Part shown: positions 1-64,000 of the stretch, in pieces | Layout of the letters: every line of letters starts with the position of its first letter | Numbering within the stretch: position 1 is the stretch's first letter | NCBI GenBank assembly: GCA_002205965.3 | Contig: NADL03000002.1 | Location: 682,001-746,000 of the forward strand | Direction: 5' to 3' | DNA length: 64,000 nt | Source: Kappaphycus alvarezii | Lineage: Eukaryota > Rhodophyta > Florideophyceae > Gigartinales > Solieriaceae | The notes under the pieces: model-generated | What the model was told of the DNA's origin: nothing | The model's input: the letters and a program-made list of their open reading frames with translations, nothing else | Databases searched by the model: none | Program-made: the position numbers and the translations under genes

Positions 1-1854
1 AGTGAATTCCCGGATGGCAGCAAGGAGACTAGGAAAGGACACTAAAATAGTCACTATATACTATCAAGGGTGCGGAGTCGGTCGTAGAAGCTTTCCTCAC
101 TTAATGTACTCTGAACACATAGGCAAATTGATACAACTTGTAAGCTTCATGAATCTCTAGTATGCATTATACGAGGTCGACACCAAAATGAGGCTTCTGT
201 ACTCAGTTTTGGTTAGACTTATAATTGACGTACGAATATATGGTTCGTATTGCGCTTAATCAGGTTGCACGCCCCATAGTAGAGTGACACTATGACTAAA
301 GCCCTTCAGCTCCTAATTTTTTCACTGCATTCCGGTATATAATCACGAAATTTGCCATTGTGCTTTTCGAATCAAAGCTTTTCACCGTCTCCAGCGATTA
401 ATTTGTGTAGCACTTCGCTTACGTTCCTCTTTTTGCAGTATTAAATCATATCAGAAATAAATATTCCGTCCGGACTGATAGGGAAATGAAAGTGCCGCCT
501 AGAATCAAAGCGATTGAATTTAGACGCAATACCCTATGGAATAGCAATGTGAGAAATTTATAATACGTTAATAAGCTCAGGCTAGGCGCTCACGTATGAC
601 ATATCTCATGAAAACAAAGCGAGGGTTGTGAAGAGGTTCTAATAACGAAAAGTTTAGGAAGTGGTCAATCAGATACAGGAGTAATTTAAATATCATGAAA
701 AAAGGAAAATGGAGTCTTTTTTGCAAGTTATTGGGTTTTGCAAATTCTTAGGTGCACCATTTAACTTTGCAGGATATTATGCGAGATTAGTCATGATATT
801 TATCACCAAAATTATTCTCGTTATAGATTTTGAACCTCTATTCTAAGCGCTTTAATTCACTAGAATGTGGCTTCGGCTCTCTCAATTGAACTTTCATTCG
901 CGATCAGTGTGAGTTTCATTCTGGTGACGGATTTTTATGTTAAATTATTGAAAGGTGATTACTTTCCTTTGAAACAGGTTTCAGCATTAAGTAACGTTTC
1001 CATTCAGAGTTTGGGTAAACATACAGGATTTCAAGGCATAAGAGACCATGAGAATATTTCTGTGGATTGGTATATCTCAATGTCGGAGGGCTACGAGCAA
1101 TTGATCAGGCTTTCAAATCCTTACGAAGAAAGCACATGATTTGGTGGAATTTTGGTTCCATTAATGGCTTATCGTGTTACATACCAATCTCTAGTCTTTG
1201 GTTTGAATTTGAAAGAGCTACAAAAGGATAATACCCGTTATACTGGTTCTCTACGACACATAACGCACGCAAACCTACCCGCATGTGACTTCGTATTACT
1301 TTGGGTTTTGCAAACCCCGATCCATCGTACAAATGGAGCCATTTAGAACTTTGTCTCCTGTTTCCTTTCTTATCATCTCTGCTAGTTGATTAACTCCCTC
1401 CTATGCTGACTCATCGCGCCGCCGAAAACGAACCTAAAGCACACCATGAAAAAATAATCAGCAATTACATCAGTGCTATGTACTTCTTTTTCGATTTTCT
1501 ATTACTCAATGCTTCCACCTTTTCATCCCGTGCACGGCAACTAAACAGGTTATCAAAAAATGTGTGAAACACCTAAACCGGGCCCAAAAATATACTATAT
1601 AGGGAAACCGTAGACGAAAACCTCTCGAACTCTGATAGTAAAACAGTTTGATCTCGGATGGCAGACCAGACACCGCTTTCATCACTCCCATTCCTAGTTA
1701 GGTTATAGCTCAGAGTGTATAGGACAAATTTGATAAATCTGGATGGAAGAAGAGTTTTGAATTTTAGGAGAGCATGTAGATTACTCTATCCATACTCAGA
1801 TGCGACGCATTTGACATCATGTGTACAGCAAAGAAAATAATCATTGCGTATTTC
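1..1854. other. Gene-free left flank
   Basis: I recognise no gene, RNA or element end here. Open frames are short and look like chance, for example 91 codons from 867 with a non-ATG start and no family resemblance. The stretch is AT-rich with scattered homopolymers. Confidence 0.5.
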
Positions 1855-2460
1855 TTAATAGCTATGTAGGGTGGGTATTCGGTAAGCTTCAAATGACGTA
1901 TCTAGGTATTCCAGAAAGGTCAATAAAGCGTCCTGTAAAATCATAAATGTCAAATTGAAACGGGGGATATCATAGTTACGAGCACTCAACTCAACATCGA
2001 AGCTCTTTTCGACGGATGAGGCAATTGAATCTGCAAAATTAGTAAGATAAGACTCCTTGAACGATCTTTTATTGAGAACAGCAAACGGAGATGGATTCTG
2101 TATTTTACATCCTGCTGCATGATTTCGCCGTTTTTCCATGTTATTCCTGATCGATTCATCACGTCCACGCTCCTGTAAATCACTTCCCCCCTTTCGACCA
2201 CGCCCACGTCTGCGAGTTTCGCGATTTCCTCCAATGCAGGCGTCCGGGGACAAATGAAGATTTGCGTATAGGAGCCAAGGGTGGAAGGGATGCCGATATC
2301 TGAACGCTGTGATTGAGGCCATTCTCGAAATCTGATTGCGAAGAATGAATGAAGTGATTGTCTCAGAGGGACTGAGGAGGGCCGGGTATTTGAGCATGCG
2401 AAAGATGTTGGGACAAATCGGGTAACGGGGGACCTTGTTGGGATTGGGGTTCGATTTCAT
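1855..2460 (-). CDS. Unrecognised ORF, 201 codons
   Basis: An open frame of 201 codons with an ATG. I do not recognise it. The middle is arginine-rich and low in complexity; the last 70 residues have alternating hydrophobic patterning that could be helical. A second frame on the same strand (1986-2234) also looks partly coding, with acidic and aliphatic spacing. The real protein, if any, could therefore switch frames as other genes here do. No splice signals, signal peptide or membrane segment stand out, and no recognisable gene lies next to it. It may equally be a chance ORF. Confidence 0.2.
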   Translation of the reverse strand: MKSNPNPNKVPRYPICPNIFRMLKYPALLSPSETITSFILRNQISRMASITAFRYRHPFHPWLLYANLHLSPDACIGGNRETRRRGRGRKGGSDLQERGRDESIRNNMEKRRNHAAGCKIQNPSPFAVLNKRSFKESYLTNFADSIASSVEKSFDVELSARNYDIPRFNLTFMILQDALLTFLEYLDTSFEAYRIPTLHSY

Positions 2461-3467
2461 CCAGAATTGATGCGATCTGCTCGGTCATGTCGTTTCACAA
2501 TGTCAGCAGTTAAGTATGAGGTCGGAACAAGAAGGGGAACGTAGTGAATAAAACATTGTAGCTCTGTCTCCTACTGAAGTGTATCCGTTTGGGATTTCTT
2601 TGAGCCAAAGCACAATCACAGAGACCGACAGTCGGAGGGGGGGACGGCGGGGTGTGTTACGCGGCCTAGCAGGTGGGATTAAAGCAGGACTGAAGGGATG
2701 GTTGAGAGAGCGGGAAACGGTGCTGAAGGATGGTGAAGGAGTGCCAATTTGGCGACTCCGTTGCGCGAGAGATTTTTGCCCTGTGACTGTACAGAACTTT
2801 ACAGTACAGTAATAAAGTGGTTTTAGGTAGAATGGAGAGTTCCTATCGATTTGCGGTTTTAGTTTGGAATTTTTAATGAAACAGGCGTCGGAGTGGTCCG
2901 TTTTCACAGGCCCAAGGCCATCCGTACTAATTCGAACATAAGGGCATTTCCGGCAAGTGGACTACACTGCTGAAAAAAACCTATGTTCAATTATTCGAAC
3001 GACTCGCTTGTTATAATTACTATACATGGATTCCGGTGGCATCGGGGTGCATTGACTGGTGCCATGTTTAAACTTATTCTATTCCCGTACTAAAGTCACG
3101 ACCACGGAAACCTAAATCATCGATCGAAAACGGGGTACGGTGTCCAACGTCTTCTAGGCCGCCCCTATTCTCCCCACGGATAACACTCAGTCATCACATG
3201 CCATCAACAAAGACTACGCACAGTACAGCGACAAATTGTCCTCAGTTTTACTGTAGAAGCGCCGTCCCCGGTGCTCCTGCATTAAAGGCTTTTTCCCCCT
3301 CATGCGTAGATTGCATCGCGTTCGGTGCAGCGCGTTCTAGCCAGAGTCTCACGACAAACATAGAAAGAGTTTTTTCGGAGACCGTGATCTCCTACTGGTT
3401 CACTGACCATATAGTCGTTCAGAGCGGTAATTATCTCGAGCCAAAAAAGAACCGAGTTCACCTCTCG
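2461..3467. other. Intergenic, with a short GTAC-type repeat
   Basis: No gene recognised. Positions 2785-2812 carry CTGTACAG and TTACAGTACAGTAA, members of the palindromic repeat family seen throughout the window. The segment before 3467 flanks the gypsy LTR. No target duplication could be matched to the other side of that element. Confidence 0.4.
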
Positions 3468-3692
3468 TGTCGCGCGAGTTTTGTGTCGCGCGACTCCCAT
3501 CGTCGCCGTATGATTGGACCGGTTCGCTCTTACAGTATATAGTACCACTGTACACTGTACGGGCACTGTACACTCGTATAAACCCCAGACCGGCAGCCCT
3601 TTTAGAGGACTCGAGGGCTGCCGGAATCCGGGAAGGGGAGGAGGTTCCGTTTGGCCGCAAAGAAAGGAGACTAAACAGAAACAAGCATTTCA
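3468..3692 (+). repeat. Gypsy 5' LTR
   Basis: Starts TG and ends CA. It shares a long stretch with 7590-7743 (the GATTGGAC region, the ACACTGTACGG region and ACCGGCAGCCC). Inside it is a long inverted repeat, CCGGCAGCCC (about 3590) against GGGCTGCCGG (about 3614), able to form a hairpin. TATAAACCCC just upstream of the hairpin (about 3576) could be the promoter box. Its last 90 bp match the isolated fragment at 11250-11342. Confidence 0.75.
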
Positions 3693-3707
3693 TGGTAGAT
3701 CCAAGGA
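3693..3707 (+). promoter_or_regulatory. Probable gypsy primer-binding site
   Basis: TGGTAGATCC begins directly after the LTR terminal CA. A PBS normally starts TGG, complementary to the tRNA CCA end. The tRNA cannot be named from this alone. Confidence 0.4.
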
Positions 3708-3789
3708 CGACTACGAACATGAGCGATTCCCAGAGACCTCACCTTTCTTCGACAGTTCCCTTCTTCCGACGTCGCGCGCTTCCTTTTCG

Positions 3790-4607
3790 CGTACGAGAAT
3801 GTAGTTACGCGCGGAAAAAGCGACGAGGAAAAGGCGCTCCAGATCCTGTGCCACCTCGAGGGCACAGCGTTTGAGCGTTACTACGAGGCTTTTGCGCGCG
3901 ATAAAGTGTTGACAAAGGAAGCGAAGGACTATTCGACCGTCAAGGTCATGTTCATCGAGGAGTTTGGGAAAAAACAGAAGCCGGAAGAAGAACTACAGAA
4001 GGCTATCAACGCTAGGTTGGACCCGAAGGACCAATCGGGATCCCTAGCGCAGTTGGAAGCTCTATATAAAAGAGTTTTATTCAATGATACAGCTTTGCTC
4101 GGCCTGCTTCGGACAACAGTGGCAGAAAATTAAGACATGGCACAGTTTGTTATGTTTAGAGCCAATATGGACTACAAAGGGCTCTAAAAGCCAATCACGG
4201 ACTACGTGAGTGGACAGAAGACATTCAGCGGAGAAGAAAATCAAGGAGCTTCATTGAGTGGAATGCCGAAGAAGATACTTCAAAAGCCAGATGCTCGTAG
4301 TTCTAAGAACCTGGAAAAAAACGTGGATAAATTCGCCGACCAGTTCGCTGAACTATCGTTGTTCGTGAAGAAACAATTTGACGGAACGAAGCCGCCAATG
4401 AAGACGGATGCAAATTATTTTTGCAGCTATTGCAACCAGAAAGGCAATGGGGCGATTTGTTGCCCGCATAATCCACATAGAGATACAAGTTGTACAAATT
4501 GTGAGAGAAAAGGCCATTCGGGGGCAACATTGGTCCAAGAACCCGTGGTGGTGATCAGAGAGGATTTGCTAGGGCCCGGTCTGAGTCTGGAGAAGAGTTG
4601 AAAATGA
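3790..4607 (+). pseudogene. Gypsy Gag remnant with zinc knuckle
   Basis: Two or more frames together resemble a gypsy Gag. The capsid-like part (about 3820-4133) contains ALQILCHLEGTAFERYYEAF followed by a charged helix and a KFxxEF-like FIEEFGKK motif. The nucleocapsid part (4206-4601) has two CxxC clusters, CSYC and CTNCERKGHS, in zinc-knuckle spacing but imperfect. Stops lie between the parts. The inferred role is RNA packaging for the element; it is not functional here. Confidence 0.65.
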
Positions 4608-5032
4608 AGAAGCCGAAGGATGATGAAAAGGTCGCCGTTGTTCAGGAATCTCGAAAACAGGACTTTCTAAACCGCCGCGAATAGAAATGTGGACGGGCAG
4701 GCACTTCCGAAACAGAGGGGGGAAAACTTGATGGATCTTGACGCCATCTTGAGCAAGGCTCCTGGTAATCGTCCACCGATGATGGCCCCCGTCCCAAGAA
4801 GAAAGAACAAGAGCCGGAAACCACAAGCCTAAGAAGAAATCCGGTGCACTCCAGGATCATGTAGAGAAGTCAACGTGATCGCTGAACTGGATTCCTCTAC
4901 ACAGGGATGAAATTCGGGCAACTATTGCGCGGGATCCGAGTAGGCCAGAAAGGTTCTGAGGAATATTTTTATCCAAGAGGATACCGGTTACACAGGCATC
5001 TATGTCAATCTCCAGGAGGTCCACACCGACTC

Positions 5033-5290
5033 AAGGTAGTAGCCGTGAACTTGTATGGAACGGAGACTCACGCCCTTTTGGACACGAGTGCAGTTCCTAA
5101 CCTGATTCTGGACTTGCACTCATTCCGGCGTAGACTGATCGTCACGTGACGGTAGCAGACGGAACTGTCGACGAGGTTCTTGGTTGTCTCAGAGCAGTGC
5201 CGGTTTCTTACGGATCAATGGTCATGCACCTAGAGTTCCTGATGGTCAACAACGCCCCGTTCGACGTTATCGTTGGAAGTCCGACTCTGG
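5033..5290 (+). pseudogene. Gypsy aspartic protease remnant
   Basis: VNLYGTETHALLDTSAVPNL has the hydrophobic-hydrophobic-D-T/S-x-A pattern of a retropepsin active site (DTSA). Downstream, the text around 5225-5290 (LEFLMVNN, then VIVGSPTL across a stop) resembles the strand-plus-DxILG segment usual in gypsy proteases. Frames are interrupted, so this is a relic. Confidence 0.55.
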
Positions 5291-5814
5291 AGGACCCTGA
5301 CGCACTTTGATTATGCGCTCCAGTACGTCACTTTGGTTATAGAAGAAGAGGAGGTTTTATTACCATTCGTCAATGAGCCGTCGAGATTCAATAAGGCTCA
5401 GACGGAAAGTGAAAACTTTACGTCTCCCAAAGGTTCGGACGATAAGGAAAATCTCGACCTTTTCTCGTTGTCTAACGAAAGCGATGATGGATCGGTACCG
5501 ACCAAGACCTGGTCTTAGGCACCATTAACAAGGAACCGTACGAGCCTGACCTACCTCGCTCAGCAGATATTGAATTTAAGAAGAGGTAAAAGTGGAGGTG
5601 AACCGCTCGGCTCTATTGGCCTCGAAGGTGGACCACCTCGAAGAGAAGAATCAGAAGGAGCTGGCAAAGCATCAAGGATACGGATGTCATAGCTTGGGAA
5701 TTCAAAAACTGGAGCCTGCTCAAGTACCTGTTTTTCATTCTTCGATTTGATGAACGAGACTCCGATACATTCGAAAGCACACCAAATGCAGCAGAGGCAC
5801 AACTAAGTAGTAAG

Positions 5815-6990
5815 GAACGAGGTGAAGGAGTTATTGGAAGCTGAAATTATTACGCCGTCAAGGTCCGCCTGGTCCTTTCCGGTAGTGATAGTCACGAAGA
5901 AAGACGGAAGGCCGCGGTTCTGCGTAGACTACCGTCAGTCGAAAAGGGTGGTGAAGCCAAACCGCTGACCGTTATCGAAATAAGAAGAAATATTCGACGA
6001 ACTCCCTGGCGCAGAGTTCTTCACAACATTGGACCTTTAGACAGGATACTAGCATGTTAGGATGTCCAAAACTTGCAAGGAAAAGACGACATTTGTCTCT
6101 CGATATGGAACGTAAAAGTTAGAGTTAATGCCTTTTGGACTCATAAACGCTCCAGCGACGGTTCAAAGGATGATGGACGAGGTCCTTCGCGGGTTACCGT
6201 TTGCTATGGTTTATGTCAACGATGTTGGTATATTCTTTAAGAATTTGGAGGAACACATAGCTCATTTCAAAGAGGTGTTCAGGAGGATCAAAGAATCGAA
6301 GCTGAAGCTGAAGGTAACCAAGTGCAGCTTTGCTTAGTCAGAAGTAAGTTGCTCGGTCACATGGTCAATTCAGGCGGTGTAACGGTGGATCTCGATAAGA
6401 TCAAAGACATTGCGGAAGCTCCTGTGACGGAAGGAAACGGAACTCAGGATTTTCTAGGGCTCGAGCAGCACTATCGACGGTTCATAAGGTGGTTTGCCGA
6501 CAGCTCAGCAGTGTTAAACGCAGCGGTGTCTGTCGAAAAGGCTTTCGAATGGACTCCAGAGATGCAAGAGGCTTTTGAATACCTGAAGAAGAAGCTGACT
6601 ACCCCTCTAGAATTAGCATTTCTGGATTTCACTTCTCCTTTCTTAGTGGAAACAGACGCCTCTTCGGCAGCCCTGATGGTGGATCTCTCGCAGAAGAAGA
6701 AGAAGGGACAGTAAATACCATTCAGTTCGCTTCTCGAACGATGACGGACCAGCAGCGCCGCTACTCCACAAGTGAAAGATAAGATCTTGCAGTGATTCTC
6801 GCTTTTAAGAAGTTCCAGGTGTAATTTCTGCCCTAAAAGCCTTTCGTCGTCTATACGGATCACCAAGCTCTTCAAAACGCGTTCAATAAGAAAGATATTC
6901 ACTGGGGATTGGCAAGGTGGATGGATTTGACGGCAGAATACGACTTCGAGATCAAGTATCGTCCGAGTCTGGCGAATGGGGCTCCGATTG
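5815..6990 (+). pseudogene. Gypsy reverse transcriptase and RNase H remnant
   Basis: The fingers region reads VVIVTKKDGRPRFCVDYRQ (about 5880-5940). The palm reads MPFGLINAPATVQRMMDEVL (from 6128), and the catalytic box is YVND at about 6211, with the first Asp of the usual YVDD/YIDD replaced by Asn. The tether domain follows in a shifted frame (6322-6714). The RNase H start LVETDASSAAL lies at about 6643, and YTDHQALQNAF at about 6855. At least four frame changes and several stops separate these blocks, so no polymerase can be made from this copy. Confidence 0.85.
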
Positions 6991-7183
6991 TCTCTCGCGA
7001 CCTAACAAGAAGACGGAAAGAAGAAACGATGAGAACAAACAGAAGGATTGGTAGTGACAATATATTGGACAGGCCTAAAGTTGGAAGGTTTGGAACCGCA
7101 ATTGCTAGATGTAGCACGGTTACGAGACGGAGAACGAGTTCGAGAATCTGACCTGAAGAAGAAAAACGCAGTCGGACGGAAAG

Positions 7184-7580
7184 AGAAGAGTTTCATGCTC
7201 TGGAACGAAACCCTATTTCGTCGCGAGAAGGACGGACTCCGTGTCGTGCCTCCGATGGGCCAACATTCAGAGACAATGACCACCGTTCACGATGATATTG
7301 GCCACCAGGACGTCATTTCAACAAGAAAGTTCGTGAGAGACCGGTTCTGGTGGCGTGGGGTGTACCGTGACGTCAACGAGTATGTACGAGGTTGTGATGG
7401 GTGTCAGAATCCGAGAAGGTTGCCGACGTCTCACTCGAGTCTGAGAGCTCCCGTTACTGGACTTTCGGGACCTCGATGGACTTCGCTGGACTATTCGAGC
7501 CTTCGAAGACTGCAAAAAAATTTATTCAGATTGCCGTGGAATATATGACTGGGTGGCCCATAGCGTGGCCCACAATGAGT
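7184..7580 (+). pseudogene. Gypsy integrase, truncated
   Basis: The HHCC zinc-binding domain is visible: HDDIGHQDVISTRKFVRDRF, then CDGCQ, at 7288-7410. The start of the catalytic core lies one frame over, including MDFAGLF and VEYMTGWPIA (7478-7564). The core stops there. The second and third acidic residues (DDE) and the C-terminal domain are missing, and a purine-rich tract and the 3' LTR follow within 25 bp. An internal deletion removed about two thirds of the integrase. Confidence 0.8.
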
Positions 7581-7589
7581 GGAGGGGCG

Positions 7590-7743
7590 TGTCCGCGAGT
7601 TTGGTGTCGCGCCAACTCCCAGCGTCGCCGTCTGATTGGACTGGGTCGCTCGTACAGTGTACAGAGATATTGTACACTGTACGGGGACTGTACGCGTGTA
7701 GAAACCCCGGACCGGCAGCCCCTAAAAGAGAAACTTTACTTCA
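7590..7743 (+). repeat. Gypsy 3' LTR, internally deleted
   Basis: Aligns with 3468-3692 from its TG start to CCGGCAGCCC, then jumps to the terminal TAAA..GAAAC..TTCA. The right arm of the LTR hairpin and about 60 bp are gone. The purine tract AGTGGAGGGGCG immediately upstream (7579-7589) is the expected polypurine tract. Confidence 0.7.
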
Positions 7744-7749
7744 TTGAGT

Positions 7750-7800
7750 ATCTATCGTGTACTGTACTGTACAGTACTGTATGTAATGGACACACCCTTA
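7750..7800. repeat. TACTGTAC palindrome cluster
   Basis: CTGTACTGTACAGTACTGTA (about 7760-7780) lies between the gypsy 3' LTR and the Harbinger element. Further ATACTGTACT occurs at 7852. It belongs to the dispersed GTAC-core palindrome family. Confidence 0.6.
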
Positions 7801-7885
7801 CCGGAGGTGTCAGTGCTAGGCATCTGTGAGGATATCTGCATCAACTACAATATACTGTACTCCGCAGGTCTGACTATACGGCTAA

Positions 7886-7899
7886 GGCCTTTTCTACAC
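7886..7899 (+). repeat. Harbinger left terminal inverted repeat
   Basis: GGCCTTTTCTACAC, preceded by TAA (7883-7885). It pairs 12 of 14 with the reverse complement of 10345-10358. The GGCC terminus is typical of PIF/Harbinger. Confidence 0.85.
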
Positions 7900-8202
7900 C
7901 GGATTTTACCCAATTGCAGAAATGGACACGGTGATGTGCCAAACTGTCCTGTGGACATTTTCTGCATTCGCTGTGGACAATATCCTGTCTTCCTTTTGGT
8001 GTAGAAATCCCTTGGGACATGCCATAGAAAGGGCTTGCCGCCAAATGGCAACCAAACCCAAACACCTCACAAACACTAGACGGTGCCGCCATTTCCGGCT
8101 CCAAGGAATGTTTATCACGTGAATAGATACTTATTCCCCTACATAGCTTCTATCGACACCGCTTCAACAACGAAAAACTCCGCAATCCAGAACCAAACAA
8201 TC

Positions 8203-8925
8203 ATGGCGGAAGAACTCACACAACGCGATGCTGTTGATAGCTCTAGGATTACTGGAAGTCCTCCCAGAGCACATACGCACTACAATTCCGCATCAGAAGT
8301 TCTTGTTTCCCCAACCGAAATCAACGACGAGGCCGCCTGCATCGTCCAAGACATTTGTTCGGATCCAGTAACAAAGACGCCTAAAGACACTGCACATTAC
8401 GACAATGATACTGTCAACATTCTGTTTGACATGATGGCAAAAGCTGGGTACGGTGACCGGAAGAAGCAGAAAAAGTCCTTAAAGGACGTCTTTGCTGAGG
8501 CTACCATGTTAGCTGAAGCGGAGCACGGAATAAACCGGTCTGCCAAGGCATGGCAGAAGAAGTTCACAAGAATCAAACAGGAGTACACCGCTTTTGTCGC
8601 CAAGCTCTCCGAGTCAGGACGGGACGCGGACGATGATGGTCTTTTCAACACTCCTGAGTTTTTCGAAAGGATGCACGAATTAGAAAAAGGCAAAGCGCGC
8701 CACGACCCTCCCGCCGTGCTGTCCACGGAGGACGCTAGCCTCATCAGTGACGCTCCGCTCTCCAGTTCCCGGAAGCGTGTTAAACTCAGTCATACGGCTC
8801 TGATAGAATCCTTTATTCAATCTCAGGACGAACGTCATTCCCAGCTTATTAGCGAGATTCAGAAGGGAAACGTCGAGAAGGCCAAATTGCGCAATGTGCT
8901 GGAACGTCTGGTCGATAAGCTTTAG
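8203..8925 (+). CDS. Harbinger Myb/SANT-like DNA-binding protein
   Basis: 240 codons. The chosen ATG (ATCATGG context) opens MAEELTQRD; an upstream in-frame extension looks non-coding. The conserved block is residues about 66-150: a helical, tryptophan-containing segment (KAWQKKFTRIKQEYTAFVAK) and an acidic DDDGLF stretch, as in the Myb/SANT-like ORF1 of Harbinger elements. A basic SSRKRVKLSH (about residue 188) could be a nuclear signal. The C-terminus is a charged helix suited to dimerisation. In the family this protein binds the transposase, carries it to the nucleus and recognises the element ends. It is convergent with the transposase and overlaps it by 77 bp. The family call rests on context plus domain look. 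Confidence 0.75.
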   Translation: MAEELTQRDAVDSSRITGSPPRAHTHYNSASEVLVSPTEINDEAACIVQDICSDPVTKTPKDTAHYDNDTVNILFDMMAKAGYGDRKKQKKSLKDVFAEATMLAEAEHGINRSAKAWQKKFTRIKQEYTAFVAKLSESGRDADDDGLFNTPEFFERMHELEKGKARHDPPAVLSTEDASLISDAPLSSSRKRVKLSHTALIESFIQSQDERHSQLISEIQKGNVEKAKLRNVLERLVDKL

Positions 8926-9955
8926 ACAGTATTCTCGTTCTCTGATAACTTTTGATGACGTAATAAAGTAGGGCATCCCTTTGACGCTTACCTGCGTTAC
9001 TCTCTGTAGAAATAATTTCATCGTCAACTTCTTCATCTTGAGGTAGGAATGAGTCTTCAAAATCCCCTTCATCGATCCCCATGTTGTGTATAATCATACA
9101 AGCCAGGCAAAACCTTGAAATATCGTCCTCATGGTGAAGGCGTATTCCTTCTTTAAGGGCGTGGAACCTATTCTTCAACATTCCGAATGCGCACTCGATT
9201 GGTTTCCTCGTCTGACTGGCAATAGAGTCCCACGTTTTCAGTATAGGATTAACTCCCTGTTCCCTTTGTGAGGATGTCTTCATCATGTTCTGGTCGAGGG
9301 AAAAGGCACAATCCCCAATCAAGTATGGCCTTACATCAACTTCAGAAATTGTCAAACTCGGTATTGCATTTCCAAGCCACACACCTTTGTCTATGTTCCG
9401 TTTCAATGACGCGGGAAAATATTGTGGAGTCACCGAGAACGCCCGGTCGACGATGTCTGCGTAAATAAACTTCCGTTTAGAGGTAGCTACAGCAAAGATG
9501 ACCACACTTGGATACCCCTTGTAACATCTGTACTCATAGTACTGCTCGTTTGGGCACGAAAGCCACTTCACATGCGTCCCATCGATTGCTCCGACGCAGT
9601 ACGGCAAGCCTCGGATTCCCTCGAAACCACGCATGACCTTCGCTACATCTTCTTCGCTTGTCGGGAACTGTAGTTCATGACTAAATATGTCACAAATACC
9701 AACGGAAGCCTCCCACAGCAGTGCATACTGAGCTGGCACCAATGCCAAGCTGGCAGGCTGTCTTTTCACAAGTCGCCCCCCTGCGTACATGAGAAAAGCA
9801 GCAGTTCTCAGCTCTGAGCTTAACGGTTGTCTGTAGTTCGTCGGTGCTCGCTCCAAATAGGGACGAAGGGCGTTGCATAGTTGCATAAACATGGTGTGAG
9901 AAACACGGAATAGGCTGCGCCAGGATGACGAATCACGGAAATTAGGGGACAGCAT
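8849..9955 (-). CDS. Harbinger DDE_4 transposase
   Basis: 368 codons, close to the usual 350-400. It carries the DDE triad in the expected blocks. The first Asp is in YCVGAIDGTHV (about residue 143), the second in LIGDCAFSL (about 214), and the Glu in RKPIECAFGMLKNRF (about 251). The typical IIHNM follows at about 287. Residues 1-60 form the helical N-terminal part. The frame just upstream (9942-10172, starting MGDHSSSLRSK and ending RNLKSWLTS) looks like additional N-terminal coding sequence joined by one frame change, so the true protein may be about 75 residues longer. It cuts and pastes the element as a nuclease. The final 40 residues overlap the convergent Myb gene. Confidence 0.9.
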   Translation of the reverse strand: MLSPNFRDSSSWRSLFRVSHTMFMQLCNALRPYLERAPTNYRQPLSSELRTAAFLMYAGGRLVKRQPASLALVPAQYALLWEASVGICDIFSHELQFPTSEEDVAKVMRGFEGIRGLPYCVGAIDGTHVKWLSCPNEQYYEYRCYKGYPSVVIFAVATSKRKFIYADIVDRAFSVTPQYFPASLKRNIDKGVWLGNAIPSLTISEVDVRPYLIGDCAFSLDQNMMKTSSQREQGVNPILKTWDSIASQTRKPIECAFGMLKNRFHALKEGIRLHHEDDISRFCLACMIIHNMGIDEGDFEDSFLPQDEEVDDEIISTESNAGKRQRDALLYYVIKSYQRTRILSKAYRPDVPAHCAIWPSRRFPSESR

Positions 9956-10207
9956 AGCTCGTGAGCCACGATTTCAAGTTTCTTTCACGGCTCCAAGCGC
10001 GACCAGGAGTTCCGCTGCGCCCATCGGACTTCAGCAAAATTGGAACGGCTGCATCGGATTGTTGTGCGGCAATTGCAGCCATTGCGGTATCATCTTCGTC
10101 GGCAATTAATGGAACTATGGCTGCAATGGCAGTCGCGAGCTTGCTTCGCAACGATGAAGAATGATCTCCCATTCCCGCGAAAAAGTGGGGTTGACCCTGT
10201 CCTTTCC

Positions 10208-10234
10208 TTGGGGTCGCCTTCTTTGCGACCCCAA
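10208..10234. repeat. Subterminal hairpin of the Harbinger element
   Basis: TTGGGGTCGC and GCGACCCCAA form a perfect 10-bp stem with a 7-base loop (CTTCTTT), 110 bp inside the right end. It could be a subterminal transposase or Myb-protein site, or a transcript end for the transposase gene's upstream side. No matching hairpin was found at the left end. Confidence 0.6.
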
Positions 10235-10344
10235 CTTCTTGGGAACAAAGTTGTCTTTGTCGACAGCGGGCGTACTTTCCCAAAAAATGGGGAATTCCCA
10301 ATATAGTGGGTTTTTTTGGACAAATTTTGTTTTGTCCAGTCCCT

Positions 10345-10358
10345 GTGTTGAAAGGGCC
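10345..10358 (-). repeat. Harbinger right terminal inverted repeat
   Basis: GTGTTGAAAGGGCC, followed by TAA (10359-10361), matching the left-side TAA. Confidence 0.85.
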
Positions 10359-10382
10359 TAACAACTAACCGGATGTTCCACG

Positions 10383-11230
10383 TCACGCACGTGCAGTGGG
10401 GCTCGCGATAGAATCGCCATTGCAACATAAGACCACAGTGTGCAACTTATGCCCTGATAAATATGTACGTCTGCGGATCACTCCTTTGGTTGTGTTAAAC
10501 TTCTCTGCGATGCGCGGGATGAAGTCTTCGAGGAACAGAATAGAGGCGGGGGATGGGGCACCCAAGAAATCAAAAGCCAGGGCTGAAACTTGAAGTTTGG
10601 TTCCTGGAGGGTGTTGTGCGAAGGTGGCGGGATCCGGCGTACCAGATTGCGCTCGAAGTCCTTGACTTTGTCTCGGTGGGCAATGTCGGCGGCGCCGCCG
10701 GCCATTTGTGTGGCCCTTGTGCGCACGCCTTGTTTGAACGGAGAGACAACGGTAAGGTCGCAGGCTAAGGGGCGGACCTGCTGGCCAGTGGGCAGGGCGG
10801 GGGTTGCATAAGAATGTCCGCAGGGCGGATATTCGTTCACGGGACAAGCAACGGACCTTGTATTGGCAGTCCAGACCCGCGGCGCGAGCAACGTGGTAGG
10901 CGGAAACGTTGCGTAGCGAGTTGTGGCGATGCGGGCGACCAAAACCGGCTGGGCAGAGGTCCGCCGAGTGGTCCCCCAGTGCGTCCATAGTTTGGTTACA
11001 GTGGGCGCAGGTGAGCGGGCGGGAGTCGTCACATACGGGGAGGCCGAGGTGCCGGCGGATCATGGTCTGGCAGTGGGCCGAGGACACCACTGTAGCGGTT
11101 GTGGGATGAGCGGTGAGAGATGCGGCGGCGGGGCTGTTCCGGAACGCCAGGCCACGGATCCGATGTCGAACTTCTTGGGCGCTGTGCTGAGCCGGGTTGG
11201 GGTGTGTCACCCACGAGTAGTCGCGCCAGT
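10383..11230 (-). pseudogene. Reverse-transcriptase C-terminal relic (copy 1)
   Basis: Two frames together resemble the C-terminal tail of a non-LTR-type reverse transcriptase ORF. RRHLGLPV is followed by CAHCNQTMDALGDHSADLC and RPHRHNSLRN, a CxxC-x-D-x-GDH-x-C zinc-like pattern before a nuclease-like fold. RPLACDLTVVSP and HRDKVKDFERN follow one frame over, then LAFDFLGA back in the first frame. The N-terminal polymerase domain is absent. The relic is interrupted at its N-terminal side by a gypsy LTR end (11250-11342). The same tail occurs at 56390-56800. This is a transposon fragment; I cannot name the exact clade. Confidence 0.65.
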
Positions 11231-11249
11231 GGACCCTTGCCTTTGCGAC

Positions 11250-11342
11250 AGAGGACGAGAGGGCTGCCGGAACCCGGGGAAAAGGGGGGAAGGTTCCGCT
11301 TGGCCGCAAAGAAGGGAGAGTAAACAGAAAAATAGCATTTCA
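11250..11342 (+). repeat. Isolated gypsy LTR end
   Basis: 93 bp closely matching the last part of the gypsy 5' LTR (about 3602-3692): GAGGGCTGCCGG, TTGGCCGCAAAGAA, TAAACAGAAA and the terminal GCATTTCA. It keeps the LTR 3' end only. It is a truncated solo LTR abutting the RT relic. Confidence 0.75.
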
Positions 11343-11770
11343 ATCTCTGACATTAAAACCTCGGTGTGGTCGTGAAAAGGCTGCGCTTCAGGCTCTATCA
11401 TCGACTCTTGATTGCGGAATCACCAGCCACTCTGCGCAATCTCAGGAGTTACGCTATGTCAGCACCAGCCTATAAAATCGGGATGCTACTTACCGACACA
11501 TGTCACACAGAAGTCGTAACTGGCAACCTGCTCCGCAATAAAGTTATTGCCCACCCTGGCACCGGGGGATGTTTAAACATTCGTAAATGTCAAATCTTAC
11601 TGTATGACCACTCTTCAGCTATTCCGATCTACCACATAAAACATAGTCAAGCCCTCTTACAATTATCAGCCCGCCAGAGTTAAGTGTGGCTCTTCCTGGT
11701 CAAGGCCGTACTCATACTGTCCCCACTGATGACCAAGCCTTGCTTTAGTCAACCTGTGCCTCTTTACCGC
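11343..11770. other. Intergenic
   Basis: Between the LTR fragment and the 3' end of the SGT gene. A 105-codon frame (11366-11683) has no recognisable features. Nothing else seen. Confidence 0.4.
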
Positions 11771-13063
11771 TCAACTTGCACCATTCGCGTTTGGATCTGA
11801 ACCAGTACTCCCAGGAGCAGTTGAGGCTGTATTTCCTTGGGGGACCGAATTTCCACCTCCTGCCGCTCTTGCTGAATCTCGCAGGGCATCCCACGGCATC
11901 CCAGTCCCAGACCCCAGGGCATTCATTGCTTGCTGAGCAATCTCCGGATTGTTCTGAAGCATACTTAGCATCTGGTCTGCAGCTCCCGAATTAAACAGCT
12001 GCTGCAGCATCTGCGGGGGGACATTAAGTCCCATTGATTGTGCGATGTTTGAGAGGGCGTCAGGGTTCATCTGAGACATTAAATTGCTTATCGAATCCGG
12101 TAATCCGCCCGTCCCCGCTCCGCTGTTTGCATTACTTCGTGGCAAAGATGTCGATGTTCCTTCAAGCTTGGCCTCCGCACGTCGGAGCTGCTCCGGAAGT
12201 GATTCATTGTGGGGCCACATGCATTGCAGCCTTGAGCGTGTCTATCTCGTTCTGGGTCATATCCAAACTTCTGTAAGCCAACGCTAGCCTTAGCCTAGGT
12301 CGCAGGAATTCCGGATCAAGCGAAATTGCATACTTGCAATCATCCACTGCCTCCCTGTACAAAGTCAGCCTCAATCTAGCCGCAGCACGGTTGCTATAAT
12401 ACACCGCATTAGTAGGATCTAACCGAATGCATTGGGTGTACAACTCATCAGCTTTTTGGAAATTCTCGGCCTTCAGCTGGGTGTTACCCTCGGCCTTGAG
12501 CAACTCTGCCTTTGCTTTGTCAGCCTCGCTGGGCTGTGCACCAGCGGAGTCTGGGACTGCAGCGGCGTTTTGGGGATTGACGGTATTCGGAGGGCTGCGG
12601 GTGAGTTTTTGTCGCTTTTCCTGACGCTTCGATTCAAACTTTTCTCTCGCACGCAGCACACGGGCTTCATACTCCGGGGAACCTTCTTCTAGGCCTTTGA
12701 AAAAGTCTCGCTTCTTGAGAAGCAATATGAATCGGTCAAACGTGGCATCATTGGCAGGGGTGGCAGCTTCTCCACTCTGCACCTTGGTGTCTAGCTGTTT
12801 GGAGCAGGACGGGCTGCGGAGTTAGAAGCAGACGGGAAAGATTTGTCTAAGAGTTGAGCACGGCCAGCCTTGTAGACCTCAGGAAGAGAGAGCCCGTCAA
12901 CGGGATAGCGATCGAGAGTAGCGGTGTTGCTCATGTCGAGTGAGTAGGCGGTGGAAATGGCACGCGTCGCTTCATTGAGTGCGTGAGTTGAGATATCTCC
13001 GCGGCGAATCACCTTTTGGAAATGATCCAGTATGGCCACCATAAGCCAGCGTTCGTCCTCCAT
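11771..13063 (-). CDS. SGT2: Small glutamine-rich TPR co-chaperone (SGT/SGTA)
   Basis: Cytosolic co-chaperone that hands tail-anchored proteins to the GET pathway and binds Hsp70/Hsp90. Three consecutive frames give the whole protein. First is the N-terminal homodimerisation domain (12791-13063, [19 protein letters not shown]). Next come a linker and three TPRs (12204-12805; [47 protein letters not shown]). Last is a Met/Asn/Gln/Gly-rich tail with an [10 protein letters not shown] segment (11771-12220). The first junction needs a -1 shift near 12805, or a short intron: CTAAC and CAG occur at about 12815. The second needs +1 (or -2) near 12206, with no intron room. The family architecture is complete, so I treat the breaks as consensus errors or recent damage. 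Confidence 0.85.
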
Positions 13064-14057
13064 TGTTCGCTCAAACTGTGGTCAAAGTGACAGTGAATTA
13101 GCCTTGCCGCTAAGATTGTTAAGCATTCCCACAGATCACGAGGTGGGAATTGACTCTGCAAGTGTTTCTTCCAAAACGGGCTATGATCGGACTCTGTGAA
13201 GTTTACAATACGGAAGCGAGAATATTCGGTGCAACAAAGGCGGCATCTAGCTAGCATGCGAAGAGTGCGCACATTCGCTTTGACATGCAGTTTTCCGACA
13301 TTACAGTAACGTACAGTAATGGTACATTTTCCAGTTTAGCACACATGCTTCCATTGGACAGTGTCCAAGTACAAATTGTTGGTGCAAAATGAGCACTGCA
13401 CAACTACAGCAAAATCAAGGAATTTTGAAAACTTTTTGTGGGACTAGTTTTAATTTTATTTTTGTTTTTAAAATAATACTTTATAATATTATTATATACC
13501 CAAGTACGGTACAGTTAGAACTGCATTGTACATGTGGCCACAAGACAGCCATACCCTCGAGTAGCAATTCTGCAAGAGGATTGATGTGAAACGGGAAATT
13601 CCTGAAACTCTTTCGACAGTTTGTAGGAAAACCTGTTAAAACTTCTCGAAAAACAGGAAAACTGCAGCTCGAATAACATCGGAAATTCCAACATTTGCAT
13701 GTACAAAAGTTGTATCTTACAAACTAGAATTTTTGACTTTGAAACATGTGCAGCGGACACGGCGAACGTGCAAAGTGTGCCAATCCATCCATGAACGGTG
13801 TGCAACGTTAAGTCCAAAAGACTCGATCCCCTTGCAGCTGTTGCCATTCACTACACCTCATCCAACGAGCACCGTCCTTGGAATCCACCCCATATTTCAC
13901 CGCGCAGAGCCAACCCACAAATCATCAAGCGCCCATTCTCTGTCTCGTTAATCGACTCTTTCAGCTGAAACATTACCCACACATCTTGTCATCTATTCCT
14001 TGCCTTTCCTTTAGAGTCGTCTCCCCCTTCGGTTCAGGTTTCAAGTTTGCAGGCGTT
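13064..14057. other. SGT upstream region and intergenic
   Basis: Divergent spacer between SGT and the spliced gene. It holds weak repeat-family motifs (TTACAGTAACGTACAGTAATGG at about 13303; ACGGTACAGTT at 13506) and an AT-rich tract at 13440-13500. No gene recognised. Confidence 0.4.
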
Positions 14058-14885
14058 ATGCAGGGCCCGAGTTCAAGTCATGTCAAAAGCGCCCCCTTAG
14101 ATCCTGCCACACAATTGCAAGACATTCGCATTTTCGAGAGGTAAGCGCTTGTCACTCGCCCACCAATCCCATTCCAACTACATGTCTGCCAATTACAGGT
14201 AGAGGTCTAACTATGCTGCGGACATTGAATCCCAGAAATCTGGCCAAATCCGTGAATTCTCTCCGTCAATTGAGACGACGTTACTTGGTAAGTTACAGTA
14301 TCTCTACGCCGGTCTCTACTCGCACGTAGAGCTAGCCGTTTCTTCTGCGCTGGATAAGTTGTGTTTGTCCTAACTGCGAGGTGTGCTTGCTTTTCTATTC
14401 TAGTGCGTCGTTGGTCTGCTGATTGCTCTTTCTGTTTACTGGACATGGCGTCTCAGAGAAAAACTGCGGGATCCCGCGCCGAGAGCTTGCCAGGAATCTC
14501 TACGACTTTGGTTTGCGTGGGCTTTACTTGGAATCGCACCGCCGTCGTAATCTTTGTTGCAGCCACGTATCAAAGTCCGGTGGTAATGCCAATGCCAAGT
14601 CGTTTTGTGGAGCGCTTGAACCGTTCCCTTGCCCATTACCATGTGGCTTATTGTGCTGAGGTAGGTGTCTTTGACCCTCTTTTTTCATACTAGTGACTGA
14701 GAATCCGGTGACCAGTATAGAGCTTGTCTGACTAATTTATCATTGTGCGACTTGACAAACGTATGAGAATGTTACAGAATGGGAGATTACTGCGTACTAC
14801 CAAAACCGAGCCCGAGCAAAACTTCCGACAACCGGTGCGACTTCGTCAATCATATCGGTCGCGTGGCAAGTCGGTGAGCAGATAG
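14058..14885 (+). CDS. Unidentified multi-exon gene
   Basis: Strong splice signals define four exons: 14058-14140 (donor GTAAGC), 14203-14287 (acceptor AG at 14202 or 14198; donor GTAAGT), 14404-14660 (acceptor TTCTATTCTAG; donor GTAGGT) and 14778-14885 (acceptor ATGTTACAG). From the ATG at 14058 the spliced frame runs into a basic exon 2 and a hydrophobic stretch CVVGLLIALSVYWTW in exon 3, a possible membrane segment, and stops at about 14549. A different frame stays open from exon 2 through exons 3 and 4 to TAG at 14883-14885, so the frame is unresolved. I recognise no family. The gene ends 22 bp from the convergent F-box gene. Confidence 0.5.
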
Positions 14886-14907
14886 ACAAGTCGGGGATGA
14901 TTTGCAG

Positions 14908-15657
14908 TCAGGGACAAAACTGATGGTCGGCGAGCAGTTGTTTGTACGCACGAGCGACATCGAATTGGTTGTCCTCGAGGTAGAAGCGAACCTCTTGAGG
15001 TTGAACGGCGAATCCTTTTGCAATGAGTTTGACAACGAGTTGTCGGACGTAGGATTCTCGTTTGGAATGAGGTGTTTGTATTTGTGCAAGTGGAGTGGGA
15101 GGAATGCAGAATTTGACGACGAGAAAATACTTTGAGAGGAGGTTGTCACGGATGAGAAGAGGGGTATGTTGAGAAGTGCGGAGGCCAGTGAAACGACGGA
15201 CGAGGTTTTCGGTTGGGAGTGGGATGTAGAGATGAGTTCTGGAGGCAGCTTGATGCTCAGAGTGAAGAGCGTTCATGCGGAAGATATCTTGACGGGATAC
15301 TGAGTACTGCAGAGCGAGGGAGGTGATGGAGTGTTGAGGTTGGAGACGAACACAGACGGAGAGCGTACGACACAAGGGGTTTGAGGAGAGAGTAGTGAAG
15401 AAACGATGCCAAGTTTGAGAATCGGGGGGTTGGTACGTGGCGGCTACGTGGGGTAGGGAGTGTGTAGGAGGAGTAGACTGGAGAGAGCGAACGCCGAGGG
15501 TGTTGGCAACTCGACGTGGCCAGGCGTGGTGGAGAATGAAGTGGGAGAAGAAGGGAAGTGGAGAGGGAAAGGAATGGAGGGAGGCCGGGCTGAGAAAGTC
15601 GGATATTACAAGGAGGAGGTCATAGGGAAAGTCACTGAGTTTTGGGGTGCGTGGCAT
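14908..15657 (-). CDS. F-box/LysM/UBA-like protein
   Basis: An intact 249-codon, intron-free ORF. I start it at the internal MPRTPKLSDFPYD, because the F-box-like segment begins there and the 119 upstream codons look non-coding. Residues about 8-45 are F-box-like (FPYDLLLVISDFLSPASLH). Residues about 130-170 are a clear LysM domain (YSVSRQDIFRMNALHSEHQ, then LYIPL). The last 45 residues resemble a UBA-type three-helix bundle (VRFYLEDNQFDVARAYKQLL). F-box plus LysM proteins are known in plants and algae, where the LysM is cytosolic. The likely role is substrate choice for an SCF ubiquitin ligase, with unknown target. It is divergent from DCP1 across a palindrome-rich spacer. Confidence 0.8.
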   Translation of the reverse strand: MPRTPKLSDFPYDLLLVISDFLSPASLHSFPSPLPFFSHFILHHAWPRRVANTLGVRSLQSTPPTHSLPHVAATYQPPDSQTWHRFFTTLSSNPLCRTLSVCVRLQPQHSITSLALQYSVSRQDIFRMNALHSEHQAASRTHLYIPLPTENLVRRFTGLRTSQHTPLLIRDNLLSKYFLVVKFCIPPTPLAQIQTPHSKRESYVRQLVVKLIAKGFAVQPQEVRFYLEDNQFDVARAYKQLLADHQFCP

Positions 15658-16027
15658 TGCAGGTGAGGTGGAGACGAGGCTCGGGATTTTTGCACGTTGA
15701 CGGAGGAAGGTGACGCGAGGTTTGTGGGGAGAGACGAGGCCGTACTGGGTGTGGCGCGAGTGAGAAGAGAAGAGGATTGACTGGGCAGTAACCTTTTTTG
15801 TGACAGGTGTCTGGTTTGGTCTGTGATTGCAAGGCTTTTTTTGAGCGTGGATGTGCGGGTGGTCTGTGGATATGGATGATGTCACTTTGCGGACGATATC
15901 GAAGAGTACGTTCAAAGGTACAGATTGTTGTCCTGGGTGACCACCTGGTGTCTTCTTGAGGCAACGCACATTGGACAACTTACAGTATTGGTGTCCTTTT
16001 GAGGTTGATCGCAAGTCGCAACTTTAC

Positions 16028-16640
16028 GGTAGACGTGTACTATACTACAGTATATCGTACTGTATAGTACACTGTACGGTAGTGCTGTAATTTTTCTGGT
16101 CATTCATATTGTACTGTACGTTTCAGCCCGCTTCCTTACAGCAATGTGCTGCATGTGGTACAGTGCTGTACAGTACAGTACTGTACTGTACGGACGAGTC
16201 AGACTACAGAGCTGATGCAACGTACAAATTGTGTACTGCACCATTGTGCCTTGCGTCTTCTTGTACGGTGATGTACCGTATGTACAGTACAGTACAGTAC
16301 TGCGACTATGCTGGGTGTGTACAGTACAGTAAAATGCAGTACAGTAAATATCTTTTTGTTGTTGTTACGTCGCTTACCCAACAATCAGGAATTTACTTGA
16401 ATTTCCTGATTCTCTGCAGTGTCGGTGATTAGGTTGGGTACTCTAAATCCTATGTATTTCACGGTACAGTACTGTACTGCAAAATACTGGCTGTGCTCCT
16501 TGCCCTTTTGGATTCTTCACTCAATTATGTTAACAACGCTGCATCGGAAACGTGTAACTATTGCCTACATGTCTGATTGAATGCTGTAGTATGTTATAGT
16601 GTACTGTACACCACGTTAGTACTGTACGTCCCACTGTATG
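16028..16640. repeat. Dense TACTGTAC/GTACAGTA palindrome array
   Basis: About 600 bp packed with GTACAGTAC-type words: ACTATACTACAGTATATCGTACTGTATAGT (16038-16068), GTACAGTACAGTACTGTACTGTAC at about 16160-16190, then 16281-16340, 16463-16480 and 16595-16630. Units are imperfect and joined by unique sequence rather than a clean tandem array. It fills the shared upstream region of the divergent F-box/LysM and DCP1 genes, so the units may act as promoter elements. Confidence 0.75.
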
Positions 16641-16975
16641 CAAAACTGGAAAACTTCCAAAAAAAAAAAAACGCGCTAAAACTCATCGCAGAAACCAAAG
16701 AAAAACAGTAACCCGTCGCCGTTTGAGCTGCCTCGGTTATTGAATCATCATACCCTGTCACTTGAGCGGTACTCCGACACACACCCGGAAACCCTTTCCA
16801 AGTTATCAACACTTCACTCCAGAGCTTCAACCCTTCTTCCCTCTGTCCCTCCTCCTTCACACAATCAACACCTATCCACTCCACCCCTCTCCAATCTCGC
16901 CCTCCCTGCACACTCGTTTCTCCCATTCCCATCTCCGTCCCTTTTCTCACCAGTCTCCAAAATCACGACGTATCT

Positions 16976-18984
16976 ATGACTGCAGGCCTCGACTTTGATC
17001 CCGTCGAGCGCGAAGCCATCGCCGCTCAGGTCAACATCGCCGTCTTGCGTCGCTCAGACGCTGCCGTCACCGCAGTTCTCTCTCCGCTTCTCATGTCGCC
17101 CTGTATCAACTCTTGACGGCTCGCAATGGCGTCGCCGCGACGTCGAGGGCAGTCTCTTTCTGGTCCAGCGCAAACCCACCTCCGATCAAACCACCCATCG
17201 CCTTCTTATCATCAACCGCAAGTCCCCCAGAAACTACTCGGATGACCTCCACATTGGCAACGATAATCTCGAACTCTCAGACCAGATGCTCATGTATCAG
17301 AACGCCAACGGTCACATTGTCGGAATCTGGTTTTACGAAAAGAACGAAGCAGAGCGCGTCTATTCACTTCTCTACGACATAGTCGTGGCATCAATCCCGA
17401 CCCAGACCCTGTCGAAACTGCCAATGACGACACCCCGCCGAAACCCTCCATTGTTGACGACAGTCCCCCCCCAAGCAACTCTCTGGAGCGATTCTTCCCC
17501 AATCTCAAGCTCACCGATGGTATTGCCGGTGCCAAAATGCCGCCCAATGCCGAAGACTTGGGCGCTGTTGAGTCTGCAACCCTGCCGTCCAATCACCGTC
17601 TACCGAGTCCGGAGGTCACAGCCTTTGAACCTACGTCGGAAATCGATGGCGCTATAGTCACTGCCTCAGAGACACCCGCCTCAGATCATGTTGTTGGCGA
17701 ACTCATCACTGCAGCAAACATCGCCTTGGTCACCTCACAGCCCGTCGCACATGAGCTGGTGGAGACAAATACCTCACACAGCCCCATCGAAAAGGAGGGC
17801 ACTGCAGCCAATGAACAGAAACAGCCCGGAGCCAGTAACCCTCCGGAGAAGCACAGTAACGCGCGGCGGGCAGTAACTGGGTCGCACAGCAGAAACATGC
17901 AAGGAAGAGGTCTTCTCCTACGCAGAACAAGCGAAAGCCAGGGTTCAGTGAGGGAAATGACACGCAAAAGTACGGCCAGGCGGGAAAAGGGCGCGGGCAC
18001 GGGAAACTTACGGGACAGGCGAGGTTGCAAGTGTTTGGCGACGGTGCAAAAGGCGGACAGGCTGGACAGGGGGTAAAAGGAGGACACGGGGGAAGGAATC
18101 AGCGCCGCGGCCAGAAAGGTTCGCCCATTAAGGAAGCGGGGGCAGAGGAAAAAAGGGAAAGGTCTCCTGCGCGGGTCGTTGACCAAGGGGAGGATAATGG
18201 TATGCTGGAGGTTGCCGCTAATCCCGACACATCTGTGAAGGAAGTGAAGAAGGAACCGATAACGAGTGGGCCTATGACTACAGATTGCAAAAACGAGACG
18301 GCGGAGGTTCCAAATGCGGCTGCGGTTGCGGTCAAGAATGGGGCAGGCGTGGGTGGAATGGTGGAGGGCGACGAAGCGAGTGTGGCAAAGGTTAAGGGAG
18401 AAGACTCGAAGCGTGGTCAGGGAGTGCAAGGGAGTCACATGGGTGAACCGAGTATTCCGGATCAGGGGATGGCGACGCAAGGAATAGGGCCTCAAGGAAT
18501 GGGATTGGCAGGGATGGTTTCAAAGGGGGTGCAGACGGGAGCAATTATGGGACAGGGGTTGCACGGGAGTATGATGGGACAGCAAGGGGCGCACACACAG
18601 GGACTGGGGTCGCAAGGGATGTTGTCACAAATGATGGGTTCGCAGGGAATGGGTCTCAAGGTATGCATTCATTGGGGATGGGGTCAGCGGGAGTGCATGC
18701 ACAGGGGCGTCATTCTCAGGGGATGGATACGCAGGGATTGCACAATGGAGGGGTGGGGATGGGTGGAGGTGGGATGGGGCTTGGGTTTGGCGGACATGGG
18801 GGGCGAATGGGAATGGAATGATGGCAAGTGGAATCGGGGGTCAAATGGGAATTGGAGGGGTGGAGGGGCTTTTGGGGGTGCGAGTATGCATCCGCAGATT
18901 GCTGCAATGATGATGCATAATCCGTTGCAGTATCAGATGTTTATGCAGCAGCAGCAGTTGTTGGCTAACTTTCACCAACAGATG

Positions 18985-19020
<36 letters not shown>

Positions 19021-19298
19021 AAACAAATGCAGTTTGAACAGGCTGGTGGGAGAGGAATCGGGGTTGGGAATGGGGGAAAGGGTATGGAGAGAGATGATGA
19101 AAAATTGGAAGGTAGGAGGGGTTTGGATGGAGCGACGGGTATTGGGAGAGGAATTGTGGTGGCGGACGCGAAGGAATGACTGGTAATGGGGGAGGGCAGT
19201 TGAACCGAGAAGAGTTTCGAGCTGTCGTGCAAAGAATGCTGACGGACCGACGTCTATTTGACTGTGTATATGATCATTACTTGGAAAGTTGGAAATGA
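16976..19298 (+). CDS. DCP1: mRNA-decapping activator DCP1
   Basis: DCP1 activates the DCP2 decapping enzyme in P-bodies. The EVH1 fold is clear: NIAVLRRSDAAVTAVL (from about 17037), ASHVALYQL (17096), WRRRDVEGSLFLVQR (17126), LLIINRKSPRNYSDDL, QNANGHIVGIWFYEKNEAER (about 17297) and LLYDIV. Then comes an acidic, disordered stretch containing SLERFF, an RG/KG-rich stretch (about 17880-18130), a Gly/Met/Gln repeat (QGMG-type), a polyglutamine tract and a C-terminal helix (LNREEFRAVVQRMLTDRR, 19198-19295) resembling the DCP1 trimerisation domain. Eight frame changes, all -1, are needed from start to stop. The QGM repeat theme continues through the changes, so the protein was intact very recently. 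Confidence 0.85.
18982..19021 (+). repeat. CAG repeat encoding polyglutamine
   Basis: About 13 CAG/CAA codons inside the DCP1 low-complexity region, preceded by a shorter run at 18943-18957. It encodes glutamine in the frame of the 18025-19179 segment. A length-variable tract is likely. Confidence 0.85.
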
Positions 19299-19381
19299 TG
19301 GCAGAGGGAGTTAAGAAGAAAAGCGAATGAATGGTAGGTTTAAGTGTTTCGAAAATGCTGTTAATTAATATAATGTTGCAG

Positions 19382-19426
19382 TGTGGACTGTGGACTGTGG
19401 ACTTTGGAATGTGGACTATGGACTGT
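19382..19426 (+). repeat. GTGGACT heptamer repeat
   Basis: Five to six imperfect copies of TGTGGACT with one TTTGGAATG variant, immediately downstream of DCP1. It is a short microsatellite with no evident function. Confidence 0.7.
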
Positions 19427-19439
19427 TTTAACATTTAAA

Positions 19440-19670
19440 GTACTGTACTGTACTGTACGTACTATACCATACTGTACCATCATGACAATGCGTACAGAGA
19501 GTGACAGATCACATCACCACGCTCTAACAGGATGTACAGCACTGTAATTGTGATTTATGGTTTTTATTTGATTACAGTGACATCATCGTACGATATGGTA
19601 ATTAATTGTCCGGAATTCGTGCCAATCTGGAAGTACAAACGATCAGTACAGTACTGTCCAGTACATTTTT
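19440..19670. repeat. TACTGTAC palindrome cluster
   Basis: ACTGTACTGTACTGTACGTACT at about 19441-19465, CATACTGTACCATCATG, then CAGTACAGTACTGTCCAGTACA at about 19644-19666. It lies between the DCP1 stop and the ORP start, so it could serve the ORP promoter. Confidence 0.7.
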
Positions 19671-19915
19671 CTATACTCCCATGAGAGAAATCATTCCCAT
19701 CACTTTGACCAGCAAAGGAGAGTATTTTCGGTACCGCCTTCGAATCCCCTGCCTCCAAAAATGCCAAGGCAAAACCAACAGCGTTACAAACTCGAGCAGC
19801 ACTGCAACTCTCACATTTCATACTCGTCTAAAATACATAATATCTTCAGCCTCTCCCTTTCTACACATCCGCCCCCCGTACAACGCACCTCCCTTCAAAC
19901 AAACCTCTCCCTGAC

Positions 19916-21254
19916 ATGACCGAGGACGCTCCCCCAACACAACTCCGCTCCAGACTCTACATGGGCAGGATGGATCTCCTCCATGGCCAATTCCGCCTAC
20001 TCCACCGTCGTCGGCACCCCGGATTCGTACGAAAATCTCGCTCCCACCACCGCCTTGTCTGAAAATACCGACGGCCCCGCCCCATCTACTGAATTCGGCA
20101 ATGTCGACCCGCCTCCCGTCAGGCACTCTGGCGTCAAATTGCCTCCCTCGTTGGCATGGACGTCATGAATATGCGCCTCTCTCTACCCATCTGGCTTTTC
20201 GAACCCACCACCGCCCTCACTCGAATGGTTGAAACTTTCGAGTACTCTGATCTGTGGACCGCTGCTACAGCAGAGGACTCTGAACTGCGCGATTGTTTGG
20301 TCGCCGCTTTTGTCATTTCCGCCTTTTCACATACCGAGCGTGTTCGAAAGCCGTTTAATCCGGTTTTGGGTGAGACGTTTGAGTTTCAGAATCCAATCAA
20401 TGGCATGAAGTTTTATGCGGAGCAGGTGTCGCACCATCCCCCAGTGTCTGTGTCCAGAGCGGAGGGTAAGGGTTGGGTCGCGGGGAGGTCGTCGATATTA
20501 TCGCAACCTTTCATGGAAATTCTATCGAAATCAATAACGTCGGTTCTCGCTATATTCATTTACCAAGACCGACGATCGTTACTCGTGGAATCTCCCCAAG
20601 GCCCTTGTATCCAATCTGTTTGTAGGCGGCGCTTTTGTTGACCACTTTGGGACTATCACTTTGCGAAATGAAACAACGGAACTGTTTCTACTCTCACCTT
20701 GTCCAAGTGCGGCTGGTTTTCGGCGGGCAGGTATGAGGTCACGGGCGATCTTGTCGATGCCGCGGGAAAAAGGTTGGTCACCTTAAAGGGGCGTGGAACA
20801 AGTTTCATTGATTGTGAACGAGTGGCCAAGGCGAAGGGTGAGGGGTCGAATCGCTTGTGGATGGCGGGCTCGCACTTTTTGTCCGAGGAAGAAGGTGGCG
20901 GTGAAATGGGAAGCCTGGCAAAATGCACAAAGTTTACAAAAAAGTCCCTCGCAATCGATGAGAAGACTGCCAGTGAACTGCCACCGACGGATTCCCGCTT
21001 GAGACCGGATCGCCGCGCTCTTGAGAAGGGAGACAGTACACATGCTGCTGGAGAGAAGCTTCGGGTCGAGCAATTGCAGCGGGACCGGCGTGCTGAGATG
21101 AAGGCTGAGATCGCGAATGGGGGCTCAATTACAGAGCCGTTTGTACTTCAAAAAGGTTTCAGAGGATGGGAAACAATGGGAGCCAATCGGGAATTATTGG
21201 GTAGATGCGAAGAATCTGACTCCTGATCAGAGGAAGGAATTGACGTATTGGTGA
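19916..21254 (+). CDS. Oxysterol-binding protein-related protein (ORP)
   Basis: A short ORP consisting of the lipid-transfer (ORD) domain only, without PH or ankyrin parts. It would exchange sterols or PI4P between membranes. Landmarks: LPIWLFEPTTALTRMVETFE (about 20184), the fingerprint EQVSHHPPVS (about 20419) after FNPVLGETFEF, FHGNSIEI (about 20509), NLPKALVSNLFVGGAFVDHF, LPPTDSRLRPDRRALEKGD (about 20980) and the WEPIGNYWVDAKNLTPDQR tail (about 21174). It begins at ATG 19916 (MTEDAPPTQ). About nine frame changes are needed, mostly -1. Every conserved ORD block is present in order, so the coding content is intact but the frame is not. The lysine- and histidine-based phospholipid contacts of the fingerprint are conserved. 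Confidence 0.85.
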
Positions 21255-21354
21255 TATGAGTGGGGACCTGGACTTTCATTGCATGTCTAGAGAGGGAAAA
21301 TTTGCCGTCATTGTAACTCTACATGCACTGGGTTCCACAGGTATTTACGACTGG

Positions 21355-22502
21355 CTACCAATCGTCTTTCTGTACACAAATCGTCTGACTAAACACCTTA
21401 AAGCCAGAAGTCTCCGCTAGCAAGTGATCTTTCGAACAATTGCGGAACAAGTAAAGATGGCAACGGACGCAAAGGCCATACCGGCCTCGTTTTGGTATTC
21501 TGCGACGGCTTTTTCCGGTTGCAAGTAATGCAGCAAGAACCCAATACTTGTAGTTCAAAAACCAGATCAGACCCACAACTCTGACAAGTGCGAGGATTAG
21601 GGTACGGGGAGGGACTCGTTGGCCAGATTGGCTGCCCACCAAAATCATAGCGCAGAATGTGGCCGGGGGCACGCTGAATCCGCTCTTGAACGACTCAAAG
21701 TGACTCCTCTCTGCGGACACCTCCTCGTCTTGTTCTGCGGCCCAGGTCTCAGAAGCGTGCTGGCAGATAGTGACTTCTCCTCTTCATTGTACATGCGTAA
21801 TAAACGGTCTACATAAGAGTCCTGAACGAGCGGATGAGAATGATTGCGGCTCGTCCGCGACCTCAACGTAGTATGCGAAAAGGTAGGTTGCGATGAATTA
21901 GCTCGATAGTCGCGTCCGATTGCTCCTGCTCAGGACTGGTCTCATGACTTTCAGAAGTGGAAGGCAGAATAGAAGAGGACTTCGGGCTACACTTTTTCGC
22001 TGTCACACACACACGTTACAAGCATGTGATTCAAGGCGCTGCGCAGCCTGGGTCACCTGAGCTTGTAACGAGAGAAGTTCCAGGTCATCAGCGAGGTCGG
22101 AGTGCGTGGTGGAGCTCACTTCAGAATCGGTATCCCAGTCAATCGACGCTGCGTGCCCATCTACATGTACCTCCGCGCTGCCATCTGGTTCTTGTTGTTG
22201 GGCAGTTTGAGTGAGCTTGTCGACTTTGCAAACTCTGATAGCGTACCATGACGATTTTTGTTGACTGCATGTGATCTTGTTGCAGCCGAAAGGTAAATGA
22301 CTCGCTCGAGGTGATGAGTGTGGGGTGCAAAGGCCTGCAGGACGCATAGGCGGGTCTGGGAACAAATGGGACACAGGGGTATGTTGGGACGTACGTCAGG
22401 TGGAAATATGGGGATGCCACCGATGTGAGTGTCGTACCATGTGCCGTGGAAGGACTCCCAAGGAGCTGAGGCGTAACCGATGACCACAGATTGGTTGCGC
22501 AT
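21355..22502 (-). CDS. PDCD2/TSR4-like protein
   Basis: The family (yeast Tsr4, human PDCD2/PDCD2L) is a dedicated chaperone of ribosomal protein uS5 (Rps2) in the cytosol. The N-terminal part, from ATG 22502, shows VVIGYASAPWESF, IGGIPIF, LCPICSQTRLCVLQAFAP and ERVIYL. One frame over, FGCNKITCSQQKSSWYAIRV follows, then an acidic linker. The C-terminal PDCD2_C domain reads SHFESF, then QERIQRAPGHILRYDFGGQP, RTCQSCGSDLVFELQVL, EAGMAFASVAIFTC and a final NCSKDH segment to the stop at 21355. Paired CxxC motifs are kept. Several frame changes are needed, again mostly -1. It is convergent with the ORP gene, 100 bp apart. Confidence 0.75.
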
Positions 22503-22722
22503 GGTTCTGTGGCATTTTGCGGAGGAGATGAGCGGGGAATGGGTAATTCGTGAGGAGGACGACGTCGACGACGGCCGGGATGCAGTGGTTCACGACCAAA
22601 GTTTCTGATAAAAACAGGGGATTACTACCATGTGCTTGGTTTGGAATGGCAGCTAATTTGTCAGCTGTGCTCTGTTTTCATAGCTATACATAATTTTACT
22701 GTACTGTACTATACTGTACTGT
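22503..22722. other. PDCD2-like upstream region ending in the copia target
   Basis: Ends with ACTGTACTGTACTATACTGTACTGT (about 22697-22722), a palindrome-family array in which the first copia element inserted. No gene. Confidence 0.6.
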
Positions 22723-23255
22723 TGTTGAGCATATGCGCAGACACGCAAGTAACACATAACCAATCCGGATTGCAGAAGCGCGGATCTGGAGAAAGCAGTG
22801 CACCAAAGATCGCATGAAAGGGACACACAATTCAGTACGCAGGATTGAGCACAAGCGACCGATGCAGCACTATGGGTGAATGCATACCAACAGCAAACAT
22901 GAGCGTAAGGCATGAAGGAAAGCTATAGCAAAGCGGAAGGCAAGCAGAGCAATGGGATGCAAGCGAGGAAAGCAACCAAAGCGCACACAGACACGGACTG
23001 GGACGAAAGAGCAATATAGCGTAAGTGAATGCAGAGCGGAACAGGCAAGGGAATGCAGAAGCACAAACCATAGCGGTAGTGATTAGAACTCTACATAAAG
23101 GGTTAGGAATAGCGGCTGACCGAGGAAAGACGGGATAAGCACGCCGGCAACTTGATGCCGATTAACATTGCCTCCGCTCACCTCTACCCTCTGCTATCCA
23201 ACAGTACCGCCATTACAGCTATCTCTTTTTCCCCTCCGCAGCCGGCCAATCAACA
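22723..23255 (+). repeat. Copia element 1, 5' LTR
   Basis: TGTTGAGCATATGC to CCAATCAACA. CTACATAAAGGG (about 23091) is a possible TATA-like box, followed by GGAATAGCGG and a small hairpin, CGGC-loop-GCCG (23145-23160). This block is conserved in the other copia LTRs here and would lie near the transcript start. Confidence 0.9.
23145..23160 (+). promoter_or_regulatory. Conserved LTR hairpin (element 1)
   Basis: CGGC, loop AACTTGAT, GCCG. The same stem and an ACTTG-type loop occur in the 3' LTR (28504-28519), in element 2 on the other strand (30026-30040, 35141-35155) and in the LTR relic at 28804-28818. GAATAGCGG lies 20-40 bp upstream each time. Confidence 0.6.
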
Positions 23256-23258
23256 GTT

Positions 23259-24574
23259 ATGGGCCCAGAGGGTCTAGAGTCTCCAGAGAGGCGCCTTCTC
23301 CATGCACCTCGTCTAGCGCCGAATAAGGATAAGTACTACTATCGGAGCGATGTGAGAATGTGGATGAGGCGCGTTCGAGTATTCGCAAACGGGGGTGACA
23401 GCAGAGCAAAAGGCGTGGCAAATGGGCTGGGCCACACGTTGCATGCGGCAATGGATCTATGTTATCGACGAGTACTCGACGCCGAGATTCAGGATGGGCG
23501 TATAGTGCTCGACTCGGAAGATGACATAATGTCTTTTGAGGACCAGAAAAGGGTTGTTGAACAGATGCTACTTGCAGTGGCTAAAGACTCCCCGACGGAT
23601 GCTGCAAAGAGGATGATCGCGCTCGGGCGCAAGGTATTCAGTTGTCGCAGGTTTAAGAATGAAGACTTTAGAACGTTCGCAGAGCGATTTAGGGGTGTTG
23701 CCCAAGCTCATATGAACTGTTTTCGGCACGTTCCTACTGAGCAGGAGAAACAACAAACTGCACTAATAATATTGGAGAACTCCCAATTACCTGACACTAT
23801 TTACAACAATTTGCTTAGCTTACTGATTGCCAAGAAAGATGACAACCCTTGCATGACGGGACAAACTGCAGCCTCTTTCTATGTCGAGCATGCAAACGTG
23901 GTCAAGAATGACATATCGCAGATCAAGATGCATTAGGCAAGGTCATAGATAACCGCAAATCATTAGAGCAGGGTATCAAGACAGAATTAGAGTTGGCTAT
24001 GACATCTCTCAGTCGCATTGAAAGAACTATCACAACAGCTGGATCTCGAGCTAACAAGCGGGGAGAAAACGACGAGATCAATTTTACATTTGGACTTGAC
24101 GACGCAATTGCAGCGCTTAAGAACATTAGGTCAAGTGAAGTCGACTCAAGCAGACGCAACTACAATTATGATCACACAACTCGCAATGGACTTCAAATTG
24201 GATCAATGATGGGCAGCGGCTACCAATACAACGAACAAGTGGACACCGACCACAACAGCAGGTATATTACCCCGGGAACGGGCGCGAAGGTAAATACAAG
24301 ATGTCACGCGTGCAATGGGATTAACCACTGGGCCGGCGACCCACAGTGCCCACTTTACGGCAAAGGTCGCAAGGACTCCAGGATAGCAAAGCCCGACAGA
24401 GGAGCACACACTGAAAGCAGCATTGACTTGCGCAACAGAATCACGACGAACCGGAACGGCTATGGATCTAACCAGGCTAAAAGCGTCAAATTCAGCGGCA
24501 ACCATAACCCAGACAGGCAAGAACACGCTCAGCGCAGCAAGTCACTACCGCCGCCGCAGTTCCTTAGCAATTAA
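23259..24574 (+). CDS. Copia element 1 Gag
   Basis: Starts MGPEG, overlapping the PBS. The capsid part (23259-23936) has a charged, helical pattern including DPSTDAAKR-like and EQEKQQTALIIL segments shared with element 2 Gag. A -1 frame change near 23925 joins it to the second part (23993-24574), whose nucleocapsid knuckle is CHACNGINHWAGDPQC (CxxC, H, C spacing), then basic. It would coat the RNA genome and form the particle. Compared with element 2 the same domain order and the same knuckle plus CPLYGKG are kept. Confidence 0.8.
23260..23272 (+). promoter_or_regulatory. Copia primer-binding site
   Basis: TGGGCCCAGAGGG, 4 bp after the LTR end, is identical in element 2 (35018-35030, minus strand) with the same spacing. 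It would pair with a tRNA ending CCCUCUGGGCCCA. It is not the TGGTATCAGAGC initiator-Met type used by most plant copia elements. The gag ATG (23259-23261) overlaps its first bases. Confidence 0.65.
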
Positions 24575-24578
24575 GCAC

Positions 24579-26119
24579 ATGGAATATTGTAACCCGGTCT
24601 ACGACCCGGGAGCTCCGCGCTCCATAGGAGGCATCAACGATGCAGCCAGATTCTGCGATGTTACGGAAATTGATCTATGCGTATTGCCGCTCCAGGAACG
24701 GTACATGCACGGTTGGGGGGAGGCTTGTCATGACACAAGGCCAGTGGTCGGTACTTGGCAGATTACTGTGTTAGACATAAACTCCAAACCTTGCACCCTT
24801 TGCTTCGACTTAATTGAAGGGTGCTCGGTACTGGTAGTAGGACTCGATGTCGCCAAATACTCCACACAGGATAACAGGTCGGACACATCAACGTTGCAAA
24901 TACAGAGACCAACAGACAGATCAACCAGAGTGTTTAACACTTACATATCTGAGGACAAAATGAACCCAATGGTGGAGAGAATGCGTATAGAACTTCTACC
25001 AAGAGCTACAACATGCATCAATAGCCTCATGTCATCGCAGCTACAGAGCTCCGCAAGAAGGGACCCAAGGGTATTCGCCAAAAGAATTCACAGAGCAACC
25101 CACGCCACGCTGGCGCAAGTTAAGGACCTCTGCACACAAGAGGATGTCTGGAGCCCGGAGCTGCAGCGTGCCGTGGAAGAAGTGAATAATGCCTGCGACA
25201 TATGCGCTGGGTCCGGCAGGCCTCAACCCAGCAAGAAGGTGTCCCTCACACACGTCAACCAAGCATTCAACTCGGAGGTGCAAGCGGACCTTTGTTTTGC
25301 GCATGTGAAGGGTAAAAAGTGCACTATATTTCTTGCTACAGACACAGGCACAGGACTTTCGGAAGGGGGAATTACAGCCTCGCAAAACGTGGATACCTTG
25401 TGTAAGCTTTTGGAGAACGCATGGGTCCTGAGGCACGGCGCACCCATCGCATTTTCTTCTGACGATGAGTACAATCGAGGATCGTTACGAAATTGCATGG
25501 ATATGAACAGCATAGCATTTAAACCACGACCGACACGGCGTCACAACAAGACAGGCATCATCGAGCGGAAAGTGCAAACTGTCAAGTCGGTCATGGCGAA
25601 GCTCGATAAGGAAACATCGAGCGGGGATGCCGACGATGTCGTAGCCCGAGCAATATTCCTCTTAAATCTCTTCTCAGGCTCTAAGCTACTTAGCTCCTTT
25701 CAGCTTGTGCGTGGATACCAGCCCTCCGTCCTCGGTATCCCCGCCAGCAGGGTCCCACAGTCACTACTTGATGCACACATCGAGCAGACGGCAACTCGAG
25801 CACTGCAGCGGGCATTACATACCAACCTACCCAACACACCAATGCTGCAGCATATCAGGTCGGTGATGATGTCTGGGTGTGGTACTCATCTTCCAAAGGC
25901 AACAAAAGGGATGAATGGATCAAGGCAAAAGTAGCACACTTGTACGATCACTACATGGAGGTCCGTCGCTACAGCAATGGGAAGCTCGCCCGAGGACCCC
26001 TCATGCGGCCAGCATACGAGGACCTCAGACTCTCCTCACAGTCTGCACTCACCGAAGAACTGATGAAGAGCACGATCGCAGATGATGATAGCAATTTAGT
26101 GGACGAGGGGGAGAAATGA
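24579..26119 (+). CDS. Copia element 1 protease and integrase
   Basis: The protease active site reads YDPGAPRS where element 2 has YDTGSPRS. The D-T-G triad has become D-P-G, probably inactivating. The integrase zinc finger is split as HRATH (about residue 220 of the long frame) and CDIC. Catalytic residues are the Asp in QADLCF, the Asp in FSSDDEYN and the Glu in GIIERK, followed by an SFQLVRGYQPSVLG block. A -1 change near 25880 leads to a C-terminal part with VWYSSSKGNKRDEW and MRPAYED. Integrase inserts the cDNA, and here it apparently chose an ACTGT palindrome centre. Confidence 0.8.
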
Positions 26120-26317
26120 CAGGAAGCAATGCGACTCGTCAACCAAATGTCAACACACTCATGTCTACGCAAAGCAGAAACGAGCATGACACATGCGTAC
26201 TAGACGTTGGGATCAATGCGGCAGTGGGACCCAACAAAGATTACAAGCAACTCAGCCAAATGATGCCCGCGCGATATTGGGAAGAGCCACACAGAACCTA
26301 GTAATGCACCACAACCG

Positions 26318-27976
26318 ATGCAGGAACTCGAATCCGATAAAGCTCGTGTACTTGAAGACATCTACCAGCAAATAGGGTCAAGGCAAGTCACTAAACGAGA
26401 GATACAATTTGCACCATCTTGGATTACGGATCAAGTATACAGGAAAGAATTCGACGATAACTGGGCGACAGCATTCCAAGAAATCAACGAACATGAGCTC
26501 GATACAGACGTTAACGTTATACGTTCGCATGTGGTTTACAAAGTCAAGACAGACGAATCAGGTACGAGGAAACTGAAAGCATGACTCTGCCCACACGGGA
26601 ACGAAGATGACGAGAAGGATAAAATACGGAAGGACTCAGCGAACGCCCAACTTAGTATCGTGAGACTGCTACTTTCGTTGGTGACATTCTTGGACTTCAT
26701 GGTCTGGACAGCCGACATTACAGGTGCGTATTTGCAAAGTGGACCCATAAGGAGAGCATGTACGTAAGACCACCACGGGAGTGGCACCACGCGAATTGCT
26801 ACAGGAAAGGGGTACTATGGAAACCCCTAAAGCTCCCTTATGGATAGTCGAGGCAGGACGACAATGGATGATCGTAATCGAGGAATGGATGCTGAATGAC
26901 GGTGGACTAGAGCACGTATTCGGCATAAGCCAACTCTTTGTCAGAGGAGACGATTCAGGGAAAATACGACTGCTAGTAGCGAAGCTCACTGATGACTTCT
27001 TGGCAGCAGGACTGAAGGAGGACTTGGATAGGTTCTTCGCGAGCATGCAGCAGCGGTTTGAGATCGGGATGATAAACAAAGGGTCTCAATTCGTATTCGG
27101 CGGATGCGAAATCAGAGTGGAGCGCGACGGAAGCATACAGCTCTCCATGTCAGAGTATTGGAAGTGCATAAAACCCATCACACTGACAAGGCTTAGACGC
27201 AAAGCAAGAGATTCAATGGCCACAGCTGCAGAGATACAGCAATACAGAGCATTAGCAGGAACACTTCTTTATCTCGGGAATGGTACATTACTGCAGGCAT
27301 CTTACGTGGTGTCATTGATGCAGCAACGAGTCAATAGACTCAAAGTGGAACATTTGGTCAAGGCGAATACCATGTTGGCGGAACTACGTAACCTAAGCTC
27401 TACAGTGCGCTACCCAAAGGTGAGAAATGCGACAAATGTTTGCCTGTTTTCACTATCAGATGCATCGCATGCAAAGGACCGAGAATACGGCCAAAGCGGG
27501 ATATTGATCGGCATGCTGGCCCGCAGCGGGGTCAATGGCAAAGACATATTTCACTTGGTAGATTGATCATCCCATAAGCAGCACCGGATCAGCCATTGTT
27601 CGTACGGTGCAGAGATTCTTGCAGCAGCCACAGCAGACGACAGGGGCTATTATATGAAAGAAGCTATCAACACGCTATTTACTCGAACGCCAGTTAGACA
27701 TGATTGAACGTCGACTCGAAGGGTCTATGGGATACTATAACTACACTGCATGAAGGACGAGAGTATAAGTTGAGGCAAACCGTGCAGCGTATCAGAGACA
27801 GCTTTGAAAGTGGTGAGACTAACGTACTGCGATGGATGCCAGGCCACATGAACATATCTGACGCACTCACAAAGTTTAACCCGCAAATGTATAGGATGTT
27901 AGACAAGGTCTGCCTCACTGGACAACTCAACCTCGAACTGGAATGCGGGAAGATGATGGATAGTGAAACATGGTAG
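26318..27976 (+). CDS. Copia element 1 reverse transcriptase and RNase H
   Basis: The RT fingers region lies in 26318-26584. The palm D is in TADITGAYLQSGP (about 26710), followed by VEAGRQWMIVIEEWML. The catalytic box is AKLTDDFLAAG (about 26980), with L-T-D-D in place of the usual Y-V-D-D. Element 2 has KLSDDFL at the same place, so this is a lineage trait rather than damage. RNase H starts LFSLSDASHAK (about 27450), continues with SYGAEILAAAT (about 27600), then VDSKGLWDTI and WMPGHMNISDALTKFNP (about 27835-27880). Several frame changes interrupt it. Confidence 0.8.
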
Positions 27977-28068
27977 CGGCCTGATCTGAAACAAATCAGA
28001 CATGCAACAGCGAGCACATCAAGCGCCGACGGAAGCATGAACGAGTCGTCTCTGCAGAAGCTTTGAGA

Positions 28069-28081
28069 CGACTGGGGGGGA
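28069..28081 (+). promoter_or_regulatory. Copia polypurine tract
   Basis: GACTGGGGGGGA directly before the 3' LTR TGTTGA. Element 2 has GACTGGGGGGG at the equivalent place (about 30316-30325, minus strand). Confidence 0.75.
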
Positions 28082-28613
28082 TGTTGAGCATATGCGCAGA
28101 CACGCAAGTAACACATAACCTATCTGGATTGCAGAAGCGCGGATCTGGAGAAAGCAGTGCACCAAAGATCGCATGAAAGGGACACACAATTCAGTACGCA
28201 GGATTGAGCACAAGCGACCGATGCAGCACTATGGGTGAATGCATACCAACAGCAAACATGAGCGTAAGGCATGAAGGAAAGCTATAGCAAAGCGGAAGGC
28301 AAGCAGAGCAATGGGATGCAAGCGAGGAAAGAAACCAAAGCGCACACATACACGGATTGGGACGAAAGAGCAATATAGCGTAAGTGAATGCAGAGCGGAA
28401 CAGGCAAGGGAATGCAGAAGCACAAACCATAGCGGTAGCGATTAGAACTCTACATAAAGGGTTAGGAATAGCGGCTGACCGAGGAAAGACGGGATAAGCA
28501 CGCCGGCAACTTGATGCCGATTAACATTGCTCCGCTCACCTCTACCCTCTGCTATCCAACAGTACCGCCATTACAGCTATCTCTTTTTCCCCTCCGCAGC
28601 CGGCCAATCAACA
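28082..28613 (+). repeat. Copia element 1, 3' LTR
   Basis: 532 bp, nearly identical to 22723-23255. Seen differences include CCAATCCGG against CCTATCTGG, CAGACACGGACT against CATACACGGATT, and one missing C near 28531. Confidence 0.93.
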
Positions 28614-28692
28614 ACTGTACAGTAAGTGAACACTGTAACGGTTCAGAAAACATGAGTGAACTTATATACTGTACTGTACAGTACTGTTGTAA
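28614..28692. repeat. Palindrome cluster between copia copies
   Basis: ACTGTACAGTAAGTG (right half of element 1's target) and ATACTGTACTGTACAGTACTGT (28667-28687). No gene. Confidence 0.7.
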
Positions 28693-28990
28693 CAGTTCTG
28701 AACTCTAGAGGCCCGCAGGGAGGTGTTAGTGCTGTAGGTTTAGCTCACTGGTATTTTGCTGCAGAGGGAAGAGTCTCAACGGATTGGGGAAGGCAAGGTG
28801 ATTCGGCACAAGTCGCCGGCGTGCTGCCTCTCTCCTCCCTCAGGTCAGCCGCTATTCTAGAGTTTATACAGACAATCAACAGTCCTCCCTCGATCTACTC
28901 ATCGCTAATTGCTTTGCCATTGCTACGGCCATTGCCATTGCCATCTCGCCAGCTGCATTCATAGTCTCTGCATTCCAATGTCATTCCTGA
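28688..28990 (-). repeat. Third copia LTR relic
   Basis: Begins TGTAACAG immediately after ACTGT. It contains TCGGCACAAGTCGCCGGC (28803-28820) and CCGCTATTCTAGAG (about 28849), the same block as in both full copia LTRs, then GCATTC words as in element 2. The far end could not be fixed. It is a solo or truncated LTR in the same orientation as element 2. Confidence 0.55.
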
Positions 28991-29914
28991 ATCATGCCCA
29001 TAAATGCTTGCGTTCCGATCAATATGAGTCCGCCCGTGTAGCTATGCTGCGATAGTTCTCCTTTGCTCCTGCGTTCGCTCTTCAGCTGTGCTCCCCGCGG
29101 TCACTCTTCCAATGCGTCTGCATTCACCATGCTATCCTGATAACATTCAAGGCGCCAAGTATGCAGTGATTTCATAAGCCTATACGATCATACGTTGCAA
29201 ATGAGCGCGTTTCAAGCTCGTACCCTTTAGCTTCTGCCCTTTCATGCCGATCGATGCATTCTGTAATCTGGATCTACTGTATGCTGTGCTTTTGTAGTGC
29301 ATTCGCGTGTCCATTCAACTTTACAGCGTTAGAATTTCTGGTGTCTATCCGACCAAGCACTGTCCTCATATGAGGCACACTTTGTCCTCATATGAGGACA
29401 ATTTCCGTTACATTTGGAAAGGCAAATGTTTTGGAAGCCCGAAATTTTTACTGGAAAAAAGGTTTATTATGTTCAGTTACAGTACAGTAATTTTTACTGT
29501 ACATGCGCCCTCGTTTCTAAACCCCCACGATAATACAAACTATGTTTCCTTCCAAAATGAAGCCGTTTTCACAACTTCTTGCGAAGCGGAAGCTGGTGAG
29601 GGAAAACTGGTCTAGCCTTCACCGAGGTCAACAATCTTGAAAAGTTTGTTTTGAATCGGAACTAAACTAATGCGGAGGACAAGAAATGCGCTGAGGTAAA
29701 AAAATTTGTATTGAAAAAGAAGTGCTAAAAGTAGTCCTCATATGAGGACAACGGTCCAATAGACACTAGGTATTGTACAGTTTGTACTGTAAGAACAGTC
29801 GGGGCCCGTGAATGGCCTGCAATGATTTGTGCCCTAAATTGCCAAGTGGTAGTACTGCTGTACAGTAATGTGAGCCAGGTAATACAGTGGCTACCGTCTG
29901 CTGTACTGTACTGT
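28991..29914. other. Spacer between copia elements, with palindromes
   Basis: No gene recognised. It holds CCTCATATGAGG palindromes at 29363-29375, 29383-29400 and 29734-29749, palindrome-family words at 29478-29500 and 29862-29914, and homopolymer runs. It ends in TACTGTACTGT, the left half of element 2's target. Confidence 0.55.
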
Positions 29915-30315
29915 TGTCAAGTTCTGTGATAGACTGGAAAGCCACCACGCTTGATTGGTTAGCTGATTGGAGAGGGGTAGGAATCGCTCGGATATAAGGG
30001 GGTTACAGAAGAAATAATGGTCGATCGGCACAAGTCGCCGACCGGCTGCCTTCCCCATCCTAGGGGAAGGCCCGCTATTCTATCCTTTAATACTCACGCG
30101 CGCTACCTCGCCGACTCTCTGCTGGCTACATCACATACTTTGCATTCGCGCTGCGCTACATTGTTTTGACCGAATGCACTCCTGCATTCGTTCCCCCCTT
30201 TGTCATTGTGAATAGCGGCGTTAACTTCCATTCAATACATTCCAAACACGTAAGCTTGACCTTTGGCTACCCTCTCGCCACGAGTTACAGCTGTCAATCA
30301 ATGACATAACTCACA
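29915..30315 (-). repeat. Copia element 2, 3' LTR
   Basis: On the plus strand it reads TGTCAAGTTCTG to ATAACTCACA. It contains the shared hairpin (30026-30040) and CCGCTATTCTATCC, and several GCATTC words. The polypurine tract (plus-strand CCCCCCCAGTC) follows at 30316. Confidence 0.88.
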
Positions 30316-30559
30316 CCCCCCCAGTCGCCAAAGCTCCCATGCGTTGCGACTCTCACTTGAGGTTCTCACTGCGATACATTCTCACCTAGAAATCACGTCT
30401 TCGTGTGGCTACCAAATCCTTATCCACCATCTTTGTTCCGTCCAAATCGATACCCAGGACCCCCGACGTACATGTCTTGTTTAATCTCTCCTACATGTTC
30501 ATGTTCCTTTTCGTGAGAGCGTCAGCGAGATTGTCGTGTACCGGGATCCAACGTATGAT

Positions 30560-31760
30560 GTTGGTTTCCTTGCTCTCGAAGCTGTTTCTGATACGCTGCA
30601 CCGTCTGTCTCAACCGATACTCTTTGCCTCGTGCAAAGACGTAATAGTATCCCACAACGCCCTGGAGTCCACATTCAGTTCAAGCTTGACCGGAGTCGCT
30701 GGAAATAATGTGTTGATCGCCACTTTCATGTAGTAACCACGATCATCTCCAGTCGCTGCGGCCAAAATCTCAGCTCCGTATGACAATGGCTGATCCGGTT
30801 CTGCTTGTGAGAGCTCCAATCGATGACATGGAATATGTCTGACCTTTTCTTCCATGACGAGCTAACATCCCGATTACTAACCCGGTTTGCCCGTAATCAC
30901 GGTCCCTCGGATGTGCCGCGTCTGATAACGCATAGTACTACGTCATGCGGGCTCTTGACGAAAGGATATGTGATTTGTGGGCTCATTTCCTGAGGTCTCT
31001 AACCATTTGATTTGCCTCGACCAAATGCCCCCGTCAGCCTTCCAAGCTTCTGTTGCATTAAAGAAACGACGTATGACGCTTGTGGCAAAACGACATTACC
31101 CAGATACAATAGGGTCCCAGCTAAACTCCTGTATTGGAGAATCTCCCGAGCGCTCGCGAGCGCGCCCCTATCTTTCTGCGTGTCCGTGTCATACTGATTC
31201 TTTCATAAGCTTCCAGTATGTATCCATGACAATCGCACGCTTCCGTCCTCCCTGTGTTCGATGTCACAACCGCCGAATGCGTACCATTAACGATCTTACC
31301 TACTTTGAATCTTTCTCGAAGTCTCGTCATGAAATGATTAATATCGGTAGGCTTACCTGCGACCAAGAAGTCATCACTCAGCTTGGCAACCAACAGCAGG
31401 ATCTTACCTTCATCATTCGTCGAACGAACAGCTGGCTAACCCCATACACTCTCCTCATACCTTTAGCCGTGAGCATCCAATTCTCGATGGTAATCATCCA
31501 TTGCCTTCCCACCTCCACGATTCGTATGGTAATTTGGTGAGTCCAGAGTATCCCCTTTCCTGCGCCATAGCGCATACACCATTCCTTTGGAGGTCTTACG
31601 TAAATATCCCGATCTATTGGACCGCTCTGTAGATAGGCGCCTTTGATATCAGCAGTCTTAATATTGAATTGGAGGAATGTCACTAGGCTGAGCAATAGAC
31701 GGATAATAAAGTTGAGCGTTAGCGGAGTCCTTTCTTATATTGTCCTTCTCCTGGTCTGGC
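30560..31760 (-). pseudogene. Copia element 2 RT and RNase H remnant
   Basis: TADIKGAYLQSGPIDRDIYV (about 31610-31670) is the palm motif with the catalytic Asp. VEVGRQWMITIENWML follows, then KLSDDFLVAG (about 31370), the lineage's variant catalytic box. RNase H remnants SYGAEILAAATGDDRGYYMK and VDSRALWDTI lie at 30640-30790. Many stops separate the blocks. Confidence 0.7.
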
Positions 31761-32157
31761 CTTTAGCTTTCTTAGACCCTCTTCGTCTGTTTTAACCTTA
31801 TAAACGACGTGCGAGGTCAGGATATTAGCGTCGTCAGGAACTTCATTTTCTCTACCTGTGTATATGCATCTACCCAATTGGACGAATGCTCGGAGTCGAA
31901 AGCCTCATCGAGGATCCAAGCGGGTGCGAACTCAGCTTATGACCTGATACTTGCTGCGATCCTACCTGCTCATGCATTTGATCTAATATCATTGGCTTCA
32001 TCGACTCCAGCATCTTAGAAGTCTCCGAGGACCGACAATGTCGGACAGTTGCCGATCGATGTCCATTCTCGCGTGTTTGTCATCAACTGCCATCGCTTTG
32101 TCCGCTTCGAGGATCCCCTTACTTCATGCGTTCCTTTTGCCGCGCGAATGCCTGTGT

Positions 32158-33788
32158 CTATCTCGTCTCTGGATGTACCGAATGTGAGGGTTGCGATATG
32201 AGAGCGTTGACGTCTGTCGTAGGCGTATGTGCATCGCCATTCTCATCTATATTCTCCCCCCTATCCGCCTTAATACCTAGCTTTTCTTCAAGGGAGCAGC
32301 TCATTAATTCACGTGCGAGTTTCGAGCTTGGTGCGAGGCTTACATCCTCGTAAGCGGGCTTCATAACGGGACCACTTGCAACGACCCCCCCTTAAGAAGC
32401 CTAGCTTCCATATAGTATTGATGCGTCCGCTCAACTACAGCGGGGAACCATTCGTCCCGTTCATTCCCTTTTGTAGAGCAATACCATATCCAGACCCAGT
32501 CACCTTCCCTGTAGACGTGTTGTGTATTGAAATTTGAAGCGTTACTCTTCATCGCCCGTTGGAGTGCGCGGGTAGATGTTTGACTCCACATGTGCATGTA
32601 GCAGCTCCTGCGTGACAACTGAGGACAGGATACCCAAGATAGATGGTTGATAGCCGCGCACGAGTTGAAAGGAGCTCAGAGTGCGTGAACCGGAGAAAAA
32701 ATTGGAGAAGAATACCGCCCGTGTAAAGATCTTATCCGGTGTGGCACTTGATATCTTTGCATCGAGTTTGCGGACGATGCTCTTGATCGTTTGAATCTTA
32801 CGTTCAACTATGCCCGTCTTGTTATGTCGGCGTGCGGGCCGGGCCTTAAATACTATGTGATGAGCCTGGAGCGTAGACCGTAGGGGGCGACGATTATATT
32901 CATCGTCTGTTGATACGGATACCGGAGCTCCGTGACGCATAATCCAACACGCTTCGAGGCATGAAATGATATTATTCATGTCCTTACGTGGTGTAAGCAC
33001 ACCTTCTGTAAATCCGGTTCCAGTGCCCGTGATGACAAGCAGTGTACGTATCGCTCCTTGTATGATTTCATAGACGAAGTCGATTTGTACTTCCATGTTG
33101 AAAGCCTCATTGACATGAGTCAAAGAAATCTTTCTACTGGGAGCCGGGAGTCCGTTCCGCACACATATACCACACGATTCATCGACTGCGTCTATCGTTT
33201 CGGCTAGCTTGTCCGATAAAATACCCGCTTGGCGACACATGCCCTTGATTTGTTCTGGGGTGCATGGGTGAGACGATGGATACGTTTAACGAATACCTTA
33301 GGATTGCGCTGTGATTTGACCTCCAGACTCGTAGACGTGAGTGCGTTGACGTGGTTTTGATACGAGGCGACGATACGAATACGCATCCGTGGGCTTTGCG
33401 GGTCGTTGACAGAGGCGGCGATGTATGTCTCAAACGTACGGGGCGAAGTGTCGTTGGGACGTTTGAAAGATATGAATGAAGGTGTTGAGATACAATTCTG
33501 TATGGAATATTTACCGACATCTAACCCGGTGATGATCGAGGAGTCTCCAGGTAGGAGGTTGAACACGAGAGTACACGGATTCCGCTCCAAGTCAAATATG
33601 GTTATTTCCCAAGTACCCAAGACAGGCTGCGGGTCGAGACCATGTTCTCCCCATCCGTGTGTTCTGTCGCAATCTGTAGGGGTGACGGCAAGGTACATCT
33701 CAAGCAAATCACACAAGAGAGTGGCATTGTCGACACAAGCAGTTGAACGAGGCGAACCTGTGTCATAAATCGGGTTAGGGTCCCTCAT
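32158..33788 (-). pseudogene. Copia element 2 protease and integrase
   Basis: The protease keeps the canonical active site, IYDTGSPRS (about 33760). The integrase finger is HRLTH and CGIC. The catalytic Asp is in VQIDFVY, the Asp in VSTDDEYN and the Glu in GIVERK, then SFQLVRGYQPSILG. Frame changes near 33240 and 32600 split it. The C-terminal part (32361-32618) has VWIWYCSTKGNERDEW, and a final KPAYED segment runs to 32158. Its integrase made an ACTGT duplication like element 1. Confidence 0.75.
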
Positions 33789-33801
33789 GATGGCCAGGCT
33801 C

Positions 33802-35031
33802 CTAGTTCCTGAAGAAGCCGTTTTCTCCGTTGCGCTGGTTATCCGACTCGTCGGAGCTCTCTTCTTCTGTGTCCTCCGACTTTATGAAGCGAACCTTCTT
33901 ATGGTGCGCCTTGCCATTCGGTGATTCCTTGCGACCGTTCTTCTTGCGACCACTTACACCTTTGCCATATAGCGGACAGATTCTGTCCCTGGCCCAATGA
34001 CCAATTTTACCACATGCCGCACACCTCGAGTTTTTGCGACTGTTGTACCCATGATCGCGGCCTTTCCAACTTTTCTTAAATTGCGGACCCTTCGAGATCA
34101 TGAGATTGCTTAGTGCTTTACGCGGTTCCGTATCCGGGACTGGCTTGGCTGCAATCTCGTCCGACCTTATCGTCTTCAGGGCGTCTATAGCATCTTCGAG
34201 ATCAAAATTCAGGCGTGTCTGGTGATCGGGATTCCTCGCTTCAATCCGCCCGACCATGTTCATTACATGATCTTTCACATGGTTCAATTCTGTGTCGATC
34301 TTGTTTATGGCTATCTCGAAGGTTTCCGGTGATATGTCTCCAGCCAGTTCTCCAACCAACACATTCGAGGTATCAATCAAGTCCAATATGAGTCTCAGTT
34401 CGGAATCCGACACTATTCCTGTTTTCTCGCTGTCTGATTTGGTGTCGTCTGCCTTATTGACCATGATAGTAAGTAGATTGTTATAGATCGAGTCCTGCAG
34501 TGCTGCATTGTCAAGCAGGACTAGAGCAATCTGTTGCTTTTCCTGAGTCGTCTGAGTATGTGCGAAACAAATCAAGTGCTCCTGTGCGGCGCCTCTGAAT
34601 CTCTGCGAATTCTGCATATCCTCATTGGCTCTGCGCTTGCGGTTGAAAACCTTTCTGCCGGTTATGATGAACCGTTTTGCGGCGTCAGTGAATGAATCCT
34701 TAGCGACAATAAGAAGAATCTTTTCTACAATTTCCTTATGCTGAGCGTATGTGAGACATTCTTCATCGTCCGTGGGTCCAAGATTGAACCTGCCTAGCAT
34801 GAGTTCTGAATCGATAACCTTCTGGTACGCGTTGTCCATGCTTGCATACAACGCATGTCCGTACCCATTGGACGCTCCTTTCGCTTTGGAGTCTCCTCAG
34901 TTAGCGAACACTCGTACTCGCTGCATCCACATACGAAAATAGTTACGATATCTAAACTTGTCGGTCTTGGCGGTTAGACGCGGAGCGTCGACCAACCCGT
35001 AGTTCGAGGTCTCCTGGCCCTCTGGGCCCAT
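33802..35031 (-). pseudogene. Copia element 2 Gag
   Basis: Starts MGPEG inside the PBS as in element 1, then meets a TGA after RVRVFAN (about 34891). Beyond it the frame is open for 349 codons (33802-34851). The zinc knuckle is CAACGKIGHWARDRIC followed by CPLYGKG, then a basic and finally acidic tail. The TGA sits where element 1 has Gly, so it is a single disabling change or readthrough site. It is otherwise the best preserved part of this copy. Confidence 0.75.
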
Positions 35032-35034
35032 AAC

Positions 35035-35427
35035 TGTCAATTACTGTGATAGAATAGAAGCCACCACGCTTGATTGATTAGCGAGAGGGGTAGGAGTCGC
35101 TCGGATATAAGGGTTGGTTACAGAAGAGATAATGGTCGATCGGCACAAGTCGCCGGCTGCCTTCCCCCATCCTAGAGGAAGGCCCGCTATTCTATCCTTT
35201 AATACTCACGCGCGCTACCTCGCCGACTCTCTGCCGGCTACATCACATACTTTGCATTCGCGCTGCGCTACATTGTTTTGACCGAATGCACTCCTGCATT
35301 CGGTCCCCCCTTTTTCATTGTGAATAGCGGCGTTAACTTCCATTCAATACATTCCAAAAAGTACAGCTTGACCTTTACCTACCCTCGCGCCACTAGTTAC
35401 AACTGTCCATCGATGACATAACTCACA
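35035..35427 (-). repeat. Copia element 2, 5' LTR
   Basis: TGTCAATTACTG to ATAACTCACA on the plus strand, about 95% like the left copy by eye. Hairpin at 35141-35155. The PBS lies at 35018-35030, 4 bp inside. Confidence 0.88.
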
Positions 35428-36241
35428 ACTGTACAGTATTACTATGCTATAGCTATCGAACGGCAATATAATGCAGCCTTAACTACCCGATCGGGCGTGG
35501 GAGAAAAGAGTTCACTAGAATGGTTGATTTTAATCGGAAAATCAACCTTTCTAGTGGCTAGCTCTATTAAAATAACCAAATACGGGACTGCAACGGCATT
35601 CCGGGGGACTTTTGTACCCTTTCACTGTGCCTGCCCGTTTTCACTCCCCCACGCTGACACTACGCATACTACAGTAGGATAAACCGCATTACAGTAAAGA
35701 TGAAAATACATTATGTTAAATAATGTTAGAACAAAGGATAATATGTGAGCCTCTGCGCCAACGGATCGCTGAAGGGGGGACTGTAGAGCTAGGTAAGAAC
35801 AATTTTATGTACCAGTAGAGCCCTCTATCATTTTGGCGGGCATTCCCATAGAGTTAAAAGCTCCGTGACAACGAGGACTGTTATTTTAATACACTTAATC
35901 GAAAATATGTTAATTTACAGGAAGTATGAAACGTCATTCCTATACTCATTTAGTGGGATAGTGGCATCAGAGTCAATACGCAATTACAACAGATCATGAG
36001 CGGTGACCCACCCAAATTGGAAATGAATATGTCACTCTCAATTTGGGCGGTCATGATTGCATAAGATATCCCCTCTCCACAGAGGTGCCTTCTTGTGCAG
36101 TGCGCACACCCAAAAACTTTGTGCAAAGACCACAATCTACCATTTTCCAGGATAATGGTCCGAAGAAAATCTCAAATACCGCATCTCTAACCTCCTGTTC
36201 CCCTTCCAAGCCAAAAACACGGAAATAACGCCCTACGACTG
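35428..36241. other. Intergenic with two long inverted repeats
   Basis: No gene recognised. It holds the right half of element 2's target (ACTGTACAGTA, 35428-35438), a near-perfect stem at 35513-35556 and another at 35993-36057, plus TACAGTAAAG-type words near 35690. Confidence 0.5.
35513..35556. repeat. Hairpin-forming inverted repeat
   Basis: CACTAGAATGGTTGATTTT pairs with AAAATCAACCTTTCTAGTG around a 6-base loop, with one mismatch region. It may be the core of a small foldback element. No target duplication identified. Confidence 0.6.
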
Positions 36242-38331
36242 TTGGCTGAAGCCGAAATGGAGCGTAGTGCTGAAGTGAACGAGTTTTCTAACAATCCAGA
36301 CAAAGACAAAGACGACGAATCCGATTCGACATATACGCTCTTTGATTCTTTTTATGAGGCCGGTGGATCAAAGGCGATACACGACATGCCGAACTTTTGC
36401 GCCGCAGAATTGCAGAAGGTTCGGAGTAGCATTTCTGATATTGTTAATGATCGTCACAATATAGGGCCAGATCGCAAGTGCCACTACGGTGGTAAAGACA
36501 TTTTTTTATGCTAATGTACAGGCTTAAATTTGGTGGTCAATTGGGACTTAACGCAAAAGTGTTTAGTTTAAAAGGTTCGTCTTTTGACAGAATGATGTCA
36601 AAATTCATGGAAGTGCTGATTCAAACCCTGTACGGCGCTTTTTTGTTCGTAATCGCTCTCAGCTTTTCCGTTTAGTGAGCTGCTTCAGGACGGAAACACC
36701 ATCAAACACATCGCAACCGCTCGATATGCTACAGACGTGACTTTTCAGCATGCTGTTGTGGGAAAAAAACTGTAGACAGCATTTCAAGGCTCGTTTGCAC
36801 AAATTTGGGCCACGAAATTACTGTTTGACTACAGTACGGGCCATGGTACGGAGGGAAATCAGCGTTTTCACTACTATAATGCTCACTTTTTAATCAAAAT
36901 ATTTTATTACAGTACTGTTTTAGGGGGTTTAAAAAATTTGTGTGTCTACATGAACCTCTGTGGAGTTTTCGGCCCTTGACCACCCCGAACAGACTGAAAG
37001 CAACAGTTTAACCGGCGATTACCAGGTGTTCGCCTAAACCCCCACACTTGGTATATCGACAAAAGTTTGTCTGTGTTGCGAGTTTTACCAATCCGACAGG
37101 AGGTAAAAGTCTCTATTAGATTTGCCTTTCAGTCCGATTAAAAGCGGGGTATAGCATTATGTTTTACTCTGATCCCTCGGGATAACGCCCAGTGCCGATA
37201 AACAAAAGGCTTTCAGGGATCAAACCCCGTGCATCAATCAAAGTCAACGATGTCATCTACTGAGAAAAGAAAGGGGTGACAAATATCTGTCCGGAATCTA
37301 CAGGAACGGGAGTGCCGTGCCTGAGAAGGCTGTAGCCGCAATTGCCGCGGCTCGAGCATCAATTCTCGCGAAAATATTGTATCCCAGGCCTACCTAAAGG
37401 GAGAACAAAAAGAGAACTTCGGAGACAGAGGACAGTCAAAGAGGATTGGAACCTAGTGGATGAGTCTGCAAACAAAAAACTGAGCTATACCAAAAGCGTG
37501 TCTAGTTTCACTCTGGGTAAACGTTGAACTTATCGAGGACAGCCTTTGTATGAAAAGAATCAAAGTTTCACAAAAATTGAACCCTTCCGAGCCGAGCAAT
37601 TTCTCGACTCCGCACAAGCTAACCATCCGAACGGAAATATGCAAGAGAGGAAAGAATATTTCAGCGGAAGGCTGAAATTGTAAAGGTTCAAAGTTTAGTG
37701 CAGTGTGCTTTCGAATGAACTGTCAGCAAACTGCGCAAGGAACTATCCAGGCTCCGTCTCAGTTCTTGAGATATTTCAGTGCAATATTGATTTTCACAAG
37801 TCAGCGCTGAAGAGGACGTCATAGAAGAGAAGAATTGTCGACATTGGCCCATTGTGCGGGGAGTTTCCGAGATAGTGGCGGTTTCTTATGGATAAAAGCT
37901 ATCGGAGGGCATCAGAGTTGGCAAGAGCAATCACTTCGATTAAAAAACCTCGAAATGGTATGCTATTCAGGGAGGATGAGGTTGCCAATATAAGGATTGC
38001 ATCTCATCTTGTTATAGGTCATAATTTCTTCCGTCGACTTTATATGTTGCGGTGTGATATCGGCAGCAACTAGTGGTGGCTTAAAGAGCGGTACTACTCT
38101 GTTTTCCACGTCAGTACCGCTCTGACGAATAATCATATACAATCGCATCCTCTTCGATCCGAGGATGCCAATCATCATCGGCGGTTTAAGCAGAGGCGCT
38201 ATGAGATTGGTAACTATATCACAAAGAAACGGGGCAGAGTGCAGGAACGAAATCATAAAAAGGGTCGTAGGGGTATTGAGTTGCAGTTTCGTAATGTCGA
38301 ACTTAATGATCGTAAGGTTAAATATGAGTGA
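36242..38331 (+). pseudogene. DDE_4-type transposase relic
   Basis: Blocks typical of DDE_Tnp_4-like transposases occur in order in shifting frames. The N-terminal ORF (36242-36514) ends with a KDIF motif. LKFGG and SSFDRMMSKFMEVL follow in the next frames (about 36530-36620). ARYATDVTFQHAV (about 36718-36760) carries the first catalytic Asp. Near the end, LTNNHIQSHPLRSEDANHHR (38122-38181) and a basic tail match the usual C-terminus. The middle is heavily decayed, with no intact triad. It is a different lineage from the Harbinger element at 8 kb. Confidence 0.65.
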
Positions 38332-40189
38332 TTACTGAAAAATTTTCATTGATTTGATTTTGGATATATGAACAATTAATTTGTTATGAATACAGTTTAA
38401 TTATATGAATTTAACCGATTTAAATATTCTTGTAATCCCATGAAGTTTGATTCACATAAACATAATCCAATCGAGTCAATGGTCTGCTGCTTTTTCATCG
38501 AGGAAGCATCAAGTCTTTGAGGGAGAGACCTACTAGAGAACTTTTGCTAAAATAATTTCATAACAAACAACGTAGCATATTTTCCACATAATACATTTCC
38601 AGCGTCGTGTAACAACCGGCCACATTGAACTAACCCGAAATTTCCCCTATTTGTAAAACTTTCGCTTGATACTACGGGTACTTCGAATCACTTCACGTCA
38701 AAATAATACCATTTCAATGTAAATACGTTAATATTGAGACATTCGACAATCTGATGTGGATTTCTCCCCACTGAAATCGCACTCACAGAATCTTTTTTAT
38801 ACACCAAGCCCACTCTAACCGTCCAATCCGAGATTGGTGCAAGTCTCCCGCCATTCAACCTAAAATCCAAGTTTCCGTATGCAATGATATCTTGATATCA
38901 ATGCCGTAAAGCTAGAACTATTCGCATAAGAGTCTGCGATACAGAACGAACATATCAATACAGAGCTATACTCGCAGAGCTATACTCGCAGTCAAAACTG
39001 CTGCAAGCCCCTATCGCCTCACCGATTTGGTTCCTCTCCAACATAAGATCGATGAAGGCACCAGTAAAGACTATGATATGGACTCCTAAACATCTCGGTT
39101 AACATAATAATCATCTGAAGTAGATCTACCGGCGTTATCCATAACTATATTGAGTTGTATTGACCGTTCTTCCTTCTTGGTGCCTTATGTTTAGTCTATG
39201 CAAGTACCTTTAACTCCCTGAAGATTGATAACAAATAATTGAAGTTTCAAATAATTTTTTTTTGTAATAAAATAGCCATCCTGTTAAATGCAGGAGTAAG
39301 AGCTACTTAAGGTGTCGCTGGACAAACTCGCTTAGAACTGGAACGTGCAAGAATTTTAGATGGAAAATGGGGAGAAACTGAAAGCTACAGCCCATGAAAA
39401 AAATTAAAAATTTTCCAGTAGCATCTACTGATGCCATGACGAAGAATTGACCTTTCCTTCACTTTTGTAGGATGTCTAGACTGTATTGAGCCTCAAAATT
39501 GAAGGCAGATGGATACGGAAGATAAATTAGGATTCAGAGGGCCTTCACCCTTTCTCTTCAATTGAGGAATGTTAAATTAGGTAATCATCTCGCCTTGAAT
39601 TATCTTTTAAGAGTTGTTCCCTTCCGATTCTAAGTTAAAATGATGACTTTTCGCAATTGTGTTAAAAAATTTAGAATTTTAAAAGAGAGACTCTGCTTAA
39701 AATAGTAATGCTAAAAACACTTTTTGTACCTGTTAATTTTTGGTAGATATTGGTCAAAAATATCTTTAAACCTCCAGAAGTGCTTCAAATCCTTTTACCC
39801 TTCTAGCAAGGGCGTAGTTGGGGCTTTTCCGAAAAAAAGACCATTATCTTCGTTTATGGTAGCTTTTTCTATTTGTAAAAAATATACTCTAGACAGGTAA
39901 CGGCCTACTGCAACTATCCCTGTAATAGTGCGCTGTAATTGGAGGTAGGGAAAAAAACGACAGCAAATAAGTAGACTAGGGTCCATACACGCGGAATAGA
40001 TTTAAACCGGATTTTTTGGTGCAGAAAAAAGAGCACCAACTCAGACCTCCCTCGAATACCAGGGACAGTAGTTCGGGTCTACAAGTCAAGACTGGTCTCC
40101 AACACTTTCGTCGAAACACAAAACGCGTTCGTTCGGTTGATTTCCTCATCTCTTAATGACATTAATGCGGAAGCACACTCTCTGTCATC
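38332..40189. other. AT-rich gene-free stretch
   Basis: No gene, RNA or element end recognised. Long A/T runs, for example 39250-39265, and only chance-length frames. Confidence 0.5.
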
Positions 40190-42000
40190 AAATGACGGAC
40201 TGGACGACGGACAAGAAGGCCCTAGACTGACCAATGTTGTGCGATCGCCTTCTGTTGTGCAGCTTTAGGCTTCCATTCCTCGGCTTTACGTTACCTCTCC
40301 CCCTCCTTGTGCTTCTCCGTTTCTCTTCTCTACTTCTCCTCTGCCGCAATCTTACGTGTAGAGATGACCTCGATACGTGTAAGGCACACCGCAGGTTGAC
40401 CAAAATCGAGAATCTTCCTGGAAGAGTCCGCGTGATGAGCGGCAGAACGAGCCATTACTTCTTGAAAGGCGTCGTTAACAGCAATAATGGATTTCATATC
40501 CCTCTGCAGAATAGTTTCAAGGCATTCGTGTACAACAGATGAGGTTTGGTTCGATAGGACTTCTTTTCTGATGTCCTGTAAAGCACGTCTGCACTAGTTT
40601 CCAGCCGCGACAACGCGGTGTACTGAGGTATTGCGAAGCTTTTCTACGAACCTGAAGTCCAGTTGCCACAGGTTCACGTTTCGAGAAGCATCTTCAACTG
40701 TAGTCTTCGTGAAGGCACAATATCCAGCCATTCCGAGAGTGAGCTTTAAATTCATACTGGAGAAGCCAAGCAGGCACTTCTGAGATATCAAGTCCCTCTT
40801 TCTCCGAACTGTAAACTGGAAGACCTTGTTGATGGTGTTATCACAAGGCTGCAAGAAATTTGTTATGTTGGCGGGAAGCTGAACCACCTCTATGTTGTAT
40901 TCTGTGGCTTTAGCAAGCTTTTACCATCCGCATCGAGATCTGTGCCCATCAAGCAGTAGGAGAATTGGTTGGCCCTCAGTGACGATATATCTGGTTGACG
41001 ACGGATGTGATCAATGTCGAACGAAATAATTGAAGACTGCATTCACCAGTTCTTTGTACCTACAGTGAAACTTTCCTTGTCGAACCAACTTTCCAGCGTA
41101 AGCCACATCGGAGTGCCAATTTATCTTTCCAAATGTCCTCGCTCACCAGTCGGAACCAATTCTGTATCACTTGCTTCCCTTAAAAAATGAAAATGGGAGG
41201 AAAGACGTCATTAGCTGTTTGCGCAATTACTACAACTGGGAGGTGTTTCCCGATGCATTTCCCTTTCAAAAAACGGTATCCCCCGCTTTTCCCTTGAGTG
41301 TCCGTGAACACCTTGGTTTTTAGTCCGTACTCCCCACTCACATCAGTCTCATCCAAATTCCAAACTAGGCGACGATATTGTTTTAGGACTTGGTGCTTGT
41401 GCAGCACGAATTCCAACGCGGTTTTTAATTTTTTCACGTTTTCATAGTTCTCATCCTTTGCTTTCGTCAGATATTTCTTTTCGTCGCTTCGGTACTTGAC
41501 CATCCGATGACATGACCGGAATGACTTCACAAATTCTTTGAACGTCACATCGACTTTAAATGGTCGTCCCTCCTCCCTGACCATAACCGCTGGCACCCTC
41601 AACAAACCAGCCTTATCAACCGCAAACCCCCTCTTGCCGCGTTGCGCATGTGTGTGAGGATCCGGGAGTCCGCAACTTCTGACAGCTGTCGCCCGGCGCC
41701 GGCAGGAATTCCTACGGGGTTCAGAAGTACTTGCAGAGTCGCAGCGTCCTTCACATCTCTGGCAGCCTTAATGCGCATCAGGGATCCGTAGGAAACTGCA
41801 GTCTTGGAAATTATGCATAGTGTCGGTATGTTTTCGTTGAGCAGATTGAGTGCCACACGTCTTTTTTTGCTTCGATTACAGACTTGGAGACTCCTCCTTG
41901 ATGATGCTTGCCCTTTTGCGCATTGACAGCGGCATTTTTTTGAAGTTTTGGTCCGCACCCAGAACCATTTGGGGGGTGGACTGTAGTTAAAAGGTAATAG
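40190..42000 (-). pseudogene. Pogo/Tigger-like (DDE_1) transposase relic 1
   Basis: On the minus strand: an N-terminal helical region (41599-41958), then the DDE_1 core VWNLDETDVSGEYG with the first catalytic Asp (about 41370) and HLPVVVIAQTANDVFPPIFIF. Later come LPANITNFLQPCDNTINKVF (about 40875, the PxNxT-LQPxD block) and a C-terminal tail. Frames break several times. The third acidic residue region is poorly preserved. No TIR pair was confirmed. Confidence 0.7.
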
Positions 42001-44880
42001 TTGGTAATGTTACTGTGTTCGGACCACAACTGTTACTGTGTTTTAACAATTGGCGGGAATAAAGTCGTCTTTGGAAAATAAATAACCTGCGCAAAAATAA
42101 TTGGAGCAAAAAGAGAGTTGAACCCTGTCCAAGGCGGGCGCGCCCGCCTCGTTCCCGGCTTTTCCTTCCCCTCCTGACCATAAAGCCACTCGAATTAGTC
42201 AGTTTCACTGGCGTCTGTTGCGCTCAAAAACAGTCCCATGTATACTGATTTCTCCAAATTTGGCGGGTTCTCCCTTGCTGGAAGGGCGTTGTCACTTAAT
42301 GATGGACCAAGAAGTTCTCATTTTTACCACTGTTTCCTTTTGCGGCTATATCTGTTGGAGATCCGCTTGTATGCGGCGCCATTGTTAAAGAGTAATGGCT
42401 CAAGAGGGGCAAGTCTGGTCCTGCTGAAGGGACCATCAAGTGGTGTGGCTACTGTATAGTGTAGGCTATACTACAGGCTACTGTAATTATTGATAACCCT
42501 AGTACCCGCGGGATATGGGACAGCTGTCCATAAGGGTTGCGGCCGCCGTGTTAATGTACAGCACACTGGCCGGATGGAGTGTGACCGCTGGATTTTTAAT
42601 AAATATCGAGCCCCTGAGGGCCGACGGAACAGTGCGAACGAGGCCCGACACCGACATTCTTACAATATCCAAGGAAATGTAAAGAGTTAGCGGGATATAT
42701 TCCCTGAGTAGTTACGCTGCATTGAAACATATATAGTGATACTTCCTATTCATCTTGTAATGAGTGTTTTCTCATTTCCCCTTGCTTGCAGTACGGTTAA
42801 TCTCGGTGCCAAACTCACTTTCGTCTTTTCTAGTGAAAATATACAATTAAGCGTAGAAAACTTATGATGAATCAAGCAGTGAATGTCCTTGTGCCCTGAG
42901 TAATAGTTCTAAAAGCTTCTTTTGTTCTAGAGAGATAATTCGATTGTACGAAGGTCGATAAAGACAGTAAAATTATACAAATTTTGACTCTTTATTCATA
43001 AAATACTTAAGCGTAGAATTCGAATTGGCCTCATATGATCTGTGGCCCGAGTTCGGGTAAGGATTATTGCTTTTTGCGTTACCATTCAAATGTCTTCTCC
43101 AAAAATATCTCACGGAGTCGCCCCTCCTCGGGAGACACAGGGCGACTCTGTTTGCCTCTTCTTAATCTGTCCTCCACGGTCAAAGGAACCTGAGAAATAC
43201 TCGCTCCTTACAGTACCACACACGTGTCTGTCGCCCACTGCTGTCCTATAGTAATTAAATACGTGTCCGCAACGGAACCCGGTTCAGCCCCTACGCGGAC
43301 ACGAAATACCGCTCTGCGAGCTAGATTTGTGATACACACAAGCCGTCTACCTGTGAGTCGTCACAGTGATCTGCAAGATACAGTTTGACTTGCTGCCATA
43401 CTCATATTTAATTGTAAATCTGACAAGCATTCGCATTTTGAATTGCAAGTCGAAGCAGGTCTACTGGTTTTTAAAATGCGACAAAGTTATTTTAGCCCCA
43501 ACATGCGCGTCGCAACTGTCGATCCGCTTGCCGATATCGTCTAATTTCTTCCGCATATTAATTAGGGAAGCCGAGTTTCTGTAGTTGGCGTGATTATGCT
43601 GTACAGTAGAGCTACGAGGATCTAGTTTACTTGCTCCTGTGGAGCTACTAGCGCAAGGGAAATAAGACTTAAATATGGCGTAACTACACATTTTTATTGG
43701 ATTTCGGACAATTGACCTATCGAATTCTACGAAAAAAGTTGCAAGAACTTCTTGTCTTGTAAGTCCTTTAATAAGAAAAATTCTTTCCGCATTGAAAAGT
43801 ACTATACATGATAACCCAGTTTTGTTATTAATTTATTTTTTACCAACAATTTGTAGTACCAAAGTAAGAAACCAAACTTTCGTCTAAAAATAGAGTAAAT
43901 ATATAATCACTCTACTTCTGTTTAATGCACAGTGTACATGTAGTCATATTTAGCTCATAGAAGTGTATGCGTAAACTCCTATCATACCTTGTAATCCAGT
44001 AGTGAAATTATCCTTTTTCTTATGACAAACTGAGCTGAAATAGTGACCAATGGTGAATATTATCGAGATGTAACTGGCGGCGATGAAGTATCCGTAACCC
44101 TTTATATCCCATATCCTTAACTCATCAAGTCTTTCCCCACACGTCAATCACCCCCTTCCATCCAACTGAACAAAAATCCCTCAATATTTCCCTAAGCTAA
44201 TCCCAATGACTCCTTTATAAGTCAAGATACTAGTGTGGTAACTTTCGTCGAAGATTATTCGAATGTTTCACCCTCGCTCTCTGCAAATACGCCGATCCTG
44301 TCTATTTCCTCAGCGATTCCCAACCGTGATCCCATTACGCCACTATTCCACGACACAATTCTCTACATCAGCCATTCTGCGCCTAGAATTGTCTTTCATA
44401 TCTGCTCCCATCACAATCTTATCCGTCGACCAAACCGTACCCAGAGCTGCTTTGACAACCGAATCTGCTCCAGCGGCCATACTTGAGGTTGTTCGCAACA
44501 ACGATATCCGTACCATATCCCTCGCTGCTCCGTGAAGCATTACCTACGACTCCTGCTTCCGCCCTCTTTCCGGCAGAAGAGATGGCTATTTTAAAAGTTA
44601 CACCCAGGAAAGATAATTGAGGCCGAAACGCAATCTTTTCCAGTTAAAATGATCTTATTCTTGTTAGGGAAGTCGAGACGGCAAAATATCACGTTGCATC
44701 GTATTTAATCGTGAGCAAAAAGGAGCTTGATAAGATATAGAAAAGTTAAAGGAGAACCGACTAATTACGACAAAAATTCACGCGAAATTGCATACAATAT
44801 AGCTATAACATGTTACGAGAGGCTTAATTGGTCAATAAATGAGATAAGTCTAGATTTCGAGTCTTTTTGAAGTAAGTTAT
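42001..44880. other. Gene-free stretch
   Basis: No recognised gene. It contains a perfect 18-bp GC palindrome, AGGCGGGCGCGCCCGCCT (42132-42149), and GTAC-like words near 42450-42490 and 43600. Short frames at 44235-44535 have no family resemblance. Confidence 0.45.
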
Positions 44881-45042
44881 ATGGATGAGCTTCTCACGAT
44901 GTTTTTGGAAGCTCTGAATGACATAGATGCAGAGAAAGGTGCTGACAAAATAGCTGCGAAAGAGCCACATGAAAAAAATCGCTTACGAGTTTGGCAACAA
45001 TCTGATGATCTTCAGAAACTGACGACTAAAGTAGCAGATTAA
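44881..45042 (+). CDS. Small unrecognised ORF, 53 codons
   Basis: MDELLTMFLEALNDIDAEKG and on to TAA: an acidic amphipathic start then a mixed-charge helix with RVWQQ. It looks protein-like for its size in an AT-rich area and may be the stub of a transposon accessory protein. No family recognised, no upstream signals seen. Confidence 0.2.
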   Translation: MDELLTMFLEALNDIDAEKGADKIAAKEPHEKNRLRVWQQSDDLQKLTTKVAD

Positions 45043-47197
45043 TTGCAATTGTGTCCTCCAAGGTTCTATATCGAAAGGCACCGAAGGTTTTTTGGCCGCA
45101 GATTACTGGAGATTGTTTCAATAAACCCAAGCGACGCGGATTTGGTACCAAAGCTCGCACTTGAGAAGGAGAGATGATAAAAATATAAGGAACGGGAAGA
45201 ATTCTATGAAGATTTGAAAACAAGTCAGGATTTAGATCTTTCAGAATTCCATCTCCCGGTGTCCGCTTTCATCAAGAATTGAGACATGCTTTTCTGCTGT
45301 CTACTTCAAGTCCTCCACATTTTGTACGAACTACTCCAATAAAGGAGGTGGGTAGCTGAAGTAACGTAAAATCTTTTGTGGTTACAAGCAGCTTCTTAAG
45401 TTTTGAAACGGAATATTACCTACAGCTAATGACCCTGAAGGGTATTTAAGCGTCTTCAACCTATCGTTGAAATCAATAAAAGTAAATTATGCCTTGATAT
45501 ACTTGCTCATAAACTCCAATACGTGCCGTCTACTCGACTTTACTACATTTATATTCGTCTAAAAAGTCTGTTAGTGTCATTCTTGACCGTACCCTCCATA
45601 CAACAGCTCTATTTATAGCTACAGACCCTATTCAAGCAGTACTTATTACCATTACTATCCGAAAGAGCAGATTACCTACCTTTCAATTCGCTGCAATACT
45701 AAAAAAGTTAGTACTACCTGTGGCCTTCTCGAGGCCCACAAGCTTGTAGTACTATGCAGCTAGTTGCATTGGTAATAACAGAATATTTCGAAACCTTTAA
45801 ATATCTCTCTATTGGGAAGAACGAGAATAGGGTTGGGATGCATGCTATTTTGATCACGACTTACCGGCTGGAATAAGGAATTTAATAATTCCCAAAGTAC
45901 CCTATTTTCCAAAACACTCCATAGGAGGGCACTTTTCCTGGAAACCCTTCACCATATCCATCTTTAATGCTTGGGCAGACTGAAAACTTTGGAGCTTCAG
46001 TATAGGTCTGGACGGGCGATTACCGCGAGGGAAAAAGCCATCTGCTGGCATATTTCTTTCAAATTTCCTCTTATCCCACACCCGACAAACGCCTCTATCG
46101 TCTTCCGATTTTCTGATCAAATACTGGTCCAGTTATGACTTAATGCATTAATGAAGGGATCGTGAGTAGGGATTAAATTTATGCACTTCAATGCATGTCA
46201 TCTGAATGCACTATAGTTCTAGCAGTTCAACAAGGAGACGTAACGGCATGGGTTTCCAAACACTTTCTATCGTAAACCACAGAATTAATAATTAGTAACG
46301 AATTTCAATGGCTTACATGATATTTTCCACATCGTACCGCATTTACAACTGTAAATCGCAATGTGTATGATTTACTGTATTGATTCTTATAACACTTGTG
46401 AAAATTAGTTAAATACAGTACAGAATACTTTTTGAAGAATTTCAGAAGCTGTGGGTGTGATACATATAAATGATAAATAGAGGGCAGTTTTTGCCGTACG
46501 ACATCTACCACAATATAAGATATTAAGCGAGTATTTTTCGATTCCATATGACTCTTTTACCCTCTCTTTTAAACTTAATATCGAGATTAATGCCCACGGG
46601 TATTCAAATTACAATCAGTGAGATATCATGGAGCTAAGCATTATAACCGCAGAGAATTTGCAGTTGCCAATAAAGTATAGTCGCAATATCACGCGTTTAA
46701 GTATTTTTATTGTTTCTACTATTTATAAGATGTAAATTAAAATTCATTAGAAGCCACAAACGCCCCGCGCGTCGTTGCATGTTTACTAGCTTCGCAGGAT
46801 GAGCCCCGACCACCATAATAGACGCTACAGTTAAACGAAATTTTTTTGAATAGAAGCTCACTATGAAACCATAAAAATGATATATACAAAATTCAATCTT
46901 ATTAGCCGTACAGAAAATAAGTTTACCGCAAAAAAAATTCCGACCACTAAATTAACACAAAACCAGACCGTTCAGTCGTTAATCTCAGTAAAATATTTAA
47001 AAAACAAATTAGTATTTTTTCTTCGCTCTATGCCTCTCCAATATTTGCGCGCAGTGGTTTGGCATGCTTTCAAGAAGCTTTTGATCAAATTTTGATCCGA
47101 TTTTGACCACTCAATCAGCACAGTATTTTAGCTCTTCACCTGTGCTGAACTGCCGATAGTTAGCATACAATTACCTCCCAAGGATCTCCGGGACATT
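45043..47197. other. AT-rich gene-free stretch
   Basis: Nothing recognised. Isolated ATACAGTACAG at about 46414 belongs to the palindrome family. Confidence 0.5.
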
Positions 47198-47771
47198 TTA
47201 GATGCTATCCATACCGGGTGATCTAGCTGGCCACCCAAGTACATATCTCAAATTGTTTCGCATCCGTTCACGCGACACGTGTGGTGTGTTCATTTTTGCA
47301 TTATCGTGCATAAAAGTCCAGCGAATATGCATGTGCTCATCGGTGTAGGACAGCCGATAGCCATCTAGTGCAGCGCAGTATTTGATAAATTCTAGATTCC
47401 TGTAAATAACTGTCACCCCTGAAACACCGTTAAGAGAAAAAAAGCCCCAAACTATCAATCCTCCACTTACAACCCTCCGCTACGATTAAACAATTCATTT
47501 TTCCTTTAGTCGCGCATATAATGTCTAAACCTGTCCGGCCCATCGAGATTAAACTTCTACTCATCACACTACACATTAGGTCCCCATTCTTGAGCTGATT
47601 TGTTGTGGTGAGCTCTGGTCCGATAAATATGGGCTTCTTGTGCTCTGCAGTCAGCGGCGGTTCTTTCTTGACTTTAATAAATATTAAATACTCGACGTTA
47701 ACCGATGGGTGAATATAAATACCTTTGAATTGAGTAGAAGAGGCTCCTGTATTTGATGCTGATCTCTCCAA
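47198..47771 (-). pseudogene. Tc1/mariner transposase relic
   Basis: Minus strand. IVWGFFSLNGVSGVTVI is the Tc1 'WGxFSxxG' block (about 47440). WTFMHDNAKMNTPHVSRE carries the second catalytic Asp (about 47290), and WPARSPGMDSI the SPD(L/M)NPIE block with Asp lost. Upstream frame 47430-47771 has decayed LTxxHK- and DxxF-like parts. It is the only mariner-type sequence in the window. No TIRs identified. Confidence 0.7.
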
Positions 47772-48484
47772 TGATCTAAGTGCAGTAGAAGTGATTATTT
47801 GGTAGTTTTTTGTATTTTTGATACTGATCTACCCCACTTGATCCTTCCGAAACCTTAATATTACATTTTTGTCCATTTTTAATGCTGTTAGCGACAGCGC
47901 GGTTTCTCAGTCCCCCTCATTTGAAGGAAAAGAGGGGGGCTGAGACCCCTCCTTCAATGGAGAAATTTTCACCTTTTCGTTTGTCTGTCAACTTCTTTCC
48001 TTTCAAAATTCCTTTTCATGTCTGCGTTTCTTAAGCTGGGCTATTGTTGCCTCTACAGATAACTTAAGTCTTTGGAATAGCTTGGAGAACTTTCCTTCGT
48101 ACTTTTTTGCTATGTAACAGTACTGATGTTATTCTGTTTTCGCCTCTGTAAACTTTATTTTGTTCATAATAGCTATTTACGTATGCAGATTGCTTTAGTT
48201 TTTTTCTGCCCCTTAAATGAATCGACATTGGGTCTCAAGGGTGGCTATATTTATCGAGAACGGTCACTTTTTGTCCTCGAATGATAATTTTGTGTTTCTT
48301 TTCTACTTTCGCGCATTGTACTATCATCATCTCCATTTCCTGCGCCCCCCATCATCCATTCCTCACAACCCCCGCCATGTCCTCCTGCATCAGCCGTCCG
48401 CGCTGGACACTATCCATTAAGCATCTCCCTTTCTGGCATGACAAGGGATACTCTTTTCCGTGCTCCAGCGTTGCTCGGAGGTAA
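47772..48484. other. Gene-free stretch
   Basis: Nothing recognised. An imperfect inverted repeat around 47905-47965 (CCCCCTC..GAGGGGG) is seen. Confidence 0.4.
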
Positions 48485-48919
48485 TTGCAAAGCAGGAAGG
48501 CTTCATTGGCGACTGTCATTGCAACTAAATGTCACAGTTTTCGCGAACATCTTTATTTGTTCTACTATCTGCCATCATGCTTAACCTGTCTAGGAAGAAT
48601 GATCATACTGGGTTCCTGGGTAACAGCGTTGCATTTTGCCGCTGTGTCTTTGGTGTTGGAAGTGAATGTATGGTATGAATTAAGAACTGGGGAAGTTATG
48701 GAATACTGCAGAGAACAGAAGTTTGGGAGGTTGGCGGAAGAGTCCAAATTTGGCACCAATAGTTTACTTAAGCTATACCAAGTACCTGCTCCTGGTAGAG
48801 CGAGGGGCAGAAAAAAAGTAAAACCAAAAAAACAAGACTCATCTGAGCAAATTTTATTTAATATGACATTCAGATTTACAATTCTAAATGAGTTCCAACC
48901 CGTCCATACATCTCAATGA
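48485..48919 (+). CDS. Unrecognised ORF, 144 codons
   Basis: An open frame with a non-polar N-terminal half (SWVTALHFAAVSLVLEVNVW could span a membrane) and a basic RGRKKVKPKK stretch. No family, splice signal or neighbour supports it. It may be chance. Confidence 0.15.
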   Translation: MQSRKASLATVIATKCHSFREHLYLFYYLPSCLTCLGRMIILGSWVTALHFAAVSLVLEVNVWYELRTGEVMEYCREQKFGRLAEESKFGTNSLLKLYQVPAPGRARGRKKVKPKKQDSSEQILFNMTFRFTILNEFQPVHTSQ

Positions 48920-50089
48920 AGAAACACCCCTTTTTCCCTGAGCAACAAAATCCCGGGGTAGCGTCTGCAATTCCCAGCAAGCCTCACGTTGCAGAGGCCC
49001 TGAGCTCCTGAATATGTCATGAAAGCGAGTAGTTGCTTCATGGAGACCGTGAACAGCATCGTAAAGCAAAGGTATCCTGTGGCAATGACCGCCCCTGTCT
49101 TCTGTTTTTACTGTTCACAGCATCTAAAATTATTTCAAAATATTCTCTTTTACGACAGTTTTGGGACTACAGCAGTTGGTTTAGCAGATCATTTTTGATT
49201 ATACTGTTCGGGTGTCCTGGATACTGCTCAGCGGGGTTTCCCTACAGTTTGTAATCACTATACGGGAGAAAATTGTGGTGTTTCAATACGTGGGGGGCAA
49301 AGTTTGGGGTGTTTTAATATTTGAAAGACTTGGTCAGCTGAACAATACAGCTATTCCTCTATATAAGAATATTCAACAGAAGGATATTACCGTTACAAGA
49401 TTACAAAAAGCATTTACCTATTTGGTAAGTATGAATTTGATACGTTTTAGAACACTCGAATTTTTAATCGATATAAGAATGGCCTTTGGCACTCCACGGA
49501 TATTTAAAATACAAATATGTACCTTAGAACCTATAATACGTGCGAAATTCAAAAAGCATATGACACCTCAACGACTATTATTTTTGGGGGTTTACTGTAC
49601 CGATAGAATACTTGCTTAAAAGTAATTCACTTCCAGTTCAAACATGAGCACGACACAGCGTGAGCCATTCTTTAATATATATATGTTCACCTCCACATAT
49701 TGCGATCTGTCATATAAAGTGTTGTATAAAGCAAAAATGCAGCGCAGCAATCCTAAATACGAGCAAAAAGTTGCTATCCAGAAAGTATTCTTGCGAAGGA
49801 AAGCGGAGAGGGCTTCAAGTGCCCTGGATGATCTCGCAATATGGGCAAAGAATAGTTTTCACTCCGTTTTCTACCTTCACAACCCGTCATTTCCAGACTG
49901 CTCTCCAAAAAGAAACCAATAGCCCTAACACATAAAGCTTCTCCGCAGTAGGTCGCGCAACAGAGAAAACCCTTTTGACTTGGGTAACGGCAAAGTAAAC
50001 CGCTCGACAATGCATTACAGGTGACTTCATTCGACAGAAATCTCTAAGACCTCAAAAGGAAGCTAATAACCTGGTACCAACTGACGAAG
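48920..50089. other. Gene-free stretch
   Basis: Frames at 49212-49619 and 49644-49922 are open but show no recognisable motif. Possibly the decayed N-terminal side of the adjacent pogo relic. Confidence 0.35.
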
Positions 50090-51010
50090 CGATAAGCATG
50101 AAGTTCGCCGTTGGGTGGCTGGCTAGATTTCAGAAGCGCTGAAACCTTAGGTCGAGGCGGTGTCATGGAGAAAGTGGGATGCAGATGTAGCAGCAGTGGA
50201 AAACACTTTGCCTCACCTCAGGAGCTTGATTCAGAATAAAACAGAGGTGATTTTTGGAATGCTGATGAGACGGGACTTTACTATGAAATTGCTCCTAGAC
50301 GGGAAGATTTCGGAACAATAGATGCCCGGCAGGAAAAAAGCTCAAGTTCGGTTGAATCTTTTGGTTTATTCAAACGCCAGCAGCACGAAAAAGATGCCTT
50401 TGATTATCATTAGGCAGGCCTTTCTACCAGAGTTTCCGCGGCAAAACCGGACAGGAGCTTGGATCCGACTACTGGAATAACAAGAAGGCTTGGATGAATT
50501 CAGGACTCTTCTTGTGCTGGGTGGACCGTTTCAACACCTTTATAAGAGGGAATGCAGCAGAAAGGTTTTGGTGCTACTTTACAATTGCTGCGCGCATGGG
50601 ACTTTGCAAACCCTCCCGGAGTTATCGAATGTGAGAATTGAGTTTCCCCCTCCTAATACTACTTCAAAACTTCAACCCCTTGGATTTTGTAGCTATTTCA
50701 ACCTTACAAACTCGCTACCGGAAGCTGCAGTATGAGAGGGCTCTTGATGCAATGGATGGAAAGGTGTGAACATTTACAAGATCGATCAACTGTTGGCAAT
50801 GAAGTTGGTTCGTGATATTTGGAGCCCATTGCCAGCTAACTTTATTTCAAATTGTTGGTACAAAGTTGGTTTCAACGATCCCGATACTACGACGCAGCAT
50901 GTCAAGTTGGGCGAGGGGCCGAGCGAGAGACAGAGGAGCTCTAGAATGTTGCAAGTCAGATTTTCACTCCCCGCGCAAGGATATTTATCAGCTTTTTGCT
51001 GAATTGTGAT
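50090..51010 (+). pseudogene. Pogo/Tigger-like (DDE_1) transposase relic 2
   Basis: AISMKFAVGWLARFQKR (about 50091-50140) is the CENP-B-type helix-turn-helix. WNADETGLYYEIAP (about 50258) has the first catalytic Asp. VLVLLYNCCAHG (about 50570) is the second block with Asp replaced by Tyr. VRIEFPPPNTTSKLQPLGF (about 50633) is the PPNTT-LQP block with the final Asp lost. LVRDIWSPL and ISNCWYKVGF are the tail. Catalytically dead. Confidence 0.75.
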
Positions 51011-51696
51011 AATATAGACTGTTTTCAGCAGCCTACACTTCGTGACGTGGTCGAGGATATTGCTTAGGAAATTTGTGGTGACAGGGAGAGCACCGATATA
51101 TCTGATACTCGGGACGAGCTTTATATGCTGCCTTCTGACGACAAGCAGCTTCATGCTCTTTCATTGGCAATGCGTGTAGTTGAGGCGCAGGATGCTCCTA
51201 ATTTTAGCGCTCTGCGTTGTCCCTGCCGGTTAAAGCGCTAAATCACCACGCGGAGGGCTACTAAAAAACTTCAAGCAACGACAGATTCATTCTGCCAGTA
51301 AACATTAAAGGAAAACATTTTTGGCTACCTTTTTAAAGTCATCTTTAAACATAAGAATATCAATATCATGGCTTTCCTGTGCTTATTCTTATATCTAGAA
51401 ATCACTGTACAGTGTGGTCATTACTGCTCAAAACATCTGTCACAGTAAACGAACCCCTCTTCTAAATCGAGACAATCTAATGATAAGTTTAATTACAACC
51501 TTAAATACGTAAAATACCGTAATTGTATTGAGAAATTGTATTTCTCAACGATTTACACTTCCTCAGCGGCTTAATTCGCCCACAAGTCTAGCACGAATAA
51601 AGATTTGAACTCTATGAAGTGCCTTTTCCGCTGCACACACTGCTCGGTCAGGTCCTCTTCTAAGATCCCTCAAAGCAACAAAACACAGTACAACAT
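51011..51696. other. Spacer between pogo relics
   Basis: Nothing recognised. CACTGTACAGTGTGG (about 51403) is a short palindrome. Confidence 0.4.
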
Positions 51697-53420
51697 TTAA
51701 TCTGATATTTGGACGCAACTTCTACTGCTGAGATGTGCCTCACACATGACAAACATTGGCGCCCATTTCGCGTACATCTCAACCAGCAAATTCGCAACAT
51801 TTCGTTCGTTTTCATCGCCATCGCGCACTTGGAGATTCTTATTACTCCCTATCTCGTGCTCTAAATGCTTATCATTTACAAAAATCTTGTTTCCACTCCC
51901 AACAAAAGCCGTATTTTGGTTATTATTGGGTTTCCGAGAAGCAGCACCAACACGACTGCATCTTTCTTTTTTGTTAGTTCTCTCAATTTCCCTTTGCTCC
52001 CGCTTCAAAGCACGTTACTTCTCACATTTATAAATTGCCTCCCTTTCCTCCTGAGCTTTCTTTTCTTCAGTTTTTCGTCGTTCAATTAAATCACCGTGGG
52101 TGAACCCCGCGTTTAGAACGTTTCCTTTTCCTGCCCCTTCGCTGACAGCAGTTTTTGTCGGTGCAATCCTGGTTAAAATTGCTCCCGCTAAAGTTTCGTG
52201 ATCAGCGAAAATAGCTGAGACAGAAGAAATTGCCAACGAAGCGCACTTACCGCTGCTAATGACATTTTTGATGTCTTGCAGTACCCATTGATCTGTAGTG
52301 CGCAATGAGAGGCTATCACCTCGCTTGTTGCTGAAAATGATCTCACTTGGCTCTGCGGGCTTCCTGGTCGACTCCCCAAAACGTTTTTAAACCCTGAAGT
52401 CCATCGACCACAGTCCCGTGTCTTCAAAACTGCACTTAATATCGTTCTCCGAAATTAAATTACACCCTTCCATTGCCAGTGCGAGCTAAACGTTCATTCC
52501 AGCGATATCGACATCTAATATACGCAAAAGGCTATCCCGAGTCCTCCGCACTGCCTTTTGAAAAGCCTTATTGATCTTCTGGTCACAAAGCTGTAGAAAG
52601 TGACCGGTTTTTGCCGGTAAAAGCACCACCTCAATGCTGTACTGCCGCGCACATTCGAACCAGTCCCACCCCGCCCTGTATTTGTGTCCATCAATTGTGA
52701 GGAGCACCGTGTGATCCGCGGGCACAATGGTACGCACGTACTTCGAAAAATGATCCACAACAAGAGAAATCACGTCCTCCTGCATAGAAAATGGGTCTTT
52801 GGGAACCAACACCCTCCAGTCGTAAAAAATGGCGACCCATATTGGTTCTTAAAGACATACGAATCCCACGCCCCGAAGCAATTGCTCATGATGTTGTATC
52901 CCTCCATAATCTGAAAGGAGAAATTATATGTCCGGATGCGCTCACTCCAATAGCTACTGTAAAATTTCGCCCGTTTGAGGACGCCAGTTTCGTGCCACCA
53001 TGGTGCGATTTCGACGACAAGAAACATTTTCCCGTTCTCCAAATTGTCCATCTACGTCGGTTTCATCGATGTTCGATATGTGCATCGCACTCTTGAAAAT
53101 GCTATAGTCGAATGATCTCACAGATTCCGAAGCGTTTTTGAGGGTTGCGACATGAGAAAATGTCTCAGCACTCAAGCGGCGTTTGTCCTTGTTTTCCGCC
53201 TTTCCAATGTAATGTCTCTGTTACTCGCTCTCCAACTCCGCACAGCGTTCGCAGAGGGCATTCCCGATTGCCAATCACGGCTTTCGTTTGCCACAATTGT
53301 GCCCATCAAATCCCGCACGAGGGTACTCCAGCTGCGAAACCCCTTCCGCTGCCTGGCAGAAGCGCTCCTTAAGTATTGCGGTCTCACCCTCCGATTACAC
53401 AGGGCGTCTGCCATTGCCAT
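51697..53420 (-). pseudogene. Pogo/Tigger-like (DDE_1) transposase relic 3
   Basis: Minus strand, similar to relic 1. A helical N-terminal part (53172-53420, SAERRK-like), then NIDETDVDGQFGE with the first Asp (about 53070). VLLTIDGHKYRAGW is the second Asp block with its Asp kept (about 52700). LLPAKTGHFLQLCDQKINKAF is the third block (about 52610). A Lys/Glu-rich tail runs from 52305 to 51697. Of the three relics this keeps most catalytic residues, but the frame is broken at least four times. Confidence 0.7.
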
Positions 53421-53862
53421 TATTCTCAGGGTTTTTCAAGGCCGCAACGGCGTCCGAATCTTTCTTTCAACTGCACTCATTAGGCGCCCTGTCGTCCTTC
53501 TAGAAATTCCGGTTACATTCGCTGTTTTGGTCGAGCTGGAGCCCTTACGGAGCATGTTGATGGCTTATGGCGACGCGCGACCTCCTATTCTGCCAAACTC
53601 CGACGTCCAGCAATTTTTTTGGTTTGTTTGCGCATCGATGGGAGCATTGCGCAACTGACATGGGGGTTTTGTTCGAAGTAATGGGAGAGTAGTGTCGAAT
53701 TTTTACGCTTTTGAGCATACATATGCGATTGAGGCTACAGTATGTATTACAATAGACTTGATAAGCTATGAAGATGTGGTCTGGGGTTTGTGGCGCCTTT
53801 CACAGTAGAAAGTTTTGGAGCAAACAGTAATCTTTCTGTGCAATCCTCGTGTTGCTTTTGGC

Positions 53863-53913
53863 GGGCGAATTTAGCCATTGGGCGAATTTAGCCATTGGGC
53901 GAATTTAGCCGCT
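53863..53913 (+). repeat. 17-bp tandem repeat, three copies
   Basis: GGGCGAATTTAGCCATT twice and GGGCGAATTTAGCCGCT once, back to back. A mini-tandem with a GGCGAATTTAGCC imperfect dyad. Confidence 0.85.
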
Positions 53914-54927
53914 GGGGAAGGGTAATACATTTATAACTTTTCGTGGTCAAATGGATCTGATCTCAACGGTCGGTGCTGAACCACTATGATAGAAAGCTGA
54001 AAACCCAAAAAAATAATAAAATTTCTGATATTATAAATAACATAACACCAAATCCTAAACCTTGTTGCACAATACCCGTATTGTGCCCTTCTTGTCTTCA
54101 TTCATTCAAGCAATCATGGCTTTATTGGCTTATATATTGATTATAAAAATTAGAAAAGTTAGGTACAGTACTAGGTCTTTAATTACAGTGCATGTGAAAG
54201 AGTGGCTAAATTGTTATGAACTTTGAATTAGTGCGTAAATTTTTATTAAAATTTTCAAAAAAACTAACCATTTAACCTCCTCTTTCCCCCTGCTCAGTGG
54301 GATGATGATGATATTTGTACTCTGTAATTTTGATTGTCAACACCGACTAGATCCCCTACTGTTTGCCCCATCGAAATGAAGAAATCCACGATTCAGTTAA
54401 ATCAACGACCGTAATGTCCAACGCAGCATGCCTGATGGCTGGTCTTGAGCCGGCATTGTAGAGGAGGTTACGGAGGAGATATCACACTAACATTACAGCT
54501 TCAGTGATTGGTCGGTAGTCCGCAACATGCAGATGTTTGCCGCCCCCTCCAGAGCTAGTTCATTTTAGAGGCCCTGCTCGTTGCACTACTAACAACGTAT
54601 CTCATGACTCTCCCTCATTTTCAGACTCTTTAATACACAGACCTGGCCCTCGTAGTCTTGAAAGTAGCCAACCTGCACCCTCATCAGTAAAGCACCCCAA
54701 TTTTCCCCCCTACTAACATAAGTAGTAAGAAGTTTAATGCGTTCAGTATCTACTGATCAGCTACCTAACGGCATATCCTGGGACACAGCCACTCGCATCT
54801 TTCAAATATTAAAGAACCCAACTTTCACCCCCGTTTAAGCTGTGCACGCACCCAGAAATCTCCAGAAATAAGAAGACTCGGAAAATAAAGTTATTCCATT
54901 GCTTGCCCATTTGTCCCAAACTGACAC
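53914..54927. other. Gene-free stretch
   Basis: AT-rich. GGTACAGTACTAGG at about 54162 is a palindrome-family word. No gene recognised. Confidence 0.45.
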
Positions 54928-55377
54928 TTGTATTACGTGTACAAGTGTTCAAGCAACCTGTACAAATGCTTCCAAGATGGCAATATCCCATTGACATGTT
55001 ATGGAACACGCAAGGGAATGAAATGCAGCCCTTTTCGTCGCAAACTCTGTCCCCTGCAAGCATATATTCCCGATCCTTCAGCTCTCCAAGCTTCGGGTAT
55101 CCATCATACCATCATCACGCATCAAAGAACTGCTTCATTCCCAGAACCCCAGCCCAAACCCAGAAACAAATCATCTGACAATGTCGACCAACCCTCCGAC
55201 CCCGCCCCAGTGCCTAGACTGCCGCCCGAGGCCCGTTCCTTCATCCGCCGAAATTGCCAGAACCATCGGCAGAAGCTGTGGAGTTTGCAGAGAAGAGCAG
55301 ACTACAGGCCCCTGCGCCGCCGCCTATTGATGGTCTTCCTAAACAGCAGCAATCACGTCGACCTCCCAGCCCCCTAA
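54928..55377 (+). CDS. Unrecognised proline-rich ORF
   Basis: A 149-codon frame whose second half (KPRNKSSDNVDQPSDPAPVP, then RLPPEARSF) is proline-rich. Two other frames over 55180-55400 are also open and low in complexity, so the true frame is unclear. No family recognised. It may be one exon of a damaged gene. Confidence 0.2.
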   Translation: MYYVYKCSSNLYKCFQDGNIPLTCYGTRKGMKCSPFRRKLCPLQAYIPDPSALQASGIHHTIITHQRTASFPEPQPKPRNKSSDNVDQPSDPAPVPRLPPEARSFIRRNCQNHRQKLWSLQRRADYRPLRRRLLMVFLNSSNHVDLPAP

Positions 55378-56389
55378 TCCGCTCTTGGGTCGCAAGTAGG
55401 GGTGGAGAACTTGGACTGAGTGTGGTGGGATAGTTATTGCATAGTCTACTCGTTGTAAAATACTGGTGGTTAGGAAGTAATTGTGTGTCGTAAGTAGACT
55501 TTATCAGGGCCAAGTATATTCAGTGATGCCTGGGCGTGGTGGAGGTGAACTGAGTGGTGGCGAATGCGGAGGGAAATACGTGCAAATTGAAAATAATACA
55601 AACCGATCTCGCTGGCGTCCGAGATGGCGTGGGATGTAAGATAGTGTGTAATCACCGCGAGCTCTCTTGGCTTTTCATTTCGAGGCTAATGGCCACTTGA
55701 CCGAGAAGTGCTTAGGTCCAGCCTGAGAAGTACCTTTAGGATAAAGCATAAAAATCTAAAAGAAGTTGATAGTTTAACGATGCGTCTGACCCAAGAAAAC
55801 GTTTGCATTTACGCCACTTTACATTATTTTTGGTACCCTACGGTTAGCGTTAACGGTGCCTGTTGAGTGATACAATTTGTTGGCTTCATCAAGATAAGCA
55901 AGAGGGGAAATGTGGGGTGATTTTATATTTGAAAGATATAGTCCGTTGGGCCCGGAATATCCGAAGGGTGACCAGTAGTATCTCTTAAACTTCCCTAAAA
56001 AGCCGGCTCAAGGCCGCCCAGCAGACAAGCTGCGTTGGACATAACGGCCCCGGCAGCGTGCCTCTGAGTAAGAGTACCGCTCGGACCTCACCATAGGCCT
56101 ACATAAGCAATGAGTAAAGGTCATTTCTCTTCATCTGAAGAAAGTTGGTCTACTTGCTGCTGTTCGCTGCTTATCAGCGCCTTAGTTGCTTGTGGTCGTC
56201 TATTTCTATGGCTATCTGCTCGCGAACTCCACTGCACGTGACCGAAGTGGAACATCCGGTTAGTTCCTACCCCCAAGACGGATCCTACAGTGGACATTGT
56301 AGAAACTATTTGATGTAAAGTGTTATATAACAAATTACTGTATATACATACATATTGTATGTAGTTTACTTGTTCAATTGGTCCGTTAA
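55378..56389. other. Gene-free stretch
   Basis: Nothing recognised between the proline-rich ORF and the RT relic. Confidence 0.45.
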
Positions 56390-56800
56390 GGAATGGGAAA
56401 TTATTGCAATATACAGTCTCTACACCTGACAGCTGGTCGTCTAGCCGCTCACGGCCTCAGCTGCACCAAGGCGACCCAGGTTGCCAGAGGCACTGCAAAC
56501 GTGGCGGCCCGCGACAAGGTTACAACACTGAAACGCAACCTCGCCCGACGCCTCCCTGCTCCCTCACCTCACCTATCTTCTGCGCCAAACACGCCTAAAT
56601 TCACGTTTCGGCCCTGGCGTTTGATTCCCTGGGCGCCCGTTCCACTGGTACCATAGCTTTCATTAAGGAGTTAGTTCCGCAGATCACGTCCAAGTGTCAC
56701 TCGACACCCGGTGTTATCCGCCGCCGTATGGCAGCAAATGAGTTGCACCGTATTGTCATCCATTGCTCAAACTATCCTCTCACGGGCCCCACGCGCATGG
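56390..56800 (+). pseudogene. Reverse-transcriptase C-terminal relic (copy 2)
   Basis: ATQVARGTANVAARDKV and LKRNLARRLPAPSP correspond block for block to ATQMAGGAADIAHRDKV and FERNLVRRIPPPSH in copy 1 (about 10610-10700). After a -1 step at CGGCCCTGG the match continues: LAFDSLGA, then FIKELVPQI and TPGVIRRR against FLEDFIPRI and TKGVIRRR. The frame step falls at the same place in both copies. Only the extreme C-terminus of the parent ORF is present. Confidence 0.65.
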
Positions 56801-56867
56801 ACGACGAGGAATGTACATCCGGTTCAGTCTTTGCCGTGTAGTTCTGTAAACCGCACGCAGTTCACAG

Positions 56868-57050
56868 AATAGTACAGTACTGTAGATACTGATGCAATAA
56901 ACTTCTTTTGATGCCTCTAATTAGGAACATTCAACTACCGCAAGTTACTGTACTGTCCCGTAACTGCTACGTACAGTACTGTACAGTTGTAGTGTCGGGA
57001 ATACTGTACAGTACAGTACTGTACAAAACTGCAGTACAGTACTGTGCAGA
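56868..57050. repeat. TACTGTAC palindrome cluster upstream of p24
   Basis: AGTACAGTACTGTAGATACTG (56871-), TTACTGTACTGTCCC (56945), CGTACAGTACTGTACAGTTG (56970) and TACTGTACAGTACAGTACTGTAC (57002) up to GCAGTACAGTACTGTGC (57031). About 350-530 bp upstream of the p24 start. Confidence 0.75.
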
Positions 57051-57402
57051 TCCCCCCTCTAGCTAGTAGGGCATGGATTTAATTTCACGTAAATCCAAAG
57101 TTGCGACTCGAAAACAGTTGATGTCAAGTAGTTTCTTCTGCATATTTTGCAAAATTATTAAAATAAATTCGAAGGAAAATTTACTCAAATTGTTCATCTT
57201 TTGCTAATGTTGATTGGTTTATTGCTTTAAATTCTCCATCAAGCTCGCTGTTTCCCAGACAGCGCAAGGAAGCTGTAACAATACCATATTCACGTCGGTT
57301 CCTTACCACGATTCCCCATTCCTATTCCATCTATCCCCTGCGCAACGAAAACCCGAAAAGCCAAGGTATCCCAGCAAATCGCCCTAGGCAAATTGTCGAG
57401 GG

Positions 57403-58292
57403 ATGTTAACGCACCGTTTGTTTGTACCTTTGTTCCTAGTTTGCGCTGCATCCTTTGCAGCCGCAATCAACTTTGATCTACCCCAGGTAAACAGAATGCT
57501 TCTTTGAAGATGTTCATCAAGGCACAAACATTAATGGAGCATACGTTGTAACTCAAGGAGGTTCTCACTTGGACATCGATGTCACCATTTTCAATCCCGA
57601 CGGCACCCAAGTGTACAACGCGAAGCGCGAGGGGGAGGACAAATTCAGTCTCAAAGCAGACCGCGACGGGACTTACAAGTTTTGCTTTAGCAATACGGTA
57701 CGTGAAACATGTCACTCGGTTCCAGCTAATTTTAGTGCTTCACAGGAAGCTGCAGTCTCGCAAGCGATGAGGATTTTAGCGTTTCGTGTTGCTTCGTGAA
57801 TGGCAAATCTGACTTGTCCTTTGAGAAAAATATCGGTGTTCTTAATTGTACTTGTCAAACAGATGAGTATGGTCTCGCACAAATCTGTCAAGTTGCATAA
57901 CCACAGGCGATCCAATCGATTACTCGAAACTTGCAAAGAAGGAAAGCATGGACAATGTAGAGAGATGGATTGTCAGCATTTCTCACACCGTGCGCATGAT
58001 TGATTTCCATCAACAAGAGTATAGGATGCTACATGAGCGCCATTTGAACGGTATGTATTGCACTAAGTTTCTTGCCCTCTTTTCACCCGAACGTCGTTTT
58101 AAGGTCAAGTTTCTAACTGTTTGAATGAAACCTGTACTGTTTTGCAACACAGCCGTCACAGCAACCAATAGACGGGTCAAATGGTGGTCATTCTTAGAGT
58201 GTGTTGCAGTAATGATAGTATCAGCAGTTCAAGTTATGTTCATCAAGAGAATGTTTAACAGGAATACACCAGGTGTGAAAAGGATGGTGTGA
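57403..58292 (+). CDS. p24 family cargo receptor (emp24/gp25L)
   Basis: Type I membrane protein cycling between ER and Golgi in COPI/COPII vesicles. The signal peptide is MLTHRLFVPLFLVCAASFAA (57403-57462). GOLD domain: ECFFEDVHQGTNINGAYVV (first Cys), HLDIDVTIFNPDG, and TYKFCFSNT (second Cys). Intron 1 is 57698-57862 (GTACGT..CAAACAG), then MSMVSHKSVKL. A coiled-coil follows to LHERHLN. Intron 2 is 58051-58152 (GTATGT..AACACAG), then the conserved TNRRVKWWS and a membrane helix (FLECVAVMIVSAVQVMFI) with a short basic cytosolic tail. Two frame breaks, near 57492 and 57893, are +1 or double deletions. Introns are well supported by protein continuity. It is convergent with EXO1. Confidence 0.88.
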
Positions 58293-58575
58293 TGCTTACG
58301 TAAAACTTACTTGGACAGAACTATGCTACTCTCAAGCTAATAGACGTGTTGATCAAATGCCAGGACCAAATTATTCCCGTGAGGGTTAGTGAGAATGTCT
58401 CTACAAAACGCGGTCTTGGGTTAGGTATCATTGCGATTTTGATGTAAGTTGAGGCTTGCCACTACTGCGGGCGTACCCTCTGAATTCTCTCAACGCAGTT
58501 TTGGTCTGGGAACACTTGTAGTTTGTCACCGCCGTAGTGACGGTCACACCAGACCTTGGCGATTGAACTTTCTCG

Positions 58576-60681
58576 TTACCTTCTTTGTTGAGACAGGTGA
58601 ATCGAGATTTTGCTCTGGACTGCAATACCTGGATGAGAAAAAAACCTGCTTAGCAAAAGTTGACCTGTATTTGATGATGTCTTCCTCCTCTTCTTGATAG
58701 AGCTCTTTTTCTGCTTCTCTGCAGGTCCAGGATCTGGTGGTTCCTGGGTCTCAACTGGTAACCCTGCATCAATTTCCTCAAACAGTGAGTAGGCATTCTC
58801 ATCTGGGCTCGGGGAGAGTCGATGATACTACAATCCTTTCTTGCATCTTCTTGTCGAGCCTTTTCTGGCTCTCTTTTTGGTTTTTTGAGGGGCAGAAACT
58901 TGAACCTCTGATCCCCTTCAGCTTCTACAGCAAATCGAGAGACAGCTCGACTAACTGCCTGCGCTCGCCTATCCACTGATTCGTTACACTTTGCTCTCTT
59001 TTCTATTCCTCCATCGCGGCTATTTGCGTCGTTCGGGTCAGGAGTGCGAGGCCGCTTGAGACCTCGATCTTGCTTGTCATACTTTTTGCCTTCAGAGTCG
59101 GGACGTTCCCCATCCCGATCCTTTGGGCAACAGTCTTCAGTGGCCTCAATTGAAATGGGTTTATCCTCGGACCGCACAGTCCGATTTGTGCGGAAAGAGT
59201 TCCAGATACTGCTTAGAGGGGGAGTAAACTTGGGCTTGCGTGTGGTTGGAAGTGAGTTGGTTGCCTTGAAATTCGCAGCCACTCTACGAGGATTAAAGCT
59301 TCGCGATCTTGTCGTAAGCCTTTGACGGAGATTGGGTGTCCTCGCTGATAGATTTTGGGGTCCGGACTGCACTGGCAGCACCTGAAACCCAGAAAGGACT
59401 TTTGGACCCCTTTTCTCTAGTGAAGTTTGCGAGGGAAGAGGATCTGGGTACCGCCAAGGTCTTGTTTCAACAGGCCGCTGCACGATGTCTAACGGCTCGT
59501 CATATTCTACAAGGGTGCTAGGATGAACAAAGCCCTCTGCGATTCTCTTCGCAATAGAGGAATCTCGATGCTTGCCCAGAAATGATAGATCCAGTGTACC
59601 ATCCTCGCGGGTCTGCAGAACCCCTGGAGGAAGCCGAGCCTTCACGACGTCATCTAACTCCCGCAGTGGAACAGTCTTGATACGTCGGATGTCATACACA
59701 GTTTGGTGGCGAAAAACTAGACAGGCGCGTGCAAAATCAGAAACAAAAGATGACGATACCTTCCACTTTCTATCAATACGGATAGCGGCTGTAAGGCGCG
59801 TCATTGTCTGGAACTTTTTCACGAGTGCATGACTCTTCTTCAACCCCATACCCTTGATTCCTTTAAACACATCACAGCCTGCGCAAACACACATGTACAA
59901 AAACATGTCCTCGGTAAACCGAAACATATTGAGATCGGTGAGGAGGGCAAATTTTTCATGTCATACATATCGCCATCGCCCGCCTTGGTCATCTTATAAA
60001 ACACTTTACTCGCGCCGTATACGAGCAAATCGGAATCTTCGTAATAACGGCATCGACGTGTCCGGTCTGCACCATCCATGCCAGCTGTGCATCCGCTTCA
60101 TATGGCGCAACAACATACTCAACATTGATCTTCCTGCACTCCCGGATCAACTTTCGAGCCATTTGCGGGGTGACAGCGCAAGCCCTCTGATAATATTCCT
60201 CGGCTAATGTATGATTGCCCTGTGCCACGGCGTGCTCAGCCTTCCTTAGGGCATCCTCGCGACGCTGACGGCGCTCGAGATGCGTCTCTGCTTTCATGGG
60301 AAGTGCGGCTCCATCGAAAACAAGAACGGAGTGATCCCAAAGTGAATGAGCATTCGTACTCGATGCATGCAATAGTGAACGTAGGCATCGGTTTCAACTC
60401 CACGAACGAGTTTAGAGGCGCAGGTGTAGGTACCTCTATGGAGCCATCCGTGGGCATCCACTCCGACACGTTGTCGAGCAAAGATCCGGATGTTTGTGGT
60501 TTGCTGAGGAGGAAGCAGAGTGGACGGGGGTGGTTGATTAATGGTGAGTACTGGGAACTGGAATGAAGCGAAATGGGGAGAGGATATTGATATTGAGATA
60601 ATGAGAGGAGAGAGAAATAGGAAGATTATGTGAAACTCACCGGATAGACTTGAGAATGGGTAACAAGCCTGTAACCCCCAT
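58576..60681 (-). CDS. EXO1: Exonuclease 1 (XPG/RAD2 family)
   Basis: A 5'-3' exonuclease/flap nuclease for mismatch repair and resection. Exon 1 is only 41 bp (60641-60681, MGVTGLLPILKSI), with a 137-bp intron (60504-60640, GTGAGT..CTCAG). The N domain has VGVDAHGWLHRG (Asp), HYCMHRVRMLIHFGI and VLVFDGAALPMKAETHLERR (Asp). The I domain has YVVAPYEADAQLAW (Glu, Asp), then DSDLLVYGASKVFYK (two Asp). CVCAGCDVFKGIKGMGLKKS supplies the last Asp and the helix-two-turn-helix. The rest is a long basic, disordered tail with RKP- and KKPKRE-type clusters. All metal ligands are present. Five -1 frame changes are needed. The 3' end is uncertain: the long frame stops at 58650, an alternative at 58576. 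Confidence 0.9.
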
Positions 60682-61520
60682 ATTACCACGGACGAGCAGG
60701 GAAAATCATGCGGGAAGGGAGGAAGCCTATAGAGATGATGGAGCAGTAGTCAGCGCCAACGGTGATGATAATGCGAATACCAAAATGTGCTTCTGGCCAA
60801 GGCAACGCAATTGCAAGCGAAGATGGATTATAAGACATCTCGACAGCCAATTCATATCGATTTGTAGTAAGTGCCAGATTTGTACTGTGTTGGACTGCAA
60901 AGAGGGTTTCTTTCGGTCCCAAAAAATTTAATTTTTAAATTGGAGCTGCTGATTCAAGCCCTTTGGAAATGTGGAGTGTTTCGGGCGGCGGATTATCCAG
61001 GGTTTCGAATTTCGCGCGCTTTTTTACTTTTGCATTATGTACAAACTTTATCCAATCCAAATATGGCAAGTGGCTGACCACCGGTGGTGGCACAACTAAC
61101 TTTTTGTGGTGCGTATTGGACATCAAGTCTCCACATTGACCATTATTGAGAGCGCGGAAAAAAACCACATACGGCAGGAACGTCCACCCAGGGTTTATCA
61201 CAACCTTACTACATCACAACCTCATTAGCATTTGGTCTGACATTTGTAGCATCACAGAGCAATGCACTAGTTGCCGCTTCGTTCAAATGCACACTTGCCT
61301 ACCTCAACGCCGGGGTTAGTGTTCCATCACTCCAGAACATCTTGGTACCAACGTGGAGAATTTGCAGACACTGTGACATCCCATATCCCCCCACCCAAAA
61401 TGCCGTCCTCTGCATTCGTGCCAGACCTCGCTCTCACCCTTCTTTTCCCCAACCTCCTTCAACTCCTCCAAATGCCAGTCCAGCGCGTCCCCCACCACCT
61501 TTCATCCTGCACCCTTCTCT
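60682..61520. other. Divergent intergenic region
   Basis: Spacer between EXO1 and the bPH2/DUF304 gene, holding both promoters. No other gene recognised. Frame 61271-61543 contains a possible transit-peptide start at 61400 (see the next gene). Confidence 0.45.
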
Positions 61521-61985
61521 ATGCAAACCCCAGGCAGCAGTAAGAAACCCACCCGAAGTCGTCGTTTCCGCCCTGGCGCCGGTGCCAAAGCTCCCAAGAA
61601 GAAGCTCGAACCAGAGACCGTCTTTGTTGAGACCGGTCCCAGTAACTTTGAGCTCATCGTTCCAACGCTCTCTATTCTCACAGTCATTGGTATCATTCCT
61701 TTCATCGCCGCCGTTGCACGGGCCGCCTGGGTCCGCTATAAGATCACCAGTCGTCGTATCTCTATCTCGAGTGGCTTTCAGGGTAAGGATCAAACCGAGA
61801 TCATTTATCGTGATATTGAACAAATCAAATATGTTCGTCGCTTGGGCGGCGCTGCAGACTGCGTAATCACTCTAAAGGACGGTGCAAAACTTGAATTGAG
61901 GGCTGTTCCAGATTTTGACAAGGTGTATAAGTATGTCATGGATCAGCTCGATGAAAAAGTCAGAGAATCGAGCGGTTCCGCATAA
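61521..61985 (+). CDS. bPH2/DUF304 membrane-associated protein
   Basis: 154 codons, intact. A basic N-terminus (KKPTRSRRFRPGAGAKAPKKK) is followed by one or two membrane segments (ELIVPTLSILTVIGIIPFIA, then AVARAAWV). Next is a bacterial-type PH domain (YKITSRRISISSGF, TEIIYRDIEQIKYVRRLGG, CVITLKDGAKLELRAVPDF). DUF304/bPH2 proteins of cyanobacterial type occur in plastids of algae and plants; their role is unclear. Upstream, in a shifted frame, ATG 61400 opens MPSSAFVPDLAL and the Ser/Thr-rich stretch before 61521 reads like a transit peptide. A single frame change would make a longer plastid-targeted precursor. That extension is inference. Confidence 0.75.
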   Translation: MQTPGSSKKPTRSRRFRPGAGAKAPKKKLEPETVFVETGPSNFELIVPTLSILTVIGIIPFIAAVARAAWVRYKITSRRISISSGFQGKDQTEIIYRDIEQIKYVRRLGGAADCVITLKDGAKLELRAVPDFDKVYKYVMDQLDEKVRESSGSA

Positions 61986-62268
61986 ACAGATTATTTACCT
62001 CTTGCCACCTGCAAAGCGTCAGTCAAGTACCTTCGGACAGTCACAAAGCAGATTTACTTCAAAGGACCACCTGCGCAATTTGTTTTCTAAATATCCGCAC
62101 CCCTCACCTCGCGCTGCCTCAGCTCTGGGGTCAAACACAACACACAATACTTATTTAACACTACTACCACAAACAATATTCGATATCCTGTGCAACCCAC
62201 CTGAATATCCGACTCGTACTCTGCGATGAGTCACAATTCAATTCTTCGTTACAAACAAAAAGATAGGC
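61986..62268. other. Convergent 3' spacer
   Basis: Between the bPH2/DUF304 stop and the ArfGAP stop. Nothing else recognised. Confidence 0.5.
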
Positions 62269-64000
62269 TCAAAAGTCATCAAACGGATTCGTTGAGCTGG
62301 CCCCACCGGCTGCCGCAGCTCCAAATGGGTTAGCCTGACCCGATGCTGTCCCTATCCCACCATCAACACCCCCATCGGCCCACCCATGCCTCCCATTCCA
62401 CCCGCCATCCCGCCCATCCCTCCATTCATTCCAGACATCCCGCCATTCATCCCTCCCATACCACCAGCGGTGCCGTTCATCCCATTCATCATTCCATTCA
62501 TCGCCCATACCACCCATCCCTCCATTCATACCACCCATCCCATCCCCATTCCCATTCCCATTGGGTTACCGGCAGCAGGTGCACTAGGTGCGTTATCACT
62601 GATGTTCACGTCTGAATCGGACCTAACGAGTTCAAGACGTCATCATCATCCCAGCACCCGGACCGGCATTTGTACTGGACTCCGCTGCAGGAGGTGCAGG
62701 CAAGGCCAAAGGTGCACTAGTATTCGCACCAAATGAGCCATCTCCAAACCCACCCCCCATTCCAGTACCCATGCCTCCGCCCATCCCCGTTCCCATCCCA
62801 GTTCCCATTCCTCCTCCCATGTTACCACCCATGCCACCGCCCATTCCTCGCCCATCCCCATGCCGCCCATGCCCCACCCATGGCACCATTTGCCCCTCCC
62901 ATTACTCCTGCATGCCGCCCATGCCTCCGTGCATGCCGCCCATGCCTCCTTGCATGCCGCCCATTCCTCCCGCATGCCACCCATACCGCCCCCTGCATCA
63001 TCTGCGCGGCCATTGCTGGTGGCATCAATCCCTGTGGTGTCATACTGCTGGTCCCATGGGAGTCTGCACAACATTCCCAAAGCCACCAGCGCCAGCTCCT
63101 CCTCCCATCCCGGCATTGGCAGCCTGGTTCTGTTGAATGAGGTCGTCAATGGACCCGCAAATGCTGGCTTCCCTGTGCCCTTTTTCTTCGTTTTCGAGCT
63201 ACCGCTCTTCTTGGCCTTAGATTTCTTAGAGGATTTCTTCGTCTTGCGCCTATCCTCTTCCTCAGACTCCGTCTCTTCCTCCGAGAAATCAGAATCCTCC
63301 TCGGTCTCGTCGGAATCTGTCTCATCGCGCCGCGATTTGCGGGTCTTCTTCTTCTTCGAGGACTTCTTCTTCTTCTTTTCATCACGCCGACGCCGATCGT
63401 TCTCCTCCTCCTCAAACTCATCGATATCATCCGACGATACCTGGCACGTCTGTCATCATCATCACGGTCGCGCAAGTAATCGCGATCCCTACCATAATTG
63501 CGGTCCCTATCGTAATGCGGTCCCGGTCATAATCACGACCTCTCCATAATCACGATCTCTGCCATAATCACGTCCCTTCCATAGTCACGATCCGATCGCG
63601 ATACCTGTCAGGAGCGTAATCACGTTCACGACCAACACGACGGTCGTAGTCCCTATCCCTATCGCGATCCCTTCGGTCCCCGTCATAGCGGTCACGATCC
63701 CTGTTCCTGTCTCTGTCGTCACGACGATCATCACGTGCCGGGCGACTGGAGCCGACCTTGAGGTCCTTCGTTGCCCAACTTCCGTCGTACTTTAACCAGA
63801 TAAACTCACGGATGGCCTCCTTGTCACCCTGCTGCGGTTCGGGATAGTCACGCGGAGACCACCGAGCCATCCATCGTTTGCGGGCGAAATCATTACCACG
63901 GTCCTCCATGCGGTAGGCATCTTCCATGGAAAAAAGTGGCGGTGTCAATATCTCGGACGCCTTTACGGTTTGCATCTCCGTGAAAATGCCGGCACAAAGG
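62269..64000 (-). CDS. ArfGAP-domain protein, partial (C-terminal part)
   Basis: Runs off the right edge; the zinc-finger start is outside the window. The visible part begins LCAGIFTEMQTVKASEIL (to 63998), then MEDRGNDFARKRWMARW and REFIWLKYDG, the second half of an ArfGAP domain. The protein continues with an RD-repeat stretch (63568-63740), an acidic/lysine-rich stretch (about 63190-63440), IDDLIQQNQAANAGMGGG in a neighbouring frame, and a long Gly/Met repeat (GGMGGMQ-type, 62300-63000). It ends with two NPF motifs in QANPFGAAAAGGASSTNPF, ligands for EH-domain endocytic proteins as in AGFG/SMAP-type ArfGAPs. Likely role: Arf GTPase regulation in coated-vesicle traffic. Several frame changes occur in the repeats. 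Confidence 0.75.
62880..62990 (-). repeat. 21-bp coding minisatellite (GGMGGMQ)
   Basis: Units of about 21 bp, plus-strand GCCGCCCATGCCTCC with variable TGCATG, in four to five copies within the ArfGAP tail. They encode GGMGGM followed by Q, H or R. Related GGM-rich DNA extends to 62350. Confidence 0.75.

Follow-up and report, generated by a model that had tools for sequence, protein, structure and literature searches.

Two copia-type retrotransposons lie in opposite orientation within a 64,000-nucleotide stretch of the Kappaphycus alvarezii genome (the window), and both are bordered by the same five bases. Does this reflect insertion into a chosen sequence, and if so, which bases are recognised? 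Direct reading of the window bore out two claims of the preliminary description: ACTGT stands on both sides of each element, and the reconstructed empty sites of both carry the same 17-bp palindrome, TACTGTACTGTACAGTA, on the + strand, with the middle base of the duplication at its centre. The start given there, 22712, falls in the flanking repeat, and element 1 begins at 22723. A third LTR-like relic was correctly described as starting at 28688 after ACTGT. The features are as follows.

7760-7776, + strand: copy of TACTGTACTGTACAGTA without an element
22718-22722, + strand: left target duplication of element 1, ACTGT, within TACTGTACTGT
22723-28613, + strand: element 1, whole copia-type element
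22723-23255, + strand: 5′ LTR of element 1 (TGTTGAGC...TCAACA)
23256-23270, + strand: putative primer-binding site of element 1, GTTATGGGCCCAGAG
23259-23936, + strand: element 1 ORF in gag position, 225 amino acids, no Pfam match
24387-25934, + strand: element 1 integrase ORF, zinc-binding part and D,D,E core
26751-27566, + strand: element 1 ORF piece resembling reverse transcriptase/RNase H, called by eye
28070-28081, + strand: element 1 polypurine tract
28082-28613, + strand: 3′ LTR of element 1
28614-28618, + strand: right target duplication of element 1, ACTGT, then ACAGTA
28667-28683, + strand: further copy of TACTGTACTGTACAGTA, between elements 1 and 2
28683-28687, + strand: ACTGT directly before the third relic
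28688-29340, - strand: third LTR-like relic, left end directly after ACTGT
29910-29914, - strand: target duplication of element 2, ACTGT on the + strand, ACAGT in element orientation
29915-35427, - strand: element 2, whole copia-type element
29915-30315, - strand: 3′ LTR of element 2
32542-33285, - strand: element 2 integrase ORF
33204-33881, - strand: element 2 ORF 5′ of the integrase, protease region by position
33802-34896, - strand: element 2 gag-like ORF with zinc knuckle
35020-35034, - strand: putative primer-binding site of element 2, the same 15 bases as in element 1
35035-35427, - strand: 5′ LTR of element 2
35428-35432, - strand: target duplication of element 2, ACTGT on the + strand, then ACAGTA on the + strand
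57002-57018, - strand: copy of TACTGTACTGTACAGTA (reverse) without an element

The anatomy is that of LTR retrotransposons, with LTRs of the form TG...CA, a putative primer site, a polypurine tract and a 5-bp duplication. The LTR pairs are 98.7% (element 1) and 91.4% (element 2) identical. The bases of GTTATGGGCCCAGAG, which we take to match the anticodon arm of initiator tRNA-Met, are found beside element 2 and at two further loci (L065/L067) as well. Searched against Pfam, the integrase and reverse transcriptase-like ORFs of element 1 and the ORF at 33204-33881 of element 2 gave no match; by eye, the last resembles the N-terminal part of the element 1 ORF. The zinc knuckle of element 2 is a zf-CCHC_6 match (E 0.00025) slightly below its cut-off. 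The two integrases share 50% identity across 229 residues, and the integrase profile hits the cores of retroviral integrases, with a best E of 2.8e-5. Residues H178, C209, C212, D240, D298 and E332 (P0007 numbering) are conserved, in agreement with the HHCC and D,D,E signatures, and are probably the zinc and catalytic residues. In the homologs P0003 and P0010 the integrase is followed by Pfam RVT_2 (E 2.4e-18 and 9.4e-13, respectively), the Ty1/Copia order of integrase before reverse transcriptase, and the integrase ORF of element 1 likewise precedes the ORF called reverse transcriptase-like by eye.

The suggestion of a sequence-specific copia, against which unrelated duplications in relatives would speak, was supported by related elements of the genome. 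We read 32 of their insertions that are independent of one another: at 27, at least one duplication was exactly ACWGT (W being A or T), and ACNGT was found at 29. Counted by copy, 40 of 54 duplications read ACWGT and five ACSGT; the chance of the former is ~10^-90 (binomial, assuming independence). The five sites without exact ACWGT read ACTGC, GTGGT, ATAGT, ACCGT and ACCGT. The preference extends to elements whose integrases are only 36-62% identical to that of element 1, where ACWGT was found in three of five and ACNGT in all five, the duplication being ACCGT in two. One copy (C732) occupies a TACTGTACTGTACAGTA site with ACTGT on both sides and is young, since its LTRs are identical over 515 bp. 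Copies of the duplication are unequal at 9 of 22 two-sided sites, which probably reflects decay of old insertions; in C750, the duplication centres on T on one side and on A on the other.

The insertions were drawn from two LTR searches and five chosen integrase matches, so most families in the sample are related. Of the 40 matches from the search that included element 2, 30 had loci, two of which (L009 and L011) are element 2 itself. Left out of the count were L012 and L018 (one side internal, the other end unplaced), L014 (flank like that of L013), L027, L033 and L037 (ends ambiguous or internal) and the matches ending short of LTR ends (L017, L019, L020, L022-L024, L028-L032, L034-L036 and L038), of which L019, L020 and L022 alone had their ends inspected; among the 10 that had no locus, the C595 pair alone was taken further. 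The second search gave 31 matches, 30 with loci, less L044 (duplicate of L043), L056 (same copy as L054), L058 (flank like that of L054) and L059 (LTR start lost). Pairs with similar flanks (C750/C60, L013/L014 and L054/L058) were each counted once. The integrase search gave 89 matches, from which five elements were followed up; a few others were already in the LTR-search sample. The right end of C608:994k and the left end of C585 were looked for and not found. In degraded LTRs, a number of junctions were set by eye with the motif already known; with LTR ends free of such judgement, ACWGT was present at 24 of 30 sites and in 36 of 48 copies.

Because the same 5-mer stands at almost all ends, ACWGT could belong to the element termini, or the copies could be duplicates of a few insertions. 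However, W varies among insertions and agrees within one: it is identical at both ends in 12 of the 13 insertions having two exact ACWGT copies, indicating that ACWGT is the duplication and not element sequence. Outside the core the site sequences differ, and with similar-flank pairs counted once we consider this reading negligible.

The motif is abundant in the host, as had been noted for the window, which holds 76 TACWGTA against 7.9 expected (order-2 Markov). Genome-wide the 17-mer occurs 3,108 times (1,569 + 1,539) in 336 Mb, and a reversed control pattern 0 times. Unspecific insertion could therefore mimic targeting, either through this abundance or through survival only in arrays, which in the window give the impression of being non-genic. 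Yet across 52 kb taken from arbitrary places ACWGT starts at only 139 positions (0.27%), and GTACWGTAC, although in excess (15 against 0.5 expected), at 0.029%; the motif's share of insertions is hundreds-fold above its share of positions, so an insertion rate equal to motif frequency, the other outcome that would have counted against targeting, was not observed. Selection, moreover, is unable to explain a single cut place in a repeat. A high-copy gypsy-type family of the same genome carried ACWGT at 0 of 8 3′ junctions (Fisher p=1.7e-5 for copia-type versus gypsy-type target use), this control being one family with one junction per copy, two of the eight copies being 85-91% relatives. The eight junctions are made up of two from a first set of three stretches, those reaching the 3′ end, four from a second set of 10, and L029 and L038. 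Of the other six in the second set, two ran off the contig, three lacked an LTR end and one (L111) was unclear, its junction being GAAAG if read. Unspecific insertion is thus highly improbable.

To which bases does the preference extend? The two bases before the duplication were GT in 26 of 30 cases and the two after it AC in 23 of 24. At the third position, T(-3)/A(+3) outnumbered the opposite 39:11 at insertions, where background GTACWGTAC gave a ratio of 40:44 (p=0.0006). The site favoured overall is TGT^ACWGT^ACA, with its dyad at the middle of the duplication. The centre base may be A or T and, in rare cases, C or G, and this freedom makes ACAGT the second common duplication. Outer ACWGT arms like those of the 17-mer accompany 30 of 44 core-bearing insertions and 55 of 94 background copies of GTACWGTAC (p=0.35), and the 17-mer was rejected as the recognition unit. 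Thus, of the proposal that the 17-bp palindrome is the target, insertion at its centre stands, while the unit recognised is the core GT^ACWGT^AC with the T/A preference at -3/+3. The longer palindrome reflects the arraying of the motif in this genome, not recognition.

Taken together, these results make it very likely that in this red alga a diverse copia-type clade always enters TGT^ACWGT^ACA at a single exact position, probably with the integrase itself reading the site. In the copies examined, the register is exact, the site is symmetric about the duplication, and its use is near-universal in three LTR families and in elements with five distant integrases, while the gypsy-type family lacks it. 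In the model we favour, the integrase complex would read two identical half-sites, TGTAC, by two-fold symmetry, the free W base would sit at the dyad, and staggered cuts 5 bp apart would leave ACWGT duplicated on both sides. Given the large host motif excess, the elements would find ready-made sites scattered in great number and would seldom enter unique sequence. If the integrase does read the site directly, strand transfer is expected at the predicted bases of TGTACTGTACA.

The sequence might instead be set by a host TACWGTA-binding protein that tethers the pre-integration complex in a fixed geometry, much as TFIIIB positions yeast Ty3. The motif excess outside elements could represent sites of an abundant DNA-binding factor. 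In homologs of sufficient length, the integrase core is followed by a C-terminal stretch, a linker and then a copia-type reverse transcriptase, and the linker of ~150 residues between the C-terminal part and RVT_2 in P0003 and P0010 could carry a tethering motif. A chromodomain at the integrase C-terminus, which the preliminary description had raised, was absent from the Pfam matches of five integrase homologs, the C-terminus of the element 1 integrase being unreadable in its ORF. Against a tether, the insertion point is constant to the base and coincides exactly with the dyad, whereas tethers usually leave a spread of insertion positions; clear constraint also stops ~3 bp outside the duplication, as expected of intasome contacts. 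We therefore view a host tether as possible but rather less probable than direct reading by the integrase.

Retroviral and LTR-retrotransposon integrases are usually portrayed as nearly sequence-blind, with weak palindromic preferences, and target choice here is much stricter than such elements usually show. For the rice copia element Tos17, the available text of PMC6911290 describes a 5-bp duplication with the palindromic preference ANGTT-TSD-AACNT. GT before and AC after the duplication fall at a similar place here, a likeness of behaviour only; the Tos17 consensus, however, lies in the flanks, whereas in this alga ACWGT is fixed within the duplication itself and nearly all examined insertions conform. 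Drosophila LTR and TIR elements, according to the portion of PMC3276498 available, have motifs symmetric about the duplication, extending up to 3 bp beyond it and similar within clades, with information typically lowest at the centre of odd-length duplications. The symmetry and the extension of at most 3 bp are the same here, but the Drosophila LTR motifs are AT-rich and some very degenerate, in contrast to the 11-bp site of this alga, which is near-invariant at several positions and in excess in the host. GalEa-like copia elements occur in red algae, animals and fungi, and fungal GalEa share the TGT...CA LTRs and 5-bp duplication found here (PMC5445492, PMC3587641, as far as their accessible text goes). 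The putative primer site here is unlike the tRNA-Met one in PMC5445492; the accessible text of neither paper mentions a target motif, and 'target site' and 'TSD' are absent from that of PMC3587641. Most diatom CoDi copia families likewise have TG/CA ends, but their duplicated target sites are given as quite heterogeneous in the excerpted text of PMC2806351, compared to the near-fixed target of this alga. No report of an equally strict copia target or of this motif was found among the matches listed, in the parts of the sources available, and the motif strings matched a single, unrelated paper among 5.39 million open papers. Duplications of related elements may be recorded in Repbase for another red alga, Chondrus crispus, which has 1,181 families there by the available text of PMC4455052. 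A natural clade demanding about nine nearly fixed bases offers a way to ask which contacts give an integrase sequence specificity, and a marine red alga with so large a target excess bears on how transposons and genomes arrive at safe places for insertion.

Part of the host excess takes the form of short TA(CWGTA)n arrays. CAG and CTG units are mixed within them (AA 33, TT 32, AT 32, TA 20), while arrays of exactly two units are skewed (AT 16, TA 1). Around 230 single TACWGTA sites the 5-bp pattern carries on weakly to both sides; a MITE with TACWGTA ends was rejected, as no conserved sequence was present in their flanks and as, when repeat boundaries were compared among the fetched loci, the repeats with both ends near ACWGT among the matches listed were copia LTR matches. 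Excision of Tc1/mariner elements leaves footprints of TA-CAG-TA or TA-CTG-TA, and the arrays could be such footprints reused as copia targets. The strongly favoured CWG centre (6 TACSGTA in the window) and the mixing of CAG and CTG units fit this source, but neither the weak 5-bp continuation, which footprints do not predict, nor the two-unit skew does, and the fetched loci showed no element ending in this way. We consider it unlikely. A comparably doubtful idea is that the clade, locked to TGT^ACWGT^ACA, makes its own targets: element loss that leaves both 5-bp duplications would add one ACWGT unit, helping to build thousands of TA(CWGTA)n arrays. If true, this would be a self-renewing safe harbour, a retrotransposon manufacturing its own targets.

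The 29340 boundary of the third relic in the window is the start of a MITE-like element and not a placed LTR end. The relic itself probably lies on the - strand, its segment 28779-28828 being 64% like one in the element 2 LTR.

The two copia-type elements of the window and a third LTR-like remnant had been described as sharing one target, and the coordinates of the three are as follows.

22723-28613, + strand: element 1, ACTGT at both flanks
29915-35427, - strand: element 2, ACTGT at both flanks
28688 (start): third LTR-like relic, ACTGT immediately before it

Both rebuilt empty sites contain the identical palindrome TACTGTACTGTACAGTA, which has the middle base of the duplicated 5-mer at its centre, as the preliminary description had proposed. 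The integrases of elements 1 and 2 are 50% identical over 229 residues, so the two represent different lineages, which was likewise borne out. Apparently inserted in or beside the relic, at 29341-29767, is a small element that has GTGTCTAT(CC/TG)GACC as its inverted ends and TCCTCATATGAGGA as its inner palindromes.

To survey independent insertions, LTR searches (31 matches with element 1 and 40 with element 2, among them a third LTR family, loci L060-L068) were combined with an integrase search (89 matches listed at at least 34% identity; 84 of 2,469 candidates scored), from which five further elements were chosen. After removal of duplicates and unreadable ends, the set held 32 independent insertions with 54 copies of the 5-bp duplication. 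The duplication read ACWGT in 40 copies, ACSGT in 5 and another sequence in 9 (W, A or T; S, C or G; N, any base); at least one ACWGT copy was found at 27/32 sites and ACNGT at 29/32. By group, ACWGT was found at 8/8 sites of family 1 and 4/5 of its relatives, 2/2 of family 2 and 3/5 of its relatives, 7/7 of family 3, and 3/5 of the distant elements. Excluding ends placed by eye left 24/30 sites and 36/48 copies. Because ACWGT occupies only 0.27% of positions in 52 kb of arbitrarily placed stretches, chance is excluded as the source of this pattern.

The five sites without ACWGT carried ACTGC, GTGGT, ATAGT and, in the distant elements C802 and C608:994k, ACCGT; W at the centre is therefore a preference, not a rule. 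The two duplication copies differed at 9 of the 22 two-sided sites. At the insertion on contig C750 both copies are ACWGT with unlike centres (T and A), and under simple decay one change must have fallen at the dyad. This LTR copy also occurs on C60 with identical flanks, in apparently duplicated stretches that suggest haplotigs in the assembly. At locus L058 (~1390-1430), whose left flank resembles that of L054, a short palindromic fragment of two inverted LTR ends lies between ACTGT and ACAGT, which could reflect insertion of LTR tips alone or collapse of the element.

Beyond the duplication, GT preceded it in 26/30 insertions and AC followed it in 23/24. Against a background of the window plus 24 stretches, which includes a few sites from the window elements' own flanks, ACWGT arms were no more frequent at insertions (30/44) than at GTACWGTAC (55/94, p=0.35), while T(-3)/A(+3) outnumbered the opposite 39:11 at insertions compared to 40:44 (p=0.0006). 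Since the arms are not enriched, the full 17-bp palindrome is not required. The target is best described as TGT^ACWGT^ACA (^, duplication borders), an 11-bp palindrome with its dyad at the middle of the duplication.

As a control, we used an Integrase_H2C2 (gypsy-type) family present at very high copy in the same genome (150 of 6,558 candidates scored). Its junctions, taken on the 3' side alone, were located where copies stop aligning and then via the shared end sequence. The bases that follow are TGATC, TAGGC, CAACC, TAACC, ACCTG, GTATT, CATTG and CAGCT, with ACNGT at 0/8 junctions compared to ACWGT at 27/32 copia sites (Fisher's test, 1.7e-5). The specificity thus belongs to the copia clade and not to every element of the genome.

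The register is fixed and symmetric about the dyad, and the target is used clade-wide, including by C732, a young copy whose LTRs are identical over 515 bp, and is absent from the gypsy-type control. The proposed reader is a symmetric intasome in which each of the two inner integrase subunits would read TGTAC, and a free base would sit at the dyad between the two readings; a host tether with fixed geometry is a possible alternative. This general architecture is already known: LTR-element target motifs are palindromes that extend past the duplication by at most 3 bp, with information typically lowest at the centre when the duplication is of odd length (PMC3276498), and Tos17 prefers ANGTT-TSD-AACNT (PMC6911290). 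Taken together, plant LTR elements favour palindromes only slightly (PMC6911290), and duplications of diatom copia elements are quite heterogeneous (PMC2806351). As far as literature searches go, what is new is how strict the choice is, that the duplication has a fixed sequence and that the host holds the target in excess.

The motif is abundant in the host. Under an order-2 Markov model the window holds 76 TACWGTA (7.9 expected) and 6 TACSGTA (5.2 expected). The 24 arbitrarily placed background stretches (52 kb in total) hold 38 TACWGTA (6.25 expected), 14 of them in the single stretch L077, and 15 GTACWGTAC (0.5 expected). A genome-wide count of the exact 17-mer gave 1,569 forward and 1,539 reverse copies, and 0 of its reversed, uncomplemented control. 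A set of 299 non-redundant TA(CWGTA)n arrays is not a random sample, since most of them lie in the window or in loci retrieved for their LTRs or for the motif; 232 consist of a single unit, 37 of two, 16 of three and 14 of four or more, with CAG and CTG in mixed order. Possible origins of the arrays include slippage, Tc1/mariner footprints and element-driven growth. Perfect and decayed TACWGTA arrays of mixed order cluster densely at 16092-16650 of the window; in fetched loci, exactly two-unit arrays read TACAGTACTGTA 16 times and TACTGTACAGTA once, though both are palindromes. No TACWGTA lies inside elements 1 and 2 (11.4 kb scanned), which would prevent self-insertion, though coding DNA may lack it anyway.

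The LTRs of both window elements start with TGT and end with CA, and the elements share a putative primer site and have a polypurine tract. No Pfam family matched the integrase ORF; its homolog profile matches retroviral integrase cores, two long homologs have the copia order (integrase, then RVT_2), and no chromodomain was seen in the 5 integrase homologs examined. Three further features lie in the window.

3465-7721: old gypsy-like element with 83.7% identity between its ~135-bp LTR-like segments
8083-9973: Harbinger-type transposase ORF (DDE_Tnp_4)
61377-61985: PH-domain protein, 74% identical to its nearest named relatives, which belong to the red algae Gracilariopsis and Agarophyton and place the host among the red algae

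An opposite-strand ORF beside the transposase ORF resembles a Myb/SANT-like partner. Elsewhere in the genome, four integrase matches follow one another on one strand in 5.1-5.3 kb steps (G000:C586:684123-700459), probably copia elements in tandem with shared LTRs, and a similar pair occurs at C195:85546 and 90895.
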